Source: Cordylochernes scorpioides (taxonomy: Eukaryota > Arthropoda > Arachnida > Pseudoscorpiones > Chernetidae). From it: a DNA stretch of 64,000 nt. The stretch spans positions 58,568,899-58,632,898 of the forward strand of contig CP092863.1 in the NCBI GenBank assembly GCA_030710605.1, read 5' to 3'. Shown piece after piece: positions 1-64,000 of the stretch. The translations under genes and the position numbers were made by a program. The notes below the pieces were generated by a model. It searched no databases, had not been told where the DNA came from, and saw nothing but the letters and a program-made list of their open reading frames with translations. Within the stretch, counting starts at the first letter, position 1. Each line of letters starts with the position of its first letter.

Positions 1-1370
1 TAGGTGTATTTCACAACTTACTTTAATATTAATATCATGCTGTATTTTTATAGACAGTCGATATTGAAATTGGATATAAAATCCATGGCGCGGGATACAC
101 AATGGATTAATTAACCATTCTAATTAAAACCCTGAGACGTCTGGCTAAATTGGAAGCCGTCGATAAATTGCTCTCTCCAGGAGACGCCATTATAATTACC
201 CGAAGATAATAAACAAGCAAACACATAGCGCTAACTACTCAATTATCAGATATTTGCCCATGTTCTGTGGGCACACCTCTCTCAAACCATTCTCAATTAT
301 GGGAACATTATCAGATTAATAAAAACGAAGATAAACCTGACACAATGTGGAATATAAAAGCGAAAGATCAAATATATCAATATAATCAATTTATTTACGA
401 ATCAGATATTATAATTAATAATTAAATTAGTAGAATCTTAAATATATTGCTTAATAAATTGAAGAATATAAAATATTCAAGTTGATATATAATATGAGAA
501 AATGCGTTCGCATTTTTTAGTTTTCTTAATATTTTACCAAGCGAATATCGGCCAAAACCTTTTATTTAATAAAATAGGTTGTTAATAAATTTATAATCTA
601 CAAATAGCATTTTTATCCGAATCCAGTTTAATTCTGAAAATTAATTATTTGGGATTTTCCACACTAAGTAGTGCGAAATTCCTTAAAGTCTGCTATATAG
701 CTTCTTCTTTAGTTTCTCTGCAATGAGTAGTTCTTAATCGCCAGTGTCTCTTTACATTGAACTTTCCACTTTATTTCTTTAGAGGTTTTGTACTTCCAAT
801 CCTGTCCATCATTACAATTCTCTTTATTCCCTTTGTTATCCTTACATTAATAATCCCTCCAAATCTTTCTTTATATGCATGCACTTTATATCTGTGCCCC
901 ATCCAATTATTTTTATTAACCTTAAACAAGCCTTCTTTTGCCCTCACAATCGTATTTTCTCATGTAAAATACTGTTAATCTATCTTTAATTTTCATTTTA
1001 TACTCGATGTATACACATTTATTTCGATATTTTTCACTATGTGTGTTTTTAGTATATTCTATATTGATAGAAATATAAGTTGAGCTTTTTAATTTTGATT
1101 TAATTTTGAGTTGTGTAATTAATTACCTTTCATACCATCAATGTCAATATTGAAATTGTTGCCCAATATAACCTTGAATAATCATTTGGAATAAATATAA
1201 ATTTATTATATTTCCATAGAACAATAAAATAGCGACGATTTATTGTTATTTAACTATTATATACTTATTCTAAAAATTCAGCACTGACGCGAATCGGCCA
1301 ACCATTTAAAAAATATTGTACATAAAAAAATCAAAATAATATCGATTTTAATTATTCAATAAATATATTT
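1..1370. other. AT-rich non-coding stretch
   Basis: I see no gene, RNA or recognisable transposon here. The sequence is AT-rich with many stops in all frames. The only frame of note (757-978 +) is short, hydrophobic and low in complexity, so it is not called. Confidence 0.5.
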
Positions 1371-1865
1371 ATGTGAAAAACAATAAAAAATATAAAGATA
1401 GGTCAGGTGTTGATATTAAAAACAAAAGAGGCATATCCTGACCAGGCTTACATGAGCTTTTCTAGATGGCAGAGCGCCAGCAAGTGGAGCAAAAATAAGC
1501 TAAACGTTTTGTGCTCTGTAAAGCACATGTGTGCCTGGTCAGGATATGCCTTTTTATTTTTAATATCAACAACTGATCTTTTTATTTTATTTTTTCTATT
1601 ATTTTTCATTTAGGCAAGTTTGGTCTCAAATACCCATTTCTTAGTTTCTCAAGAAGACTTTGGAACCAAAAATATTTTTGGTCGCAGTGGTACAGAATAC
1701 TTCACGCTGACGAGCGCCAACAGCGCGAAACGCGTTCGTGGATGGCTTTTTTTGATTTATAAAGAAATTGGGTTTGGCCAAATATCAGGGAACAGGATAA
1801 ATCAATGTTTAGTTGATTTCTGTTCCACCAGAAGGCGCTCTGCCATCTAGAGATTTTAGAGATCA
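1371..1865 (+). mobile_element. Hammerhead-bearing non-autonomous element, copy A
   Basis: The unit starts beside a short TA-rich tract with ATGTGAAAAACAATA. Bases 1371-1480 are an inverted copy of the unit's own tail: GGTCAGGTGTTGATATTAAA and GGCATATCCTGACCAGG recur in reverse complement at 1526-1580, and GATGGCAGAGCGCC matches 1833-1850 inverted. A direct tail follows (about 1485-1612), then a body containing the hammerhead (1701-1742). The body ends truncated after a segment containing GGCGCTCTGCCATCT. Inverted tail plus direct tail plus body matches the pseudo-LTR arrangement of Penelope-like elements and retrozyme-like derivatives. No protein is encoded, so assignment to that class is inference. 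Confidence 0.7.
1701..1742 (+). ncRNA. Hammerhead ribozyme, copy A (type I, minimal stem III)
   Basis: Read in order: stem I 5' strand TTCACG (1701-1706), core CTGACGA (1707-1713), stem II GCGC with loop CAACA and GCGC (1714-1726), core GAAA (1727-1730), stem III of essentially one C-G pair in CGCG (1731-1734), cleavage triplet GTT (1734-1736), and stem I 3' strand CGTGGA (1737-1742). All invariant core bases of the CUGANGA...GAAA hammerhead are present. Stem I forms five Watson-Crick pairs plus one U-G pair. The stem III is too short to be stable alone, as known for Penelope-like and retrozyme hammerheads that act as dimers. GTT is a less favoured triplet than GTC, so activity may be low. 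Confidence 0.8.
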
Positions 1866-2319
1866 ATTTTGTGTGCCTCAAAATTTGAAAAAGTTCAGTT
1901 GAAAAAATTATGTGAATATGTTGAACACTTATTCAATACGTACACTTATGGACACATATTAAGGAATCAATTATAAGTTTTGTTATGTTGTCTACATATC
2001 TTTAAATGTCTTCATCTATCGTTTTAAAGGTAGAAGTTTGGCCATGTAAACTTCCTGAAATTGGTTCTAGTAATTTGCAAATTGGAATCATAGAGGTTTT
2101 TTGCGCTATGAAGGGGTTTATCTGAGTGAAAGTTTGCCTAACGAAAATTATCGGAAATAATTTTCCGGAACATAGAATATTATGATAATAATGATAATAA
2201 TATTCATTACATTATATATCTATATAATATATAAAATATATTTTTCGAGCAAACATATCCACTCTCTCTACTGAATATATTTCTAAAAAGATATATATAT
2301 ATATATAAATATCTAGAGA
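1866..2319. other. AT-rich spacer with TA microsatellite
   Basis: No coding signal. A short phrase (gtttatctgagtgaaagt, then gcctaacgaaaat, near 2116-2145) recurs near 3045-3070 and marks an RTE-like relic. A (TA)n tract lies at 2291-2307. Confidence 0.4.
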
Positions 2320-2357
2320 TATACTACATAATCTTAGCCAAAAAGCCGAGAAAAGAT
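2320..2357 (-). pseudogene. U2 snRNA 5' fragment (retropseudogene)
   Basis: On the minus strand, reading from 2357, the sequence contains TTCTCGGCTTTTTGGCTAAG followed by ATTATGTAGTAT. This matches the first ~40 nt of metazoan U2 snRNA, including the branch-point-recognition GTAGTA, with a few substitutions and one deletion. The rest of U2 (Sm site, stems III and IV) is absent and the sequence runs into an AT tract, so it is a truncated pseudogene. It sits directly beside an RTE-like relic starting near 2370. Confidence 0.7.
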
Positions 2358-2369
2358 ATTTAATATATA

Positions 2370-2740
2370 GAGATGACCTGGCTTCGTGTGTCTTCTGCTC
2401 GAGTGAATGTTTCGCTGGTAGAATTTTGTTCTTGCCTACTAAAAATTATTATCTGGATTCGCCCGTGGTCCGCTTTAGTGAATATACCCCTAAAGAATTT
2501 TTTTAAATGTAAATCAAGCATGATACAGCAATATTGTCATCATCATTTCTGACTAAAAAGTATTGTTTCTCAGTACATGGTTAATTATAATTTTTCTTGG
2601 TTAAAGTGCCACAAAAAATACTTTACAGATTTAACTCTCTGTCCTGTTCAAATTTCAGCGAGATTAGTTACATATTGAGGGCGTGCATAGCCGATCAACA
2701 TATATATACACATGTCAAAATATATACTCTTCCTGGAATA
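2370..2740 (+). repeat. RTE-like dispersed repeat, 5' and 3' truncated
   Basis: The segment shares its order of short motifs with copies at 32551-33061 and 57668-58085: AGAATTTTGTTC, then a tract like GTGGTC(T/C)GCTTT, then AAGCATGATACAGCAATAT (shared with 32.8 kb), then ATTGAGG(G/A)CGT(G/A)CATA (shared with 58.05 kb). No reading frame is conserved. I read it as a non-autonomous or internally deleted relic, associated with the RTE type because the 32.5-kb copy has a typical RTE-like 3' tail. Confidence 0.5.
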
Positions 2741-2759
2741 ATAAAACAAACCTACACTC

Positions 2760-3026
2760 TACCCAGAGAGAGATGGGCAGCTAAAGGGTGTCACTTTAGA
2801 CATCAGCGACATTCCAAGGGGCTCCTGGGGTCCGTCACTTAACACCTCGGGACTTTGGAGACAGTTGGTGATTATGTGTGACACGAACGGCCGCTAAGCG
2901 TTGGCAGGCTCCTCACTCTCCCTCTCTCTCTCTCTCTGATTGCCTGGATTCCATCTTCCAAATCGTGGTGTCCTTATTTCTCTTTCCCCACATTATTATT
3001 ATCATATTGTCACATATATATGTTCC
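2760..3026. other. GC-richer spacer with TC microsatellite
   Basis: A moderately GC-rich block (2770-2910) is followed by a (TC)n tract at about 2916-2938. The block vaguely resembles 58180-58290. No gene is supported. Confidence 0.3.
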
Positions 3027-3420
3027 CGGCTTCGACCGGTTTTTACCCGAGTAAAAGTTTGCCTAACGAACATTTGTTAAAACGATTCTAGCAAACATTA
3101 AATCCCTACTAATTCCATACTTGTCTATACTCTCGATAATTTGAAATTTTTCCCGGTCTCTTTAAAAATACTCGATAGTTGAAAAAAAAACAGTATTAAT
3201 TGGTCCACTCGGTAATTTGAAGTTGAAGGAATAGTATCTTGCCACAAACGAACATTTGTAAATAACTGTATTTAGAGAATGTACCCGGCTTCGCCCGGTT
3301 TTTACCGAGTAAAGGTTTGACTAATTTGTTAGAACCATTCTAGAAAACATTCAATCTACCTATATATAGATTTATAAACGCATATAAATATAAATATTGT
3401 TATATGCGTTTAAATATATT
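3027..3420 (+). repeat. Two short 'CCCGGCTTCG...' repeat heads
   Basis: CCCGGCTTCGACCGG (3027) and CCCGGCTTCGCCCGG (3283) each lead into TTTTACC(C)GAGTAAA and a GCCTAAC/GACTAA-type segment. The same head occurs at 52670 (CCGGGCTCCACCCGGG). These are truncated copies of an arthropod-style dispersed repeat whose 5' end forms a GC hairpin. No coding sequence. Confidence 0.5.
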
Positions 3421-3527
3421 TCTGAAACATAATTTTTTAAAACCTTTATTAAATTTAAAATAAGATATTGTCACGTTTGTGAATTTTAAAATTAATTATT
3501 TCTTTTTTTCTCAATGAATTATGTATA

Positions 3528-4406
3528 TGTGATGATGAGTTGCTGTCGACTTATCTGTGATGAGATCCTGTCGACTCATGTAATGAGATGAGAATTCCAG
3601 TAGCTTTTGTAGAGATCCTGTCGACTACTGAAATAATGTTGAAGTCCTGGTAGCTCTTGTTGTACTGTGTTGACCGAGAGGAACAGTCAGGATGTAGAGT
3701 TTTCCAGTACCTCTCTGCACCTTGGAAGACCTTTAAAAGTTCTCACAAAATACAGGCAGTCGTGGTCGAGGCAGAGTGGAAAGCTGGGGATATCCATACA
3801 CAAAAAACGAAGACACAGTTGCACTAAGAAAGTTCCGTTAACAGATAAAAGCTGAGCTAGAAGCGCAAGATGGAGATAGACGAGTTCTTCCTAACTACAT
3901 GTTGGATGAGATCGACATAACATACGACCGACGCGGCTTGCACTAAGGGTGAACTAAACTCAACTGAAATGAACTGTCTGAACTGTCAAGTCCCTGTAAA
4001 AGTGATGTATTTATAGTTTAAAAGACGGAGGGGGACCTTATGTGACAGGGGCGTTTGAGAAAGGGCGCCTTTACCTGTCCAGGTGTGAGAGGGGTCTCTG
4101 CATTCCACCACATGTGACAGTGTGGGTGGCCTGTCGTGGGAATTGTGAATCTACCTGATTTATGACTTCCCTCTTTAGCCTTTGTTGTTTTGGCAATACT
4201 ATGCTCGATCTCTGCTTTAGCTCAACTCTTAAATCTATTACAGATTTTATTTATTTATCCACTTTGTACAAATTACATTACATAGGGTGATGTAAAGACA
4301 CAGATTAATCATGCGCATAATTACCCATAGATGTGTCTCTATATACAACATGACAATCTTGTTATAAGTTATCTACACAATATGAGGTTGTTGTTTTAAA
4401 TTACCA
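3528..4406. repeat. Left LTR of the 5.6-kb element
   Basis: 879 bp, TGTGATGATGAGTTGC at the left end and AAATTACCA at the right end. It contains the recurrent motif CCTGTCGACT. A short frame inside (3667-3855) also occurs in the other LTR at 8399-8587 only because the LTRs are duplicates; it is not a gene. Confidence 0.9.
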
Positions 4407-4689
4407 TAGATGGGCCCCGGGAGTGAAAGGGTTTATCCGGGTTTAGGCGGGTAAAGCCTCTCTAACACAGGTAAATAATTAAAATTTCTTTTAATTAATT
4501 TAAACTGTGAGGGTTAAAAAGGCTATAACAAGATGATATTTGTTGGATATATAAAAGTGAAATAAAAATGACATTGTGTTTGATTAACAAAAAAGATGAT
4601 TAAAATAAAATGATGACATAAAAATTCACATTCTAAGAGAATATTGGTGGGCGTTGGACAGGGTTAGTAGTTAAAGAATAAGCAATTGT

Positions 4690-5020
4690 GAGATTTACAC
4701 ATGCAATCAAATACTTAGGTCCAGGTGCAAAGCGAGGATATGGACTTGAGCGTCTTCCTAGGCAATGTTTCACCTGTGATCCTGTATAGGGTAACAGTGC
4801 TTTGTCACAATTGTAGTGTTATTGGGTTGAAAAGTTGTTGAAGAATATGTAATTGTTAGAAGTGCCCATGTAAACCAAATACTCAGATCCAGGTGCAAAG
4901 CGAGGATATAGACTTGAGCTGTCTTCCTTGGCAATGTTTCACTTGCGATCCTATATAAGGGTTACAGTGTTTTATCACAATTTTAGGATTATTGGGTTAA
5001 AAGTTGTTGAAGAAAAGTTG
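4690..5020. repeat. Tandem duplication of about 170 bp inside the LTR element
   Basis: Segments beginning at about 4,690 and 4,860 share CCAGGTGCAAAGCGAGGATA, GACTTGAG, TCTTCCT, GGCAATGTTTCAC and TATTGGGTT in the same order. It is an imperfect two-copy repeat with no reading frame. Confidence 0.7.
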
Positions 5021-7680
5021 CTTATTAATATGATTGAGAAAGGAGTGAAATAGAGCCATGCGATAAGTAGAATTGTAGCGACAGTAGGTGATCTGACTTG
5101 ACTCGAAATCAAAGGTTGAATGTGGTCCGCTAGAGCTGAAAAAAAAAGTTGAAAGTTGAAAAACGTGAACGCTTTGTGAATGCGTTGGTGATTTGCTCTG
5201 CGGATGAAATGAAATAAACTCTTGAAGCATGTTCAGACCAGAAGTTTGGATTGGTAAGTCTGGGGAACGGTGTTCTCAAAGAGAAAATTACGAAATCAAA
5301 AAATAAATTGTCAAGCAGTGCTGTCGTTTTTCTACGTTGTTGTGACGCAATGACTGAAAAGATAGTGATGAAAAATATAGGGAATTGGTTAAAGAAAATG
5401 ATTGTTGAAAACGATTGTTGTAGATGCCCGATAGTGGATGATTAACTTTGTCAGATAATAAAGGTATTTAAACAAATAAAATATAGTGAATAGAAATATA
5501 GAAATATGATTGCGGGTACAAAAAGTGTAAGTGGACAAAATTAAACCTGTAATATATAAAATATATAATAAATAATAAAATAAAAATAATTTTTGAAACA
5601 ATTAGATGTTTTACAATACTAGAATAATATCATGAAAAATAAAAGTAAATTTGATTAAAGGTTTTTTTTTTTTTTTTTAAATGTTGGATTAAAAAATTTG
5701 TTTATATAATTGAAAGGTAAGAATAAGAATAATTATTCAAGATTTTATACAAAATTTATAATATAATTGACGGTTATTAATGATTGGATAAATTTTAAGT
5801 AGTGTAAAATTGAACAAAAATTGTCTCTTTTGACGAAAAGTTACAGTTGTGGTGTGTGACTAGATTATATCCCTTTGGTAACATCGGTGTTTCTATGACT
5901 CTGAAACTGGGAATATGTGAAATGATCTTTTCGTTTGTCCTCAATGCTGGTATGTAGAGAATGATTTCTCTTTCGCGTTAAAAAGTCTATATAAGACTTA
6001 ACCAAATTGTTTTAATTGGTGTTATCAATTAACATGTAAAATGTTTAAAGTATGTTGTGTTGTGATATCTCGTTGGTGAGATTTGTGAGATTCTCGAGGA
6101 AATCTAAATGAGTAGTGTGACACATGTGTTCAAAATGGCGTCATGAAGCTAGCGGTCAAGAAGATCTGCCTTGAGGGGAAAGAGAGGGCATGTCCAAAGA
6201 TATTCTCAAAAGATAACAGTGACCAGGGGAGTGACGTCATAAAGAGCGTCCACTTCCTTTTTTTTTCACGGAAATTCTATTTGTGGGGTGGTCACACGTG
6301 CGGGGTGTTTATTTTCTGTCTTGCTTGAAACTGACTTTCTCTCTCTTCTTTTGTTGAAGTTTGGCAATTTTCTTGCCTATTTGAAAATATAGTTTTCTCG
6401 ATGTTCGTAAGTGTTGTGTCTCGAAATCAGTTTAGACTTAGTAAAATTGTTATACGATGATTTCAGCCTAGAAGTGAGTGAAAGATATGACTTTCAACGT
6501 GAACACGCTTTGAGGTGAGATGTCATAGGCATGAAGGCGTCTTTGGCCTGAAAAGTGAAAAGGTTTTGTGGTGTAGCGCTATGACACGAAGTGAGAAATG
6601 TGAATGAAAAGGTGTCACGTGAAGTCTTAGTTTGGTACAAATCTAACCTGTTTCACCATGAATAACAAATTTAATAAAGTCATGGGTGGTTGTTGTATGA
6701 AACACATCGAGAGAATATTTGACTGTTAGTGGATATGGCAAGTTTAATGTGAAATTATTTTATTGTGGCGACGATATAGAGTTAAGTGGAGGCTTGTGTG
6801 GCTCAAGATTTGGATTTGTGTGTTAAGTCGCGCACTAAAAATTGTTGCCAATTGTATAAAGTGATGTGTGAGTGTTGTAACATTTGTTGAGAGAGATTTA
6901 TTGATGCTTAATTATGCATGTAAAAAGTAGAGACGAGAGAGTGTATCTAAGTTAGAATAAAATGTTGTTAATAAGTTTGGTAGGTTGTGACCTAATTTAG
7001 CTACTGGCGATGAAGTGGAGGGAATCTTTATTTTCAACTTGTTTTGGGAAAGATAGTTGTTTTCCCTAGTGGTGTTTTTGAAGATATTGTATCTTCCGAT
7101 TTTTGCAATTTAAAAAAAATGTGTTTCACCTACGTTAATTTATATTTAAAAATTGATATTTTTGATCGTTGATTATGGTAGCGTAAAGATGTTCCTTGTA
7201 AAAGGTAATGTCGTGAGAGTTACAAATAATTTGAATTGGGCGCTTACTTGAAATGGTGAACATTACCAAATTTTAAGAATTGATAAAGATATTGGTCTTT
7301 TGGTATAAAGATAACTAATAAGTAAAACAAAAATAAGTTTAGTATTATGATGAATGAGAGATTTTAAGAAATAATAATAATGATTTTTTTTTTTTTAAGT
7401 TGTAGATTTGGATAATATTATTATAGGTGAATTTAAGAACGACATGTAAGATTGGCAAATTTGTAAAAATGCGTGATGGGCGAAATTTTTTTTTTGTTTA
7501 AGTAAAATTGAGAGTAATTACTTGAAATTTATAATCTGATTAAAAATTAAAGTAAATTTGATCAATGAAAATGTGAAAGTTTTAAAAATTGAATTAAAAA
7601 ATGGTATAAAAAAGGTAAAAATTGATTTTAAAATTATTAAAGTGAAAATATAAATACAAAATTTATAGGGAATCAAGTTT
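5021..7680. other. Interior of the LTR element, no gene seen
   Basis: The sequence is AT-rich and G-skewed on the plus strand, with scattered TGTGA-type words and homopolymer runs (for example T near 5660 and 7387). I find no retroelement domain in any frame. Confidence 0.5.
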
Positions 7681-7892
7681 TGAACTTGAGGATAAAGTTA
7701 AGGTAGGTTTTTTTTAAAAACTTACAGTTGTGTGAAAGTTCAGTCAGGAAACTTGGTCTTGGCTTGTATTCCTGCTGACGTTGAAGAAGCTCCATGTAGA
7801 GCTTGTAGACGCTTGTAGCTTCTGTGAAGTTGATTGTGGCTTGTTGCCTTGAGCATTGTCTCGACGATGTCAAGTCGAAGGTGTAGAACTTG

Positions 7893-8173
7893 TCACAGGG
7901 TTTGGGTACATCGCTGCTCGGTTTCCATGACTTGCGGGAATTTCGGGGCTGTCGTTGGCGCGGTCAGCTTACTTGTTCCCGGCGTTGGCGATCGGTTAGC
8001 GGGTATGCGGAAGTCCGTTGGGGCGGCGTTTCTTCCGTAAATATCGTCTCTTGTTGGGGGGAAAGATTGCTTGGTTGTTTCGTTGGACTGGCGGGTTTGT
8101 TCCTCCAATGTCGTTTCTTGTTTGGGGTAGATTGCTCAGTCGTTTCGTTGGTATTGCGGGCTTGTTCCTCCAT
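7893..8173 (-). pseudogene. Possible coding remnant with a 66-bp in-frame repeat
   Basis: On the minus strand two overlapping frames each begin MEEQ and read MEEQ(A/T)R..NETT.QS. They are displaced copies of a 66-bp tandem duplication (about 8044-8109 and 8110-8175), which equals 22 codons. The peptide is polar, rich in Q, T, P and N, and matches no family I know. The duplication length being a multiple of three, and the higher GC content than the flanks, hint that this was once the start of a minus-strand gene of the LTR element. It could also be chance. Confidence 0.25.
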
Positions 8174-8259
8174 CTTTGCTCTTTCTCGCTTCTATCTGGA
8201 CAGGCTGCTTACCTTCTTCGTTGTGTCATTCTTCGTTTTGGTCATCCTGTCGGCTTAAA

Positions 8260-9138
8260 TGTGATAATTAGTTGCTGTCGACTTATCTGTGATGAGATCC
8301 TGTCGACTCATGTAATGAGATGAGAATTCCAGTAGCTTTTGTAGAGATCCTGTCGACTACTGAAATAATGTTGAAGTCCTGGTAGCTCTTGTTGTACTGT
8401 GTTGACCGAGAGGAACAGTCAGGATGTAGAGTTTTCCAGTACCTCTCTGCACCTTGGAAGACCTTTAAAAGTTCTCACAAAATACAGGCAGTCGTGGTCG
8501 AGGCAGAGTGGAAAGCTGGGGATATCCATACACAAAAAACGAAGACACAGTTGCACTAAGAAAGTTCCGTTAACAGATAAAAGCTGAGCTAGAAGCGCAA
8601 GATGGAGATAGACGAGTTCTTCCTAACTACATGTTGGATGAGATCGACATAACATACGACCGACGCGGCTTGCACTAAGGGTGAACTAAACTCAACTGAA
8701 ATGAACTGTCTGAACTGTCAAGTCCCTGTAAAAGTGATGTATTTATAGTTTAAAAGACGGAGGGGGACCTTATGTGACAGGGGCGTTTGAGAAAGGGCGC
8801 CTTTACCTGTCCAGGTGTGAGAGGGGTCTCTGCATTCCACCACATGTGACAGTGTGGGTGGCCTGTCGTGGGAATTGTGAATCTACCTGATTTATGACTT
8901 CCCTCTTTAGCCTTTGTTGTTTTGGCAATACTATGCTCGATCTCTGCTTTAGCTCAACTTTTAAATCTATTACAGATTTTATTTATTTATCCACTTTGTA
9001 CAAATTACATTACATAGGGTGATGTAAAGACACAGATTAATCATGCGCATAATTACCCATAGATGTGTCTCTATATACAACATGACAATCTTGTTATAAG
9101 TTATCTACACAATATGAGGTTGTTGTTTTAAATTACCA
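8260..9138. repeat. Right LTR of the 5.6-kb element
   Basis: 879 bp, near-identical to the left LTR. The differences seen are GATAATTAG for GATGATGAG at the start and CAACTTTTAAA for CAACTCTTAAA near the end. It is followed by the TATA target duplication. Confidence 0.9.
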
Positions 9139-9229
9139 TATATATTAATTTAAAAATTTATTTTTGTTATCATCATCACATACAATGAAATTTTGTTATA
9201 TAAACAAACGATAATAAACAACAACAACA

Positions 9230-9295
9230 ATTCGCTCAAAAACCATTCATTCTGGTTAGCAGCTTCGTAAATAAAGATATTTCCACAACAACAAT
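9230..9295 (+). repeat. Tail fragment of the 28.35-kb retroposon family
   Basis: GCTCAAAAACCATTCATT, then CTGGTTAGCAGC and AATAAAGATATTT match the 3' end of the 240-bp insertion at 28351-28590. It is a truncated copy only. Confidence 0.6.
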
Positions 9296-9629
9296 TAACA
9301 ATGTAACAATTAAATTAACAATGTAAAAATATATTTTAACATTTAACACAAAAGCGTTACAATATTTTCTTTAAATATATAATAATATTGAAATGCCAAG
9401 AGTTTATAGCCATTATAAAGCACTAATATTTGAATTAGTTTTACTTAATATATTAGCCCTGAAAGACCCAAGGTCATCAGGCGTGGAGCAGACTTCCTGC
9501 CAAAACCTAAGCCTATCTCCGTCGCAATTGGGGCGTTGCTTGCGAGTTAAATCTACAAGTCTGCAAAATACAGATATTCAAGATATCCAATATATTATTT
9601 TTCAAAAACCTTTCCGGGGATATACTCAA

Positions 9630-9735
9630 TAATATCCCAAAATTTCACGGCAATTGGATGTATGGTTTTTGAATCTAAAGAGTACAAACATACAGACAGA
9701 CGTTCAATTATATATATAAATATATATATATTAAG
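9630..9735 (+). repeat. RTE-like 3' tail
   Basis: CCCAAAATTTCACGGCAATTGG, in spirit the conserved 'AAATTTCA...' RTE 3' UTR, runs into TTTTTGAATC, then TACAAACATACAGACAGACG and a TA-rich end. This resembles RTE-clade LINE 3' ends and the tail at 33000-33061. Confidence 0.55.
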
Positions 9736-9739
9736 ATGA

Positions 9740-11826
9740 ACAAGCCTAGAAAATAAATTAAGGATTCCAAATAAAATGGAACCTATTTTATAGCATCAGA
9801 TCAGGTTATTGAGTCATAGAAAGGTCTATAAACTTGACAGTGGATTTGACCACCTGCCATAAAATCAGGTTAACAGAACTACTATCAAACTTCAATGCGG
9901 AAATAGCATATAACCTATTGCAATCGGGGTTAATGATAGCTATAAATAGATATTTATTGAATTAAAAATATATATCTTTTAAAAACCTACACTAATATAA
10001 TCAAATATGTTTAATCGAGTTATATTTAAGGGTGAAGAAAGATGCGGGACATATAGAAGAGACTAGAGCAGTCAAAGTGGCCAGTTGAAGAATGGTGTTC
10101 CAGAGATTTATCGAGGTATAATCTCCAGTAATGTATTGGTTTTCCCTCTCTACTGGCATTTTTATCCTTCTCTCCCAGGTCGCGGTCGATGTGGCTGCAG
10201 TTTGGAGGTAGTTTTTCCTCAGCAATGAGGTGGAATGTAGCTGTGATGAGCTCTTTGCCTTTTAATGAACTCTAGTCTAACTCAGTTTATCCGACACAAG
10301 TGTATTCTATAAAAATAGTCAATTGGAATTTTCATTTACTCTCTTCTAAGTTTGGAATAAGCGGTTCTGGAAAGGTAAGGTAGATTTCTACACTGCTGAA
10401 ACTTCATTCCTATCGATGAACTAGGTATCAGAACAAAGTCTAATCAGCACAATCATCATTTCCTTAGTTATAGGGCTTTGTGGCCGAAAATCTGTCGAAA
10501 ACGCAATAGTTGTTCAAAACTGTTTTCAACCTAATTTTATCTTACTTTGAAACATTTTAATAATTTGTCACAAAGAAAGAATGAAAATATAAAATCGGAA
10601 AAAAACGATATTTTATACTAAAATTTATATTGAAAAAAATGTTAAACAACTAATATGGATAAACCTGACTAAAATATTTAAATATAGACTTAAATAGAAG
10701 TTCAGTTGTCGAGTGGTCTAAACCGTTGGTTTTTAAACCGCTACGACTATAGAGGTGACGTTTTACTTTATTATTTACATAATCCAGATTGTGATATTTT
10801 GAGCAATAGAATTGTTAAATATAATTAATGATTATATAAGTTGTATGGGTTTATACTAATTCAACTACGGCCTTTCCTAAAAATAATAAAGATTTAAGTT
10901 ATATTATTGAGAGAAATTTCAATCAATTACCTGAAATATGTGGTGAAAGCAGATAGAGACAGAGTTAACGGTAATTAATATGGTGCAAACTCTCAAATAA
11001 GGACTATTAACTTATGTTTCTAGTTGAAAACTTGGTTACGGTATTTAGGAAAGCTATGGTTTCGTGAACTTTATGTTATTAAGTCAAATACGATATTAGA
11101 GCGGTATGGTAGACTGACTGGCGAAACCGTTGGGAGTGTTCTCCACTTATTATTCAGGTCCTCCCAATATTTTTTCATTGAAGTGAGGGAAGTATTGAAT
11201 TTTGTAGACACAGATCGAACGCATAACCTTGTGAATAATTGAAATTTCATATAGGAGGGGTAGATATTTATTAAAATATTAACTAATAGGAACCCTCCTA
11301 AAACTTATAAAAATGAGAGAGAATCGAAAAGTCAGAATGATAGAAGACACAAAATATCTAGCCTCCGAAGGAATTAGAACAAAATGGCTTGGAAGTTGAA
11401 AGTTTGATAACAAGGGTTAGACCCTAACTAGAAAGAATTGTTAAGACAAAGAATTCTGTTAATATTTTTCAACTGATATTTTTATTACTCTGCTTACAGC
11501 AAAGAGATGATATTGTAGGGCCTGACTAAACTGTAGTAACCCTGTTTAGAAGCTTCACCTTTTGAATTTGATAGATTGTTCTAACATTTTTTATTGGTAT
11601 GACATAATTATATAGCCTCAATTTGGAGGCGTTCTTGCTAATTGTGTATTTCAGATTATTATTGTTGTTAATATTTAAATACATTAGAAATATAAATTGT
11701 TTCAAAGCCTTTTTTCACCATTTAAAAAATACATTCCTCAAGAATTCCTCTCATAGTTTTCCGAAATATGTTACGATATCTATAAAAAAGAATTAATTTT
11801 TATCAAAGTGTATTATTAAGTGTAGT
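9740..11826. other. Non-coding stretch with a SINE-head-like segment
   Basis: No gene is supported. At 10702-10765 the phrase GTTGTCGAGTGGTCTAAACC, then GGTTTTTAAACC, resembles a tRNA(Leu/Ser)-type D-arm and anticodon arm, and the SINE head at 50.5 kb. The B box is missing, so it is a relic. The frame at 10001-10225 (-) has no recognisable domain. Confidence 0.35.
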
Positions 11827-11982
11827 CCAAGCATGTCAAACTCAAATCCTAACACGGGCCAAATAAAAAAGTAATAAGATTATGTGGGCAGCAAAAAAAA
11901 GAAAAAAAAGTAATTAAATTTTTATAGTAACATTTATGTAGGTTTATTTTTAAAAATACTAATAAGAAAAAAGAAAGTAAAG

Positions 11983-12312
11983 TTAATATTTTCTCCCTGA
12001 TATTTGGCATCTCTTTTCTGCTACCATCTTTCCTACTCCGGGTGAAATCTTGTTCGCAGTGATTAATTTTAAAACTGACCCAAGGTGAACGTCAGTAATT
12101 CTCGATCTGATTGGAGACTTATTTCCTTTCATATGTGAAAATAACTGCTCGCACCGATAAGTACTTCCAAAGATGGACATAATTTCATATGCTAATTTTC
12201 GAGTGTTTTCAAATCTGGCTGGCAAATATTTGTAAAATTCAGAAACGCCAACTTCAATGAATTTTGTCTTTAAATCTGAATCGCACTGGATATCTATTAC
12301 CTCCATTTGCAT
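11983..12312 (-). pseudogene. hAT transposase C-terminal part (dimerisation region)
   Basis: The frame encodes the hAT C-terminal dimerisation region, with the pattern ARFENTRKLAYEIMSIFGS followed by CEQLFSHMKGNKSPIRSRITD. The 'YxCExLFSxMxxxKSxxRSRxTDxxL' order is characteristic of GTF2IRD2/FAM200/ZBED5-type domesticated hAT proteins and their invertebrate parents. It ends SGRKY-stop. The N-terminal continuation lies beyond the Copia, at 16838 and up, in the same strand. It joins at the GTACT target duplication, so this is the 3' exon-like piece of one transposase broken by insertion. Confidence 0.85.
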
Positions 12313-12325
12313 ATGATTAGGTACT

Positions 12326-12524
12326 TGTTGTATTCCAATTGATTACACACAGCGCCCAACGTTAATTATACTTTAATTAACTACAAGGTAAAGGGATTAT
12401 ATATAGATTAAAAGTAAACACACATGGAGAGAAGGAATGGCGTGGCAACGCCGCAGGTAGGGTTACAACATCGGCAGGAAGTGTGACGTCAGCTTAGGGT
12501 TGCCGAGAAGCCAACGGTCCAACA
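12326..12524 (-). repeat. Copia 3' LTR
   Basis: 199 bp. Read on the minus strand it begins TGTTGGACCGTTGGC and ends GGAATACAACA. It is flanked on its outer side by GTACT (12321-12325). A purine-rich GAGGGAGGAGTT lies just upstream on the minus strand (12525-12536) and fits a polypurine tract. Confidence 0.92.
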
Positions 12525-12685
12525 AACTCCTCCCTCGAAGTGATCCCTTCTTTATGGATTACTTCGCCGTCCATAAGTCTCGAACGATGAAGTTCGTGTA
12601 GGTTTCTCCCCAATGGCTTGGTCAAAATGTCCGCTAGGTTTCTTCCACTTGTAACATAGTCCAGTTTAATCACACCGTCATCCAC
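12494..12685 (-). pseudogene. Copia pol C-terminus (end of RNase H)
   Basis: The frame reads DYVTSGRNLADILTKPLGR, the conserved 'ADxLTKPL' end of Copia RNase H. It is separated from the main RT/RNase H frame by a TAG stop and a frameshift between 12685 and 12762. The frame runs on a few codons into the LTR. Confidence 0.85.
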
Positions 12686-12759
12686 CTTTTCTCTGACAAA
12701 GTGATATCTAATAGCGATGTGTCTGGTCTTGGATCGGCTGATGTAGCTCTTGGCGTGTG

Positions 12760-14028
12760 CTATACCGCTTGGTTATCGCACCACACCGGAGTTGTCTCAA
12801 CCATATTATGTGGTATATCCAAAAGGTTCAGGAACTCCCTGATCCATGTCACTTCCCTGACTGACGATGATAGGGAAATGTATTCCGCCTCCATTGTGCT
12901 GAGGGCGGTGACAGTTTGCTTTGAACTTCGCCATAGGATTGGAGCGCCTGCAAACATCACTACGTAACCCGATGTACTCTTTCTGTCTTCCAGGTTGGTT
13001 CCCCAATCTGCATCCGAATAGACACACAGTTGTTCCCCAGTCCGTCTATAGGTGATGCCTAGATGCTCTGAAGATTTTAAGTATCTTAAAATTCGTATCG
13101 CAGCAACCCAGTGTTTTCTAGAGTACTTTGAACAATAGCGAGCCAATTGACTTACTGCATAGGCAATGTCTGGCCTTGTCCGCTGTGAAATGTAGAGCAG
13201 TCCACCAATTAGTTCACGGTAGGGAAGGTCTTGGCAGTTTTCTTCATCTTCTTCCTCAAGAAGTTCTGGTCTGGTTTCCATCGGCGTTGAGACTTCTCTT
13301 CCTTCCTGAAGATTGAACCTTTCCAGTAGACTTTTTATATATGCTCTTTGTGTTAGAGTTACGCATCCACCCTTTGATCGAGTGAAGTTGACACCAAGCA
13401 GGTAGGATACTGGTCCGATGTACTTTGTTTCGAAGTGACCTCTCAGCAGTTCAATGCACTTTTCTCTCACTTCTTGATTCTCCGTCAGAGTAAGAATATC
13501 ATCCACGTATAATGATAGTATTATCATTCCTTCGTTCAGCTTGAGCTTGTAGACACAAGGGTCAACTGGATTCCTCAAAAATCCATTTTTCTTCAACCAC
13601 TAATCAAGGCACTTGTTACAACATCTGCCGCTTTGCTTCAGTCCGTACAGAGACCTTTTGAGTTGGCAGTAAAGATGTTCCTCACCAGGTTTAACAAAGC
13701 CTTCTGGTTGTTCCATGTAGATAACTCGGTCAAGCTTGCCGTAGAGATAAGCACTTTTCACGTCATATTGGTCTATGAACCAGTTATTTTCAACACCTAT
13801 TGCTGTGAGCAGTCTTGTCGTTTCAAAACTAGAAACAGGTGAGTAAATCTCATCATAATCGATTCTCTTTTGTTGAGTGAAGCCCTTTGCGACAAGTCGG
13901 GCCTTGTATCTAACTACTTGACCCTCGGCGTTGGTCTTCTTGTGTAGTACCCACTTACAAGCAATTGGGGCAGAGTCTTTTGGTAGTTCTGTTAGTTCCC
14001 AAACATTGTGCTTTCTCAAGGATTCCAA
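12760..14028 (-). pseudogene. Copia reverse transcriptase and RNase H
   Basis: Two same-frame segments (13600-14028 and 12760-13596) are separated by a single stop at 13600-13602. The N-terminal segment has CKWVLHKKTNAEGQVVRYKA, LVAKGFTQ and the YDVKSAYLYGKL motif with the first catalytic aspartate. The second segment has SLYVDDILTL (YVDD) and the Copia RNase H signature DADWG...RKSTSGYV, followed by SSKQTVTALSTMEAEY. It stops at CDNQAV-TAG. Catalytic residues are present, so decay is by stops and frameshifts rather than by loss of motifs. A further in-frame stop separates it from the integrase segment at 14029. Confidence 0.9.
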
Positions 14029-15042
14029 TTATTTTTCGATTGCTTCAAGCCAATGCTCAGCTTCAGTGCCTTGGATAGCTTCTTTATACGAAGTAGGATC
14101 TCCCTTATTTACTTCAGTACTGAGGAGTTCAATTGAGTTCTGAGCATTTCTCTGGTTCCTTAGGATCATTGGATGAGATCGAGTAGGAGAAGGCTTCACA
14201 GTATCTTCATTATGGCTGTCCTCTTCTGTAGGTGTCACGTCTTCTTGATCTAATAAAGACACTGGATTCTCTTCAATCTCCCGTTGAGTCCCATAGCTGT
14301 AGTGTTCAACTGATGGAAGCACCTCCCGGTTGCTGTCGTTCCTCAATACATCACTCTCTTTGAAGACACAGTCCCGAGATTCCACCATTTTCTTCATCTC
14401 AGGAATCCACACTCTGTAGCCACGTCCTCTGAGTGCATATCCTACAAGGTTACCTTTGACAGCTCTCCTTTCGAGTTTGGATTTACGGACTTGTCTTGGA
14501 ATATGGACAAATACTTGACAGCCAATAGCTCTTATGTGTTTAAGACTAGGCTTGTTCCCTGTCCACAGTTCATATGGCGTGCTTTCACCATTGTTATTGT
14601 TGAGAACTCTGTTTCTGACATAGGCTGCGGTGTAAGTCAGCTCCGCCCAGGAAGCCTTTGGCAGACGACTTCCAGATATAGTGCTCCTGACAAGATCTAG
14701 GAGTTTCCTATTCATTCTTTCTGCCACACCATTCTGTTGGGGTGTATACGTCATAGTGCGTTCATGAACTATTCCAACGCTCTTGCAGAAAGTGTCCCAT
14801 TCCTTGGAACAAAATTCCAAGCCATTATCCGTACGTATTCGTTTTAGTTTCCGGCTGGTTTGTTTTTCAGATTCTTGAATCCACTCTTTGACTTTTCTCA
14901 GGGTTCCGCCTTTGTTTTTAAGGAAAAATACACTTGTATATCTCGTAGATTCATCGATGATGGTTAAGACGTACTTGGCTCCTCCCCAGCTCAATACGTC
15001 GAGCGGACCCATCAAGTCCGCATGCACCAATTCCAACGGCAT
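14029..15042 (-). pseudogene. Copia integrase
   Basis: The frame starts near ELVHADLMGPLDVLSWGG, which holds the first catalytic aspartate. It continues with RTDNGLEF (second aspartate) and YTPQQNGVAERMNRKLLD, which holds the catalytic glutamate, so the D,D-35-E triad is intact. The C-terminal part has the Copia 'GYALRGRGYRVW' region and an acidic linker leading to RT. Upstream, the HHCC zinc-finger part (around 15043-15210) is in another frame with a stop between, so this is a broken pol gene. Confidence 0.9.
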
Positions 15043-15216
15043 GATTTATTTTTCCTCCTTGTGTGAGTGTTGAAGGAATGGCAGACGGTAAGACTTGACG
15101 ATCAAGCAGTCTTCGCACTTTTCTGGCTTTGCCGGTCTGCAATCAAGTCCTCTTACGCTTTGGTTCTTGGCCATCTTTGCTATCGTATATGCATTTACAT
15201 GCATCAGCCTTTTGTG

Positions 15217-15702
15217 TCAAAGTTCCAGTGTAAGCTCTTCCTTGCATTCAGATGCAAGAGAAACATGATCATTCTGATCTATCGGAGAGGATGGAGTAGT
15301 CTGGACGTAGTAAAGTCTACCCAACTTCTTTCCCTCTATCAAGAGTTTACCTTTCATGTCCATAATGTGGCAACCACTCCTGTTGAAGACAACCTTTCTA
15401 CCGTTTTCTATCATTTGGCGTACAGACAGAACACTGTGACGCATATCTGGAACATACAAGGTGTTCTGGGCAACCATATTGCTGGCATCTCCTTTGTGTC
15501 CAACAATATTGGCACTGACAGTACCGATACCACATGCTTCTATAGAAGAACCATTCGCAACAGTGATGGAACTCATATTGCTTGTGCACTCTTTCAGACA
15601 TGTGAAGTAATCTCTCTTGGGAGTCATATGGTGCGTCGCTCCAGAATCTATGATCCAGGTCTCGGCGGTAGCTCCAAACAAAGTGTTGCACATTGCCGAC
15701 AT
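15217..15702 (-). pseudogene. Copia aspartic protease
   Basis: ETWIIDSGATHHMTP is the Copia-type protease active site (DSGAT). It is followed by the usual 'LYVPDMRHSVLSVRQM' stretch and the 'GRLYYV' motif before the integrase zinc finger. It lies in the same frame as gag and is separated from it only by a TAA stop at 15718-15720. Copia normally has one continuous gag-pol frame, so this stop is either decay or a read-through site; decay is more likely given the other lesions. Confidence 0.88.
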
Positions 15703-15717
15703 ATTTACGCTTTTGTT

Positions 15718-16530
15718 TTAGTCAAACCTCTTTGGTCTTTGTTCATTCTTTCCTTTCTTCCTGCATTCCCTTGCATAATGGCCTTTACCTCCACATTTGA
15801 AACAAACAACCTTTGCTTTAAATTGTTTTCCTGTTTCAATGGGCTTCGAAGAGGCATTAGCGACCATGGCACCCACATCTTTTGGTAGATTTGACGAACG
15901 CCTTTCTGCTTCTGCCAACAGCCGTCTTTTAACTGTGGCGGTCGTGAAGTCTGAACCAGGCAAGTTACATATGGTTGAGACAACGGTGTCCCAATCCTCT
16001 GGTAATCCACCCAAAAGAACCATAGCCAAATCGCCATCATCAATTTTGTCGCCAATTTGGGCCAGTTCGTTTACAATGTAGTTTATCTTCCCCATATACC
16101 CTTCCATATTGCTGTGCTGAGTCAACCTTTCGCCATATAACTGCCTTCTTAGTTGTACGGCTCGATATCTACTATCCTTTGGTGCGTATAGTTTTTCCAG
16201 TTCTTCCCAGACCTCTTTCGGAGTATTCAAATGTTGAACATGCAATTGTTGTTCATCATTAATCCCGAGGCAAATTTTTGCAAACGCCTTACCCTCCCGC
16301 GACAAAAAAAAAAGTTTTGTTGCAACAAGGTCACTAGGGTCAGGCTTAGCCTCTCCTGGATTGATCAAACTCCACAAATCGTTTTCGATTAGAACGAGTT
16401 TCATCTGGAAGCTCCAGCTGGAGTAATTAGCACCATTTAATTTTGTAATCGTCGTGTTTGCCATTTTACAAAATATTTGGTAAGTAGAAAAAGGATGGTC
16501 CAAGTAATCAAAGGAAATTTGGTTACTCAC
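15718..16530 (-). CDS. Copia gag
   Basis: The likely start is the internal methionine of MANTTITKLNGANYSSWSFQ, the common Copia gag start with the 'L.G.NY..W' motif; the frame runs in upstream without it. The UBN2-type gag core follows (residues ~70-170 with 'VWEELEKLYAPKDSRYR'). It ends with the CCHC zinc knuckle CFKCGGKGHYARECRKK and a basic tail. The length, about 250 aa, is normal for the family. This is the only Copia segment seen without an internal stop. Confidence 0.88.
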   Translation of the reverse strand: MSNQISFDYLDHPFSTYQIFCKMANTTITKLNGANYSSWSFQMKLVLIENDLWSLINPGEAKPDPSDLVATKLFFLSREGKAFAKICLGINDEQQLHVQHLNTPKEVWEELEKLYAPKDSRYRAVQLRRQLYGERLTQHSNMEGYMGKINYIVNELAQIGDKIDDGDLAMVLLGGLPEDWDTVVSTICNLPGSDFTTATVKRRLLAEAERRSSNLPKDVGAMVANASSKPIETGKQFKAKVVCFKCGGKGHYARECRKKGKNEQRPKRFD

Positions 16531-16619
16531 GTTTTAGGCTTCGCGCTTCTTCAGTCTGACGTTTTAAGTCTTGTGCTTCTTCAGTTTCACCTTTTAGGCC
16601 TTGCGCTTCTTCAGTCTCA
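16529..16619 (-). repeat. Three 30-bp tandem repeats in the Copia leader
   Basis: Three adjacent 30-bp copies, each like ACGTTTTAGGCTTCGCG followed by CTTCTTCAGTCTG on the plus strand, lie between the 5' LTR and the gag start. They differ at a few positions each. A leader repeat of this sort could be an RNA structural or packaging signal, which is inference. Confidence 0.75.
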
Positions 16620-16626
16620 TAATCTT

Positions 16627-16825
16627 TGTTGTATTCCAATTGATTACACACAGCGCTCAACGTTAATTATACTTTAATTAACTACAAGGTAAAGGGATTA
16701 TATATAGATTAAAAGTAAACACACATGGAGAGAAGGAATGGCGTGGCAACGCCGCAGGTAGGGTTACAACATCGGCAGGAAGTGTGACGTCAGCTTAGGG
16801 TTGCCGAGAAGCCAACGGTCCAACA
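16627..16825 (-). repeat. Copia 5' LTR
   Basis: 199 bp, near-identical to 12326-12524, TG...CA termini, outer flank GTACT at 16826-16830. On the minus strand the sequence after it is AAGATTATGAGACTGAAG; I do not recognise it as a standard initiator-tRNA binding site. Confidence 0.92.
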
Positions 16826-16837
16826 GTACTGATTCTA

Positions 16838-18321
16838 TATTTATCGAGAAAATCGAAGAAAACAAAGCAAACTTGTCTTCCAAAGAATTGAAATCAGAAA
16901 ACCTTGTTTCAAATTCATTTCTAAGACTTATAATTTTTTCCGCATATTTTTGATACGATGCAGTTTCACCTAAACTTGATTAGTACATGTTGCATGTCGG
17001 AAAGTGCATTAAATCTTCGTTTTTCAACTGCTTTTCCAAAAGAACTAGCTTACATTTGAATGCATTAACTTGGTCACACATGTTGGTAATGATCTGATTT
17101 CCTTGCAGTTTCAAATTTGAATCCGACAAGTGTTTTGTTATGTCGACCATGAAGGAAAAATCTTGCAACCATACTTGATCAGAAAACAAAGTGATGTCTT
17201 GATTCTTGGTTATTAAAAACTGACATATTTCTTCTTTCAAGTCCCAAAATTGTTTGAGAACCTTGGAGCATGATAGCCAACGTACCTCTGTATAGTATGA
17301 TAAACCTGAATATTCGCTTTCTAATTCAGTTAAGAACAGAGAGAACTGTCGCTGATTTAAACCTCGAGATCTTATGAAATTGATGAATATTTTGATAGGT
17401 GTCAACACATTTTCCATTTTTATTACCTTCGTACATAATACTTCCTGATGTATAATGCAATGCGTATGATTAATATTGGAACCATCAGAAATTTCACTTA
17501 GTTTTTTTCGCAGTAATGCTACGAAACCGTTGGTTTTTCCAGTCATTGAAGGAGCTCCATCTGTTGCTACAGAAGTCAATTTTGATTGAGGTAAATTGTA
17601 TTTTTGCAGAAGATCATAAACGCAATTAAATATATCTTCTCCTGTAATAGAGCCATGGTACTAGTTCCAATAATTCCTCAAAAATGTTGAAATCCGTGTC
17701 GCAAGCTCGAAAAAAAAACAGCTAACTGAGCTACCCTCTCAATGTCCGTACTCTCATCACAGGCAATGGAAAATGCTTCGAAACAAGATGATATTTCTTT
17801 TATCTGATCATTTAAATTTCTGGCCATATCAGTAACTCTTTCCACAACGGTATTTCGAGACAAAGATAATGCTTGAAACGTCTTCACACTTCCAGGACAA
17901 AAAATTTCTGCAGCTTTAATTAAACATTCCTCGATGAAATCACCTTCAGTAAAAGGTTTTGAGTGTTTAGCTATCAACTACAATAAAACGTAGCTCGCAT
18001 GCACCGCCGCTTCACTCTCTTGTGATACTTTAGTAAACATAAACTGTTGTTTTTTCATTTCCAACTTGAACTCTTTTAACTTTTCTTGTCTCATTAAACC
18101 TTCGTAGGTAACATATTTTGATTTATGTTGTTCATAATGACGTTTAATGTTATATAATTTGGTACACTAATAGCATTATTACATATCAAGCAGATGATTT
18201 TATCTTTTACTTCAGAGCAAAAATACTCGAATTCCCACTTTTCTTGAAAATTCCTGTTCGTCAGCAATATTTCGTTTAGTTTTACTGCCACTTGGTTTTG
18301 ATGAAGACATATTGAATACAA
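16838..18321 (-). pseudogene. hAT transposase N-terminal and catalytic part
   Basis: Read on the minus strand: a BED-like or C2H2-like N-terminus (18094-18321) with FQEKWEFEYFCSEVKDKIIC and CLIC, as in GTF2IRD2-type proteins; then 17678-17977 with FEAFSIACDESTDIERVAQL (catalytic aspartate, 'DESTD'); then 16980-17579 with TSVATDGAPSMTGKTNGFV, the second conserved motif, and 'HCIIHQE...', the hAT CCHH-like block; then the long helical region to 16838. It is broken by frameshifts near 18150 and 17695 (the latter in a run of A), and by stops at 17978 and 16980. The coding part ends at the Copia insertion. Confidence 0.85.
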
Positions 18322-18329
18322 AGGTCTGA

Positions 18330-19046
18330 AAAAAAAATAGTAATCGCTAACACAAAATAATAAAACCTTTCAATTAATATTTTATTTTTTTTAATTAATA
18401 TTTTTTAACTTACCAGACACAAAATAACTACACAAATTATTGAACGTAACTCAATTTTTTTTTTTTCTAGTACTCCGAAAGAATATTTTCTCTTTAAACT
18501 TTAAGGCACACAATACTTATGGCGATGTACATACGTTATGTATGTAGGATTGTTGCGTGATGTGTTGGTGTGGCTTGTGGAAAGGCCGCTGATAAAATTA
18601 TAATTAAAATTAATTTATTTAAAGCCCGAAATATAAAAATAGAAAAGAAGCAACGGTTGAAGTAACGGCCGCCGGAGTTAGCCTAGATGTTTACCGCGTC
18701 AGTCGCCAGAGTCTCTGATGACGTCCCGGGCGCATGCGTAGTCAGGTTGACGCCCGCGGATGCCGAGGCCGTCCTAGTTCGGCTCGCTGAAGCAAAGTGT
18801 AGTCGCCACATGTATTTAGGTATAATATTATCAAAACTTACGACTTATGTATGGCGACCAGTGGTTCGTTATTAATAAATATATTATGTATAATTACAAT
18901 TTTTAAAAATTAGACTACAAATTTTTATTAATTTTTTTTTTTAATTTATAAAAAAAATATATATTAAAATATATTGTCTGGTGGGCCGCAAATTTATTCG
19001 TTGTGGGCCGCATGAGGCCCGCGGGCCGCGAGTTTGACATGCTTGG
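18330..19046 (-). other. hAT 5' non-coding end
   Basis: A GC-rich island at 18660-18800 contains TGACGTCC and other CpG-rich words. It is followed by AT-rich sequence and the GGGCCGC-rich terminal inverted repeat (18980-19046). It probably carries the hAT promoter; that is inference. Confidence 0.5.
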
Positions 19047-19049
19047 TCT

Positions 19050-19800
19050 AAATAAAGGAACTTAACACTTGCCTGTTGTTCGCGTCGCCTCCGCGTGCTT
19101 CTAATCTATCTATTTCAATCGGCAGATGTAGTGGGATAATTGACTACTTCTTTCCATTAGTATATCATCTAGTCCAGCTTCAACTTATAGCCCAACAAAA
19201 AATATTTTGTGTATCTTCATTTGGCACGTATACAAGTAGCTACATGGTGAATCTACTTTTAAGCTGTATTTTGACAATTCAATTGATCCGATTCGCCACA
19301 ATTAACTAAAAAAAATAGATACGCAATGATTTGAATTTTCAATGAGATATTTTCTATTAGCAAATTCATCATTCTTATCTAAATTTTATTAATTCTCTCT
19401 ACCTGAATATCTCTAGAATATCTAAAAACCTTTAGGATGATTTTTAATTATCTTCTCGTTTATCTCAAGATATCTAAGAGCATCTGCTATATAGTTGAAT
19501 TATGAAGTCTATACAAGAAGAGTGGATACCTTTGTAATATGCAAAAATATAATATGCTACGGGAAATTCAATGATTCAATAATATGTGAACTTTATACGA
19601 AAAATGTTGAAAGGTATGATGAATTTTTTTAAATTTTGCAAGATATGGCCTTTTCATATATTTACTATTTTTTGCTAAAGAATTAAAAAATATATAGATA
19701 ATTAAATTTGAAATAAACAATTATATCGTGTAAATTTATTTTTATATATAAAGATACCTACGATTATTGTGCTCTACAAACTATATTTACAATTAATTAC
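19050..19800. other. AT-rich spacer
   Basis: No gene, RNA or repeat boundary was recognised. Low-complexity AT-rich sequence. Confidence 0.4.
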
Positions 19801-20395
19801 AATTATTTTATTTCCAAAGCGCTATATCCCGCAAGGGATACTTGCGCCAAACAAGGAGAAAAGTTTATTTACATAAGTTATTTACATTATTCAATGAATA
19901 AAAACATTAGAAATTCAGATTTTGTAGAAATTTTAGAATGTATTTACAAAATGAATTGAACTTTAGATATGATTTTTTATCGGAAATCAAATCGTTTAAA
20001 TTATAAACAACTAGTTCATTCTTCATTCTATAATCTTGAAATGCTGGGCAATCGATCAGTAGATGTCTTGAGGTTTGTTCCTCCATACCACAAAAGCAAC
20101 TTGAATCCTCCACTTCCTTTATTCTATTTAGAAAACTTTTGAAATTTCCGTGGTTTGTAACAAATTGAGTATTATAAAAATTTGGACGAAAGTATTTAGG
20201 GATTTCTTGGGGAAAAAAGCTTAAGAAAGTATTATTTGCTTCGTTTTTCAGAACATTCATTCTTGATTTGAGAAAGGTATCTATAATTCCTGGAATAAAT
20301 GGGTCATAAATTTGTTGATCATCTGGGGATAAGTTTCTCAGATCAGAACTATATAAAATTAGTATATCGGAAATTTTTTTAAAATTAGGAAACAT
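19800..20395 (-). pseudogene. LINE 3' end with zinc-binding C-terminus
   Basis: The minus-strand frame 19907-20395 ends the pol of a non-LTR retrotransposon of Jockey/I/R1 type. It has FCGMEEQTSRHLLIDCPAF, the C.C....H....C zinc-binding motif downstream of RNase H/RT in these clades, preceded by an 'FVTNHGNFKSFL' segment. A second diverged copy of the same region lies at 21340-21560 on the same strand, so both belong to one family. The copy is 5' truncated: RT is absent here. The 3' UTR (19800-19906) contains no obvious poly-A tail in the transcript sense. Confidence 0.75.
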
Positions 20396-20399
20396 CTCT

Positions 20400-21130
20400 T
20401 CATAGAATTTACAAAGATTTAAGAATAATAAAAAACATCTAAAATTAATATTACTAAACCATTATTGATTTCTTATTCAATAATTATTTTCAAAACTATT
20501 TTTAGAAAACCTTTTTTTTTTTCAAATATTGGCCAAGCGTCATATCTGTTATCGACACTATCGACTTATCTGTAAAATAAGTTCCTTGAGAGATTTCTTT
20601 TGAAGGAGATATGCCAGCAGAATATTTCCACGTTTAAATTTTCAATTGTAAATTGACGGATAAAAGGTGGATAGAAATTTTATCGAAGAGGAGAAGCCCG
20701 TTCCATTTACCGGAGCCAAATAGAAAGTTGGGCGGAAACATCTTGTGCAACTGTTTCTTTATATTTTTATTCCATCGTCTGCTTCACCTGCTGCCTCTTG
20801 GAACATTTAGGTACAGTCACAAATCTATATCTCCACTAAACTGTCAACGATTTTATCTCGTTGTCAATATCTTTAAATATGTCAGTCTATAGTTTGTAGA
20901 ATAAATAAAAAAATATGAATTAATTATGAATAACGAGAAATGCGATAACTAATCAAGACTACTTTGAAGATATAAGTTGCCTGGCCGGCATTCATATTTC
21001 TTTAAAACAAAAATTCCTCGGCCAGTAATTATTTTTTTCTCATGACATTTCGACAAAAATATTTTTCCCTTGTCATGAAAAAATTAATATTGAAGAATTT
21101 AGCAACCTTAGATACATTTATAACTTCTTT
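20400..21130. other. Spacer between two LINE copies
   Basis: No domain recognised. AT-rich with a somewhat GC-richer patch at 20640-20830 that holds only a short frame. Confidence 0.35.
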
Positions 21131-22760
21131 TATTTTTTTTTTCATTTTATTAATCAACCAGGCGCGATATTCAAATGTTGTCCCTATTACAGAATAAACA
21201 AACAAAACAAATAAATTAGAACTTAGAATTAAATAATTAAAAATTTACATTTATTATTCGACAGAGTTCATAATATTTATATAGACAAAGTGGTAGATGT
21301 ATGAAAGTTAAATATTTCAGATCAGGGAAAAAAAACGTTGTCTCACTTCTGCAAAGTTCTGACAATCGTATATAAGGTGAAGAGCAGTTTGTTCAGTTTC
21401 TCCGCTGGAACAATTTGGTGTTTCTGATAGACCTCTTTTATATAATTATTTCTGGAATTTTCCGTGTGATGTGACAAATTGAGTGACTATAAAATTTGGA
21501 TGGAACTGTTTAGGAATTCCGTTTTGAAAATATTACGAATTGTATAATTAGAATAATTATAAAATTATTCATAATAAGTTTTTTCCGCAATTGTTGTTTT
21601 AAATATTTCCCTTGATAAATTTTGTTTTTTCAGTTCGTATTTTATTGATTCATAGTTGAAATTGTCTTTTATGAGAGGTGTATGCGAAAGGAGGTGTGGA
21701 CATTCGTATGATATGGTTTGATATCCATGTACCACTGAGATATTATGTTGTAATGAATGAAATTTCTGTAAAGAGAGTATAGAAGTATATGGATACCATA
21801 TTTCGCTAGCATAAGTGGCTTTCGATCGTATGAGTGATTTATAAATTTCACTTCTTTTCATATAGTCAAATCCCCAAGTTTTTTGCAAATTGAGAAAATA
21901 ATGTTCTTTATTTTGTTGCATTGAGTAACAATATCCTCTATGTGACTTGATAAGGTGATTTGATTTTATTTCTTTTGTTATCGGAGAAAGAGACTCCGAG
22001 TATCTTGATCGGTAATTTTAATACTTACTCCTTTGTGTTTTATTGTTAAATGAGGCTGATTATAATAATAAGTTAAGGTTGTTTTTTTTCGGTTGATAAA
22101 GATAGTTTAGTTTCATCGCACTAATTGTCTATCACATGAAGAAATGCTTCGATTAATTTTCTCAAGTCTATTATATGTGTGGTCCAGAGAACGATATTCA
22201 CGCCATCGGCATACACTACAAGACGAATATTTGATATTTGAATAAGGCGGACGAGGAGGCCGTTGAGGATGACCTTCCAAAGTAACGGAGAAAGTGTTCC
22301 ACCCAGTGGGCATTCTTTGTTTAGTTGTTTTGATACAAGAAAGCCAGCGTATTCAAATATGACTTTACGGTCTTGAAAGTGTGATTCTATCATTTTTATT
22401 TGATCAATGGGGTTCAATTATACTTGGATGCCAGGAGTTGTCAAATGCCGCAGTAATATCAACTAAAAGTAGGACGGCTAGTTGGTTTTGTTTAAATTCT
22501 ATAATGCTTCTAGTTATTTCTTCAAGAGCAGGGATCGTTGAACGTCTCTTCAAGAAAACATGTTGACTTGTTTTCAGCAGGGGAGTAAAGTGATAAATCA
22601 TTTTTCTAGCATTCAATTTCTCAAAGATTTTGGCTAAGTTGGGAAGTAGGTATATAGGGCGATAGGCTTTATAGCTCATACTGTTTGGCTTGCTGAGTTT
22701 GTTGAAAATACCTACTGTGGAGTTTTTCCATGTAAGTGGGGTGTAATTCATTTTTATTTA
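21130..22760 (-). pseudogene. LINE reverse transcriptase, decayed (Jockey/I/R1-like)
   Basis: On the minus strand, 22404-22751 encodes the fingers and palm: NSMSYKAYRPIYLLPNLAKI followed by FEKL, then LLVDITAAFDNSWH with the first catalytic aspartate. 22121-22417 continues with 'LGGTLSPLLW' and VVYADGVNIV, where the usual YADD reads YADG, so a catalytic residue is lost. 21565-21921 is the thumb/RNase H-side region ('IYKSLIRSKATYASEIWYP'). The tail region to 21340 matches the other copy's zinc-binding domain in degraded form. Frameshifts separate the segments. The 5' end with the endonuclease is missing. Confidence 0.85.
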
Positions 22761-22830
22761 TTTGTCAAAGTTTCTTAATAGAAGGAGTTTCATTTGATTA
22801 TATGACCATTTTATTATCCGATTCGATATA

Positions 22831-24190
22831 CAGGTTGATCCAAAAGTCTTGCACAACTTTAAAAATTAATAACTCCGCGAATATTTGTGTTAGAGCAATG
22901 CGGTAAAAACCATTGTGTTCAGGATGAAATGGGATATCTTAAGGCAAATAATGAAAAATTCGAAATTAATATCAATTACAAATTTATTCGCTATATGGCG
23001 CTCTACCAGAATCAGAGATTCAGCGGCCAAATTATTTGATAAATTGAAAATATAACTGATAGATACATATTTTTCCTTTTTGAATACCAGGAAAGAACCC
23101 TAATATTATCAAATGATAAATTATTAAAACACCATTCGCCAAAAGTAAAAGAATTAGATGACGATTTTTAAATGAAATCCGAGATATGTGAAATAGGTAA
23201 ATGCAAATTAAAACACGTAGCAAAAAAATATATATACCTATATATTTTAGATTCGGTTTGTTGGAATCCTCTCCGCTATTTAAATTTCGAAGATAAAAAA
23301 ATTATAATTTTTTAAATTTAATTCTCTTTCAGTATCAATTATTAAAATTTCAAAACTATTTTAGACGCGTAAGATTCTTTTTGAAATTAAATAATTTCGA
23401 ATGCCCTTACTGCAATGGGAAAAATAATGGGAGGGCCTGGCTCATCAGTGGTGAAACCTCCCAGCCATTTCACCAGTTTGATCTATCATACCGTTGTTAT
23501 ATTGCATTTTTCGATCTTCCTTTTATAGCGATACTGTTACTAGACTTTCGGAAAGGTATTATTATATTTATTTTAAATAATTTGAAAAATATTTACCTAT
23601 CTCTGATAATTTATTTTACTCTGGAATGCCGCATTATAAGATAAAGCACTCTTGGTGGAATATTTTATTGCAATTCAGAATCTGCCATTGATGCTTAACG
23701 AGCGTTTCGTACCTTTAAAGGTATTCGAAGTGGTAAAGGACCCATGAATTGCTACTCTCTAAGGCGAATGATAAAAAAAATTGAGAAGACTAGATATTTA
23801 GAAGTAATCCTCGAAGTGGAAGACCATCGACATGCAAGTCAGCGGCTGCTACAGTTTCGCAGAATGTTGAAGCTATTGAGACGTTATCCACGTATGGATA
23901 AGTAAGTGCTCGGCAAGTTTCTCGACAAACGGGGATTTCGTATAAAACAGTTTGGAGAGCACTAAGAATTTTCCTCAGAAAATACCCGTACAAAATTCAA
24001 AGATTCTACATTTTCAAGATTTTGAGAAGCGTCAAGAATTCGCTGCGTGGGTTTTCCTGTAAATTGATATCGATTAAAACTGGCTGTCAAAGGCTCTGCG
24101 GACAGATGAAGCTCACCTTTCTCTAAACGGAGAAGTTAACACTCAAAAGGATAATAAAGGCTGTCCTCATATCTTGACTCTTTTTTTCGC
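22831..24190 (+). pseudogene. Mariner-like transposase relic
   Basis: The left end CAGGTTGATCCAAAAGTCTT after TATA resembles a mariner/Tc1-type terminal repeat. At 23810-24180 the plus strand still reads the helix-turn-helix (SRQTGISYKTVWRAL) and WTDEAHF-like sequence (CGGACAGATGAAGCTCACCTT), which carries the first aspartate of the DDE/D triad. It is followed by a GEVNTQ-like segment, with several stops and frameshifts. The rest of the catalytic core is absent. Bases 23040-23640 do not match the family and may be a later insertion. Confidence 0.65.
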
Positions 24191-25117
24191 GTAAACAGTA
24201 TTTCTTTTTCGTTTATCATTTGCTCACCTCTTATATCGTGCAGACCAAAGTGTTATAACTTCTCGAATAACACTGGTACACACAAATTTACCCCTTATTT
24301 TCAGTTTATCGCTTTTCGCTCATTAGAAGAAAAGCATAAGGAATATTCTCTGTACACCGCTAACTTTAGAAATTTTGTACAAAAAAAATACAAAATGATT
24401 TTACTTCCATATTATTCATACATTTCTTATAGCAAGAAAACCTAATAGTAGTGCCATCATAATATTTTTAGTACAGTATTAACATTTCAAAAAATCGTGT
24501 GTTAATTTTAGCAGTTTTTCAAACATTCAATCTATTTCACAAAACCGCATTTAAAATATATTTTCTTTTTGCTTCAAGTTTTTAGTTGCATTTGTAGCGG
24601 CTACTAAATATCAACTTTTCATATTTTCATCATAAGTTTTAATTTGTTCAATAACTATTTAATTCAAGTATTAAATTAAAATATTCATCTTATAAATACA
24701 GTATATAATGCTCATAAAATATACTTTATTAAAATTATATAAATTAACATTGTTTAATTTAGTTAGAATATTTATGTTTATATAAAGGTTTAATATAATT
24801 TTTCAATGATTGTGTAAATATTCATTGAATTTATCATCATCACTTTTTTGTTTACAAAAATGTTATATGAAAAATAAAGTAATGTAATTGAACGAAATGG
24901 TTGCTCTCATGTTTACTGATCCAATATTTTAATAATCTAAGTTTTATGTTGTAAGAAAATTATACATTGAGAAGAATTATACATTGGTCAACTCGATCTG
25001 GATTGAATGTAAGTAAAAGTCAAGTTAAAATTGATCGAAAAAAAAGGGCTACTTATAAGTATTTTGTAACCATATATTTCAACTAAAAGTATTTGGGAAG
25101 AGAATTTAATAGCAATT
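24191..25117. other. AT-rich spacer
   Basis: Nothing recognised; low-complexity AT-rich DNA with no frame above 60 codons. Confidence 0.4.
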
Positions 25118-25811
25118 ATGGATGTAGAAACTTTAATAAAAAATTTAAAAAGGATTAAAAAAAACTATAAAAGGCATAGAGGAAAATATCGAATCCATTG
25201 TGTCTATGGTAGATATTAATGCAACGAAATGCAAACTAGATTATGCAAATAATGATTTGATGAAAATGAGGGATGTTTTCTTGCAGCACCTTGAGGATGA
25301 TGATTTGAATGACAAAGTGGAAATTTGTATAGATAAGTGTATAAGATTAAAGTTTGAATTAGATTTAAAACATAATGGGCAAGAACCATCTGAAAAAAAA
25401 AAGAAGTTAATTTACATGTTAAAATGCCTAAACTTGAGTTGTCAACTTTCAATGGCCTCCATTTAAAGATCTATTTTTTTCTGCAATTGGTTCTAACTCA
25501 CACCTCATACCTGATATTGAAAAGTTACAATATTTGAAAGGCCAACTGAGAGGCGAAGCCTTAAGACTGGTCAACGCATTTCCAATTACAGCCGATAATT
25601 ATGTTGAGGCTTGGCAAACTTTATTAACAAGATATGATGACCCAAAGGATCTAATTTTCACCCAAATAGATAATGCATTAAGATTACCAAAATTAGCCGA
25701 TGACAACCATAATTCAATGTTTAAACTTCTAGATAGCTGCAACGAAATAATAAGAAGAGTGAAGGTATTGGGTTACCAAATCGATAGTTTATCTGAGGTA
25801 TTTTTCGTCTA
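25118..25811 (+). pseudogene. BEL/Pao gag fragment (DUF1759-like)
   Basis: A frame starting ATGGATGTAGAAACT (25118) and two further frames (25200-25466, 25534-25812) make up a frameshifted gag. The diagnostic part is KLELSTFNG, then after a shift GQLRGEALRLVNAFPITADN and YVEAWQTLLTRYDDP. This is the DUF1759 pattern of BEL/Pao elements ('LP+++L..F.G...' and 'L.GeA...i..fplt..nY..Aw..L..rYg'). It ends abruptly where a minus-strand Gypsy fragment begins. Protease, RT and LTRs are not in the window. Confidence 0.8.
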
Positions 25812-27265
25812 GATCATACAAGATATGCTTGATACTACTTTTGCATTTGTTTCTGGGTGATGGGCACTGGTGAGTAGATGTTTAACATTATTTCTTTCTG
25901 AAAAAAGTTTTAATTTATTACTAAGAAAAGCTGGATTTCTGTCAGTTATTAATATTTCAGGTTTATTAATTTGGAATAAATTTCTAAGACAAGTTATATA
26001 AGAATCAGTTGATACAGAATTTGTTGGAAAAGCCCAAAGGAATCTATTATGGTGATCTACTATCATATGGATACTGTGTCTTGTTGTCCCATAATTATGT
26101 AACCCGCCCAATGTATCTAAAGAAAAAATGTGATTGGTGTGTGTAGCTATTGGCATCTGTTGTAGTGGTCCATAAACAATTCTGTTATCCCTAGACTTGT
26201 TAAACTGGAAACTTTCACAATGTTTGGTGTAATTAGCAATATCCCTAGTCATATCTGGCCAATAATAGTGTGGAGAAATTATTTTAGTCATTTTAGTTGT
26301 TCCAATATGTCCATGCTTTGTATGTACTTTGTTTAATAATTTGTGTCTTAATGTCTGTGATACATAAGCTCTTTTAAAACCCTTTCTAGCAATCATATAG
26401 AGGCCATTTTGTATGTTAATTTTAGCACTACTAATTTGTTCATTTGATTGGTGTTCTTTTAACTCATTATATGTTAGGTAAAATGAGACGGGTGCTCTTG
26501 ACAGCATGTCTGCTTCTATATTATTTGTTCCTTTAATATGTTTAATGTCAAAGCTATATTGAGATGGAATTAAGGACCATCTAAATAACCTACCTTGTGG
26601 GTTTTTTACATTTTTGATCCATTTTAAAGGTAAGTGATCTGTGTGCAAGGTAAAATGTATGTTGTGTAGATATGTGTGAAACCTTTGTACTGAATTAATG
26701 ATAACTAATGTTTCAATTTCTGAGGCAGTATAATTCTGTTCATATGGGTGAAGTTTTCTTGAAAATTAAACTATCGGATGTAAAATGGATTTTTCATCTG
26801 GTTGTTTAAGAACTCCTGCTACTCCTAGACCTGACGCGTCTGTGAATAAATGACATGGTTTTGATGGGTCATAAATATATAGTTCAGGTTGTGATATGAG
26901 CGAATTTTTAAGTGTTTGGAAGGCTTGTTCATGTTTCGCACTCCATAGCCAAGGAGCATTTTTTAACAAAAGTTCATTCAAAGGTGCCCTAATTTGCGCA
27001 AAATGGGGAATAAATTTATTATAAATATTAATTGTACCTAAAAATCTTTGTAAGGTCTTAATATTATATGGTCTATTTAATTTCAAAATTGTTTCAATAT
27101 TTGTGTTATTTGGTGTATATTTTCCTGAGTTAATAGTGTATCCTAAGAATTGTATTTCTTTTTGTGAAAATTTGCATTTATTGAGATTGAGTTTTATATC
27201 CTCTTGTTCGAATATACTTAATATGTCATCTAAATGATGTTGGTATTTATGTTGTATCTGAATCT
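25809..27265 (-). pseudogene. Gypsy pol fragment: RT end, RNase H, integrase
   Basis: Minus strand. At 27090-27265 is the RT palm end (LNLNKCKFSQKEIQFLGYTI). 26766-27086 is the RT connection and RNase H start (RFLGTINIYNKFIPHFAQIR, then LFTDASGLGVAGVL). 25809-26648 is the RNase H end (TDHLPLKW...ADMLSR) and integrase. The zinc finger has both histidines and one cysteine, but the second cysteine is Phe (KHCESFQFN). The integrase core has SLDTLGG and ITDRNPAF, and stops just before the catalytic glutamate. The frame is broken near 26650-26765 and 27087. Both ends are truncated and no LTRs are seen. Confidence 0.88.
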
Positions 27266-27269
27266 TAGC

Positions 27270-27870
27270 TATTACCCTCTCTCCATTCCAACCAAAATTT
27301 ACTTTCTATTTAGTCGAAGAAGCATGGTTTAGCAGTAATGAAGAAAGGGCTGAAACTGCTGCTCAGGTCTTCATCTGAAGAGGCCCGCCTGAGTACCATC
27401 CTCTTTCCATCTGGTCTGACCTTTATGGATTTCAACTGGTCTAACCTTTAAGGTTATCATCCTTCCTAATTTAATATACTATCTTATATCGTGTCCTCCA
27501 CATTTACACTAGATTGTCTTTAAAATAAGCGTATTAAAAAAAATTCCAAAAAAAAAAAATAATCACAAAAATCTATCTTCTTTTATCAAGAGATAAAATA
27601 GAGCAAAAAAATACTTCTATCTCTCCAATTAGCTTTATTTTATATTCGGAAAATTATTATCATGGTTCTATCTTTGCTCTTCTCTATAAAACTTTCTCTT
27701 CGCTTATTCCTTTTTTCACCCAGCCTTTGACGCGTAACTGCCGATGCTTTGCTGGTGATACTTTTAATATAATCTAACTAATTATTTATTACAAAAAAAA
27801 ATAAATAAAACAAACCTCTCACACTTTTAAATTAAATAAAAAAATATATTAATCTTAAAATTCTCATAAC
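27270..27870. other. Spacer beside the Gypsy fragment
   Basis: 27300-27460 contains a short hairpin (AGCAGT...ACTGCT) and GAAGAGG-type words that recall Penelope-like tails but lack a hammerhead core. The remainder is AT-rich. No gene. Confidence 0.35.
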
Positions 27871-27885
27871 TATACTATATATATA

Positions 27886-28250
27886 TATATATGAAAATAT
27901 TGTACAAATGTAATATTGTACTGGAATAAGGTGCATAAATTAAGAAAAAGGCATATCTTTATCGTTCAACTGAAAGTTGATAATGACCAATTCTTTTGGT
28001 CGTTGAGGTACAGCTTGCACCACGCTGATGAGGGCCAACAGCCCGAAACGCGTCCGTGTTTAGCTTTCTTGATTAATCAAGAATTGGTATTTGGCCAATT
28101 CTGGAATAATTAAAAATCAACGAGAATAGTTGATATTTATTCCGATAGATGGCGCAAGCCATCATCAACTCTCAGTTGCACGATAAAGATATGCCTTTTT
28201 CTTAATTTATGCACCATATCCCAGTACAATATTACATTTGTACTATTTTT
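27886..28250 (+). mobile_element. Hammerhead-bearing element, unit E1, with ~85-bp inverted tails
   Basis: An inverted copy of the tail (27893-27978) faces the direct tail (28161-28245); AAATGTAATATTGTACTGG, GGTGCATAAATTAAGAAAAA and GGCATATCTTTATCG recur in reverse complement with few mismatches. Between them lie the body and an intact-looking hammerhead (28012-28065). The left boundary is a (TA)n tract. A second unit follows head-to-tail at 28248, so E1 and E2 form a tandem dimer with an inverted repeat at the left, as in Penelope-like pseudo-LTRs. No protein is encoded. Confidence 0.8.
28012..28065 (+). ncRNA. Hammerhead ribozyme, unit E1 (consensus core, GUC site)
   Basis: Order: outer stem I AGCT (28012-28015), inner stem I CACG (28021-28024), core CTGATGA (28025-28031), stem II GGGC, loop CAACA, GCCC (28032-28044), core GAAA (28045-28048), one-pair stem III CGCG (28049-28052), site GTC (28052-28054), inner stem I CGTG (28055-28058), outer stem I AGCT (28062-28065). 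Every invariant base is present, and stem I has four inner and four outer pairs around an internal loop, which is usual for the loop contacts of type I hammerheads. Cleavage is predicted after C28054. The very short stem III suggests activity mainly as a dimer, known for Penelope and retrozyme hammerheads. Confidence 0.88.
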
Positions 28251-28350
28251 TCATATTGTGTAGCGTTTTCACGCAATTCTGGCCTTAACTACCCGTTTCA
28301 TGGTTTTTCAGGATGCCTTAATGACCAATTCTTTTGGTCGTTGAGGTACA

Positions 28351-28590
28351 CCTCAACTGGCCTCCATCCAGGTTTCTCACCCATCAAGGCGCTGTTTCCT
28401 TGACCTCTCCAGCTTCCTCCCCCCTGCGATGACACCTCCACTGCCAGATCCTAGGATCCATTGCGATGATCCCTGGCCACCCATCCCCAGGCCCCCCAAC
28501 TATGCTTTGTATATATTCCGCTTTATGCGTCCATCGGGGCTCAAAAATCATTCATTTTGGTTAGCAGCCCCGTAAAATAAAGATATTTTC
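28351..28590 (+). mobile_element. 240-bp retroposon with 13-bp target duplication
   Basis: Flanked by TCGTTGAGGTACA at 28338-28350 and 28591-28603. The insert is C-rich in its first 150 bp and ends TTCATTTTGGTTAGCAGCCC, then CGTAAAATAAAGATATTTTC. The same tail occurs at 9236-9295. It has no promoter-like tRNA box that I can see, so it is probably a LINE 3' end or a processed transcript. Confidence 0.75.
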
Positions 28591-28602
28591 TCGTTGAGGT
28601 AC

Positions 28603-28656
28603 AGCTTGCACCACGCTGATAAGGGCCAACAGCCCGAAACGCGTTCGTGTTTAGCT
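28603..28656 (+). ncRNA. Hammerhead ribozyme, unit E2 (core mutated)
   Basis: The same layout as E1: outer AGCT, inner CACG, stem II GGGC-CAACA-GCCC, GAAA, CGTG, AGCT. The core reads CTGATAA instead of CTGATGA (A at 28621), and the cleavage triplet is GTT. The invariant G of the core is lost, so it should not cleave. Confidence 0.7.
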
Positions 28657-28796
28657 TTTCTTGATTAATCAAGAATGGGTATTTGGCCAATTCTGGAATA
28701 ATTAAAAATCAACGAGAATAGTTGATATTTATTCCGATAGATGGCGCAAGCCATCATCAACTTTCAGTTGCACGATAAAGATATGCCTTTTTCTTA

Positions 28797-28799
<3 letters not shown>

Positions 28800-28829
<30 letters not shown>

Positions 28830-30660
28830 ATATGTGTGAATAAAAGTGTATATATATTCTGATAAAATAAATTGATTTCCTATAACCCCCTATTGATTAA
28901 AAGGCGAGTATATACAAAAAGTAAATATATTTTCAATATATAAAATTTGCATATACTATATTAAAAAAGTAAATAGCTTTCTATGTACATATATATATAT
29001 ATAAATGTTTTAAAATAATAGGAATCCTACATTAAGTAAATATATGATAGTGTTTTTGGGATGAACATAGTGATACATGCTTCTTCCTTTGAAATTGTCT
29101 ATGATTAACTATATAAAAACTTGTTTGGAGTTTCCCCCTCAAAGCTTGAGGGTCATTTTTCATTATTCTTGGTAATCAATTTCTCCGCTCTTAGAAATCA
29201 ATCCTAGAAATCCCAAGAGACTACTCCAATCGATGCTTTTCACTGTGACCAGGTGGACTCACTGGGCCTTTTCTTTCACTCTGCTAACTTTTTTGCATCT
29301 ATTTATTATTCAGTTTTTTTCCAATAGACAAATACATTACATGTTATTTAATATCTATAAATAATATATATCTTTTATAGTCTCCGTAATGTAATGATGA
29401 TTAATTGGACATTTAATTTTAATACTTTGAGTGACGGATTAATTTGTGGGACAAAATGTTTTATATCCAATGAAATTAGGAGCTAAATATTCTCGTACAA
29501 ATTTATTTTACTACTTTTAATGAAAACAGTACTACGAAAGTATAAATTTATTTTAATGATTAAAATAGAAATTTCTTCATAATAGAATACGTAATACATG
29601 AAATCGTTTTCAACTTCTAAACGATTGGAAATTCTCTTTTTACATTAATGTGTAAGGTCTATGAAGTAGTCCTATAAATTAAATTATCCAGCATGCACGC
29701 ATATATATATATTATATTATCTAAAATGCAAATATTTTATTTTTTTTTTAAACATATATTTCATTTCCATTGACTGTTCTATATATTTTGACCATAGATT
29801 CAGAACATACCACTTTAATTATTGTTGTAAATATATATGTATAGTTAACCCTGCCTATTTTTTTAAAATTACGATTATAGAATTCATTCTATAAATTTTA
29901 TATTGCTGTGATAAATAATTTTATGTGTAAATTTACTTCATATAATTCAAAATAAAAACTACTGCACCTCTCTTTTTCATCAACAAAACAAAAAATAATC
30001 ATGACACATATATATATTCTCTCTATTTCAAAATATTTAACAGGAGGAATGCAAAAGTTGAAGTCATAATTATTTATAAGCTACAATGACCTATTATCTA
30101 TTAGTATCTCTCAACAATTGGAGAACAAAAGGTAAGTGCATAAAAGCACAATAAGTTAGCGATCTGTTTGTCTAACTATATTCTATATAATATTGAAATG
30201 TAGTAATAGATGACTAAGCAGATCACAATGATAAGACAAAATATATTTTATTTATTACGTCAGCAAAACTAAGCGATTATAATTAAAATTATATAGATAT
30301 AAGGCTAACAGAGTTCTCAGTTGTAAAGTTTGAGGCTATCTCCTCCAAAGGTATTTAACTAAAAATAGGCATCTATGTACCAAAATTTTCGTTATTTTCT
30401 GCTTCACATGACCGTTTTATTTTTATGTTCCAAATAATAATAGATTTATTTATTTTTAATTTGTTTGATTTTGCAATCGTAGATTTTTTTGCCTTCAAAT
30501 GTTGTTTATCTTATCTTATTTGTTATTTTTCATCATCGAATTGTTTATTTTTAAAACACGTTCTTTTTTTATTATTACTTTTTACTAATTTCTAATATAT
30601 ATTTCATATTTATGATTCAATTGTTACATGCATCACATACATTTTATTATAATTATAATT
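28800..30660. other. AT-rich spacer with TA microsatellites
   Basis: (TA)n tracts occur at 28797-28830 and 28990-29003. No conserved frame and no recognised transposon end. Confidence 0.4.
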
Positions 30661-30669
30661 TGTAAATAC

Positions 30670-31215
30670 TTTGTTATAGGTTTTCATTTAAATTTAGCTC
30701 AATTTTTGTGTCTGGTTTTCTTTTTTGCAGTATCTTTCCTAATGTCTTTGGCATTTTTTTTCTCATAAATAGGCTGATATAATTTGCATAATCAATTGTT
30801 GATTATTAAATTTGTTATAGTTTATCATTTAAATTTAGCTCCATTTTGGTGTCTGGTTTTTTTTAACAGTATCTTTCCTAATGTCTTTGGCATATATATA
30901 TTTTTTATGCTTATGCTGTATTTGTATAATCAATTTTTATTACTTAATTTGTTATGATTTTTCATTTGAATTAGCTCCATTTTTGTGTCTGCTTTTTTTT
31001 TTGCAGTATCTTTCCTAATGTCTTTGGCATATATATATATATTTTATGCTTATGCTCTATTTGTATAATCAAATTTTATTACTTAATTTGTAATGATTTT
31101 TCATTTTGTGTCTAACTTTCTTTTTTGCAGTATATTTCCTAATTTCTTTGGCATTTTTTTTCTTCCTATATATAGGCTAATGCTGTATTTGTATAATCAA
31201 TTGTTGATTACTGAT
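30670..31215. repeat. Four T-rich tandem repeats of about 135 bp
   Basis: Four head-to-tail copies start near 30670, 30810, 30948 and 31087. They share TTTGTTAT, TTTCATTTAAATTTAGCTCC, GTGTCTGG, CAGTATCTTTCCTAATGTCT and TTTGTATAATCAA in the same order. No coding potential. Confidence 0.8.
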
Positions 31216-31383
31216 GTATATAGTTGTTTATTTGTTTTGCATATTTTCATTTATAAATTGATCTCATAATTTAGTCTGTGAAAATAAAAATATTGGACGG
31301 GTGACGAAAACACAACTAAATATAGTTGGCTTAATGTTATGTAGTTATGATATATAATTGTTTGTGATGATATATATTTAAAT

Positions 31384-31773
31384 GTGCTCCTGGTCATTTT
31401 ATTTTTAAAATCAACCCTGACCCACTTATATTTATTTTTTTCTATTGTATTTTCATGTACTAAGCGTAATTACGCGAAATTGGCCTTAAATACCCATTTC
31501 TTGGTTTCTCAAGAAGTCTCTGGGACCAAAAATATTTTTGGTCGCAGTGGTACAGCCTACTCCACGCTGAAGAGCGGCAACAGCGCGAGACACGTTCGTG
31601 GATGGCTTTTCTTTATTTATCAAGAAATTGGGTTGGCCAAATATCGGGGAACAGGCTATATCAATGTTTAGTTGATTTCTGTTCTACCAGATGGCGCTCT
31701 ACCTTCTGAAAAGCACATGTGTTCCTGGTCAGGATATGCCTTTTTTATTTTTAATATCAACACCTGACCCACT

Positions 31774-31775
<2 letters not shown>
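31384..31775 (+). mobile_element. Hammerhead-bearing element, unit B
   Basis: Contains, in order, a partial direct tail (CTCCTGGTCA...ATTTTTAAAATCAACCCTGA), a TTTTCATG...TAATTACGCGAAATTGGCC segment, TACCCATTTCTTGGTTTCTC, the hammerhead (31561-31602) and GATGGCGCTCTACC. It ends with a full tail including CAGGATATGCC and ATATCAACACCTGACC, and abuts a (TA)n tract. Same family as copy A, about 90% similar in the body by eye. No protein. Confidence 0.75.
31561..31602 (+). ncRNA. Hammerhead ribozyme, unit B (core mutated)
   Basis: CACG, CTGAAGA, GCGG, loop CAACA, GCGC, GAGA, CACGTT and CGTG. Two lesions are seen: GAGA for the invariant GAAA, and GCGG:GCGC with a stem II mismatch. It should be inactive. 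Confidence 0.7.

Positions 31776-31779
<4 letters not shown>

Positions 31780-31811
<32 letters not shown>
31780..31811. repeat. TA microsatellite
   Basis: (TA)n lies between hammerhead units B and C. All hammerhead units here abut such tracts or short TA-rich sequence. Confidence 0.9.
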
Positions 31812-31814
<3 letters not shown>

Positions 31815-32125
31815 AAAAAGCAATAGAAAAAAAATAGGTCAGGTATTGATATTAATTTTATTTTTATTTTTTCATCATGTGTTAAGCGTATTTAAGCAAA
31901 TTTGTCCTTAAATACCCATTTCTTGGTTCTCAGTGTGGTAGAGCCTACTCCAGTAGAGCGAGTTCGTGGATAGCTTTTCTTGATTTACCAAGAAATAGGG
32001 TTGGCCAAATATTAGGGAACGGGCTAAATCAATGTTTAGTTGATTTCTGTTCCTTTAGATAGCGCTCTTCCATCTTTAAAGCACATGTGCTCCTAGTCAG
32101 GATATGCCTTTCTTAAAAATATCAA
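31812..32125 (+). mobile_element. Hammerhead-bearing element, unit C, ribozyme deleted
   Basis: It starts GTGAAAAAGCAATAGAAAA, with an inverted partial tail (GGTCAGGTATTGATATTAA), then the body (TACCCATTTCTTGG, ...GAGCGAGTTCGTGGATAGC, ...TGATTTCTGTTCC). It ends with CAGGATATGCC. The CTGANGA and GAAA parts are lost by deletion near 31945-31960; only the 3' strand, TTCGTGGAT, remains. Confidence 0.65.
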
Positions 32126-32550
32126 TGTAGATTTTAATTGTACCCCCTCCCCCACTAACTCTTAAAATTGTAACGTCGTTCTTTATGACTTAATAAAAAT
32201 CGATTTTGTGTTTAAAAATATATATAGAAAGATATTGGTTTTAATTTTCTATTACATATTTTACAAATTACTCATTTCAGAATTTAAAAACCAAATTTTA
32301 AATATTTTATACGAAAATTAAACTTTAAATTCGGTTTATTAATATCTTTTAAATTTCTTAAAAGAATGCTGGACCTTTAATTGTATTTCGACTCGAGATT
32401 TAATTTATTTCCGGTTGAAAACGTCTCCTTTGAGATGCCATATTAAATAAAACTTGAAAGAAAAATGTCTTATTGATTAGAAATATTCCTAAAAATAGTT
32501 TTGTTCACATTTCTCAACAAACGTAAATAGTGTTTTTTTATATAATAAAC

Positions 32551-33061
32551 TAGCCGAATGACCCGGGCAACGCCCGGGTTTTACCCGATTAAATGTTTTT
32601 ATTCAAATACTATTCGTTACAATTATAAATTGGCGCCGTGGATGTCACTCTTGTGAAACGTCCCGCTCCAAACTTTGTGTCTGAGAAGCGATATTTTTTA
32701 TAGAAAGATGATCTGGCTTTTGTTTTCTGCTCGAATGAATGTTTTTATGTTAGAATTTTGTTCCTGCGTACAAAATAATGAACTGGTTTCACACGTGGTC
32801 TCTGCTTTTTGGAATTTTTCCCGATATAATTTTGTATCTGATAATCAAACATGATACAGCAATATCGTCATCATCATTTTCTGACTAAAAATATATAGTT
32901 TTAATAATTGATTTATATATTTTTAAAAATAGCCTATCGTCTTCCCCGTATTTTTTTACCTATGTATGGAAATTTTGGTTTGAATTAGTGAACTACTGCG
33001 AATTTGTATACCGGACATACAAACAAACAAACATACAAACATTGATTTTTATATATATAGA
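32551..33061 (+). repeat. RTE-like non-autonomous element
   Basis: It begins ACTAGCCGAATGACCCGGGC, where CCCGGGC-AAC-GCCCGGG forms a hairpin. It ends TACAAACATTGATTTTTATA followed by TATATAGATG, preceded by TACCGGACATACAAACAAAC. The 3' end is a classical RTE-like tail. About 510 bp with no RT coding, so it is a deleted derivative or SINE-like relative. Shorter copies are at 2370, 42367, 51110 (-) and 57668. Confidence 0.65.
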
Positions 33062-33064
33062 TGT

Positions 33065-33394
33065 TTCATTTTAATATATAATATTATTATGACTTTGAGA
33101 TATACCTTCCGTACTTATAAATATTAATGAGAAGAGTTAATTTGTGAATTATTATAAAGAACTCATATCTTATGGCTAATATTTCGTTTGGTTTCACTTC
33201 CATATACATCAGGATTGGTAATCCCAATCTGGAGCTTGATGGAACAGTTGTATATATCATTGATTTTTGGACAACCTCGCCTCAGAATAGAATCCTCAAT
33301 TGAGCAATTTTTTCTACCTCAATAAGCCTCGATCTGCGCAAAGGTCGATTCACACAGGTGACTGTAAATACCCCTCGAGCTTTGACATTTTGTA
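33065..33394. other. AT-rich spacer, no gene
   Basis: Includes a GC-balanced segment 33200-33330 with no frame. Nothing recognised. Confidence 0.35.
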
Positions 33395-33472
33395 TGTGCA
33401 AAATTCGACTGCTATTTTCAGAAAGGAATTTGTGGGGTTCTTACAATAAAAGAATGTACTTAACTACGTGTA
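33395..33472 (+). repeat. SINE 3'-body relic
   Basis: GCTTTGACATTTTGTATGTG, CGACTGCT, GGTTCTTACAATAAAA and TACGTGTACT align in order with GCTCTGGCACATTTGTAAGTG, CGAACTGCT, GCGCTTACAGTAAAA and ACGTGTACT of the SINE at 50.65-50.8 kb. The tRNA head is missing. Confidence 0.5.
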
Positions 33473-33477
33473 CTTGG

Positions 33478-33726
33478 TGTTACGACCACTAAAGTAGTCG
33501 TCTTAGTTTTATTCAAATATGTTTGACTTTAAACTAGGATAAAAAGTATGTAAATCTCTTTGTTATACAAATTGTTATGTAGATTTTTTGCTGTATAAAT
33601 TATTATGTAAATTTTCTTAATGTATAAATTGACCGTGTTTTATAATAAAATATAGTTCTGATTAAGGTATTGAGCGTGGTGGTATCCTTTCTTTCGGGCC
33701 TTCCTCTCCCCTTGGCTATAGATAGC
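33478..33726 (+). repeat. Probable LTR of a Gypsy-like element
   Basis: It begins TGTTACGACCACTAAAGTAG, has AATAAAATATAG in the middle (polyadenylation-type signal at 33646), and is followed by TGGTGACATAAGGCTGG at 33727, a plausible primer-binding site. The right boundary lacks a clear CA, so the exact end is uncertain. Support comes mainly from the leader and gag that follow. Confidence 0.4.
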
Positions 33727-34165
33727 TGGTGACATAAGGCTGGACAAAAGAGGCACAAGGGCGTCTCTCGAAGTTAAAGAAGAGACGCACCTTTCAATAT
33801 TGAGCAGAAGGCCTCAGAGACTCAATACTTGGGATAGGTAAAATTTCGTGTGTATTTCAAAATTTATTTTGAACTTGTAGTATGAGAATCGCATATATTG
33901 TTGTGTAACCACGGCGCGACCCTGAACGCCGGACACGTGGGCGCGACTAACACACGCCCGCTACTTAACTAGCAAGGCTCACGATTTTGATTTATTATTA
34001 TTATTATTATTTTATTTTAATTAATTTTAAACTCTCTCTGTGAGTCATCGTACAACAGAGTTCGGCAAGAAATAGAAACTTTCTTGCTTGCTCTCTGTAT
34101 TTATTTTGTAGAGTTTTTATTTTTTTGGGACTTAAGTTCCATTTTTTTTTTTGGATGAACGCAAA

Positions 34166-34672
34166 ATGAAGACGGCTCGACCCGCACCGACCGACCCTAC
34201 AGAGGACCGACCCGAGTGCCAAGAAGCTACAGAAAAGATGCATCCCCGGACCAGCACCAACCCTGGCACCAATAAAAGGTTACATCCCTTAGTACGGCCC
34301 TGTGACTTCCAGGCTCCCACACAACACGTGGTGGAGATGAGCGGCGACCCAACCTCTCCGAGCGAAAACGTCTACAACCACATAATGGAGCTGCAGAAAT
34401 TCAATCCCGAGGAGGGAGACCTGGAAGATTTCGTGGAAGACGTAAAAATATGGCTAAGGAGATCGAACGTACCAAAAAAAGAATGGTCGAAGACACTGAT
34501 GAGATACCTACCACAACGAGCCAAAGAATTCATCAAGTGCCGCTTCGAACCTACTGAAGACTTGGAAGTGATAACGGAAGCTCTGGAGACCCTTTTTCCA
34601 AAAAACGACAGCCAGGCGAGAAAAAGAGGCAAAGAACTAAGAAGAAAAAGAAAGCACATGTGCTCATGGTGA
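34166..34672 (+). CDS. Retrotransposon gag-like protein, 3' truncated
   Basis: The first ATG of the frame is at 34166 (MKTARPAPTDPTEDRP...); the frame is open a few codons upstream. The N-terminal third is proline- and threonine-rich. The rest looks like a retrotransposon gag helical domain: LEDFVEDVKIWLRRSNVPKK, then WSKTLMRYLPQRAKEFIKC. The pattern 'W...l..yL...A...i' is typical of Gypsy-type gag. No zinc knuckle remains, because from 34650 the frame runs into a hammerhead-element tail (AAAGCACATGTGCTCATGGT...) and stops. LTR and leader lie upstream (33478-34165). A remote family match; the class is inference. Confidence 0.55.
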   Translation: MKTARPAPTDPTEDRPECQEATEKMHPRTSTNPGTNKRLHPLVRPCDFQAPTQHVVEMSGDPTSPSENVYNHIMELQKFNPEEGDLEDFVEDVKIWLRRSNVPKKEWSKTLMRYLPQRAKEFIKCRFEPTEDLEVITEALETLFPKNDSQARKRGKELRRKRKHMCSW

Positions 34673-34728
34673 GGATATGTCTTTTTATTTTTTATTTTTT
34701 TCTATTGTTTTTTCACATATATATGTAA
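34650..34728 (+). mobile_element. Tail of a hammerhead-bearing element
   Basis: AAAGCACATGTGCTCATGGT, GAGGATATGTC, then TTTTTATTTTTTATTTTTTT and CTATTGTTTTTTCACATATATATG, as at the ends of copies A and B. Only the tail is present, 5' truncated at gag. Confidence 0.7.
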
Positions 34729-34734
34729 TATGTT

Positions 34735-35780
34735 CCGCAGTTATTACACTGCAATATTTGATGTATTACACTGTTGTAGAATCCTGTCGACTTTAGGAAT
34801 AGCTGTGGTATTCTACTATGTTGGGAAACCTTACTCTTGGTGTTGAAGGTTGTTGAAGTGGTGACGCAGTCGTGGTGAATGATGCAGTCGTGGTGGATGA
34901 TGCAGTCGTGGTGGCTGAGTGAAAGGATTACACACAGGGGAAATAAGCCGGGACACTTGATGGTTGAAAATATAAGGCAACGGGTTGGAGGAAAGAAAGC
35001 TTTTGAGAAAGGCAGAGCGGTTTTTGATGATTAATTAGTTGATCACATGGCGATGATTGGATTTAGATGAAATGAGCGGAGAGAGAGGTCTCTAGTGAGC
35101 AGACATTACCTTGGTGGGGTCGAGTCGATGACTGGGTCTGAACTCGGTGGGAGTGAATGAAGAACTGTAGATGTTGTTCAGATGGGATCCAAAACACTAC
35201 TAGGTCCGAACTCGGCGAGAGCGAGTGAACAACTGACCATTCTTGCTTTTCGATTTAACACCACGAGTTGGCTTCCTTCCCATTGGTCGAAAATGGAACG
35301 TCCCCGTTTTCCTATTGGTTGACCTACTTAAGGGGAGACTTTCTAATTGGACCGCGGTTCTCCTTGGTGAAAGATATGGTCTGCCTGATAGGAAGTGTCG
35401 GGTGCTATTTCGACTTTATTTACTTCCGCGTTATCAAATACGTCCTGTTTTGCCAGGAAGTGTTGGGTAGCTCGACGCTTATAACTTCGGCGGATATTAG
35501 ATACGTCCTGTCTTTGCCGGAAATATTGGGCGTTAGCTTAACATTTATAACTTCTGCGGTCACTAGATACGTCCTGCTTTGCCAGGAAGTATTGGTTTAA
35601 ACTTAGCTCGCAGGGTTCCCGGGGTCAGAAGGTTAACTGTGACGTTATTAATAATTATGTTCTCTTCTAGATCTATTTCCTATGTCTTTTTGTTACTTTC
35701 TTTCCTCCAGTTACCTTATTCTTTTATTAAATCTTTGAAAATCATACATTTGTACATGCATAGTGGGTCGGGGAGCATAC
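34735..35780. repeat. LTR-like region with internal tandem repeats
   Basis: The GAATCCTGTCGACT and CAGTCGTGGT words are shared with the 879-bp LTR family, so this is a distant relative. It contains three GATGCAGTCGTGGTG-type repeats (34860-34918). It is followed by GC-richer sequence without a long frame and by a possible end near GGGGAGCA (35775). Boundaries and target duplication were not found. Confidence 0.35.
35438..35615. repeat. Three tandem repeats of 63-66 bp
   Basis: Copies start at 35438, 35501 and 35567, each ATACGTCCTG(T)(C/T)TTTGCC(A/G)GGAA(G/A)T(A/G)TTGG. The first two continue with ACGCTTATAACTTC-like or ACATTTATAACTTC sequence. Confidence 0.8.
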
Positions 35781-35885
35781 AATTATATACAAATTATGAC
35801 ATATATGTGATAATTTGTATATAGCAATATGTAATCCCACCATAATCTCTGCAATGTATCGTCAAAATATTTAAATAGAAGTTAT

Positions 35886-36600
35886 GTTTCGCGAAAAAAG
35901 AGAACAGCAATTACCAGGATTGCATCATCCAGGAATTAAAGGTCACTGCCCAGGACCCATAAAACTAAAGTTCAAAGACCTTCTTCTTCCTGGAAGATTG
36001 CAATCATGGCGACAATGGAGGTGCTAAGCCAATCACAGTTAAACAAGAACAACTAATAGCCAACCAGAAGTAACCACGTAGAACGATCTCAACCAATGAG
36101 AAGCCGAGGTAGTTAATAACGATTATCTCGGACAGAAAGTTAGGCAGAAGGTAGGCGACCGGGCTAGAAGCAAGGTGTGCTCAACTCAGGCTCCAACCAA
36201 GGTAAAATTCTCTTCGATCATGTGAAAGGCAAGGTACCTCCTCCAGTCACAACTCTCTCCCCTTTCGCGAAGTCCAGGTTCTATCCCATCCAGGTTTTGT
36301 CTCGTTATTTTCCCTGTGGAAACCCACCATTCGACCAGCCATCAATCACCAACCTCCAGAATTCACCACAAATTACCAATCTCACAGTAAGTTGACAGGA
36401 GTCAACAGGATCGACATCGAAATGGGGGCCTCTCTTGGTTGGAGCCGCTGAGCCGCTTGACAATATATACATCGTAATTTAAACCAAGCTATATAAGTTA
36501 ATAGTCCCGGGGATCCGGGCAGGAAGAGGAGGAAAGGCTGGCCGGATGTCGACAGTTAGAGTGACAGTTGATATATTTGACAGGCACTTTCAGTAATAGG
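35886..36600 (+). repeat. Possible Gypsy LTR and leader remnant
   Basis: GC-balanced sequence with no frame. At 36422 TGGGGGCCTCTCTTGGTTGG resembles a retroelement primer-binding site, and upstream GACAGGAGTCAACAGG and GATCGACA could be an LTR end. The proposed start TGTTTCGCG (35886) is a guess. No gag follows; the sequence is truncated by the minisatellite at 36640. Confidence 0.3.
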
Positions 36601-36639
36601 TCCGTTGTCATCACACGGCTGCCCTCATGACATTGTATA

Positions 36640-37490
36640 TAACGGTAGGTGTTTGCATAGAATTGTAAGTGTTTGTATAGGACTGTGAATGTTTGTATAG
36701 GATTATGGGTGTTTGTATAGGACTGTGTGCGTTTGCATAGGACTATGAGTTTTTTTTATTGGACTGTGGGTGCTTGTCTAGGACAGGGGAAGTTCGTTTA
36801 GGACAGTGTGTGTTTGTATAGGACTATGAGTGTTTGAATAGGACTGTAGATGTTTGTATAGAACGGTGGGTGTTTGTATAATACTATGGATGTTTGTATA
36901 TGACTGTGGGTGTTTAGGACTATGGATGTATGTATAGGACTGTGGATGTTTGAATTGGACTGTTAGTGTTTGTATAGGACTGTGGGTGTTTGTTTCAAAC
37001 TGTGAGTCTTTGTATAGAACGGTTGAGTTCGTATAGGACTGTGGATGTTTGTATAAGGCGGAGAGTATTTGTATGGTACTGTGAGTGTTCGCATAGGACG
37101 GTGTGTGTTTGTATAGGACTTTGAGTGTTTTATATGACTGTGGGTGTTTGTATAGGCCTGTGAGTGTTTATATAAGTTTATGGGTGTTTGTATAAGACTG
37201 TGGTTGCTTGTATAAGACTATGAGTGTTTTTATAAGACTGTGGGTTTTCGTATAGGACAATAGTTGAGTGTGGAGTTAATATCGGACGGTGGGTGTTTGT
37301 ATAGGACTGTGATTGTTTGTATTAGACTGTGGGTATTTGTATAACACTGTGGGTATTTGTATAATAACACTGTGGGTGTTTGTATAGGACTGTGGGTAAG
37401 TGTGGGGTTTATATTGGACCGTGGTTGAGTGTGGGTTCGCTATAAGACTGCGAGTGATAGTGGGGTTTATATAGGACAGTGGAGTCCCTG
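36640..37490 (-). repeat. 20-bp minisatellite, left block (inverted orientation)
   Basis: About 40 units like TGTGGGTGTTTGTATAGGAC, which is the reverse complement of the right-hand array's unit. Units are more divergent than in the right block, with several length variants. Confidence 0.9.
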
Positions 37491-37639
37491 TCGACGTGAA
37501 GAACAAAATTATGACTGTTCGATTATCGCATTCCTGTTTTGTGTCAATCAATTCACCGCGCACACTCTGGTAAATTATCACATAAAAGGAATTTGGAGAT
37601 CCTTATATAGGTTTTTGATTGTTTAATGGTAGGACAAAG

Positions 37640-38060
37640 TAAATTTCATTTAAATGATAAATAACTAATATTTTGTACACCGTTGATCGATTTCTTCAAA
37701 TATTAATTCTATCGAATATTTAAGAGTATCCTTGTCTTTATTCCAAATTACTATTATCATATAATCAGTATAGCACAGTATTTCAAAATTCGGTATAAGC
37801 AATTTGTTTAATAAATCATACAATAATATCAGCCATAGCATTGGAGACAGTGGTCAGCCCTGTGGACAGCCTTTTGATATTGCTTTATTAACCTTCTTAT
37901 CACCATATGTAAAAATTGTTTTACTATTATCAAAGAAAGATTGTAATATTTTAATCAAATAATCGGGTGAATTATCTTGATCTATTATTTTAAAAAGAGC
38001 TGTTTGTATTGTACATATATGATCTCTATTATCGTATTGTACATTATAAGAGCTCAAACA
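37640..38060 (-). pseudogene. LINE reverse transcriptase relic between the minisatellite blocks
   Basis: The minus strand reads KKVNKAISKGCPQG, then a TGA stop at the usual serine of GCPQGS, and then PLSPMLWLILLYDLLNKLL. This is RT motif B of a non-LTR element. It continues to CYTDYMIVIWN, where the catalytic YADD is degraded to YTDY. Upstream is 'TALFKIIDQDNSPDYLIKIL', the region between motifs A and B; motif A itself is lost at the junction with the satellite (38060-38126). Confidence 0.75.
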
Positions 38061-38124
38061 TCGGCCTGTTGTATTAAATTCAGGAAAGCGCTGAGAGGGT
38101 TCACCACTGACCAAAAAGTTAACC

Positions 38125-40190
38125 AAACACTCACAGTCCTATACAAACGCCCACAGTCCTATATAAACACCCACAGTCCTATACAGAAATTCCCAGTCCT
38201 ATGCAAACACCCACAGTCCTATACAAAAACTCACAATCCTATACAAAAACCCACAGCCCTATACAGACACACACAGTCCTACACAAAAACTCACAGTCCT
38301 ATACAAAACCTCTCAGTCCTATACAAAAACTCACAGTCCTATACAAACACTCACAGTGCTATACAAAAACCCACAGTCCTATACAAACACACACAGTCCT
38401 ATACAAACACACACAGTCCTATACAAAAACTCACAGTCCTATACAAAAACTCTCAGTCCTATACAAAAACTCACAGTCCTATACAAACACTCACAGTGCT
38501 ATACAAAAACCCACTGCCCTATACAAACACCCACATTCATATACAAACACTCACAGTCCTATACAAAAACACACAGTCCTATACAAACACCCACAATCCT
38601 ATTCAAACACCCACAGTCCTTATAAAAAAAACACTCATAGTCCTAAAAAGAAACTCACAGTCTTATACAAAAACCCACAGTCCTATACAAACACCCACAG
38701 TTCTATACAAAAACTCTCAGTCCTATACAAAAACTCTCAGTCCTATACAAAAACTCACAGTCCTATACAAAAACTCTCAGTCCTATACAAAAACTCACAG
38801 TGCTATACAAAAACTCTCAGTCCTATACAAAAACTCACAGTCCTATACAAAAACTCTCAGTCCTATACAATAACTCACAGTCCTATACAAACACTCTCAG
38901 TCCTATACAAAAACTCACAGTCCTATACAAACACTCTCAGTCCTATACAAAAACTCACAGTCCTATACAAACACTCTCAGTCCTATACAAAAACTCACAG
39001 TCCTATACAAAAACTCTCAGTCCTATACAAAAACTCACAGTCCTATACAAACACTCTCAGTCCTATACAAAAACTCACAGTCCTATACAAAAACTCTCAG
39101 TCCTATACAAAAACTCACAGTCCTATACAAAAACTCTCAGTCCTATACAAAAACTCACAGTCCTATACAAACACTCTCAGTCCTATACAAAAACTCACAG
39201 TCCTATACAAAAACTCTCAGTCCTATACAAAAACTCACAGTGCTATGCAAAAACTCTCAGTCCTATACAAAAACTCACAGTCCTATACAAAAACTCTCAG
39301 TCCTATACAAAAACTCACAGTGCTATACGAAAACTCTCAGTTCTATACAAACACTCACAGTCCTATACAGAAACCCACAGTCCTATACAAAAACTCACAG
39401 TCCTATACAAACACTCACAGTCCTATACAAAACCCAATGTCCCATACAAACACCCACAGTCCTATACAAACACTCACAGTGCTATACAAACACTCACAGT
39501 CCTATACAAAAACCCACTGTCCCATACAAACACTCACAGTCCTATACAAACACTCTCAGTCCTATACAAAAACTCACAGTCCTATACAAACACTCACAAT
39601 CCTATACAAAAACCCACTGTCCCATACAAACACCCACAGTCCTATACAAAAACTCTCAGTCCTATACAAACACACACAGTCCTATACAAACACACACCGT
39701 CCTATACAAAAACTCACAGTCATATACAAAAACTCTCAGTCCTATACAAAAACCCACAGCCCTATACAAACACACACAGTCCTATACAAAAACTCACAGT
39801 CCTATACAAACACTCTCAGTCCTATACAAAACCTCTCAGTCCTATACAAAAACTCACAGTCCTATACAAACACACACAGTCCTATACAAACACACACAGT
39901 CCTATACAAAAACTCACAGTCCTATACAAAAACTCTCAGTCCTATACAAATACCCACAATCCTATTCAAACACCCACAGTCCTATACAAAAACTCACAGT
40001 GTTATACAAAAACTCACAGTCCTATACAAACACTCACAGTCCTATACAAAAACTCACAGTGTTATACAAACACTCACAGTCCTATACAAACACTCACAGT
40101 CCTATACAAAAACCCACAGTCCTATACAAACACCCACAGTCCTTATAAAAAAACACTCATAGTCCTATATAAAGTCCTATACAAACAACC
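38125..40190 (+). repeat. 20-bp minisatellite, right block (~100 units)
   Basis: The unit is CAGTCCTATACAAAAACTCA and near variants. 20 is not a multiple of 3 and the unit has no stop in any plus frame, so all three plus frames stay open for very long (up to 653 codons). Each gives the same 20-residue cycle (HSPIQKLTVLYKNSQSYTKT). There is no start, promoter or splice evidence, so I do not call a gene. The reverse strand has TAG in every unit. Confidence 0.95.
38700..39345 (+). repeat. 40-bp higher-order repeat in the minisatellite
   Basis: Units ending AACTCACAG and AACTCTCAG alternate almost without exception here, giving a 40-bp dimer. Outside this segment the alternation is lost and AACCCACAG and ACACACAG variants appear. 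Confidence 0.85.
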
Positions 40191-40259
40191 TCCGTTCTAT
40201 AAAAAAATGAGAACAGTAGAAGTTTGTTTTATAATTCAAAATATTCCTGTTCTATAGTT

Positions 40260-40895
40260 TCATCTATTATATTTTAATGGCTCCTCATAGTTTCATGTTT
40301 AAATTTCAGATTCCAAACAAATTTTCATTGTTAAATTAACTCGACCAAAAGAAAATATGAATGCTAATAAAGCGCCAATATTTTCCCCTTAACATAAACC
40401 GACAATAATGATATTTTTTTTTCAAATGGCAATAAATTAAATAAATACTAGAAATGAATTCAAAGGGTGTTTTTTTTTTATATATATATTCAACTACCTG
40501 TAAATATAACCAATTTTAGGTTATTTATATAAAAGAGAAGGTTATTTTTATTCTCTATATCACCAGTTATTTGGCAGCTCTTGAAAATTCGCCTTTAAAC
40601 TTTTGCTTCAAAATCAACTGTCGGATTGGTATGTAAATAGGGTTTTCTAAAGTGGAAATTTTCAAAAATAGAAAGAACCCTTCAGTTCCAATCACCTTCC
40701 ATTTTATACATCACTCTCGTTTATTCTATTTATTTATTTGCAAATATATTTTTTATTTTATTTCAAAGATTTTCACACCTTTAAAAATAAATACATCTTC
40801 ACCAGTAATTTCACCGATTTAAAAAAATGTATATTCTTCCTTTTTTTGAGTATTTAATACAATTCGTATAGATATATTTTGTAAAACTATATATA
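40260..40895. other. AT-rich spacer
   Basis: No gene or repeat boundary seen. It ends in TA-rich sequence in which the solo LTR is inserted. Confidence 0.4.
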
Positions 40896-40897
40896 TA

Positions 40898-42104
40898 TGT
40901 GATGTGGTCTGGTAGCCTCTTATAGAATCCTGTCGACTAAATCTGTGATGAGGTATCCAGTCGACTTAAACTGGTGTGAGTCCTGTCGACTCTCGCTATA
41001 CTGTGTTAACCGAGAGGAATAGTCAGGACGGGGAGTTTTCCAGTAACTCTCTGCACCTTGGAAGACCTTTAAAAGTTCTCACAAAGTACAGGCAGTCGTG
41101 GTCGAGGCAGAGTGGAAGGCTTGGGAATGTCCACACAAAAAACTAAGACACAGTTGCACTAAAAAACAACAATAATAAACATTAAGAGGAGCCTCTTGTG
41201 TAAATTTCTTTAATACCGCAAGCTTTCGAACAAAACGTTCTTCAACGGGCGTGGATAGTGAACCGTACTAACATGTTATTAGAGGAGAAAAACTAATATG
41301 TACACCAATAAATTTACATACTAAAGAGATAATAGCGTAAAAGAGAATACAGCATAAATATTTAAAAATTGAAATTTGCATGTTACAAACGTGACAACGA
41401 AAAATATGCAAAAAAACTTTGCATGAGACTAAAAACAAAGGTAAAAATTATTAAAACGGCGACATCCTTACATTAAAAGAACATAGAATATAACAGTATA
41501 TGGAAGCTAAAACCCAAAAGGCCAAGGCAGGGGGGGGGGGTCCCACCCAGTGCTACCACTATCTTTGAGATATAAGTTGCACTAAGAAAGTTCCGTGAAC
41601 ATATAAAAGTTGAGCTAGGAGCGAAAGATGGAGATAGAAAAGTTCTTACTGGGCTACATGGTCGATGAGGTGGATCTGGGATACAACCGACGAGGGCTCA
41701 CGCAGATGGTGAAGTGACTGTATTTTTAGGTTAAAACGGGGGCTTTATATACCTTTATTGAGAAAGGGAGTTTTGCATTTCACCAGATGTGAAGAGTGTG
41801 GATCATCTGGTGACATTCTAAACTGGCGCCTTCCTGACAGCTTCCAATCTATCTTCAGATGTTGTTTGTGACTTCCATCTATCTTGAATTTAGACGTTTT
41901 TGACTTCTATCTCTTTAGCTCATCTCTTAATCTATTACAGAGTTTTATTTATTTATCCTCAGTTTGTACAAATTACATTAGATATGATGATGTAATTGCA
42001 CATGTCAATCCTGTGTATAATCATTTACAGATGTGTTTCTATTATACAACATGAAAATCTTGTTATAAGTTATATACAATATGGGGATATGGTTAAATCA
42101 CCAT
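40898..42104. repeat. Solo LTR, divergent relative of the 879-bp LTR, split by a Penelope tail
   Basis: It starts TGTGATGTGGTCTGG and ends AAATCACCA inside a TA microsatellite. It shares GACCGAGAGGAA-like (AACCGAGAGGAATAGTCAGG), GGCAGTCGTGGTCGAGGCAG, GTTGCACTAAGAAAGTTCCG and the 3' third (TACAAATTACATTA, ATACAACATGA) with the LTRs at 3.5 and 8.3 kb. Without the 423-bp insertion and duplication it is about 784 bp. No internal region is found, so it arose by LTR recombination or truncation. Confidence 0.75.
41163..41574 (-). mobile_element. 5'-truncated Penelope-like element tail with 11-bp target duplication
   Basis: AGTTGCACTAA is duplicated at 41152-41162 and 41575-41585. On the minus strand the insert ends in a Penelope-like tail: TTGAAGA, ACG-TTTT-GTTC, GAAAGCTTGCGG, then TATTAAAGAAATTTACACAA. 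This resembles the CTGAAGA...GAAAGCTCGTCG...TATTAAAAGAATCTTACC tail of the palindromic pair. No coding sequence remains. A G10 run at 41531 lies near its truncated end. Confidence 0.65.
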
Positions 42105-42366
42105 ATATATATATATATATATGAATTATTTTCAGGGTCATGAAAGAAATTAGATATAGCGTTAAAAACATTTTTTTTAACTTGCTATTAACTGATATTT
42201 TGCTTAGAAAAGAAACCTCAGTTGCAGCATATATATATTATATTTGAAGAAAAAAAAAAAAGGTCGCCTCTCCTGTTGAAATAGATATCAAAACTAAGCC
42301 CCATTTTTTCACAGTCTCCGCAAACTAGCGCACTATTGAGAATGGATAACTTTCCTTTATACAGCA

Positions 42367-42530
42367 ACTAGCCGAATGACCTGGGCAACGCCCGTGTTTT
42401 AATATAGACACGTGGACCTGTTGGATCATTAACGCCCGTGTTTTACCCGATTGAATGTTTATATTCAAAAACTATTTGTTACAATTATAAATTGGCGCCT
42501 TAAATAAATGCATATATTAGTTATTACTAT
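42367..42530 (+). repeat. RTE-like repeat, 5' part
   Basis: ACTAGCCGAATGACCTGGGC, then AACGCCCG(T)GTTTT and TTACCCGATTGAATGTTTAT, CAATTATAAATTGGCGCC, as at 32551. It is internally rearranged and truncated. Confidence 0.6.
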
Positions 42531-42688
42531 AGCCTATGTGCTTTATCTGTCTATGTACTGTTGGCTTCCGTAGGCGTCTCTTACTGGGAAAAAGAAAGAG
42601 AGGATTCCATTTAGTTATTAACTGATATATGCATTTATTTAAGGAGCGACCCGCTCCAACACAATAGTTACAAAAACCAAAAAGCGAG

Positions 42689-42711
42689 TGGGGGGGGGGG
42701 GGGGGGGGGGG
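42689..42711. repeat. Poly-G run of about 22
   Basis: An uninterrupted G run inside a GC-richer patch (42640-42780). The exact length is likely to be affected by sequencing. Confidence 0.9.
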
Positions 42712-42779
42712 CAAAGTCAAAAACAAAGTGTCTCGCGCAGTGGCGGCGCCATCGTAGCGAACCAATAGGAGAGCGCCAT

Positions 42780-44960
42780 TCCAAAAAAAAAAAAAGCAAA
42801 CGGTGACAGAGATGAAGAACGCATGACGCTCGTAACTGTATATAGAATATCCTCTTGGTAAATTTCCATCTATAATTTAGTCATATAATCGGCCTAGCTA
42901 CTTACCATCTGAACACCTCTTTGACAGATTCTGGACTCTTCATGATTCCCTCGCGGAATCAAGGCCGTGTACTGACAAGAACATTTAGTCCGAAACCATG
43001 TGGTCTCCAGGTAGAAATTCTTTGTTGGAAATCAACTTTTCACACACAGAAAATAGAATTTTATAAATATTTCTATCAAATGAAGATTTTGTTTTAAAAA
43101 AAAATTATATAAAATATAAAATAATCTACCATTGTTAAAAATATCGTCATTATTCTGTATATCTATATAAACTACATTAAATAAATGCTAAATAGCATCT
43201 AGAGTTTCATTAACCTATTTTCTATATCACACTATAAATTTACACAAGTAATACTAATATTTCTATTCGATCATTGTAAAAAGAAAATGTTTTGCAATTT
43301 TAACTTTTAAAAAATGTAAATACACATATTACAAAATTATTTATTATTATAATTAATATTATAATATACACACATTCTCTCACACACAATATTCTCATTT
43401 CTAATAATCGAGAACCCAACCCCTCGAGTTTTAGTTTAGTTGCTTCATAAGAACACCTTGTTTTTCCCAAGTAAGGCAAATACAATTCCTAGACAAGTAT
43501 AGAGAAGCTAATAGGAACGTATAAATTTCTTCGGAAATCCGCCATATTTCAAAATAAATCGCCGAAGTTCGCAAGCCATTAAGAGTTTTGGCGTATTTCT
43601 CTCCTAATATTTCATTCAGGGAACAATGGATCGATGTTGTCTTGCTATGACCGACTCTAGCAGAGATTCTGCCGATACCTTTTCAAGGGAAAGTCTGCAC
43701 AAACGTTACAGTATTTTGAAAATATTTTATATTCCATTTTATTTTACATAATATTATATTATTTGGATGTTTCGAATATTCTATATATGATACACGGATT
43801 TTAGTATATAAATTATTGGTATCTCTTCAAAACATTTGTATCTTTGATTGAATGTTAATGTGTATTGGTATCTTCAGGTGTCACACCAAGTCATAGGGAC
43901 AATTCCCATACGCTTTCTATACTAGTAGATTGCGAGTTATGGTATGAGTTAGGTCCTGTAGCTTTCCTGATGCGGCATGAGTATAGGAGACCTATTTTTG
44001 AATCGATTCCTCTATTGTAAAAGCTTTTATTCAACTTGCCTTCATGTCTGTCTGTCTTTCTGGATGTCTGTCGCCGAATCTTGTAATCATTTTTTATATA
44101 CTTATAGGGAACCTAGAAATATGAAATTTGGTACAAATGTTCAAACATGATGACAATGCTAGCTGACCAATTTTCAGACTTCTGGGTTGTCAGGTTGGTC
44201 AAGAAAGGACAAAATTCCAAATTTCCTTTCAAATTTTGTATATTTAATTTTAATATGCTTCCAGACCATATAGAATAATGAAACTCACAATACTCGATCA
44301 GTCCAATTAACAATGCAAGGGTACTAATTTTCAGACTTCTGGGTGGTCGGGAAGGCGGGAAATGCACCATTATCTATATTTCTTTTTTAATATTATGTGT
44401 TGCATTATATCTACTCGGAAAATTCTGGAGGTTGCGAATGGATTTTTTCAATAAATGTTCAAGACATGGAAGGAATTAGAAATCCAAATATTCAGCTTCC
44501 TCTCTAAAACGTCCTTGGAATTACAAGAAAATAAATGAGAAAAGCCAACAAATATATTAATTTTATCTGTTATAATTTAGTCATCTTATTCCAATATCAT
44601 CACGCATATATTTATATTCATTATATATATATAGGTGTGTGTGTAACAATATACCACCATACATTAACGACACCTTTTTAAATAGATCCCCTTTTTCAAT
44701 TAGTATGTTGTTACTTTTAACTATTTAATCTAAGGTAGGAAGCCATACTCATTGAATACTGCTAACGAGGTATGTGGCCAACGGTGTTCGCCCTTGGGAC
44801 TCAGTTTTAGGTGAAACTGAGAAAGGAGTTTGAAAGGTTTACCTTTCTAAACTTGCATAACTTGATATATCGCTGTATTCAACAGATATTCGGACTTAAG
44901 ATATAGAATATTTAGCTTTTTTACAAATTATTTCATTTATAATATATAGAAAGGTTTTCG
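42780..44960. other. Non-coding stretch
   Basis: Mostly AT-rich with short repeats such as GACCAATTTTCAGACTTCTG... and ACTAATTTTCAGACTTCTGG (44165 and 44325, about 160 bp apart). No domain was recognised in any frame. Confidence 0.35.
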
Positions 44961-44964
44961 AGAC

Positions 44965-45440
44965 GCTAATGGAACAGCTCGCCCGAAGATACTGCACTTG
45001 GATAAATGTCGACAAGGATAATGGAAAGACTTGTTATATCGTGTGAAGGCTGCTTTTAAACTCGAATATATCCTCAAAATTTTCTGCAGACCACTGGTAT
45101 CCTTCATGAAATAATTGTGAGCGCATTCATGAAGACTACACAGGACCTTTTCAGTGATATCATTACTTAGTTTTAATCGAGGCGAAATCTCGCTAGGCAG
45201 AAGTCAAAGCCATCCATGAGCCTCCAAGTTCAATCAATGCCATCAAACCTTTAATGAGATATTTTCAACCAAGAATATCCTTTAGTCACTGTCTCTGACA
45301 ATACATCAATATGTATCAGTGAAGCATTTTCCAACTACTGTCTTACAAATACGATAATACAAAATGTAAATGTACCTGGACAGCTAGCGACTGATGGAAG
45401 GTCGAAGAGGAATGTATAAAACCTTAAAAAGGAACATAAA
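44965..45440 (+). pseudogene. Gypsy integrase relic
   Basis: The plus strand, across frames, still shows zinc-finger-side LVISCEGC (45030), then RIHEDYTGPFQ (first aspartate, 45120-45152), AEVKAIHEPPSSINAIK, TVSDNTSICISEAFSNY (second aspartate) and a 'PGQLATDGRSRRMYKTLK' version of the 'HPxSNGxAERxVxTLK' motif, in which the catalytic glutamate is lost. Stops and frameshifts are frequent. No LTR or RT nearby, so it is an old fragment. Confidence 0.7.
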
Positions 45441-45777
45441 TCGTTGATAAATGTAATTATCTCAATTTACCAAAATATTTTAAAAATCCACCTTCGTTAT
45501 CCAACAACCCTATAAGCTGCAAGAATAATTCTAGAAAGAATAATTAAAAATATTATTTATTTGTAATGCAAACAACAAACATAGTTAACAAAAATGTATT
45601 CAAAGCCACTCTGATTTGGAAAAATGGGATCACTGATCAGAAGCAGGAAAAGTTTCAATATAAAGGTTTTAATATAACAACGCAACGCCAAACCAGACAT
45701 AATCTACTAATACCTAATTCAATTTAACATTTCAAGAATCAACTAAGAACATTCTGACCCCGACCAAACACGTAATA

Positions 45778-46735
45778 CGAGGGTGTATTGAAAAGTAAGA
45801 TCTCCTTTTTTTTTCATTGAAAGTGTAATTTATTTAAAACTTTGTGTACATTGTAGGAGAGGTTGAACATTTGGCTATTTTTCAACATAGTCGTCTTGAC
45901 GATCAATCACTTTTTGCATCCTGGAAACCAGTTTTTTAATGCCAGTGTCGTACCACTCTCCCGCCGCTTCGCGAAGCCAACTACCAAGTGTTTCTTGCAC
46001 TTCCTCGTCTGACTTCAATTTCTGTCCCGCGAGGTGTTTTTGAGAGCGGGAAACAAATGGAAATCGCTGGGGACAATGTCCGGGCTTTAAGGAGGATGCT
46101 CGATGTTTTCCCAGCCGAATCCATTGAGTAGAGTGGTGATTTGATGTGACATATGTGGACACACATTGACATGATGCAAATACACTCCTTTGGTGAGCCT
46201 ACCTCTTCTTTTGTTTTGGAAAGCTCGCCACCCTTTCTTGAAAGTCTGGTAGTACCTTTCTGAGTTGATTGTTGTTCCTTTCGGCATGAAATCAATCAAA
46301 AGAACCCCCTTCCTGTCCCAGAAAACGATTTCCATTACCTTTCCCGCAAACTTCACCGTCTTGAACTTTATCGGCTCTGGTGAGGTCGGGTGACGCCATT
46401 GTTTCGACTATTCTTAGTTTCCGGGGTGTAATTATGTGATCGAGTTTCTTCTCCAGTCACAATTAAATCTAGAATTTTTTCGCGCTCTTCCTCATAGAGG
46501 CAGATAAATTCTGTGGCACTTTCCTTGCGCGTGATTTTGTGTTCCTTGATGAGCTTCTTAGGAACCCATCTGGAGGACACCTTTTTGTACCCGAGGACCT
46601 CTGACACAATATTCTGCACGGAGAAGTAGCCACATTCTTCATTAAGACCTTCAATTATCTCACGAAGGGTTATTCTCCGGTATTTGCGCACCATCTCGTC
46701 GATTCGAGCCATCGTTGATTCCGGAAAACTCGGCC
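45778..46735 (-). pseudogene. Mariner transposase, SETMAR type, decayed
   Basis: The 3' terminal repeat CGAGGGTGTATTGAAAAGTA lies after TA at 45776. On the minus strand, 46368-46712 encodes the second HTH half and linker (KKVSSRWVPKKL). The first catalytic site reads TGEETRSHNYTPETK, where the usual aspartate is Glu. Next is FWDRKGVLLIDFMPKGTTIN with the second aspartate, then VNVCPHMS in place of the third-site 'DNAxPH', and the usual C-terminus DEEVQETLGSWL...DRQDDYVEK-stop at 45875. There are at least two frameshifts. The N-terminus is truncated near 46735. Confidence 0.88.
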
Positions 46736-46794
46736 GCCCTGACAGCGTGAATGTTTAAACAAACATTCTCGGTCAATCACATGAGAGAGAAAAT

Positions 46795-46930
46795 TCCACC
46801 CAAGGAAGTGTTTCTCAAATAATATATAATTTAATTGACTCTAGAGCTTTCGGACCTTGGAGCCCTTCTACAGGAGTGAGGTTAAATATAATGCTGCTTC
46901 TCCTTAATCTTACTTCTGTAGTAGGGTCAA
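46795..46930 (-). repeat. Penelope-like tail fragment with degenerate hammerhead core
   Basis: The minus strand reads CTGTAGA, AGGGCTCCAAGGTCC, GAAAGCTCTAGAGTCAATTA. The GAAAGCTC and stem II-like GG(G)-CC layout matches the Penelope tails at 52.9 and 57.4 kb, but CTGTAGA breaks the CTGANGA core. Confidence 0.4.
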
Positions 46931-48285
46931 TATTCTAAATTTTAATAAGGTATTTTTTTTTCTTTCTAGCCAGATTGTCTTGCCTTTTATAAAAATGAGA
47001 AAACCAGCAATAATACCCTATAGAGTAAAAATAAAGCAAAAAAGAGGAATATATATTTCAACCATTTTATCTGCATTATATTCCAATTTTAACTTGTATA
47101 AAATCATTTTACCTAATAGTTAAATATTATATAAAAATACTTGTAATAAATATTTAGGAACTAAAATGATCATGAATAAAAAAATATTATCAAATTGTCT
47201 TCTGCTTTATTTTAAAAAGAAATATGTCAGGAACCTTTGTGTTACAGATAGTAAGATAATTACTTTGAACGTAACTAAAAATATTATTTGGCAGCTTTTC
47301 ATCTCGCTTTGCTTCTTTCGTCGTTTTCAATCCTATTTCCTTAAATGAGAATGCCCAAAAAATGTCAGACGATATCTCGAGGGAAATTGGGAAGAGTGTT
47401 CCATTTTGGCACCATTTGCGAAATTTCCCTGTTTTCTAATTGGATCGTCTGATTGTCTTTTTCTCAGATTTTCAGGAGTCTCTTTTAAGCGTTTCAGACA
47501 ATTTAAGTTAATAAGGTGGCCATAATTGCCGTAGAATATTTTTTCTGCTTTTATTTATTTTTTAATCAATAGCTTTTAAAATATTTGAAATATTTACATA
47601 ACTCTTTGGGGAACCAACCAAATGCTATCCTTTCTTTTCAAATTCTCTCTCTCTCAAACACACATTCTCTTATTTATATATAAAAGATATTTAGTTTTCC
47701 AATTATTTTCAACTATAATTATTTAAAATATATATGCATATAATATTATGATATTTATTACATAGGCAAATAATGTACTATAGCTTTAGCCAGTCGCACA
47801 TTCAACTGAAAAATTCAAACTGCATGTTGAGGATTTACTTCTTTTTTTTTTTGAAACGTAGAAAACTAATATAACAAATAAATTTAATTCAAGATTTCAA
47901 ATATTTGGGAAGGCTAGAAATGATTTTGTTTGCCCATCTATATTAATAAAATGCAAATTTCATAAGTGTACATCACTAAAAACTTTCGTTACAATGCATC
48001 AATTTCAACCAAATTTTCAACATTTATGTAAAACGAGATGGAGCAGGTTTTGCTTAACATCAAAATATTTTTCCTAACTTTAAAATACATAACTTTGCTG
48101 TTATCGATAAAATACAAAATAATTCAACAGAGTAAAAGTATTTATACTTTCAAAAGTGTTTACTTTCCGCTTCTTGCTAAATTTGCTCTATCTTTTTATA
48201 TATATATTGATTTTAATAATAAATTTTATACATTGTAAGATACTTTTATTTTATAGTTTTCATATTTTATACCGAAAAAAGTTGA
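46931..48285. other. AT-rich non-coding stretch
   Basis: Short frames only, hydrophobic and low in complexity. Nothing recognised. Confidence 0.4.
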
Positions 48286-48290
48286 AGCCT

Positions 48291-48376
48291 TACTTGATGA
48301 GATCAAGTTTCTTTTTTATTTTATTACGTGGTTACTTGATGAGATCAAGTTTCTTTTTTATTTTATTACGTGGTTA
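48291..48376. repeat. 43-bp tandem duplication
   Basis: TTACTTGATGAGATCAAGTT followed by TCTTTTTTATTTTATTACGTGG is repeated twice, perfectly. TTGATGAGATCAA is itself a near-palindrome. Confidence 0.9.
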
Positions 48377-48419
48377 GTATTTTTATAAGACTAAGGTAAT
48401 TTATATTATTTTTTACGAA

Positions 48420-49425
48420 TTTAGGGTTATTTCTATTTTTTTTCACTAAAAAGCTAGACATTTCATTCATGTGCTCGATTTTATGTCTTTTTTGAGGATC
48501 TCTTTTTTTCACTAAAAAGCTAGAAATTTCATTCATGTGCTCAATTTTATGTCTTTTTTGAGGACCTTAACAAAATTTTTAATTAATTGTTTAGATATTT
48601 TAGTTACAGATTATTTATGGTGTTTTCCACTTATATGGGTTGTTTTGTGAAACAAATTTGGGTTATTTTTCTTTTTTTTCACTAAAAAGCTTGAAATTTC
48701 ATTTTAATTAATTGCTTAGATATTTTAGAAGTAGATTATTTATGGCATTTTCAGCATATATGGGTTGTTTTGTAAACAACTTTTGGATTATTTCTATATT
48801 TTTTCACTAAGATGCAAGATATTTTATTGGTATGTTCAATTATGGGTCATTTTGAAGTCCTTTTTTAAATTTTCTTATGGAGTTTTTTAATTATTGCTTT
48901 TATCTTTTAAATACAGTTTATTTATTATATTTTCTACATATATGGGTTGTATCTAAAAAATAGGTTATTTATATTTTTAAATAAGAGAGGGATTTCTTTA
49001 ACGGATTCATTTATTTGTCTTTTTGAGGTCCTTTTTCAAAATTTTATTTAAAATATTTTAATTTATTTGATTAAGTATTTTATATTTAGATTATTTATAG
49101 TTTTTTTAACATATAGGGGTTGTATTTTGTATTTTAGAAAATTATTTCTATTTTTTTCCTCAAAAAAGCATGCTTTTTCATTGCCGTGTCCTGCGGTTGG
49201 TCTATTTTTGAGGCTTTTTAATGATAACTGGTTTTGTACATTAATTTTTTAGTTTTAATATTATGCTTTTAGTTTTTTATAATCTTTTTAACATATCTGG
49301 AAGGTTATTTTGAAGAAAAAATTTAGGAATTTTGATTTTTACCTCAAAAAGAGAGGTAATTTTTATGCTTTGTTTATAAATTGCTGGTTTTTAAGCTTTT
49401 GTTATTAATCTCAATCTTTTTTTTC
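48420..49425 (+). repeat. T-rich degenerate tandem repeats upstream of the Helitron exon
   Basis: About six copies of a 170-190-bp unit, marked by TTTTTTCACTAAAAAGCT(A/T)GA, TTGTTTAGATATTTTAG, GATTATTTATGG and ATATGGGTTGTTTT, with growing divergence. A 64-bp inner duplication is at 48440-48570. It runs directly into a polypyrimidine tract and CAG before the 49431 ATG. Confidence 0.65.
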
Positions 49426-49430
49426 AGAAT

Positions 49431-49925
49431 ATGCCTCGCCGCAGCCGGCCTTTAATTGGTAGGAATACGGCTGCTTCCAGGAGATATAGGAATGCTAGAG
49501 CTATTGAGACACCACTTCAAAGTGAGACGCGTCGTGCGCTTCGCCGTCTTAGGTATTCTGAAGCCCGCGTCGCAGCTACACAAACTATGCAAGTTCCTGT
49601 TCAGCGTATTCAGCTTTGGACTCATAAGCCGTTTTCAGGTTTGCAGTATAATGCCCATATTGATTATAAAGCTGATTCATCTGTCGATATAGGCCAAATG
49701 TCTCGGGTATGCCAGTTTTGCTCTGCTTTGAGATTTAGAGATGAACCCTTTGGCCTCTGTTGTAAACAAGGTAGAGTTTCTCTACCTGCTATTGAGTCCC
49801 CTCCAGAACCTATTTTCTCTTTGCTCTCTGGCCTACATCCTCTATCGAAGTCCTTCTTGCTGCATATCCGTAGATATAACTCTATATTCCAAATGACATC
49901 TTTTGGTGCTAGACAAGTTGTAACT
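49431..49925 (+). CDS. Helitron-like protein, N-terminal exon
   Basis: ATG at 49431, preceded by a T-rich tract and TTTTTTTTCAG, a good 3' splice-site context. The peptide starts basic (MPRRSRPLIG, arginine-rich to residue ~50). It then has VCQFCSALRFRDEPFGLCC, KQGRVSLPAIESPPEPIFSL and a SFLLHIRRYNSIFQMTSFGA motif. This C..C....E....CC.G.v.LP...PP..l..L....FR..iR.YN..f.ftSfGa pattern is the conserved N-terminal zinc-finger region of animal Helitron Rep-helicases. Homology stops after SFGARQVVT, at ACT|GTAAAT (49926), a plausible splice donor. The Rep HUH and helicase domains are not found downstream, so it is an isolated exon or a truncated element. Confidence 0.75.
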
Positions 49926-49929
49926 GTAA

Positions 49930-50505
49930 ATATGCATATTTTGTGTGGTATTACAAAAGTTTCAATAAATATATTTTTTAAATATTTTCTCTTCAAGCCC
50001 ATCATACACACATGCTACATTTTTCACATGTTTCAATGTGTAGGGTTTTAAACCTTCATGGTAAGGTATTCTTACTTAAGAGGTATACTGTGTTAGAAAA
50101 ATTTATGGTTTTTAATTATTGGTTACTATTGTGTTTATTTTACATACATGTGTTTATATTACATAGTATGTGTTATTTTTTTGATAATTTGATTGGAAAT
50201 ATTAGTTTTAGCACAACTTGCTTCATACCGTAATGTTATATCTGTGTTGGCTTGCTGAACAATACTGGCCCAACATGAATTTACCTATGTTTACCCAAAT
50301 TACCATTTTAGCATAATTATACATCTTGCACCTAATAAGAGACCTAAACAATGTGTAAGGTTGAACAAAGAGTGGTCTAACATACACATTGTTTAGGTTT
50401 CAGTGAACAAAGAGGTCAGTAAATTTTATTAGAAAAAAAAACTATTCCATGTAATGTATTAGAAACAAAATAAACCTCATCCTACCTAATATACATTACT
50501 GATGA
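49930..50505. other. AT-rich sequence after the Helitron exon
   Basis: No further Helitron domain was found. A 16-bp perfect inverted repeat, ACCTAAACAATGTGTA (50342-50357) and its complement (50383-50398), forms a hairpin with a 25-nt loop. Confidence 0.5.
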
Positions 50506-50508
50506 GGA

Positions 50509-50833
50509 AGGGGGGTCGGTGGAAGGCTGGTTAAACCGTTTGGTTTACGACCACTAGGACCCGGGTTCGATCCCCGCATTGGACACTTTTTTCTGTTAAA
50601 AAAAAAAAAAATGCTCCAATGGCCCCCCGATTCTTGCAAAAGTCCAACCCCACCAGCGAGTGCAAGTAACCAAACGGGGCTCTGGCACATTTGTAAGTGC
50701 AAAGTCGAACTGCTTTCACATGTGTAGACATGTGGTGCGCTTACAGTAAAAAGCAGTCGCTAACTACCCACCATGCTTATCATGGCCTGTACCACGTGTA
50801 CTAGGGATAAGCAAAAAAATAATAATAATAATA
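50509..50833 (+). mobile_element. tRNA-derived SINE
   Basis: The tRNA-like head ends in a perfect B box, GGGTTCGATCCCC (50563-50575). A run of A and an unrelated ~200-bp body follow (CCAACCCCACCAGCGAG, GCTCTGGCACATTTGTAAGT, GCGCTTACAGTAAAA). The 3' tail is (AAT)n. ATGAGGA flanks it at 50502-50508 and 50834-50840, a 7-bp target duplication. The A-box region (GTCGGTGGAAGGCTGG) is less clear. A relic is at 33.4 kb. Confidence 0.8.
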
Positions 50834-50840
50834 ATGAGGA

Positions 50841-52660
50841 TTAAAGATTTTGATTTGTGTTTAAAATTTTGCATGCATTTCTCTATTTCTGTTCTTTTCT
50901 TGCAAAGCTAATGGATTGTTTAGGTTGCTTATTTTTGACTCGCCAATTTGTTTAGTGATAAAGTGGTATAGCGTTCTTTTTCAGAGCATCACCCTACAAA
51001 AAAATTGCCTGACCTTTCCTAATATTCAGATAGATTGATTATATCAATGTACTAGACTACAAACATTCCCTCGAGTAAAAACAATTATTAAAAAAAAATC
51101 TTATCTAAATATATATCACTCGGGTAGATATGCACACGGGTCAATCCCGGGGCGAAGCCCGGGTCGGCGTCTAGTATTCAATAAAATGCATACTAATTTC
51201 ATAGTTGCACTTGATGCTTTATTCATGGTTATGGTGTTTAAAGAAAAACTATGAAAATAAACTTCTTCCAATTGTATAAATATTACAAAAATATTTATTT
51301 CGAAAACAATTATTCCAGTTGAATTACAAGAAGGCAAATACTTAAACCAATTTACAGTGTAGGCAACGTTAATAAACAGTATGATCTACCACAATGTGGT
51401 AGTTTAGGAGGATGCTTGGGCTATGTATTCTGTTCATTAATGTTGCCTGAACAGATCTCAGATCTAGAGGCTCAAAAATATTTATTTATCTTTAATTTTA
51501 TTTTCAATATTAAGATGAAAATATCAGGATTCTGGAGATACCTTTCATTTAAAACATTTCAATTCATAAAATCCCTTCTATACGAAAAATCACACTACAA
51601 TAAATCAATAGGACAAGATTTAAAATATAATCAAGTACACATAAGATATACTTATATATTTATATAATTATTTGAATATCAATTTAAAGCGGGCCTCCAC
51701 TGCATGTGCTTATTGGATTTTCCACTCAAAGGGGTTTTTTAAAATTATATTTCTTATATATCTTATATAAGATATATTAATTATTTTCTGTCTCGATTAT
51801 CGATATTTCGTTTATGTTCGATTTTTTTTATATTAATAATTTCTGCCAGTTTCACCTATATATTTGGTTTTGCAATCTTTGCATATATAGAGTATATGAC
51901 ATTCTTAATATTAGTAGGATAATTAATACATTGACCTTTGTAAGGAGTTTTTTAACAATGAATATATATCGCGCGAATTACTGAAGAAAGGTTTTATTCC
52001 GAGCTATTGATACGGGTATACTGGTGAATAGGGATCACTGCAAATAGATTTGGAGGGGCTATATAAATGTCTTAAAATGAATGATATAAGATATTAACAA
52101 GCCTTTTTAGATTTTTAAAATTTCTTTGTTTCTTCGGATTTAAAGGTTTGAAGTGACCAATGGCTCTGAAAACGTTTAATTGAGGTTTTTACTGTATTTA
52201 TTGTATGCTTGAGAGGACAGTAGGAGGGTAATCGTATATAGTTGGGGTTGTAGAATGTTTTATAATATAATTTTGTTTGGAATAGCTGTTCTGTGAGAAC
52301 GATTTTATATCTTGAAATTGCAGGCTATTGTTTGTATTTTTTCCTAAGTGAAATTCAGGTCGGCATGGTAACTATGGAGGTTTGTCAGAATGCTCTTAAT
52401 TTGATTTTCGGGACAGATACAAAATATATCAACAATTTATCGACGCCATAAAACTATATTTGATGGGAAATTCTAGAGTTTTGTGAAAACAAATGTTTTA
52501 AAAGAAACTTATACCCGAAAGCCTGATATTTTTACTTTAAAATTGATACATATACAATTTTATTGAACTATTATTTTTAACGCTACTTTTCAAATACAGT
52601 TAATTAAAAGCAGTGTTGGGAAAAGTGTAATCATGATTACCTTATCTATATTTATAACTA
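50841..52660. other. AT-rich stretch with a minus-strand RTE-like head
   Basis: On the minus strand at 51110-51180, ACTAGACGCCGACCCGGGCT, then TCGCCCCGGG is the GC-hairpin head of the dispersed RTE-like family. Nothing else recognised. Confidence 0.4.
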
Positions 52661-52879
52661 GCGGATGCACCGGGCTCCACCCGGGTTTTATTCGAGTAAA
52701 GGTTATTCTAACGAATATTTGATAAAAATATTTTCCAAAAATCTTCTCCCTACTGATTCGATTTTTATGAATACATTTATACATATCGTTTCAGTAGAGA
52801 GTGGATATTTGTTGATTTTTTTTATTTTCATAAAGATATATTCAAAGAAAAACAGGGTAACGTGGTAAGATTCTTTTAA

Positions 52880-52925
52880 TAGAACACGACGAGCTTTCAG
52901 GCAGCAACTGCCCTTCTTCAGGTCT
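52880..52925 (-). ncRNA. Hammerhead-like motif in left Penelope tail
   Basis: Minus-strand mirror of the motif at 57380-57425: CTGAAGA, strong stem II (AGGGCAG, TTG, CTGCCT), GAAA, GCTCGTC. Stem I pairing is weak, so activity is uncertain. Confidence 0.5.
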
Positions 52926-53166
52926 AATACAAGTGTAGACAAAGAAGTGCCATATTTATAAGCGAAAATATTTACATATATACGCGCAAAGAATAAGGAA
53001 TTTTACATACTGGAGATTGGAAAGGGGAATTTGCATATTTACAAATAAAAATAAAACAAACTCTGTGTGAGAAACAGAGGCAAAAACGGAGATAAAAATT
53101 AAATCTGAAGGCAAAACACGGAGATAAAAATTGAACCGTAAATAACAATAAAAACCCAGAAACATA

Positions 53167-55134
53167 TCAGCGAGTGAGGCCGTAAAATATTGTATATTGC
53201 GGTGGGAGATCAATCTTCCGGTTAAAACTGGGAGTACAGTTGGACACCAGTGCTTCCAGAACTAAGCGTTGGTACTTGTTTCCAATATCCCTGTATACAG
53301 AAATCGTATCGTCTAAATTAAAGGAATGGTCGAAATCTGCCATGTGTTGAAAGATGAGAGATTCTCGATCTTTGGAACGTATATTACGGTTGTGTTCGCG
53401 GATTCTAGTGGCGATGGTTCGACCAGTTTCACCTATGTAGCATTGCTCACAATCGTTGCATGATATTTTATAGATGCCGTTATTGAGGGATAGAGGGTTA
53501 AGTTTGATGGAGCTTTTTGTTATGGGGTGCCGTGAGGATGCTTCTAGGGAAGGCGAATTTTTGAAAAACGTGCGAATACCGAATTTTCGTAAAAATAACG
53601 CAATATCAGAGTTCGTGGTCGAAAAAGGAAGGACACAGACGTTTTTATACAGCGGAGGTGTAACTTTTTTGTGGTTCGGAACGTAAAAATGGCGGTCAAT
53701 AAAATTATGAGGGTAACCGGCGGATAAAAGATGGGTGTAAACGGTACGCTTCTCGGTCGTTCTAAATAAGGCAAGGGAACAATGAGTATATACCCGTTTG
53801 GAGAGAGTTTTTACCGTGGTGATTTTGTGAGAAACCGGGGCATGTGATAAAAAGTGTAAATAGGAGGGAGTGAAGTTAGGCTTGCGAAATACGGTGGTCT
53901 GAAAAGTGCCATTAGTGTTGATGACTAAAACGTCTAAAAACGGGATGCAATTAAAACATGATGGGTTGTGAGTAAAACGGAGATCATGATGGTATGAGTT
54001 TAAAACCGTGAGTATGGGGAGATGGTCGGTATCACGATGGAGGCAAAAAATGTCGTCAACGTACCTCGACCACATCTCGATCCCCAAATGATTATGGGAA
54101 ACTAACCACCGGTCCAGATTAGACATAACAATCTCAGCTGCTATTGTGGAAAGAGGGCTGCCCATAGGGGAGCCTCTCATCTGTACAAAGAAACAGCCAT
54201 TGAATTCTAAAACATTCATGTCAAGGCAGATGGTGAATAAATCCAAGATGGTTTTTTGATTATTACTAGGAAGGGTGGAAGAAGAAAGAAGTTGCTCTAG
54301 GCCATCTATGATCAGAGAATGCGGGAGGCACAGAAAGAGTGATGTCACGTCAAAAGTCGACATTGTGAGACCACGAGGTTGGGAGACATTCTTTAATCTT
54401 GTAAAAAATTCAGATGGATCTTGTACTGAGTAAAGATTATGAGTTTTGACCAGGGGTTTTAGAAGGCTAGAAAGGTATTTGGCCAGTGGTAAGGCGGGTG
54501 ACAGATGGTAAGCAACTATGGGTCTAAGGGGGACACTGGGCTTATGGGTCTTTGGTAGGCCATATATATATGGAACCCTAGAAAGATTGGAGGTAAACTG
54601 CTGGAACTGATCGGGAGTAATGCATTCGTTTCTTCTGAGCAATCTGAGTGATGATTTGTAGGCATCAGAAATAGCACAAACACGTTCAGGTGAAATCTCT
54701 TGGAAGGTATCGGAGTCTGAAAGGATATCAGACATTTTCTTCTTGTAATCATCAACTTTTAACACAACTACTTGTGAGCCCTTATCTGATTTAGTGATGA
54801 GGATATCATGATGGCTCTTGAGGGCTTTCAAGGAGGCAAGATCGCTCTTGACGGAACTGGAGCGAGATGAAGAACTCTTGTAAGCAGCAATAAGTTTGTT
54901 GGCTATGGTAGAACGGATGTGATGTTTGTCTGTGTGGGACTGGTGCTGAAGGGAAGATTCAATACAGCTAATCGTGTATAAAAGATCAGGTTCATTGGGC
55001 AACCGAAAACTAAGGCCTTTCTCTAGTAGGGATATCTGCTTGTCTGAAAATACGATGTCGGTTAGGTTAACAATGGTATCTTCAGAGGGGGAGCGGGTGC
55101 GCAAGGGAAAACCATATTTCACGTGCCAGAATTC
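53167..55134 (-). CDS. Penelope-like element RT and GIY-YIG endonuclease, 5' truncated
   Basis: An open frame of 655 codons plus stop without any lesion. From the N-terminus: a KYGFPLRTRSPS region; fingers motif YIYGLPKTHKPSVPLRPIVA; motif A MSTFDVTSLFLCLP with the catalytic aspartate; motif B GSPMGSPLSTIAAEI; motif C RYVDDIFCLH (YVDD); and C-terminal GIY-YIG endonuclease with GIYKISCNDCEQCYIGETGR, a conserved R in IREHNR and a late glutamate in LVLEAL. All known catalytic residues are present. The frame continues through the spacer with a GTG, and there is no ATG before residue ~145, so the true N-terminus is missing. Inactive in its present form unless joined to an upstream start. Confidence 0.93.
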   Translation of the reverse strand, partial: EFWHVKYGFPLRTRSPSEDTIVNLTDIVFSDKQISLLEKGLSFRLPNEPDLLYTISCIESSLQHQSHTDKHHIRSTIANKLIAAYKSSSSRSSSVKSDLASLKALKSHHDILITKSDKGSQVVVLKVDDYKKKMSDILSDSDTFQEISPERVCAISDAYKSSLRLLRRNECITPDQFQQFTSNLSRVPYIYGLPKTHKPSVPLRPIVAYHLSPALPLAKYLSSLLKPLVKTHNLYSVQDPSEFFTRLKNVSQPRGLTMSTFDVTSLFLCLPHSLIIDGLEQLLSSSTLPSNNQKTILDLFTICLDMNVLEFNGCFFVQMRGSPMGSPLSTIAAEIVMSNLDRWLVSHNHLGIEMWSRYVDDIFCLHRDTDHLPILTVLNSYHHDLRFTHNPSCFNCIPFLDVLVINTNGTFQTTVFRKPNFTPSYLHFLSHAPVSHKITTVKTLSKRVYTHCSLALFRTTEKRTVYTHLLSAGYPHNFIDRHFYVPNHKKVTPPLYKNVCVLPFSTTNSDIALFLRKFGIRTFFKNSPSLEASSRHPITKSSIKLNPLSLNNGIYKISCNDCEQCYIGETGRTIATRIREHNRNIRSKDRESLIFQHMADFDHSFNLDDTISVYRDIGNKYQRLVLEALVSNCTPSFNRKIDLPPQYTIFYGLTR

Positions 55135-55170
55135 CAGCTTCCTCTGGTGCCGGAGTTCATTCCTCTGGTG
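55135..55170. other. 36-bp spacer at the centre of the palindrome
   Basis: The spacer contains TTCCTCTGGTG twice (55139-55149 and 55160-55170). With the arm edges it forms degenerate 21-24-bp direct repeats (CCAGAATTCCAGCTTCCTCT... and CCGGAGTTCATTCCTCT...). The EcoRI-like GAATTC occurs on both edges. It is unrelated to Penelope sequence as far as I can see. Confidence 0.85.
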
Positions 55171-57138
55171 GAATTCTGGCACGTGAAATATGGTTTTCCC
55201 TTGCGCACCCGCTCCCCCTCTGAAGATACCATTGTTAACCTAACCGACATCGTATTTTCAGACAAGCAGATATCCCTACTAGAGAAAGGCCTTAGTTTTC
55301 GGTTGCCCAATGAACCTGATCTTTTATACACGATTAGCTGTATTGAATCTTCCCTTCAGCACCAGTCCCACACAGACAAACATCACATCCGTTCTACCAT
55401 AGCCAACAAACTTCTTGCTGCTTACAAGAGTTCTTCATCTCGCTCCAGTTCCGTCAAGAGCGATCTTGCCTCCTTGAAAGCCCTCAAGAGCCATCATGAT
55501 ATCCTCATCACTAAATCAGATAAGGGCTCACAAGTAGTTGTGTTAAAAGTTGATGATTACAAGAAGAAAATGTCTGATATCCTTTCAGACTCCGATACCT
55601 TCCAAGAGATTTCACCTGAACGTGTTTGTGCTATTTCTGATGCCTACAAATCATCACTCAGATTGCTCAGAAGAAACGAATGCATTACTCCCGATCAGTT
55701 CCAGCAGTTTACCTCCAATATTTCTAGGGTTCCATATATATATGGCCTACCAAAGACCCATAAGCCCAGTGTCCCCCTTAGACCCATAGTTGCTTACCAT
55801 CTGTCACCCGCCTTACCACTGGCCAAATACCTTTCTAGCCTTCTAAAACCCCTGGTCAAAACTCATAATCTTTACTCAGTACAAGATCCATCTGAATTTT
55901 TTACAAGATTAAAGAATGTCTCCCAACCTCGTGGTCTCACAATGTCGACTTTTGACGTGGCATCACTCTTTCTGTGCCTCCCGCATTCTCTGATCATAGA
56001 TGGCCTAGAGCAACTTCTTTCTTCTTCCACCCTTCCTAGTAATAATCAAAAAACCATCTTGGATTTATTCACCATCTGCCTTGACATGAATGTTTTAGAA
56101 TTCAATGGCTGTTTCTTTGTACAGATGAGAGGCTCCCCTATGGGCAGCCCTCTTTCCACAATAGCAGCTGAGATTGTTATGTCTAATCTGGACCGGTGGT
56201 TAGTTTCCCATAATCATTTGGGGATCGAGATGTGGTCGAGGTACGTTGACGACATTTTTTGCCTCCATCGTGATACCGACCATCTCCCCATACTCACGGT
56301 TTTAAACTCATACCATCATGATCTCCGTTTTACTCACAACCCATCATGTTTTAATTGCATCCCGTTTTTAGACGTTTTAGTCATCAACACTAATGGCACT
56401 TTTCAGACCACCGTATTTCGCAAGCCTAACTTCACTCCCTCCTATTTACACTTTTTATCACATGCCCCGGTTTCTCACAAAATCACCACGGTAAAAACTC
56501 TCTCCAAACGGGTATATACTCATTGTTCCCTTGCCTTATTTAGAACGATCGAGAAGCGTACCGTTTACACCCATCTTTTATCCGCCGGTTACCCTCATAA
56601 TTTTATTGACCGCCATTTTTACGTTCCGAACCACAAAAAAGTTACAACTCCGCTGTATAAAAACGTCTGTGTCCTTCCTTTTTCGACCACGAACTCTGAT
56701 ATTGCGTTATTTTTACGAAAATTCGGTATTCGCACGTTTTTCAAAAATTCGCCTTCCCTAGAAGCATCCTTACGGCACCCCATAACAAAAAGCTCCATCA
56801 AACTTAACCCTCTATCCCTCAATAACGGCATCTATAAAATATCATGCAACGATTGTGAGCAATGCTACATAGGTGAAACTGGTCGAACCATCGCCACTAG
56901 AATCCGCGAACACAACCGTAATATACGTTCCAAAGATCGAGAATCTCTCATCTTTCAACACATGGCAGATTTCGACCATTCCTTTAATTTAGACGATACG
57001 ATTTCTGTATACAGGGATATTGGAAACAAGTACCAACGCTTAGTTCTGGAAGCACTGGTGTCCAACTGTACTCCCAGTTTTAACCGGAAGATTGATCTCC
57101 CACCGCAATATACAATATTTTACGGCCTCACTCGCTGA
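55171..57138 (+). CDS. Penelope-like element RT and GIY-YIG endonuclease, second copy
   Basis: Mirror of the minus-strand frame: 655 codons, stop TGA at 57136-57138, the same motifs (YGLPKTHKP, TFDVASLF, GSPMGSPLS, RYVDDIF, GIYKISCNDCEQCYIGETGR). It differs from its partner at a few residues (for example TSNISRV for TSNLSRV, FDVASLF for FDVTSLF, VTTPLYK for VTPPLYK, EASLRH for EASSRH). No ATG is available at the start, as in the partner. The conservation of the frame in both copies indicates that the pair is young. Confidence 0.93.
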   Translation, partial: EFWHVKYGFPLRTRSPSEDTIVNLTDIVFSDKQISLLEKGLSFRLPNEPDLLYTISCIESSLQHQSHTDKHHIRSTIANKLLAAYKSSSSRSSSVKSDLASLKALKSHHDILITKSDKGSQVVVLKVDDYKKKMSDILSDSDTFQEISPERVCAISDAYKSSLRLLRRNECITPDQFQQFTSNISRVPYIYGLPKTHKPSVPLRPIVAYHLSPALPLAKYLSSLLKPLVKTHNLYSVQDPSEFFTRLKNVSQPRGLTMSTFDVASLFLCLPHSLIIDGLEQLLSSSTLPSNNQKTILDLFTICLDMNVLEFNGCFFVQMRGSPMGSPLSTIAAEIVMSNLDRWLVSHNHLGIEMWSRYVDDIFCLHRDTDHLPILTVLNSYHHDLRFTHNPSCFNCIPFLDVLVINTNGTFQTTVFRKPNFTPSYLHFLSHAPVSHKITTVKTLSKRVYTHCSLALFRTIEKRTVYTHLLSAGYPHNFIDRHFYVPNHKKVTTPLYKNVCVLPFSTTNSDIALFLRKFGIRTFFKNSPSLEASLRHPITKSSIKLNPLSLNNGIYKISCNDCEQCYIGETGRTIATRIREHNRNIRSKDRESLIFQHMADFDHSFNLDDTISVYRDIGNKYQRLVLEALVSNCTPSFNRKIDLPPQYTIFYGLTR

Positions 57139-57467
57139 TATGTTTCTGGGTTTTTATTGTTATTTACGGTTCAATTTTTATCTCCGTGTTTTGCCTTCAG
57201 ATTTAATTTTTATCTCCGTTTTTGCCTCTGTTTCTCACACAGAGTTTGTTTTATTTTTATTTGTAAATATGCAAATTCCCCTTTCCAATCTCCCGTATGT
57301 AAAATTCCTTATTCTTTGCGCGTATATATGTAAATATTTTCGCTTATAAATATGGCACTTCTTTGTCTACACTTGTATTAGACCTGAAGAAGGGCAGTTG
57401 CTGCCTGAAAGCTCGTCGTGTTCTATTAAAAGAATCTTACCACGTTACCCTGTTTTTCTTTGAATAT
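57139..57467 (+). repeat. Penelope 3' UTR and tail, right arm
   Basis: Non-coding 3' region with repeated TTTTTATCTCCGT segments (57175-57225), then the tail TAGACCTGAAGAAGGGC...GAAAGCTCGTCGTG, TATTAAAAGAATCTTACCACG and the end TTTCTTTGAATAT. The left arm carries the mirror copy at 52838-53166. Confidence 0.85.
57380..57425 (+). ncRNA. Hammerhead-like motif in right Penelope tail
   Basis: CTGAAGA (57384-57390), AGGGCAG-TTG-CTGCCT stem II with one bulged base, GAAA (57407-57410) and GCTCGTC. The core follows CUGANGA...GAAA and lies where Penelope-like elements are known to carry hammerheads. Stem I partners are poor (TAGAC against GTGTTCTA), and stem III cannot be drawn cleanly, so this is a candidate only. 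Confidence 0.5.
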
Positions 57468-57564
57468 TACAGCGTGGCGATATGATAAAGATATATATGA
57501 ATATACATTGACATTTGTAAATATAGAGAGTAATTATATTATGATGCATTAGCGCGCTATCTGT

Positions 57565-57664
57565 TATCAAAATTCGAAACTATTATAGACGTGTATGATT
57601 CTTTTTAATTGTTTATTTTTAAAAAGAATCACATACGCGTCTATAAAAGTTTCGAATTTTGATA
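57565..57664. repeat. Fold-back repeat with ~41-bp arms
   Basis: TATCAAAATTCGAAACTATT, ATAGACGTGTATGATTCTTTTT on the left is mirrored by AAAAAGAATCACATACGCGTCTAT and AAAGTTTCGAATTTTGATA on the right, with a loop of about a dozen bases. One half of the same repeat (TTAGACGCGTAAGATTCTTTTT) occurs near 23360. Confidence 0.8.
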
Positions 57665-57667
57665 AAA

Positions 57668-58085
57668 TATAGAGAATGTTTTGCTCTGTTAGAATTTTGT
57701 TCCTGCATATTAAAAATGAACTGGCTTCGCCAGTGGTCTGCTTTATGGAATTTTTTCCTGGGAGTTGCCCTATTTTTAGACATTTTATACATATTATAAT
57801 GAAATGGGTCATGGTTCTATTATTTTATAAGTGACCTATTAAAAAAAAATCCCTGGTCATGGCGAGTGATTGTATAAAAATACAGAAAGTCATTTGAATA
57901 AACATTATATGACTCAATTGAAATAAATAATAAAATATTTAAAAATTTAGTATTTAGTTTATTTTTGTTTTTCTTGGTTGAAAATGTGACAAAAACCCTA
58001 TTCCTTGCTCTATATACTTTGAAAATATCAGCCAGAATAGTTACGTATTGAGGACGTACATATTCGACAAACATATATACACATA
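57668..58085 (+). repeat. RTE-like dispersed repeat copy
   Basis: TGTTAGAATTTTGTTCCTGC, GGCTTCGCCAGTGGTCTGC, then, after AT-rich sequence, TATCAGCCAGAATAGTTACG and ATTGAGGACGTACATATTCG, which match 2400-2700 in order. No coding region. Confidence 0.5.
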
Positions 58086-58106
58086 AATACATTGACTTAT
58101 ATATAT

Positions 58107-58605
58107 GTAATATCGTTGCAAATGTGCCGACGAATGGATGAACTGGCAGTCGTGTACGTGAGGCGAGTGTTGATGTTTTTCCCACACGCGGACAACAAGA
58201 AGCAGAGGCAGGGCTAGATGTTAACGCCGAGAGTTATCGGGGACAGCCCACGGGACAGAGGTAGAGGCCATGACACAAACTTGGATGCTTATCACGGAGA
58301 CATGGAGGGAGAGACTGTGTGAGAGACAGGCTGAAGCGGACTGTCCGATGGCCACCCTCTAGAACATCTGCTGCTGACTTCTTGTCAAAATCTGTCCTGT
58401 TTTCAGGGGTCGTCTATAAAGAGTCCCTGGGGGCCGGCCCCACATGGGCGTTGGCATTTTCCTCCCCTCTGTCCCTGCCACCAGCTGACCGCTCTCTCTT
58501 TGGATCTTTATTTTGATGTCAACATTTTTGGTTTTACATACAAATAGGGGTTTACAGCTATTATTAATAAAGATATAGCATATATACAAAGTATGAGGGT
58601 GGTAG
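58107..58605 (-). repeat. Possible 3' LTR of the minus-strand Gypsy element
   Basis: A GC-rich block that on the minus strand would begin TGCTACCACCCTC and end ATTACA, with AATAAAGATCC as a polyadenylation-like signal (58510). The matching LTR would lie beyond 64000, so this cannot be confirmed. No polypurine tract is obvious. Confidence 0.3.
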
Positions 58606-59259
58606 CAAATAGAAACAGTGTACATTTTAATAGAAGGTAGGATATTTTAAGGCATCGGCTCTAACTAATTGGGAGATATGTGACATATATTAAAAGTGTC
58701 ATTATTATACAGTTTTAAAATATACGATAGAATGTGCCCCCGGTGATGAAGGTTTGTTTGGGGGAAATGAAATAACATGAATGATGACCTAACAAACATA
58801 TTATAAAATCAAAAGAAATAATTTGGGCACAAATTAGTTAAAATTATTATAAGTATAGGAGTATAAAATAGGACAATAATATGATGATGACGTCTCAATA
58901 AGATTATGAATATGATGAAAGAAAAATGCATAAGAATAAATAATAAAATTGAGAAAATATGCAAAATAAAATTAGAAATGCCGTAATTGGCATTTACTTA
59001 TAGAAAAAAAAATTGAGAACCTATTGAATGAAAAAATAACTAAAAGAAAAGCATAAATCTATTAATTCGAACTAAGATTATAAGTTGACGCAGAGGGTTG
59101 ATGAGAGTATATGGTATGTCTGAGTATGTTCCTGCAAAGAAATAGCTTAATGAATTCTGCAATGCAGTACGACTTGTGTTAGTGAGGTACTGTTTTCATT
59201 AACAGAACGTTCAAGATAATTCAGTCTGCATTATTAGTTAAGACTAGCAGGGAGAGGTA

Positions 59260-59800
59260 GGTAGGTTGAAGAATGTGGAAAGGTAAAGGTAAACGCAAGA
59301 GATATACTGCTGCCAATAATGATGGTACCCGGTTTGTATGATGAAAATAAAAGATAAAAATGATAAAATGATAAAAATGATGAACCGGGTAATGAAAATA
59401 AATAAAAAAATCTAGCTGGGTATCCTGAGCTCACTATTGGGAACAATATAGCGAGGAAGGATTTTCCAGTTGGATTAATAAAAAAAAATCTGACGAGTAA
59501 GAATCTCTTGAGGGGAATATATGGGATTTAGGAATGAAGAAAGAGAAGGTAGTTGCAAGGGTTGTTCTGTTGCCAATGATTATTTCACCCGACTTGAATG
59601 GTAATAAAAAAAAAGATGATTGGTAATGATGAGCCGGGTGATAAGAAAAAAAATCTAGCTGGGTATCCTGAACTTATTATTGGGAATGATATAGCGAGGA
59701 AGGATTTCTCAGTTGGATTAATCAATGAAAAAAAAAAATTGGCGAACAGGAAGCCCTTGGGGCAATGCATGAGAATGTATGGGCAGGGTAGGTTAGGATA
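59260..59800. repeat. Tandem duplication of about 255 bp
   Basis: Two imperfect copies (about 59265-59515 and 59520-59800) share GCCAATAATGAT/GCCAATGATTAT, GAACCGGGTAATG/GAGCCGGGTGAT, AATCTAGCTGGGTATCCTGA, AATATAGCGAGGAAGGATTT/GATATAGCGAGGAAGGATTT and AGTTGGATTAAT. It lies in the non-coding part between pol and the presumed 3' LTR. Confidence 0.75.
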
Positions 59801-59820
59801 CGTCAACGATAAAATTTGAA

Positions 59821-60144
59821 AAAGCAATAGAAAAAATATATAATCAAAAATATTGATTTTGAAATGATTTTTAAAATATTAATACATGAGAGAAAATGTT
59901 TTAAAATGTTTCAAAAATATAATCCCACAAAAAGAGTAAACATATTTACAATGTCCCACTAGGATTTTTCTAAAAAGGAAAGAAAAGGTTTATTAAATAG
60001 TTGGTTGACCACTGTGTGACGGCATGTGACTAGAAGATGGCGTGTCAACTTCCTGATGGGGGACGGTTATTCCTGGCCGCGTTAACTACAGCTGGATGGG
60101 TCATTGGGGATTTTACAGTTCTTGGAAGTTTTGTGAATTAGCTC
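59821..60144. other. Non-coding 3' part of the Gypsy element
   Basis: AT-rich to 59960, then GC-balanced. No frame after the integrase C-terminus; no env-like gene. Confidence 0.4.
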
Positions 60145-61276
60145 TTTATAAAAATAAATCGGGGGACAAATGATTGAATGGTTCTAAGTTTCGGGGAGTT
60201 ATACATTTATCTGTTGAAATAAACAGGTGAGGACTTAGATGTTTCAAAGGAGCTTTTCTCCTAACTCTATCTATGGCGTCTAGTTTAGGTGGCGAAATAT
60301 AGAGGACTTCTTCATTATAATACTTTAACTTATTTACATGTACAGTATCGCTACCACTACGTGCAATTTTATTGGGCCTATTTATGCGTACAACATTATC
60401 TGAAATTATTTCAATTATCTTATAAGGGCCTGTAAAGTAGGGTACTAACTTGCCGCTATCTGGGTGATGGTAAATAATACTAAATCCCCAATGGCGAATT
60501 GTGGGGTGTTATGCTTATTATCATACTTAATTTTTTCTTTAGCGTGCCTATCATTTGTACGTTGTACTGCTAACCTCCTACTTTCTACTACATTAGGGTA
60601 TGGGGGCTTATATGATTATTTAAGACTGATGGTATTATATTAAACATTAAAAATATAGAAGGGAATCCGGTTATCGTATGGGGGGTGTCGTTATATTTTT
60701 GAGTTACTATCCTAATTAACTTAGTCCAGGAGGTTCTTGGATTCTCTAGGTGCAACAATCTCAGCTTCCCGGGGAGTGTCGCGTTGAGACGTTCACATAG
60801 ACCGTTAGCCTTAGGATTATTCGCGGTGGTTAGAAGAGGCTGCATCCCGTGTTTTATTAAAAACCTTCTGAACTTCGGGGAAGTAAATGCAGGTGCTCGG
60901 TCTGAGAGAAGGCGTTTTGGACGACCAAACTGTAATACCTTTTTGAGGCATTGAATATATGTAATTATACTAGTTGACTTACTGGGGAAAGTCCAGTGGA
61001 ACGACTTAAGTGGTCTACTATTACATGTAGATATGATTTCTTATTACCGTACTTTAAAAAACCTGAAATAGTATCTATTGATAACATGTCGTAGGGTTGT
61101 AATGATATAGGGGGACGCTCTAGTCTACCATACAGGGGACCTTTTGGTTTTTTTATAAGTTGACATGTGGGACAGTATCTGTTATACTTGACTATTGATT
61201 TGGTCATCCCACACCAGGTATACTGGGTGGAGATGAGCCTAATCATTTGGGATACACCGGGATGGTTATATTCCAA
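60145..61276 (-). pseudogene. Gypsy integrase
   Basis: Minus strand. 60965-61276: zinc finger with H (PGVSQ region) and C..C in NRYCPTCQLIKKPKGP, then the core start MLSIDTISGFL with the first aspartate. 60588-60845: TANNPKANGLCERLNATL with the catalytic glutamate; the segment with the second aspartate lies in a shifted frame between them. 60145-60490: integrase C-terminal region KLVPYFTGPYKIIEIISDN, then VHVNKLKYY, a typical Gypsy C-terminal SH3-like domain. Frameshifts occur near 60490-60590 and 60846-60964. No chromodomain seen. Confidence 0.85.
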
Positions 61277-61317
61277 ATGTACTTTATTGATTAATGTATG
61301 TTGTAAAGGAGGGGGAA

Positions 61318-62760
61318 CTATGATCTTAGCGATACCTTTACGCTTAATTGTATGGAGGCCGTCTGTATTCGTTTAATAAGTGATGATGGGGGTTGTAGGG
61401 GCTGTTTTTCTTTTATTTGGCTGGACGTGAGGAATCCACATATAGGATTGCGGGACAGTAGGTCCGCCTCGTACTGCGTATTCCTCTTTATATATTTTAT
61501 ATCGTATTCGTAAACGGACATTTTTAAGCTCCACCTGAAGAGTCTACCTGTGGAATTTTTTTTATGGTTTAGCCACTGGAGTGCATGATGATCTGTTAAA
61601 ATGGTGAACCTTACGCCCGCGAGATAGATGCGGAATTTTCCACACTATCAATTACAGCAAGGCACTCCAATTCCGTGATGCTATAATTCTTCTCGTGTGG
61701 TCTGAGTGCTCTGCTATAATATTGCACAGAGTGTAGGGTGCCGTCGGGGTGCTGTTGTTTCAGGATGCCAGCTATCCCTTGAAGTGAGGCATCACAGAAT
61801 AGCTGACATGGCAACCCTTCCTTGAAGAGGTGTAGAATCGGTTTTGAGGTCAAACACTTCTTTAGAGTGTCAAAGGAACTTTGACAATGTGCATCCCAGC
61901 GCCATGGGGTATCTTTTTTAAGAAGATTATTGAGGGGGCTCCTAACACGGACGTGATCTTTAATAAACTTATTATATACATTAATGGCGCCTAGGAATGA
62001 TTGGAGGGATTTAACGTTAGTAGGGACTTTAATTGCGTTAATTACTTCTATATTTCTAACTAGTGGGCTGTAAGTACCTGACGATATTGTATAACCTAAT
62101 AATTCTATGGTAGTCCTAAAAAAGTCACATTTGTTGTAGTTTAATCTAAAGTTTTCCATATTACACATAATAAAAAACTGTTGTAATTGACTTATATGTT
62201 CCTCTATGGAATTTGAGAATATAATGAAATCATCGAAGTAATGCGCTATAAAATTCAAATTATTTCCCTGTAATATCTGACTGACAGCTCGTTCATACAC
62301 CTGTGGTCCTATTTTAATCCCGTAGGGTAATCTCCGGAAGTTGTACTGACCCTTTAACGTGACAAAAGATAATAAATTTCTATCAGGGGGACTTATTTCA
62401 ATGGACCAGTATGCTGATGAAAAATCTGCGCGGGAATAAATTTTGGCGTTCGCTAATTTATCTAATATATTGTCTATGAGCGGAAGAGGGTGAATATCTG
62501 AGGAAATAATTCGTTAAGGCGGCGGTATTCTACACAGAAGCGTTTTGTATTATCCTTTTTGGTGACTAAAGTAACGGTGGAGGAATAGGGGAGAGAGAAG
62601 GCTCTATAATATTATACTCTAACATTTTATCTATTTGTTCCTGTATTTCACGCTGGTCTGAAAGAGATGTACGATACGGCCTCAGTGTGATTATCTTATC
62701 TGAAATTTTCCTAATATTAATGGGGGGGAATTTTCAATTTTGGAATATCATATTTGTTAG
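61318..62760 (-). pseudogene. Gypsy reverse transcriptase and RNase H
   Basis: Minus strand. 62480-62760 holds the RT start ('SPYSSTVTLVTKKDNTKRFCVEYRRLNEL') with frameshifts. 61611-62300 holds HYFDDFIIFSNS (catalytic YFDD), LNYNKCDFFRTTIELLGYTI, the connection RSPLNNLLKKDTPWRW, and RNase H with LFCDASLQGIAGIL and ITELECLAVIDS. 61318-61521 holds the RNase H end (EYDIKYIKRNTQYEADLLSR). Stops lie between segments. The element is related to, but clearly different from, the Gypsy fragment at 25.8-27.3 kb. Confidence 0.88.
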
Positions 62761-62769
62761 TGGAAAAGA

Positions 62770-63237
62770 TATTCGAATATATTTTAACAATATCTATAAA
62801 AGCTAAGGGAATATCACTTCTATAAAACATGAATTACAATTCTCATTAAACATTTTACATTGATGTTCGGAAGAACATGATGATGATAATGAATATGAAT
62901 GGGGGGCATGGAATAAAGTTTGGCTGGGCGCAATTTTGTCATAATGGATAAAGGTCTTAGACAGGGTGGTGGGACATGGTATGGGATGGACATTTTCCTC
63001 TTTCAATGATGGGGAATGTGAGTTAGTCATGTCATGGCCCATGTTGGGAGGATTGAGGTCACCTTCTCAATCATTACATGGGGTCACATAGGGTATATGG
63101 TACCATCTCTTAGACAAAGGAGCATCACATTGGTAGATAGACTGTTTATAAAAGTTTAACGTTAAACAAAACTTACTAATTGAATTTAAAGATAAGATAC
63201 CAAAAGGTAATGAATTATTTATTACGTAGAATTTGAC
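62770..63237 (-). other. Gypsy protease-RT linker, no clear domain
   Basis: The frame at 62803-63042 (-) is a histidine/serine-rich linker-like sequence. Coding is plausible by position but not shown by motifs. Confidence 0.3.
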
Positions 63238-63591
63238 CTATTTGTTTATTTTTCCTATAGTAATGGTTAAATAGGTATACCCTTTTTTATGCACGTGATT
63301 AGATATAGAATTGATTAGCATATGACATGGGTATAATTTTAAAGGGTTGGGTAAATTTACACTTAGGTGCTTGAAAATATGCCAATTAATTATATTAATG
63401 GAGGCTCCTGTGTCTAAGAGGAATGGACAACGTAGGTTGTCTAAAATATGCGTATTGCATATAATATTATGTGGTTCAGGGACAAAAGGAGGTGGTTCCG
63501 CTGCCTTCTGTGGTGTGGGATGAACTTGCCACGGGAAAGTTGTGGGCACCACCTTGTTCTGGCCGAAAGTTCTGCCAGCTATTCTGACCAT
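63238..63591 (-). pseudogene. Gypsy aspartic protease
   Basis: PFLLDTGASINIINWHIFK carries the retropepsin active site DTGAS. Start ATG at 63591 is in frame, but the real polyprotein continues upstream into gag in a shifted frame (63592-63717: 'ELTDWYATMNRVKG', then 'PNVPPTSVLHHM...'). It is followed downstream by a serine/histidine-rich linker to RT. Confidence 0.82.
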
Positions 63592-64000
63592 GGTAGGCCT
63601 GTGGTTCCGGTATCATGTGGTGCAACACTGAGGTTGGTGGTACGTTGGGGTTGTTCTGACAGGATAGGGAGTGAGCTCGTGCCCTTTACTCTATTCATGG
63701 TGGCGTACCAGTCGGTCAATTCACGAGTATGTACAACTGCTATAAAATTTAAAATATCTTAAACCTACAATATTCATATAATAACGATTAGAGATTCGAT
63801 AAGGATTATAATATAATATTATATTATTCAATATATTATAATATATTGAAAGGATTATTCGTCTTAAATCTACAATATTCATGTTTATAAATATAAGGTT
63901 TTACATATTGTAAATTTTATAGCAGTTGTACATACTCGTGAATTGATCCGCGAGCATCTCAAAACAATCTTGTTCCCCGAAAAATTTGGCGAGTTGCCTT
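63592..64000 (-). pseudogene. Gypsy gag C-terminal part, split by a MITE, runs off the window
   Basis: Minus strand. At 63945-64000 the reading is QLAKFFGEQDCFEMLADQ; after the MITE (63722-63940) it resumes as LTDWYATMNRVKGTS. Removing the insertion and one AATT gives an uninterrupted frame at the junction, which shows that the insertion is secondary. A frameshift then lies before the protease. No zinc knuckle is visible in the window. Confidence 0.65.
63722..63940. mobile_element. 219-bp MITE with 30-bp inverted termini
   Basis: CACGAGTATGTACAACTGCT followed by ATAAAATTTA on the left is repeated inverted at the right end (TAAATTTTAT, AGCAGTTGTACATACTCGTG). AATT flanks both sides (63718-63721 and 63941-63944). 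The interior is AT-rich with palindromic TATAATATTATA-type words. No coding. The superfamily is not assigned. Confidence 0.88.

Follow-up and report, generated by a model that had tools for sequence, protein, structure and literature searches.

E1, at positions 28012-28065 (plus strand) of the 64-kb window, the window being the whole stretch of 64,000 nucleotides analysed here, is an intact hammerhead ribozyme motif, and the mobile element that contains it is a decayed copy belonging to a known kind. Most likely this element is a non-coding retroelement of the animal non-LTR retrozyme kind, with a type I hammerhead and a unit of 338 bp. It is ordinary in kind; the new detail is the occurrence of inverted left tails of varying length against TA or AT-rich DNA, and this insertion topology is the part of the finding worth following. 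With E1 the animal retrozymes gain a probable arachnid member, whose helix III has a form described for amphibians in the text drawn on from PMC7229834.

The E1 hammerhead motif

A reading of the sequence alone had placed the invariant bases, stems I and II and a CAACA loop at 28012-28065, and all of these are found there. The outer stem I is formed by AGCT (28012-28015) and AGCT (28062-28065), the inner stem I by CACG (28021-28024) and CGTG (28055-28058), and stem II by GGGC (28032-28035) and GCCC (28041-28044), which enclose the CAACA loop II; stem I also contains an internal loop, and this loop and loop II are the elements between which loop 1 - loop 2 tertiary contacts would form. The core letters are CTGATGA (28025-28031) and GAAA (28045-28048). 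Helix III is a single pair (A28048:T28053) capped by a palindromic CGCG (28049-28052), and the cleavage base is C28054, after which the RNA is predicted to be cut. E1 has the complete type I hammerhead core (CUGANGA ... GAAA ... UH, with stems I and II) and, judged by its sequence, is a real and intact hammerhead motif.

A hammerhead descriptor (4-bp stem I, CTGANGA, 4-bp stem II, GAAA, 2-30 nt, T[ACT], stem I') gave two matches in the 64-kb window, one at 28021-28058 and the other at 1703-1740. The 300 dinucleotide shuffles yielded no match, which rules out a chance motif as the source of E1. Relaxed to a 3-bp stem II, the descriptor found the same two sites, with one match in 300 shuffles. 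A looser, stem-free pattern gave an additional match at 23928-23978 on the minus strand, which the descriptor rejects as lacking the stems.

The best Rfam hammerhead family for E1 is Hammerhead_HH9 (RF02275), with 23.1 bits against a gathering score of 52 and an E-value of 0.29 over 64 kb or 0.005 over 1.1 kb (E-values computed for all 4227 families). E0, at 1694-1747, likewise matches HH9 over the 64-kb window (21.7 bits, E-value 0.81), and no hammerhead family other than HH9 is listed for either of these intact copies. The matches extend over the full length of the model, from which they differ in their scores and in that helix III of the model has three pairs. No hammerhead family matched in the window at the gathering threshold, which is the curators' cut-off and not a definition of a hammerhead ribozyme, and no hammerhead family matched E2 or E3 up to an E-value of 10. 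The word 'consensus', applied to E1 in the sequence-only reading, overstates the Rfam score. A covariance search of the window, in which a score at background level was to count against the ribozyme, came out borderline; the case for E1 therefore rests on its core, its family and the changes within that family.

Copies of the ribozyme in the window

Repeat and BLAST searches revealed four alignable ribozyme copies (E0, E1, E2 and E3), all on the plus strand and belonging to two subfamilies. Beyond these, BLAST identified E3b (31811-32115, plus strand), a further unit that has lost most of its hammerhead by deletion, and, from subfamily A, a solitary 3' tail (34651-34716, plus strand) that ends in TTTTTTCACATATATATG. 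An open frame at 34136-34672 runs into the solitary tail at 34651, and its end is element-derived. Over the ribozyme and about 100-140 nt downstream, E1 and E2 are 98% identical and E0, E3 and E3b share 81-88% identity, with 61-68% between the two subfamilies (67% for E1 versus E0, 110 of 164 aligned bases).

E0 (plus strand), recognised as a subfamily A hammerhead by Rfam, the descriptor and alignment, has the core CTGACGA and T as cleavage base; its stem II (GCGC:GCGC) is compensatory and its outer stem I has decayed. The 38-nt cores of E1 and E0 show four differences, namely at N7, on both sides of the second pair of stem II (G-C to C-G) and at C17 (to T). Position 7 is a variable site in hammerheads, and the change of C17 to T is permitted by the NUH rule. 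On the sequence evidence none of the four differences breaks the fold, all being tolerated or compensatory. E3 (31554-31607, plus strand, by alignment), also of subfamily A, has an outer stem I of AGCC:GGCT, compensatory against AGCT:AGCT, and carries GAGA in place of GAAA, so that it is predicted to be inactive. E2 (28603-28656, plus strand), the second hammerhead of the E1 locus, has by core alignment the core CTGATAA (G8 to A) and T as cleavage base, and is predicted to be inactive; C3 and G8 are named as core residues in the portion of PMC11167929 used here, and mutating either abolishes cleavage. The core is broken in two of the four aligned copies (E2 and E3), and the fifth copy, E3b, is without most of the motif.

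Of the 48 cells of the four-row alignment 93.8% pair, and double changes are seen in two pairs, compared with at most 54.2% paired and zero double changes in controls with the partners slid by 1-3 columns. This covariation, modest in that 46 of 500 column shuffles attain the score, supports stem II and the outer stem I; the inner stem I is invariant across the aligned copies and uninformative on covariation.

The E1 locus

The stretch from 27981 recurs at 28319, and this spacing defines the 338-bp first unit (27981-28318, plus strand; GC 38.8%) of a tandem dimer. The second unit starts at 28319 and runs to 28350 (plus strand), where it is interrupted by a 240-bp insertion (28351-28590, plus strand) delimited by BLAST and by a flanking duplication; the remainder (28591-28802, plus strand) aligns by BLAST with the first unit over 212 nt at 97% identity. 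The duplication is a 13-bp target duplication, TCGTTGAGGTACA, with its left copy at 28338-28350 (plus strand) and its right copy at 28591-28603. About 50 nt of the 3' end of the insertion match 9234-9282 at 90%. Its target duplication and AT-rich end mark it as an apparently later, SINE-like insertion. Simple patterns for Pol III promoter boxes found no match in 27870-28830, and the longest ATG frame in the same interval has 64 codons.

The dimer, the GC content and the short ATG frames bear out the view, already taken from the sequence alone, that the hammerhead lies in a non-coding mobile tandem unit of the retrozyme type. That the unit adjoins a TA microsatellite is also correct; the description needs to be amended in that the units recur every 338 bp, that the second of them is interrupted and that TA runs are found at both edges. 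Self-cleavage and circularisation, which had been envisaged for this unit, are doubtful at the E1 locus, where the partner at 28603-28656 carries A for G8 and the 240-bp insertion lies in between. With at most one intact core, the dimer is probably a fossil as to circle production, and it probably yields no unit circles now, because the partner ribozyme E2 is broken. To the left, open frames at 25809-27305 (minus strand) resemble, by eye, Gypsy-type pol fragments, the frame 26766-27305 ending about 580 bp from the E1 block.

Folding of E1

A dead relic, in which the core letters were kept by chance or by recent descent and the RNA neither folds nor cleaves, is a somewhat unlikely reading of the locus, and one compatible with a retrozyme origin. 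Nearest-neighbour folding speaks for it in that a rod is favoured over the hammerhead in the E1 monomer (-19.6 versus -12.2 kcal/mol). However, the Rfam HH9 consensus is misfolded by the same method with the same bias (-26.3 versus -20.8), and the rod preference of E1 is therefore not decisive. The insertion within the second unit and the two broken cores among the four aligned copies also accord with a relic, but the core changes between the intact copies, E1 and E0, are all of the tolerated or compensatory kind, which argues against it.

In the folding of the E1 dimer, the best fold reaches -44.2 versus -32.1 for the hammerhead dimer, and the folding stability of E1 is unremarkable (z -1.35; 22 of 200 shuffles equally stable). 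The 338-nt unit circle has a predicted energy of -103.0 kcal/mol, and its ribozyme region folds as a rod, unlike most metazoan retrozyme circles as presented in the part of PMC7229834 drawn upon. On the four-row alignment 87.5% of the 64 cells of the rod pair, with the same two double changes as for the hammerhead, because the two folds have those helices in common. The rod is not preferred as the selected fold, since two pairs of its GCAC:GUGU helix are disrupted, each of them in two of the four copies.

Relation to retrozymes and Penelope-like elements

Metazoan non-LTR retrozymes are characterised, in the sections of PMC7229834 available, by type I hammerheads, tandem units of 170-400 nt, low GC content, circular RNA and the absence of LTRs. 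Further marks of this kind of element are the lack of a PBS and a PPT, target duplications of more than 4 bp where such occur, and linear as well as circular RNAs of unit length. The E1 element agrees with them in the type I hammerhead, the unit size, the low GC, non-coding sequence and the tandem arrangement of units of ~170-400 nt with one hammerhead each (a 338-bp dimer, its second unit interrupted), and in the coexistence of a Penelope-like element, one being present in the window. It differs from those described there in its probable arachnid host, in the varying left inverted tail and in the TA-rich edges. A literature search on arthropod retrozymes and arachnid hammerhead ribozymes returned no arachnid retrozyme by title, and exact patterns searched in viral and prokaryote contig collections gave 0 matches, a result of little weight for an animal element.

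The single-pair helix III had been likened to that of Penelope-like and retrozyme hammerheads. The single pair is confirmed, and E1 as a whole is less like the minimal Penelope form, described in the portion of PMC7761336 consulted as being without helix III or loop contacts, and more like a canonical type I hammerhead. The palindromic CGCG helix III is a form that PMC7229834, in its relevant passages, gives for amphibians, with a firmer helix III for invertebrates; one-pair helix III and palindromic tetraloop are shared with the axolotl HHR_Amex1 and the newt satellite hammerhead covered by the same passages. The likeness is one of helix III form, and the 338-bp dimer sets E1 apart. The amphibian forms are stated there to need dimer action for higher cleavage (PMC7229834), and given this resemblance the activity of E1 may need dimers.

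It is improbable that E1 is a fragment of a Penelope-like pseudo-LTR and that there is no independent retrozyme. Such a fragment would be in keeping with the type I hammerheads that Penelope-like elements bear in tandem pseudo-LTRs, according to parts of PMC7761336 and PMC11167929, and with the presence of a Penelope-like element in the window. This element, encoding a reverse transcriptase (RVT_1) and a GIY-YIG domain, was located at 52838-57467 by repeats and by domain and protein searches, and forms a head-to-head inverted pair of 2299-bp arms with 7 differences between them; among the best 3 of 8000 candidates, its protein matches Cordylochernes scorpioides hypothetical proteins at 98-99%, which points to this pseudoscorpion as the probable host. 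Tblastn of this protein over the window found, however, 53170-57135 and a further, diverged fragment at 51772-52460 (minus strand), none of them near the ribozyme copies, plus one chance-level match (E-value 2.5) at 18740-18826. Nor did four stretches, taken around E1, the insertion, E0 and E3, match anything in the Penelope-like element by DNA BLAST, a comparison that covers this window and one Penelope family whose 5' region is truncated, so that a hammerhead there is not comparable. The internal loop in stem I and the lack of a long ORF also distinguish E1 from the minimal Penelope hammerheads. With these hammerheads and with Poseidon PAc of Anolis E1 shares, as far as the excerpts of PMC11167929 and PMC7761336 go, the very short helix III, AT-rich targets and alternative 3' ends.

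Ends of the elements

On the left, the E1 element abuts a TA run (27876-27892) with the outer end, TGAAAA, of an inverted tail of 97 nt (27889-27985, minus strand; repeats and BLAST) that is 93% complementary to 28160-28256; on the right the dimer is bordered by an AT array (28797-28833) detected by TRF. TA runs thus adjoin the dimer at either outer edge, and they hide any target duplications. At the start of the E0 block (1374-1852, plus strand, by BLAST) lies an inverted tail of 135 nt, which BLAST recovers in two pieces (1374-1508), and at the start of E3b one of about 45 nt (31811-31855, its extent determined by eye and BLAST giving it in pieces). A TA array (31774-31811, TRF) separates the E3 unit from the next. 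The three left ends (E1, E0 and E3b) have in common the outer end TGAAAA beside TA or AT-rich DNA, and their inner ends vary. Among the five right ends the solitary tail alone stops at the terminus seen on the left; those of E2 and E3 fall 47 and 23 nt short of it, in TA arrays, and those of E0 and E3b stop elsewhere.

Two AT/TA dinucleotide arrays were detected by TRF in the window, and each of them borders the retrozyme family. Three of the ten TA runs of at least 6 repeats in the window are within 15 nt of a block edge, as compared with 0 of 20000 random uniform placements that did as well, a test to be read as descriptive, the block edges having been set by hand after the data were inspected. 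Neither the left flank of E0 nor the right flank of the solitary tail belongs to these ten runs.

It is quite improbable that the family is a DNA element with terminal inverted repeats, a MITE or fold-back, which targets TA arrays, carries a hammerhead by chance and is moved by a transposase. Such a reading could draw on the 97-nt arms with their 93% complementarity, on the TGAAAA end common to the three left arms beside TA or AT-rich DNA and on the Mutator-like elements of a plant reported to target TA microsatellites (PMC4486113), but the arm length is not fixed (135, 97 and, by eye, about 45 nt), one in five right ends reaches the left-side terminus, which in this one window departs from the fixed identical inverted ends of such elements, and a 338-bp tandem dimer is unexpected for a MITE.

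Proposed mechanism and mobilising enzyme

For a retrozyme, the published model holds that tandem copies would be transcribed, that each hammerhead would cut its own RNA after the cleavage base, here C28054, that a host ligase would join the unit-length RNAs into circles and that a reverse transcriptase would copy the RNA back into DNA as tandems. For E1 we infer that the RNA was cleaved and formed circles, and that a Penelope-like enzyme mobilised the element with priming from both strands of the target. Retrozymes are said in the passages of PMC7229834 used here to be probably copied by LINE or Penelope-like enzymes, the mover being left there at 'strong candidate'. The Penelope-like element of the window is a possible source of the mobilising enzyme. 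For the Anolis Penelope-like protein PAc, the relevant part of PMC11167929 reports a preference for AT-rich DNA, cutting and extension of both target strands in vitro, a start of reverse transcription at two alternative sites, which explains the 'tail' of genomic copies, and a hammerhead dispensable for insertion in vitro.

That retrozymes integrate by Penelope-type two-ended priming at TA or AT-rich sites is a proposal that we make tentatively and with low confidence. Each target strand would prime reverse transcription near the AU-rich 3' tail of one circular or multimeric RNA, and in the product both 3' ends would face outward, while the left inverted tail would have an outer end that recurs and an inner breakpoint that varies; the same priming would give alternative 3' ends resembling the Penelope 'tail'. 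The Penelope-like pair in the window has both of its 3' ends outward, the same topology as the retrozyme inverted tail plus unit, and might represent the autonomous version of the same two-ended reaction, its head-to-head palindrome being possibly a single two-ended insertion. ATAAAGATATAT occurs at 52830-52841, with a 4-nt overlap with the left arm, and at 57485-57496, 17 nt past the right arm, and may be interpreted as a 12-bp target duplication to which 17 nt have been added on the right side. The topology common to the retrozyme left ends and the Penelope-like element suggests two-ended priming, an indication as to the enzyme that is drawn from a single window with five blocks. Shapes of this kind could also result from twin priming by a LINE enzyme or from rearrangements that followed the insertion.

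If two-ended priming were true, the inverted tails would be structural evidence for the enzyme that moves animal retrozymes. Recurring as it does at TA or AT-rich sites, the inverted tail is a signature that can be counted genome-wide.

The 10-mer ATAAAGATAT is over-represented in the window, with 9 occurrences against 0.64 expected (9271, 27953 on the minus strand, 28183, 28577, 28775, 52830, 57485, 7283 and 58567), and is found in the E1 and E2 tails, in SINE-like 3' ends and in the Penelope flanks. Two of the nine places are, by eye, without a known element, and for this reason the 10-mer is not made part of any mechanism.

Other features of the window

A U2 snRNA-like match lies at 2290-2357 (minus strand) with an Rfam score of 26.8 bits, below the gathering score of 46. 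The U2-like letters correspond to the U2 5' end near 2320-2357, the rest of the match containing a TA run (2291-2307), and a fragment inserted by retrotransposition could account for the match. At 38124-40173 a 20-bp tandem repeat is present in about 102 copies, with overlapping long open frames, and a relative in inverse orientation is found at 36633-37397. Open frames at 12760-16533 (minus strand) resemble, by eye, a Copia-type retrotransposon polyprotein in pieces.
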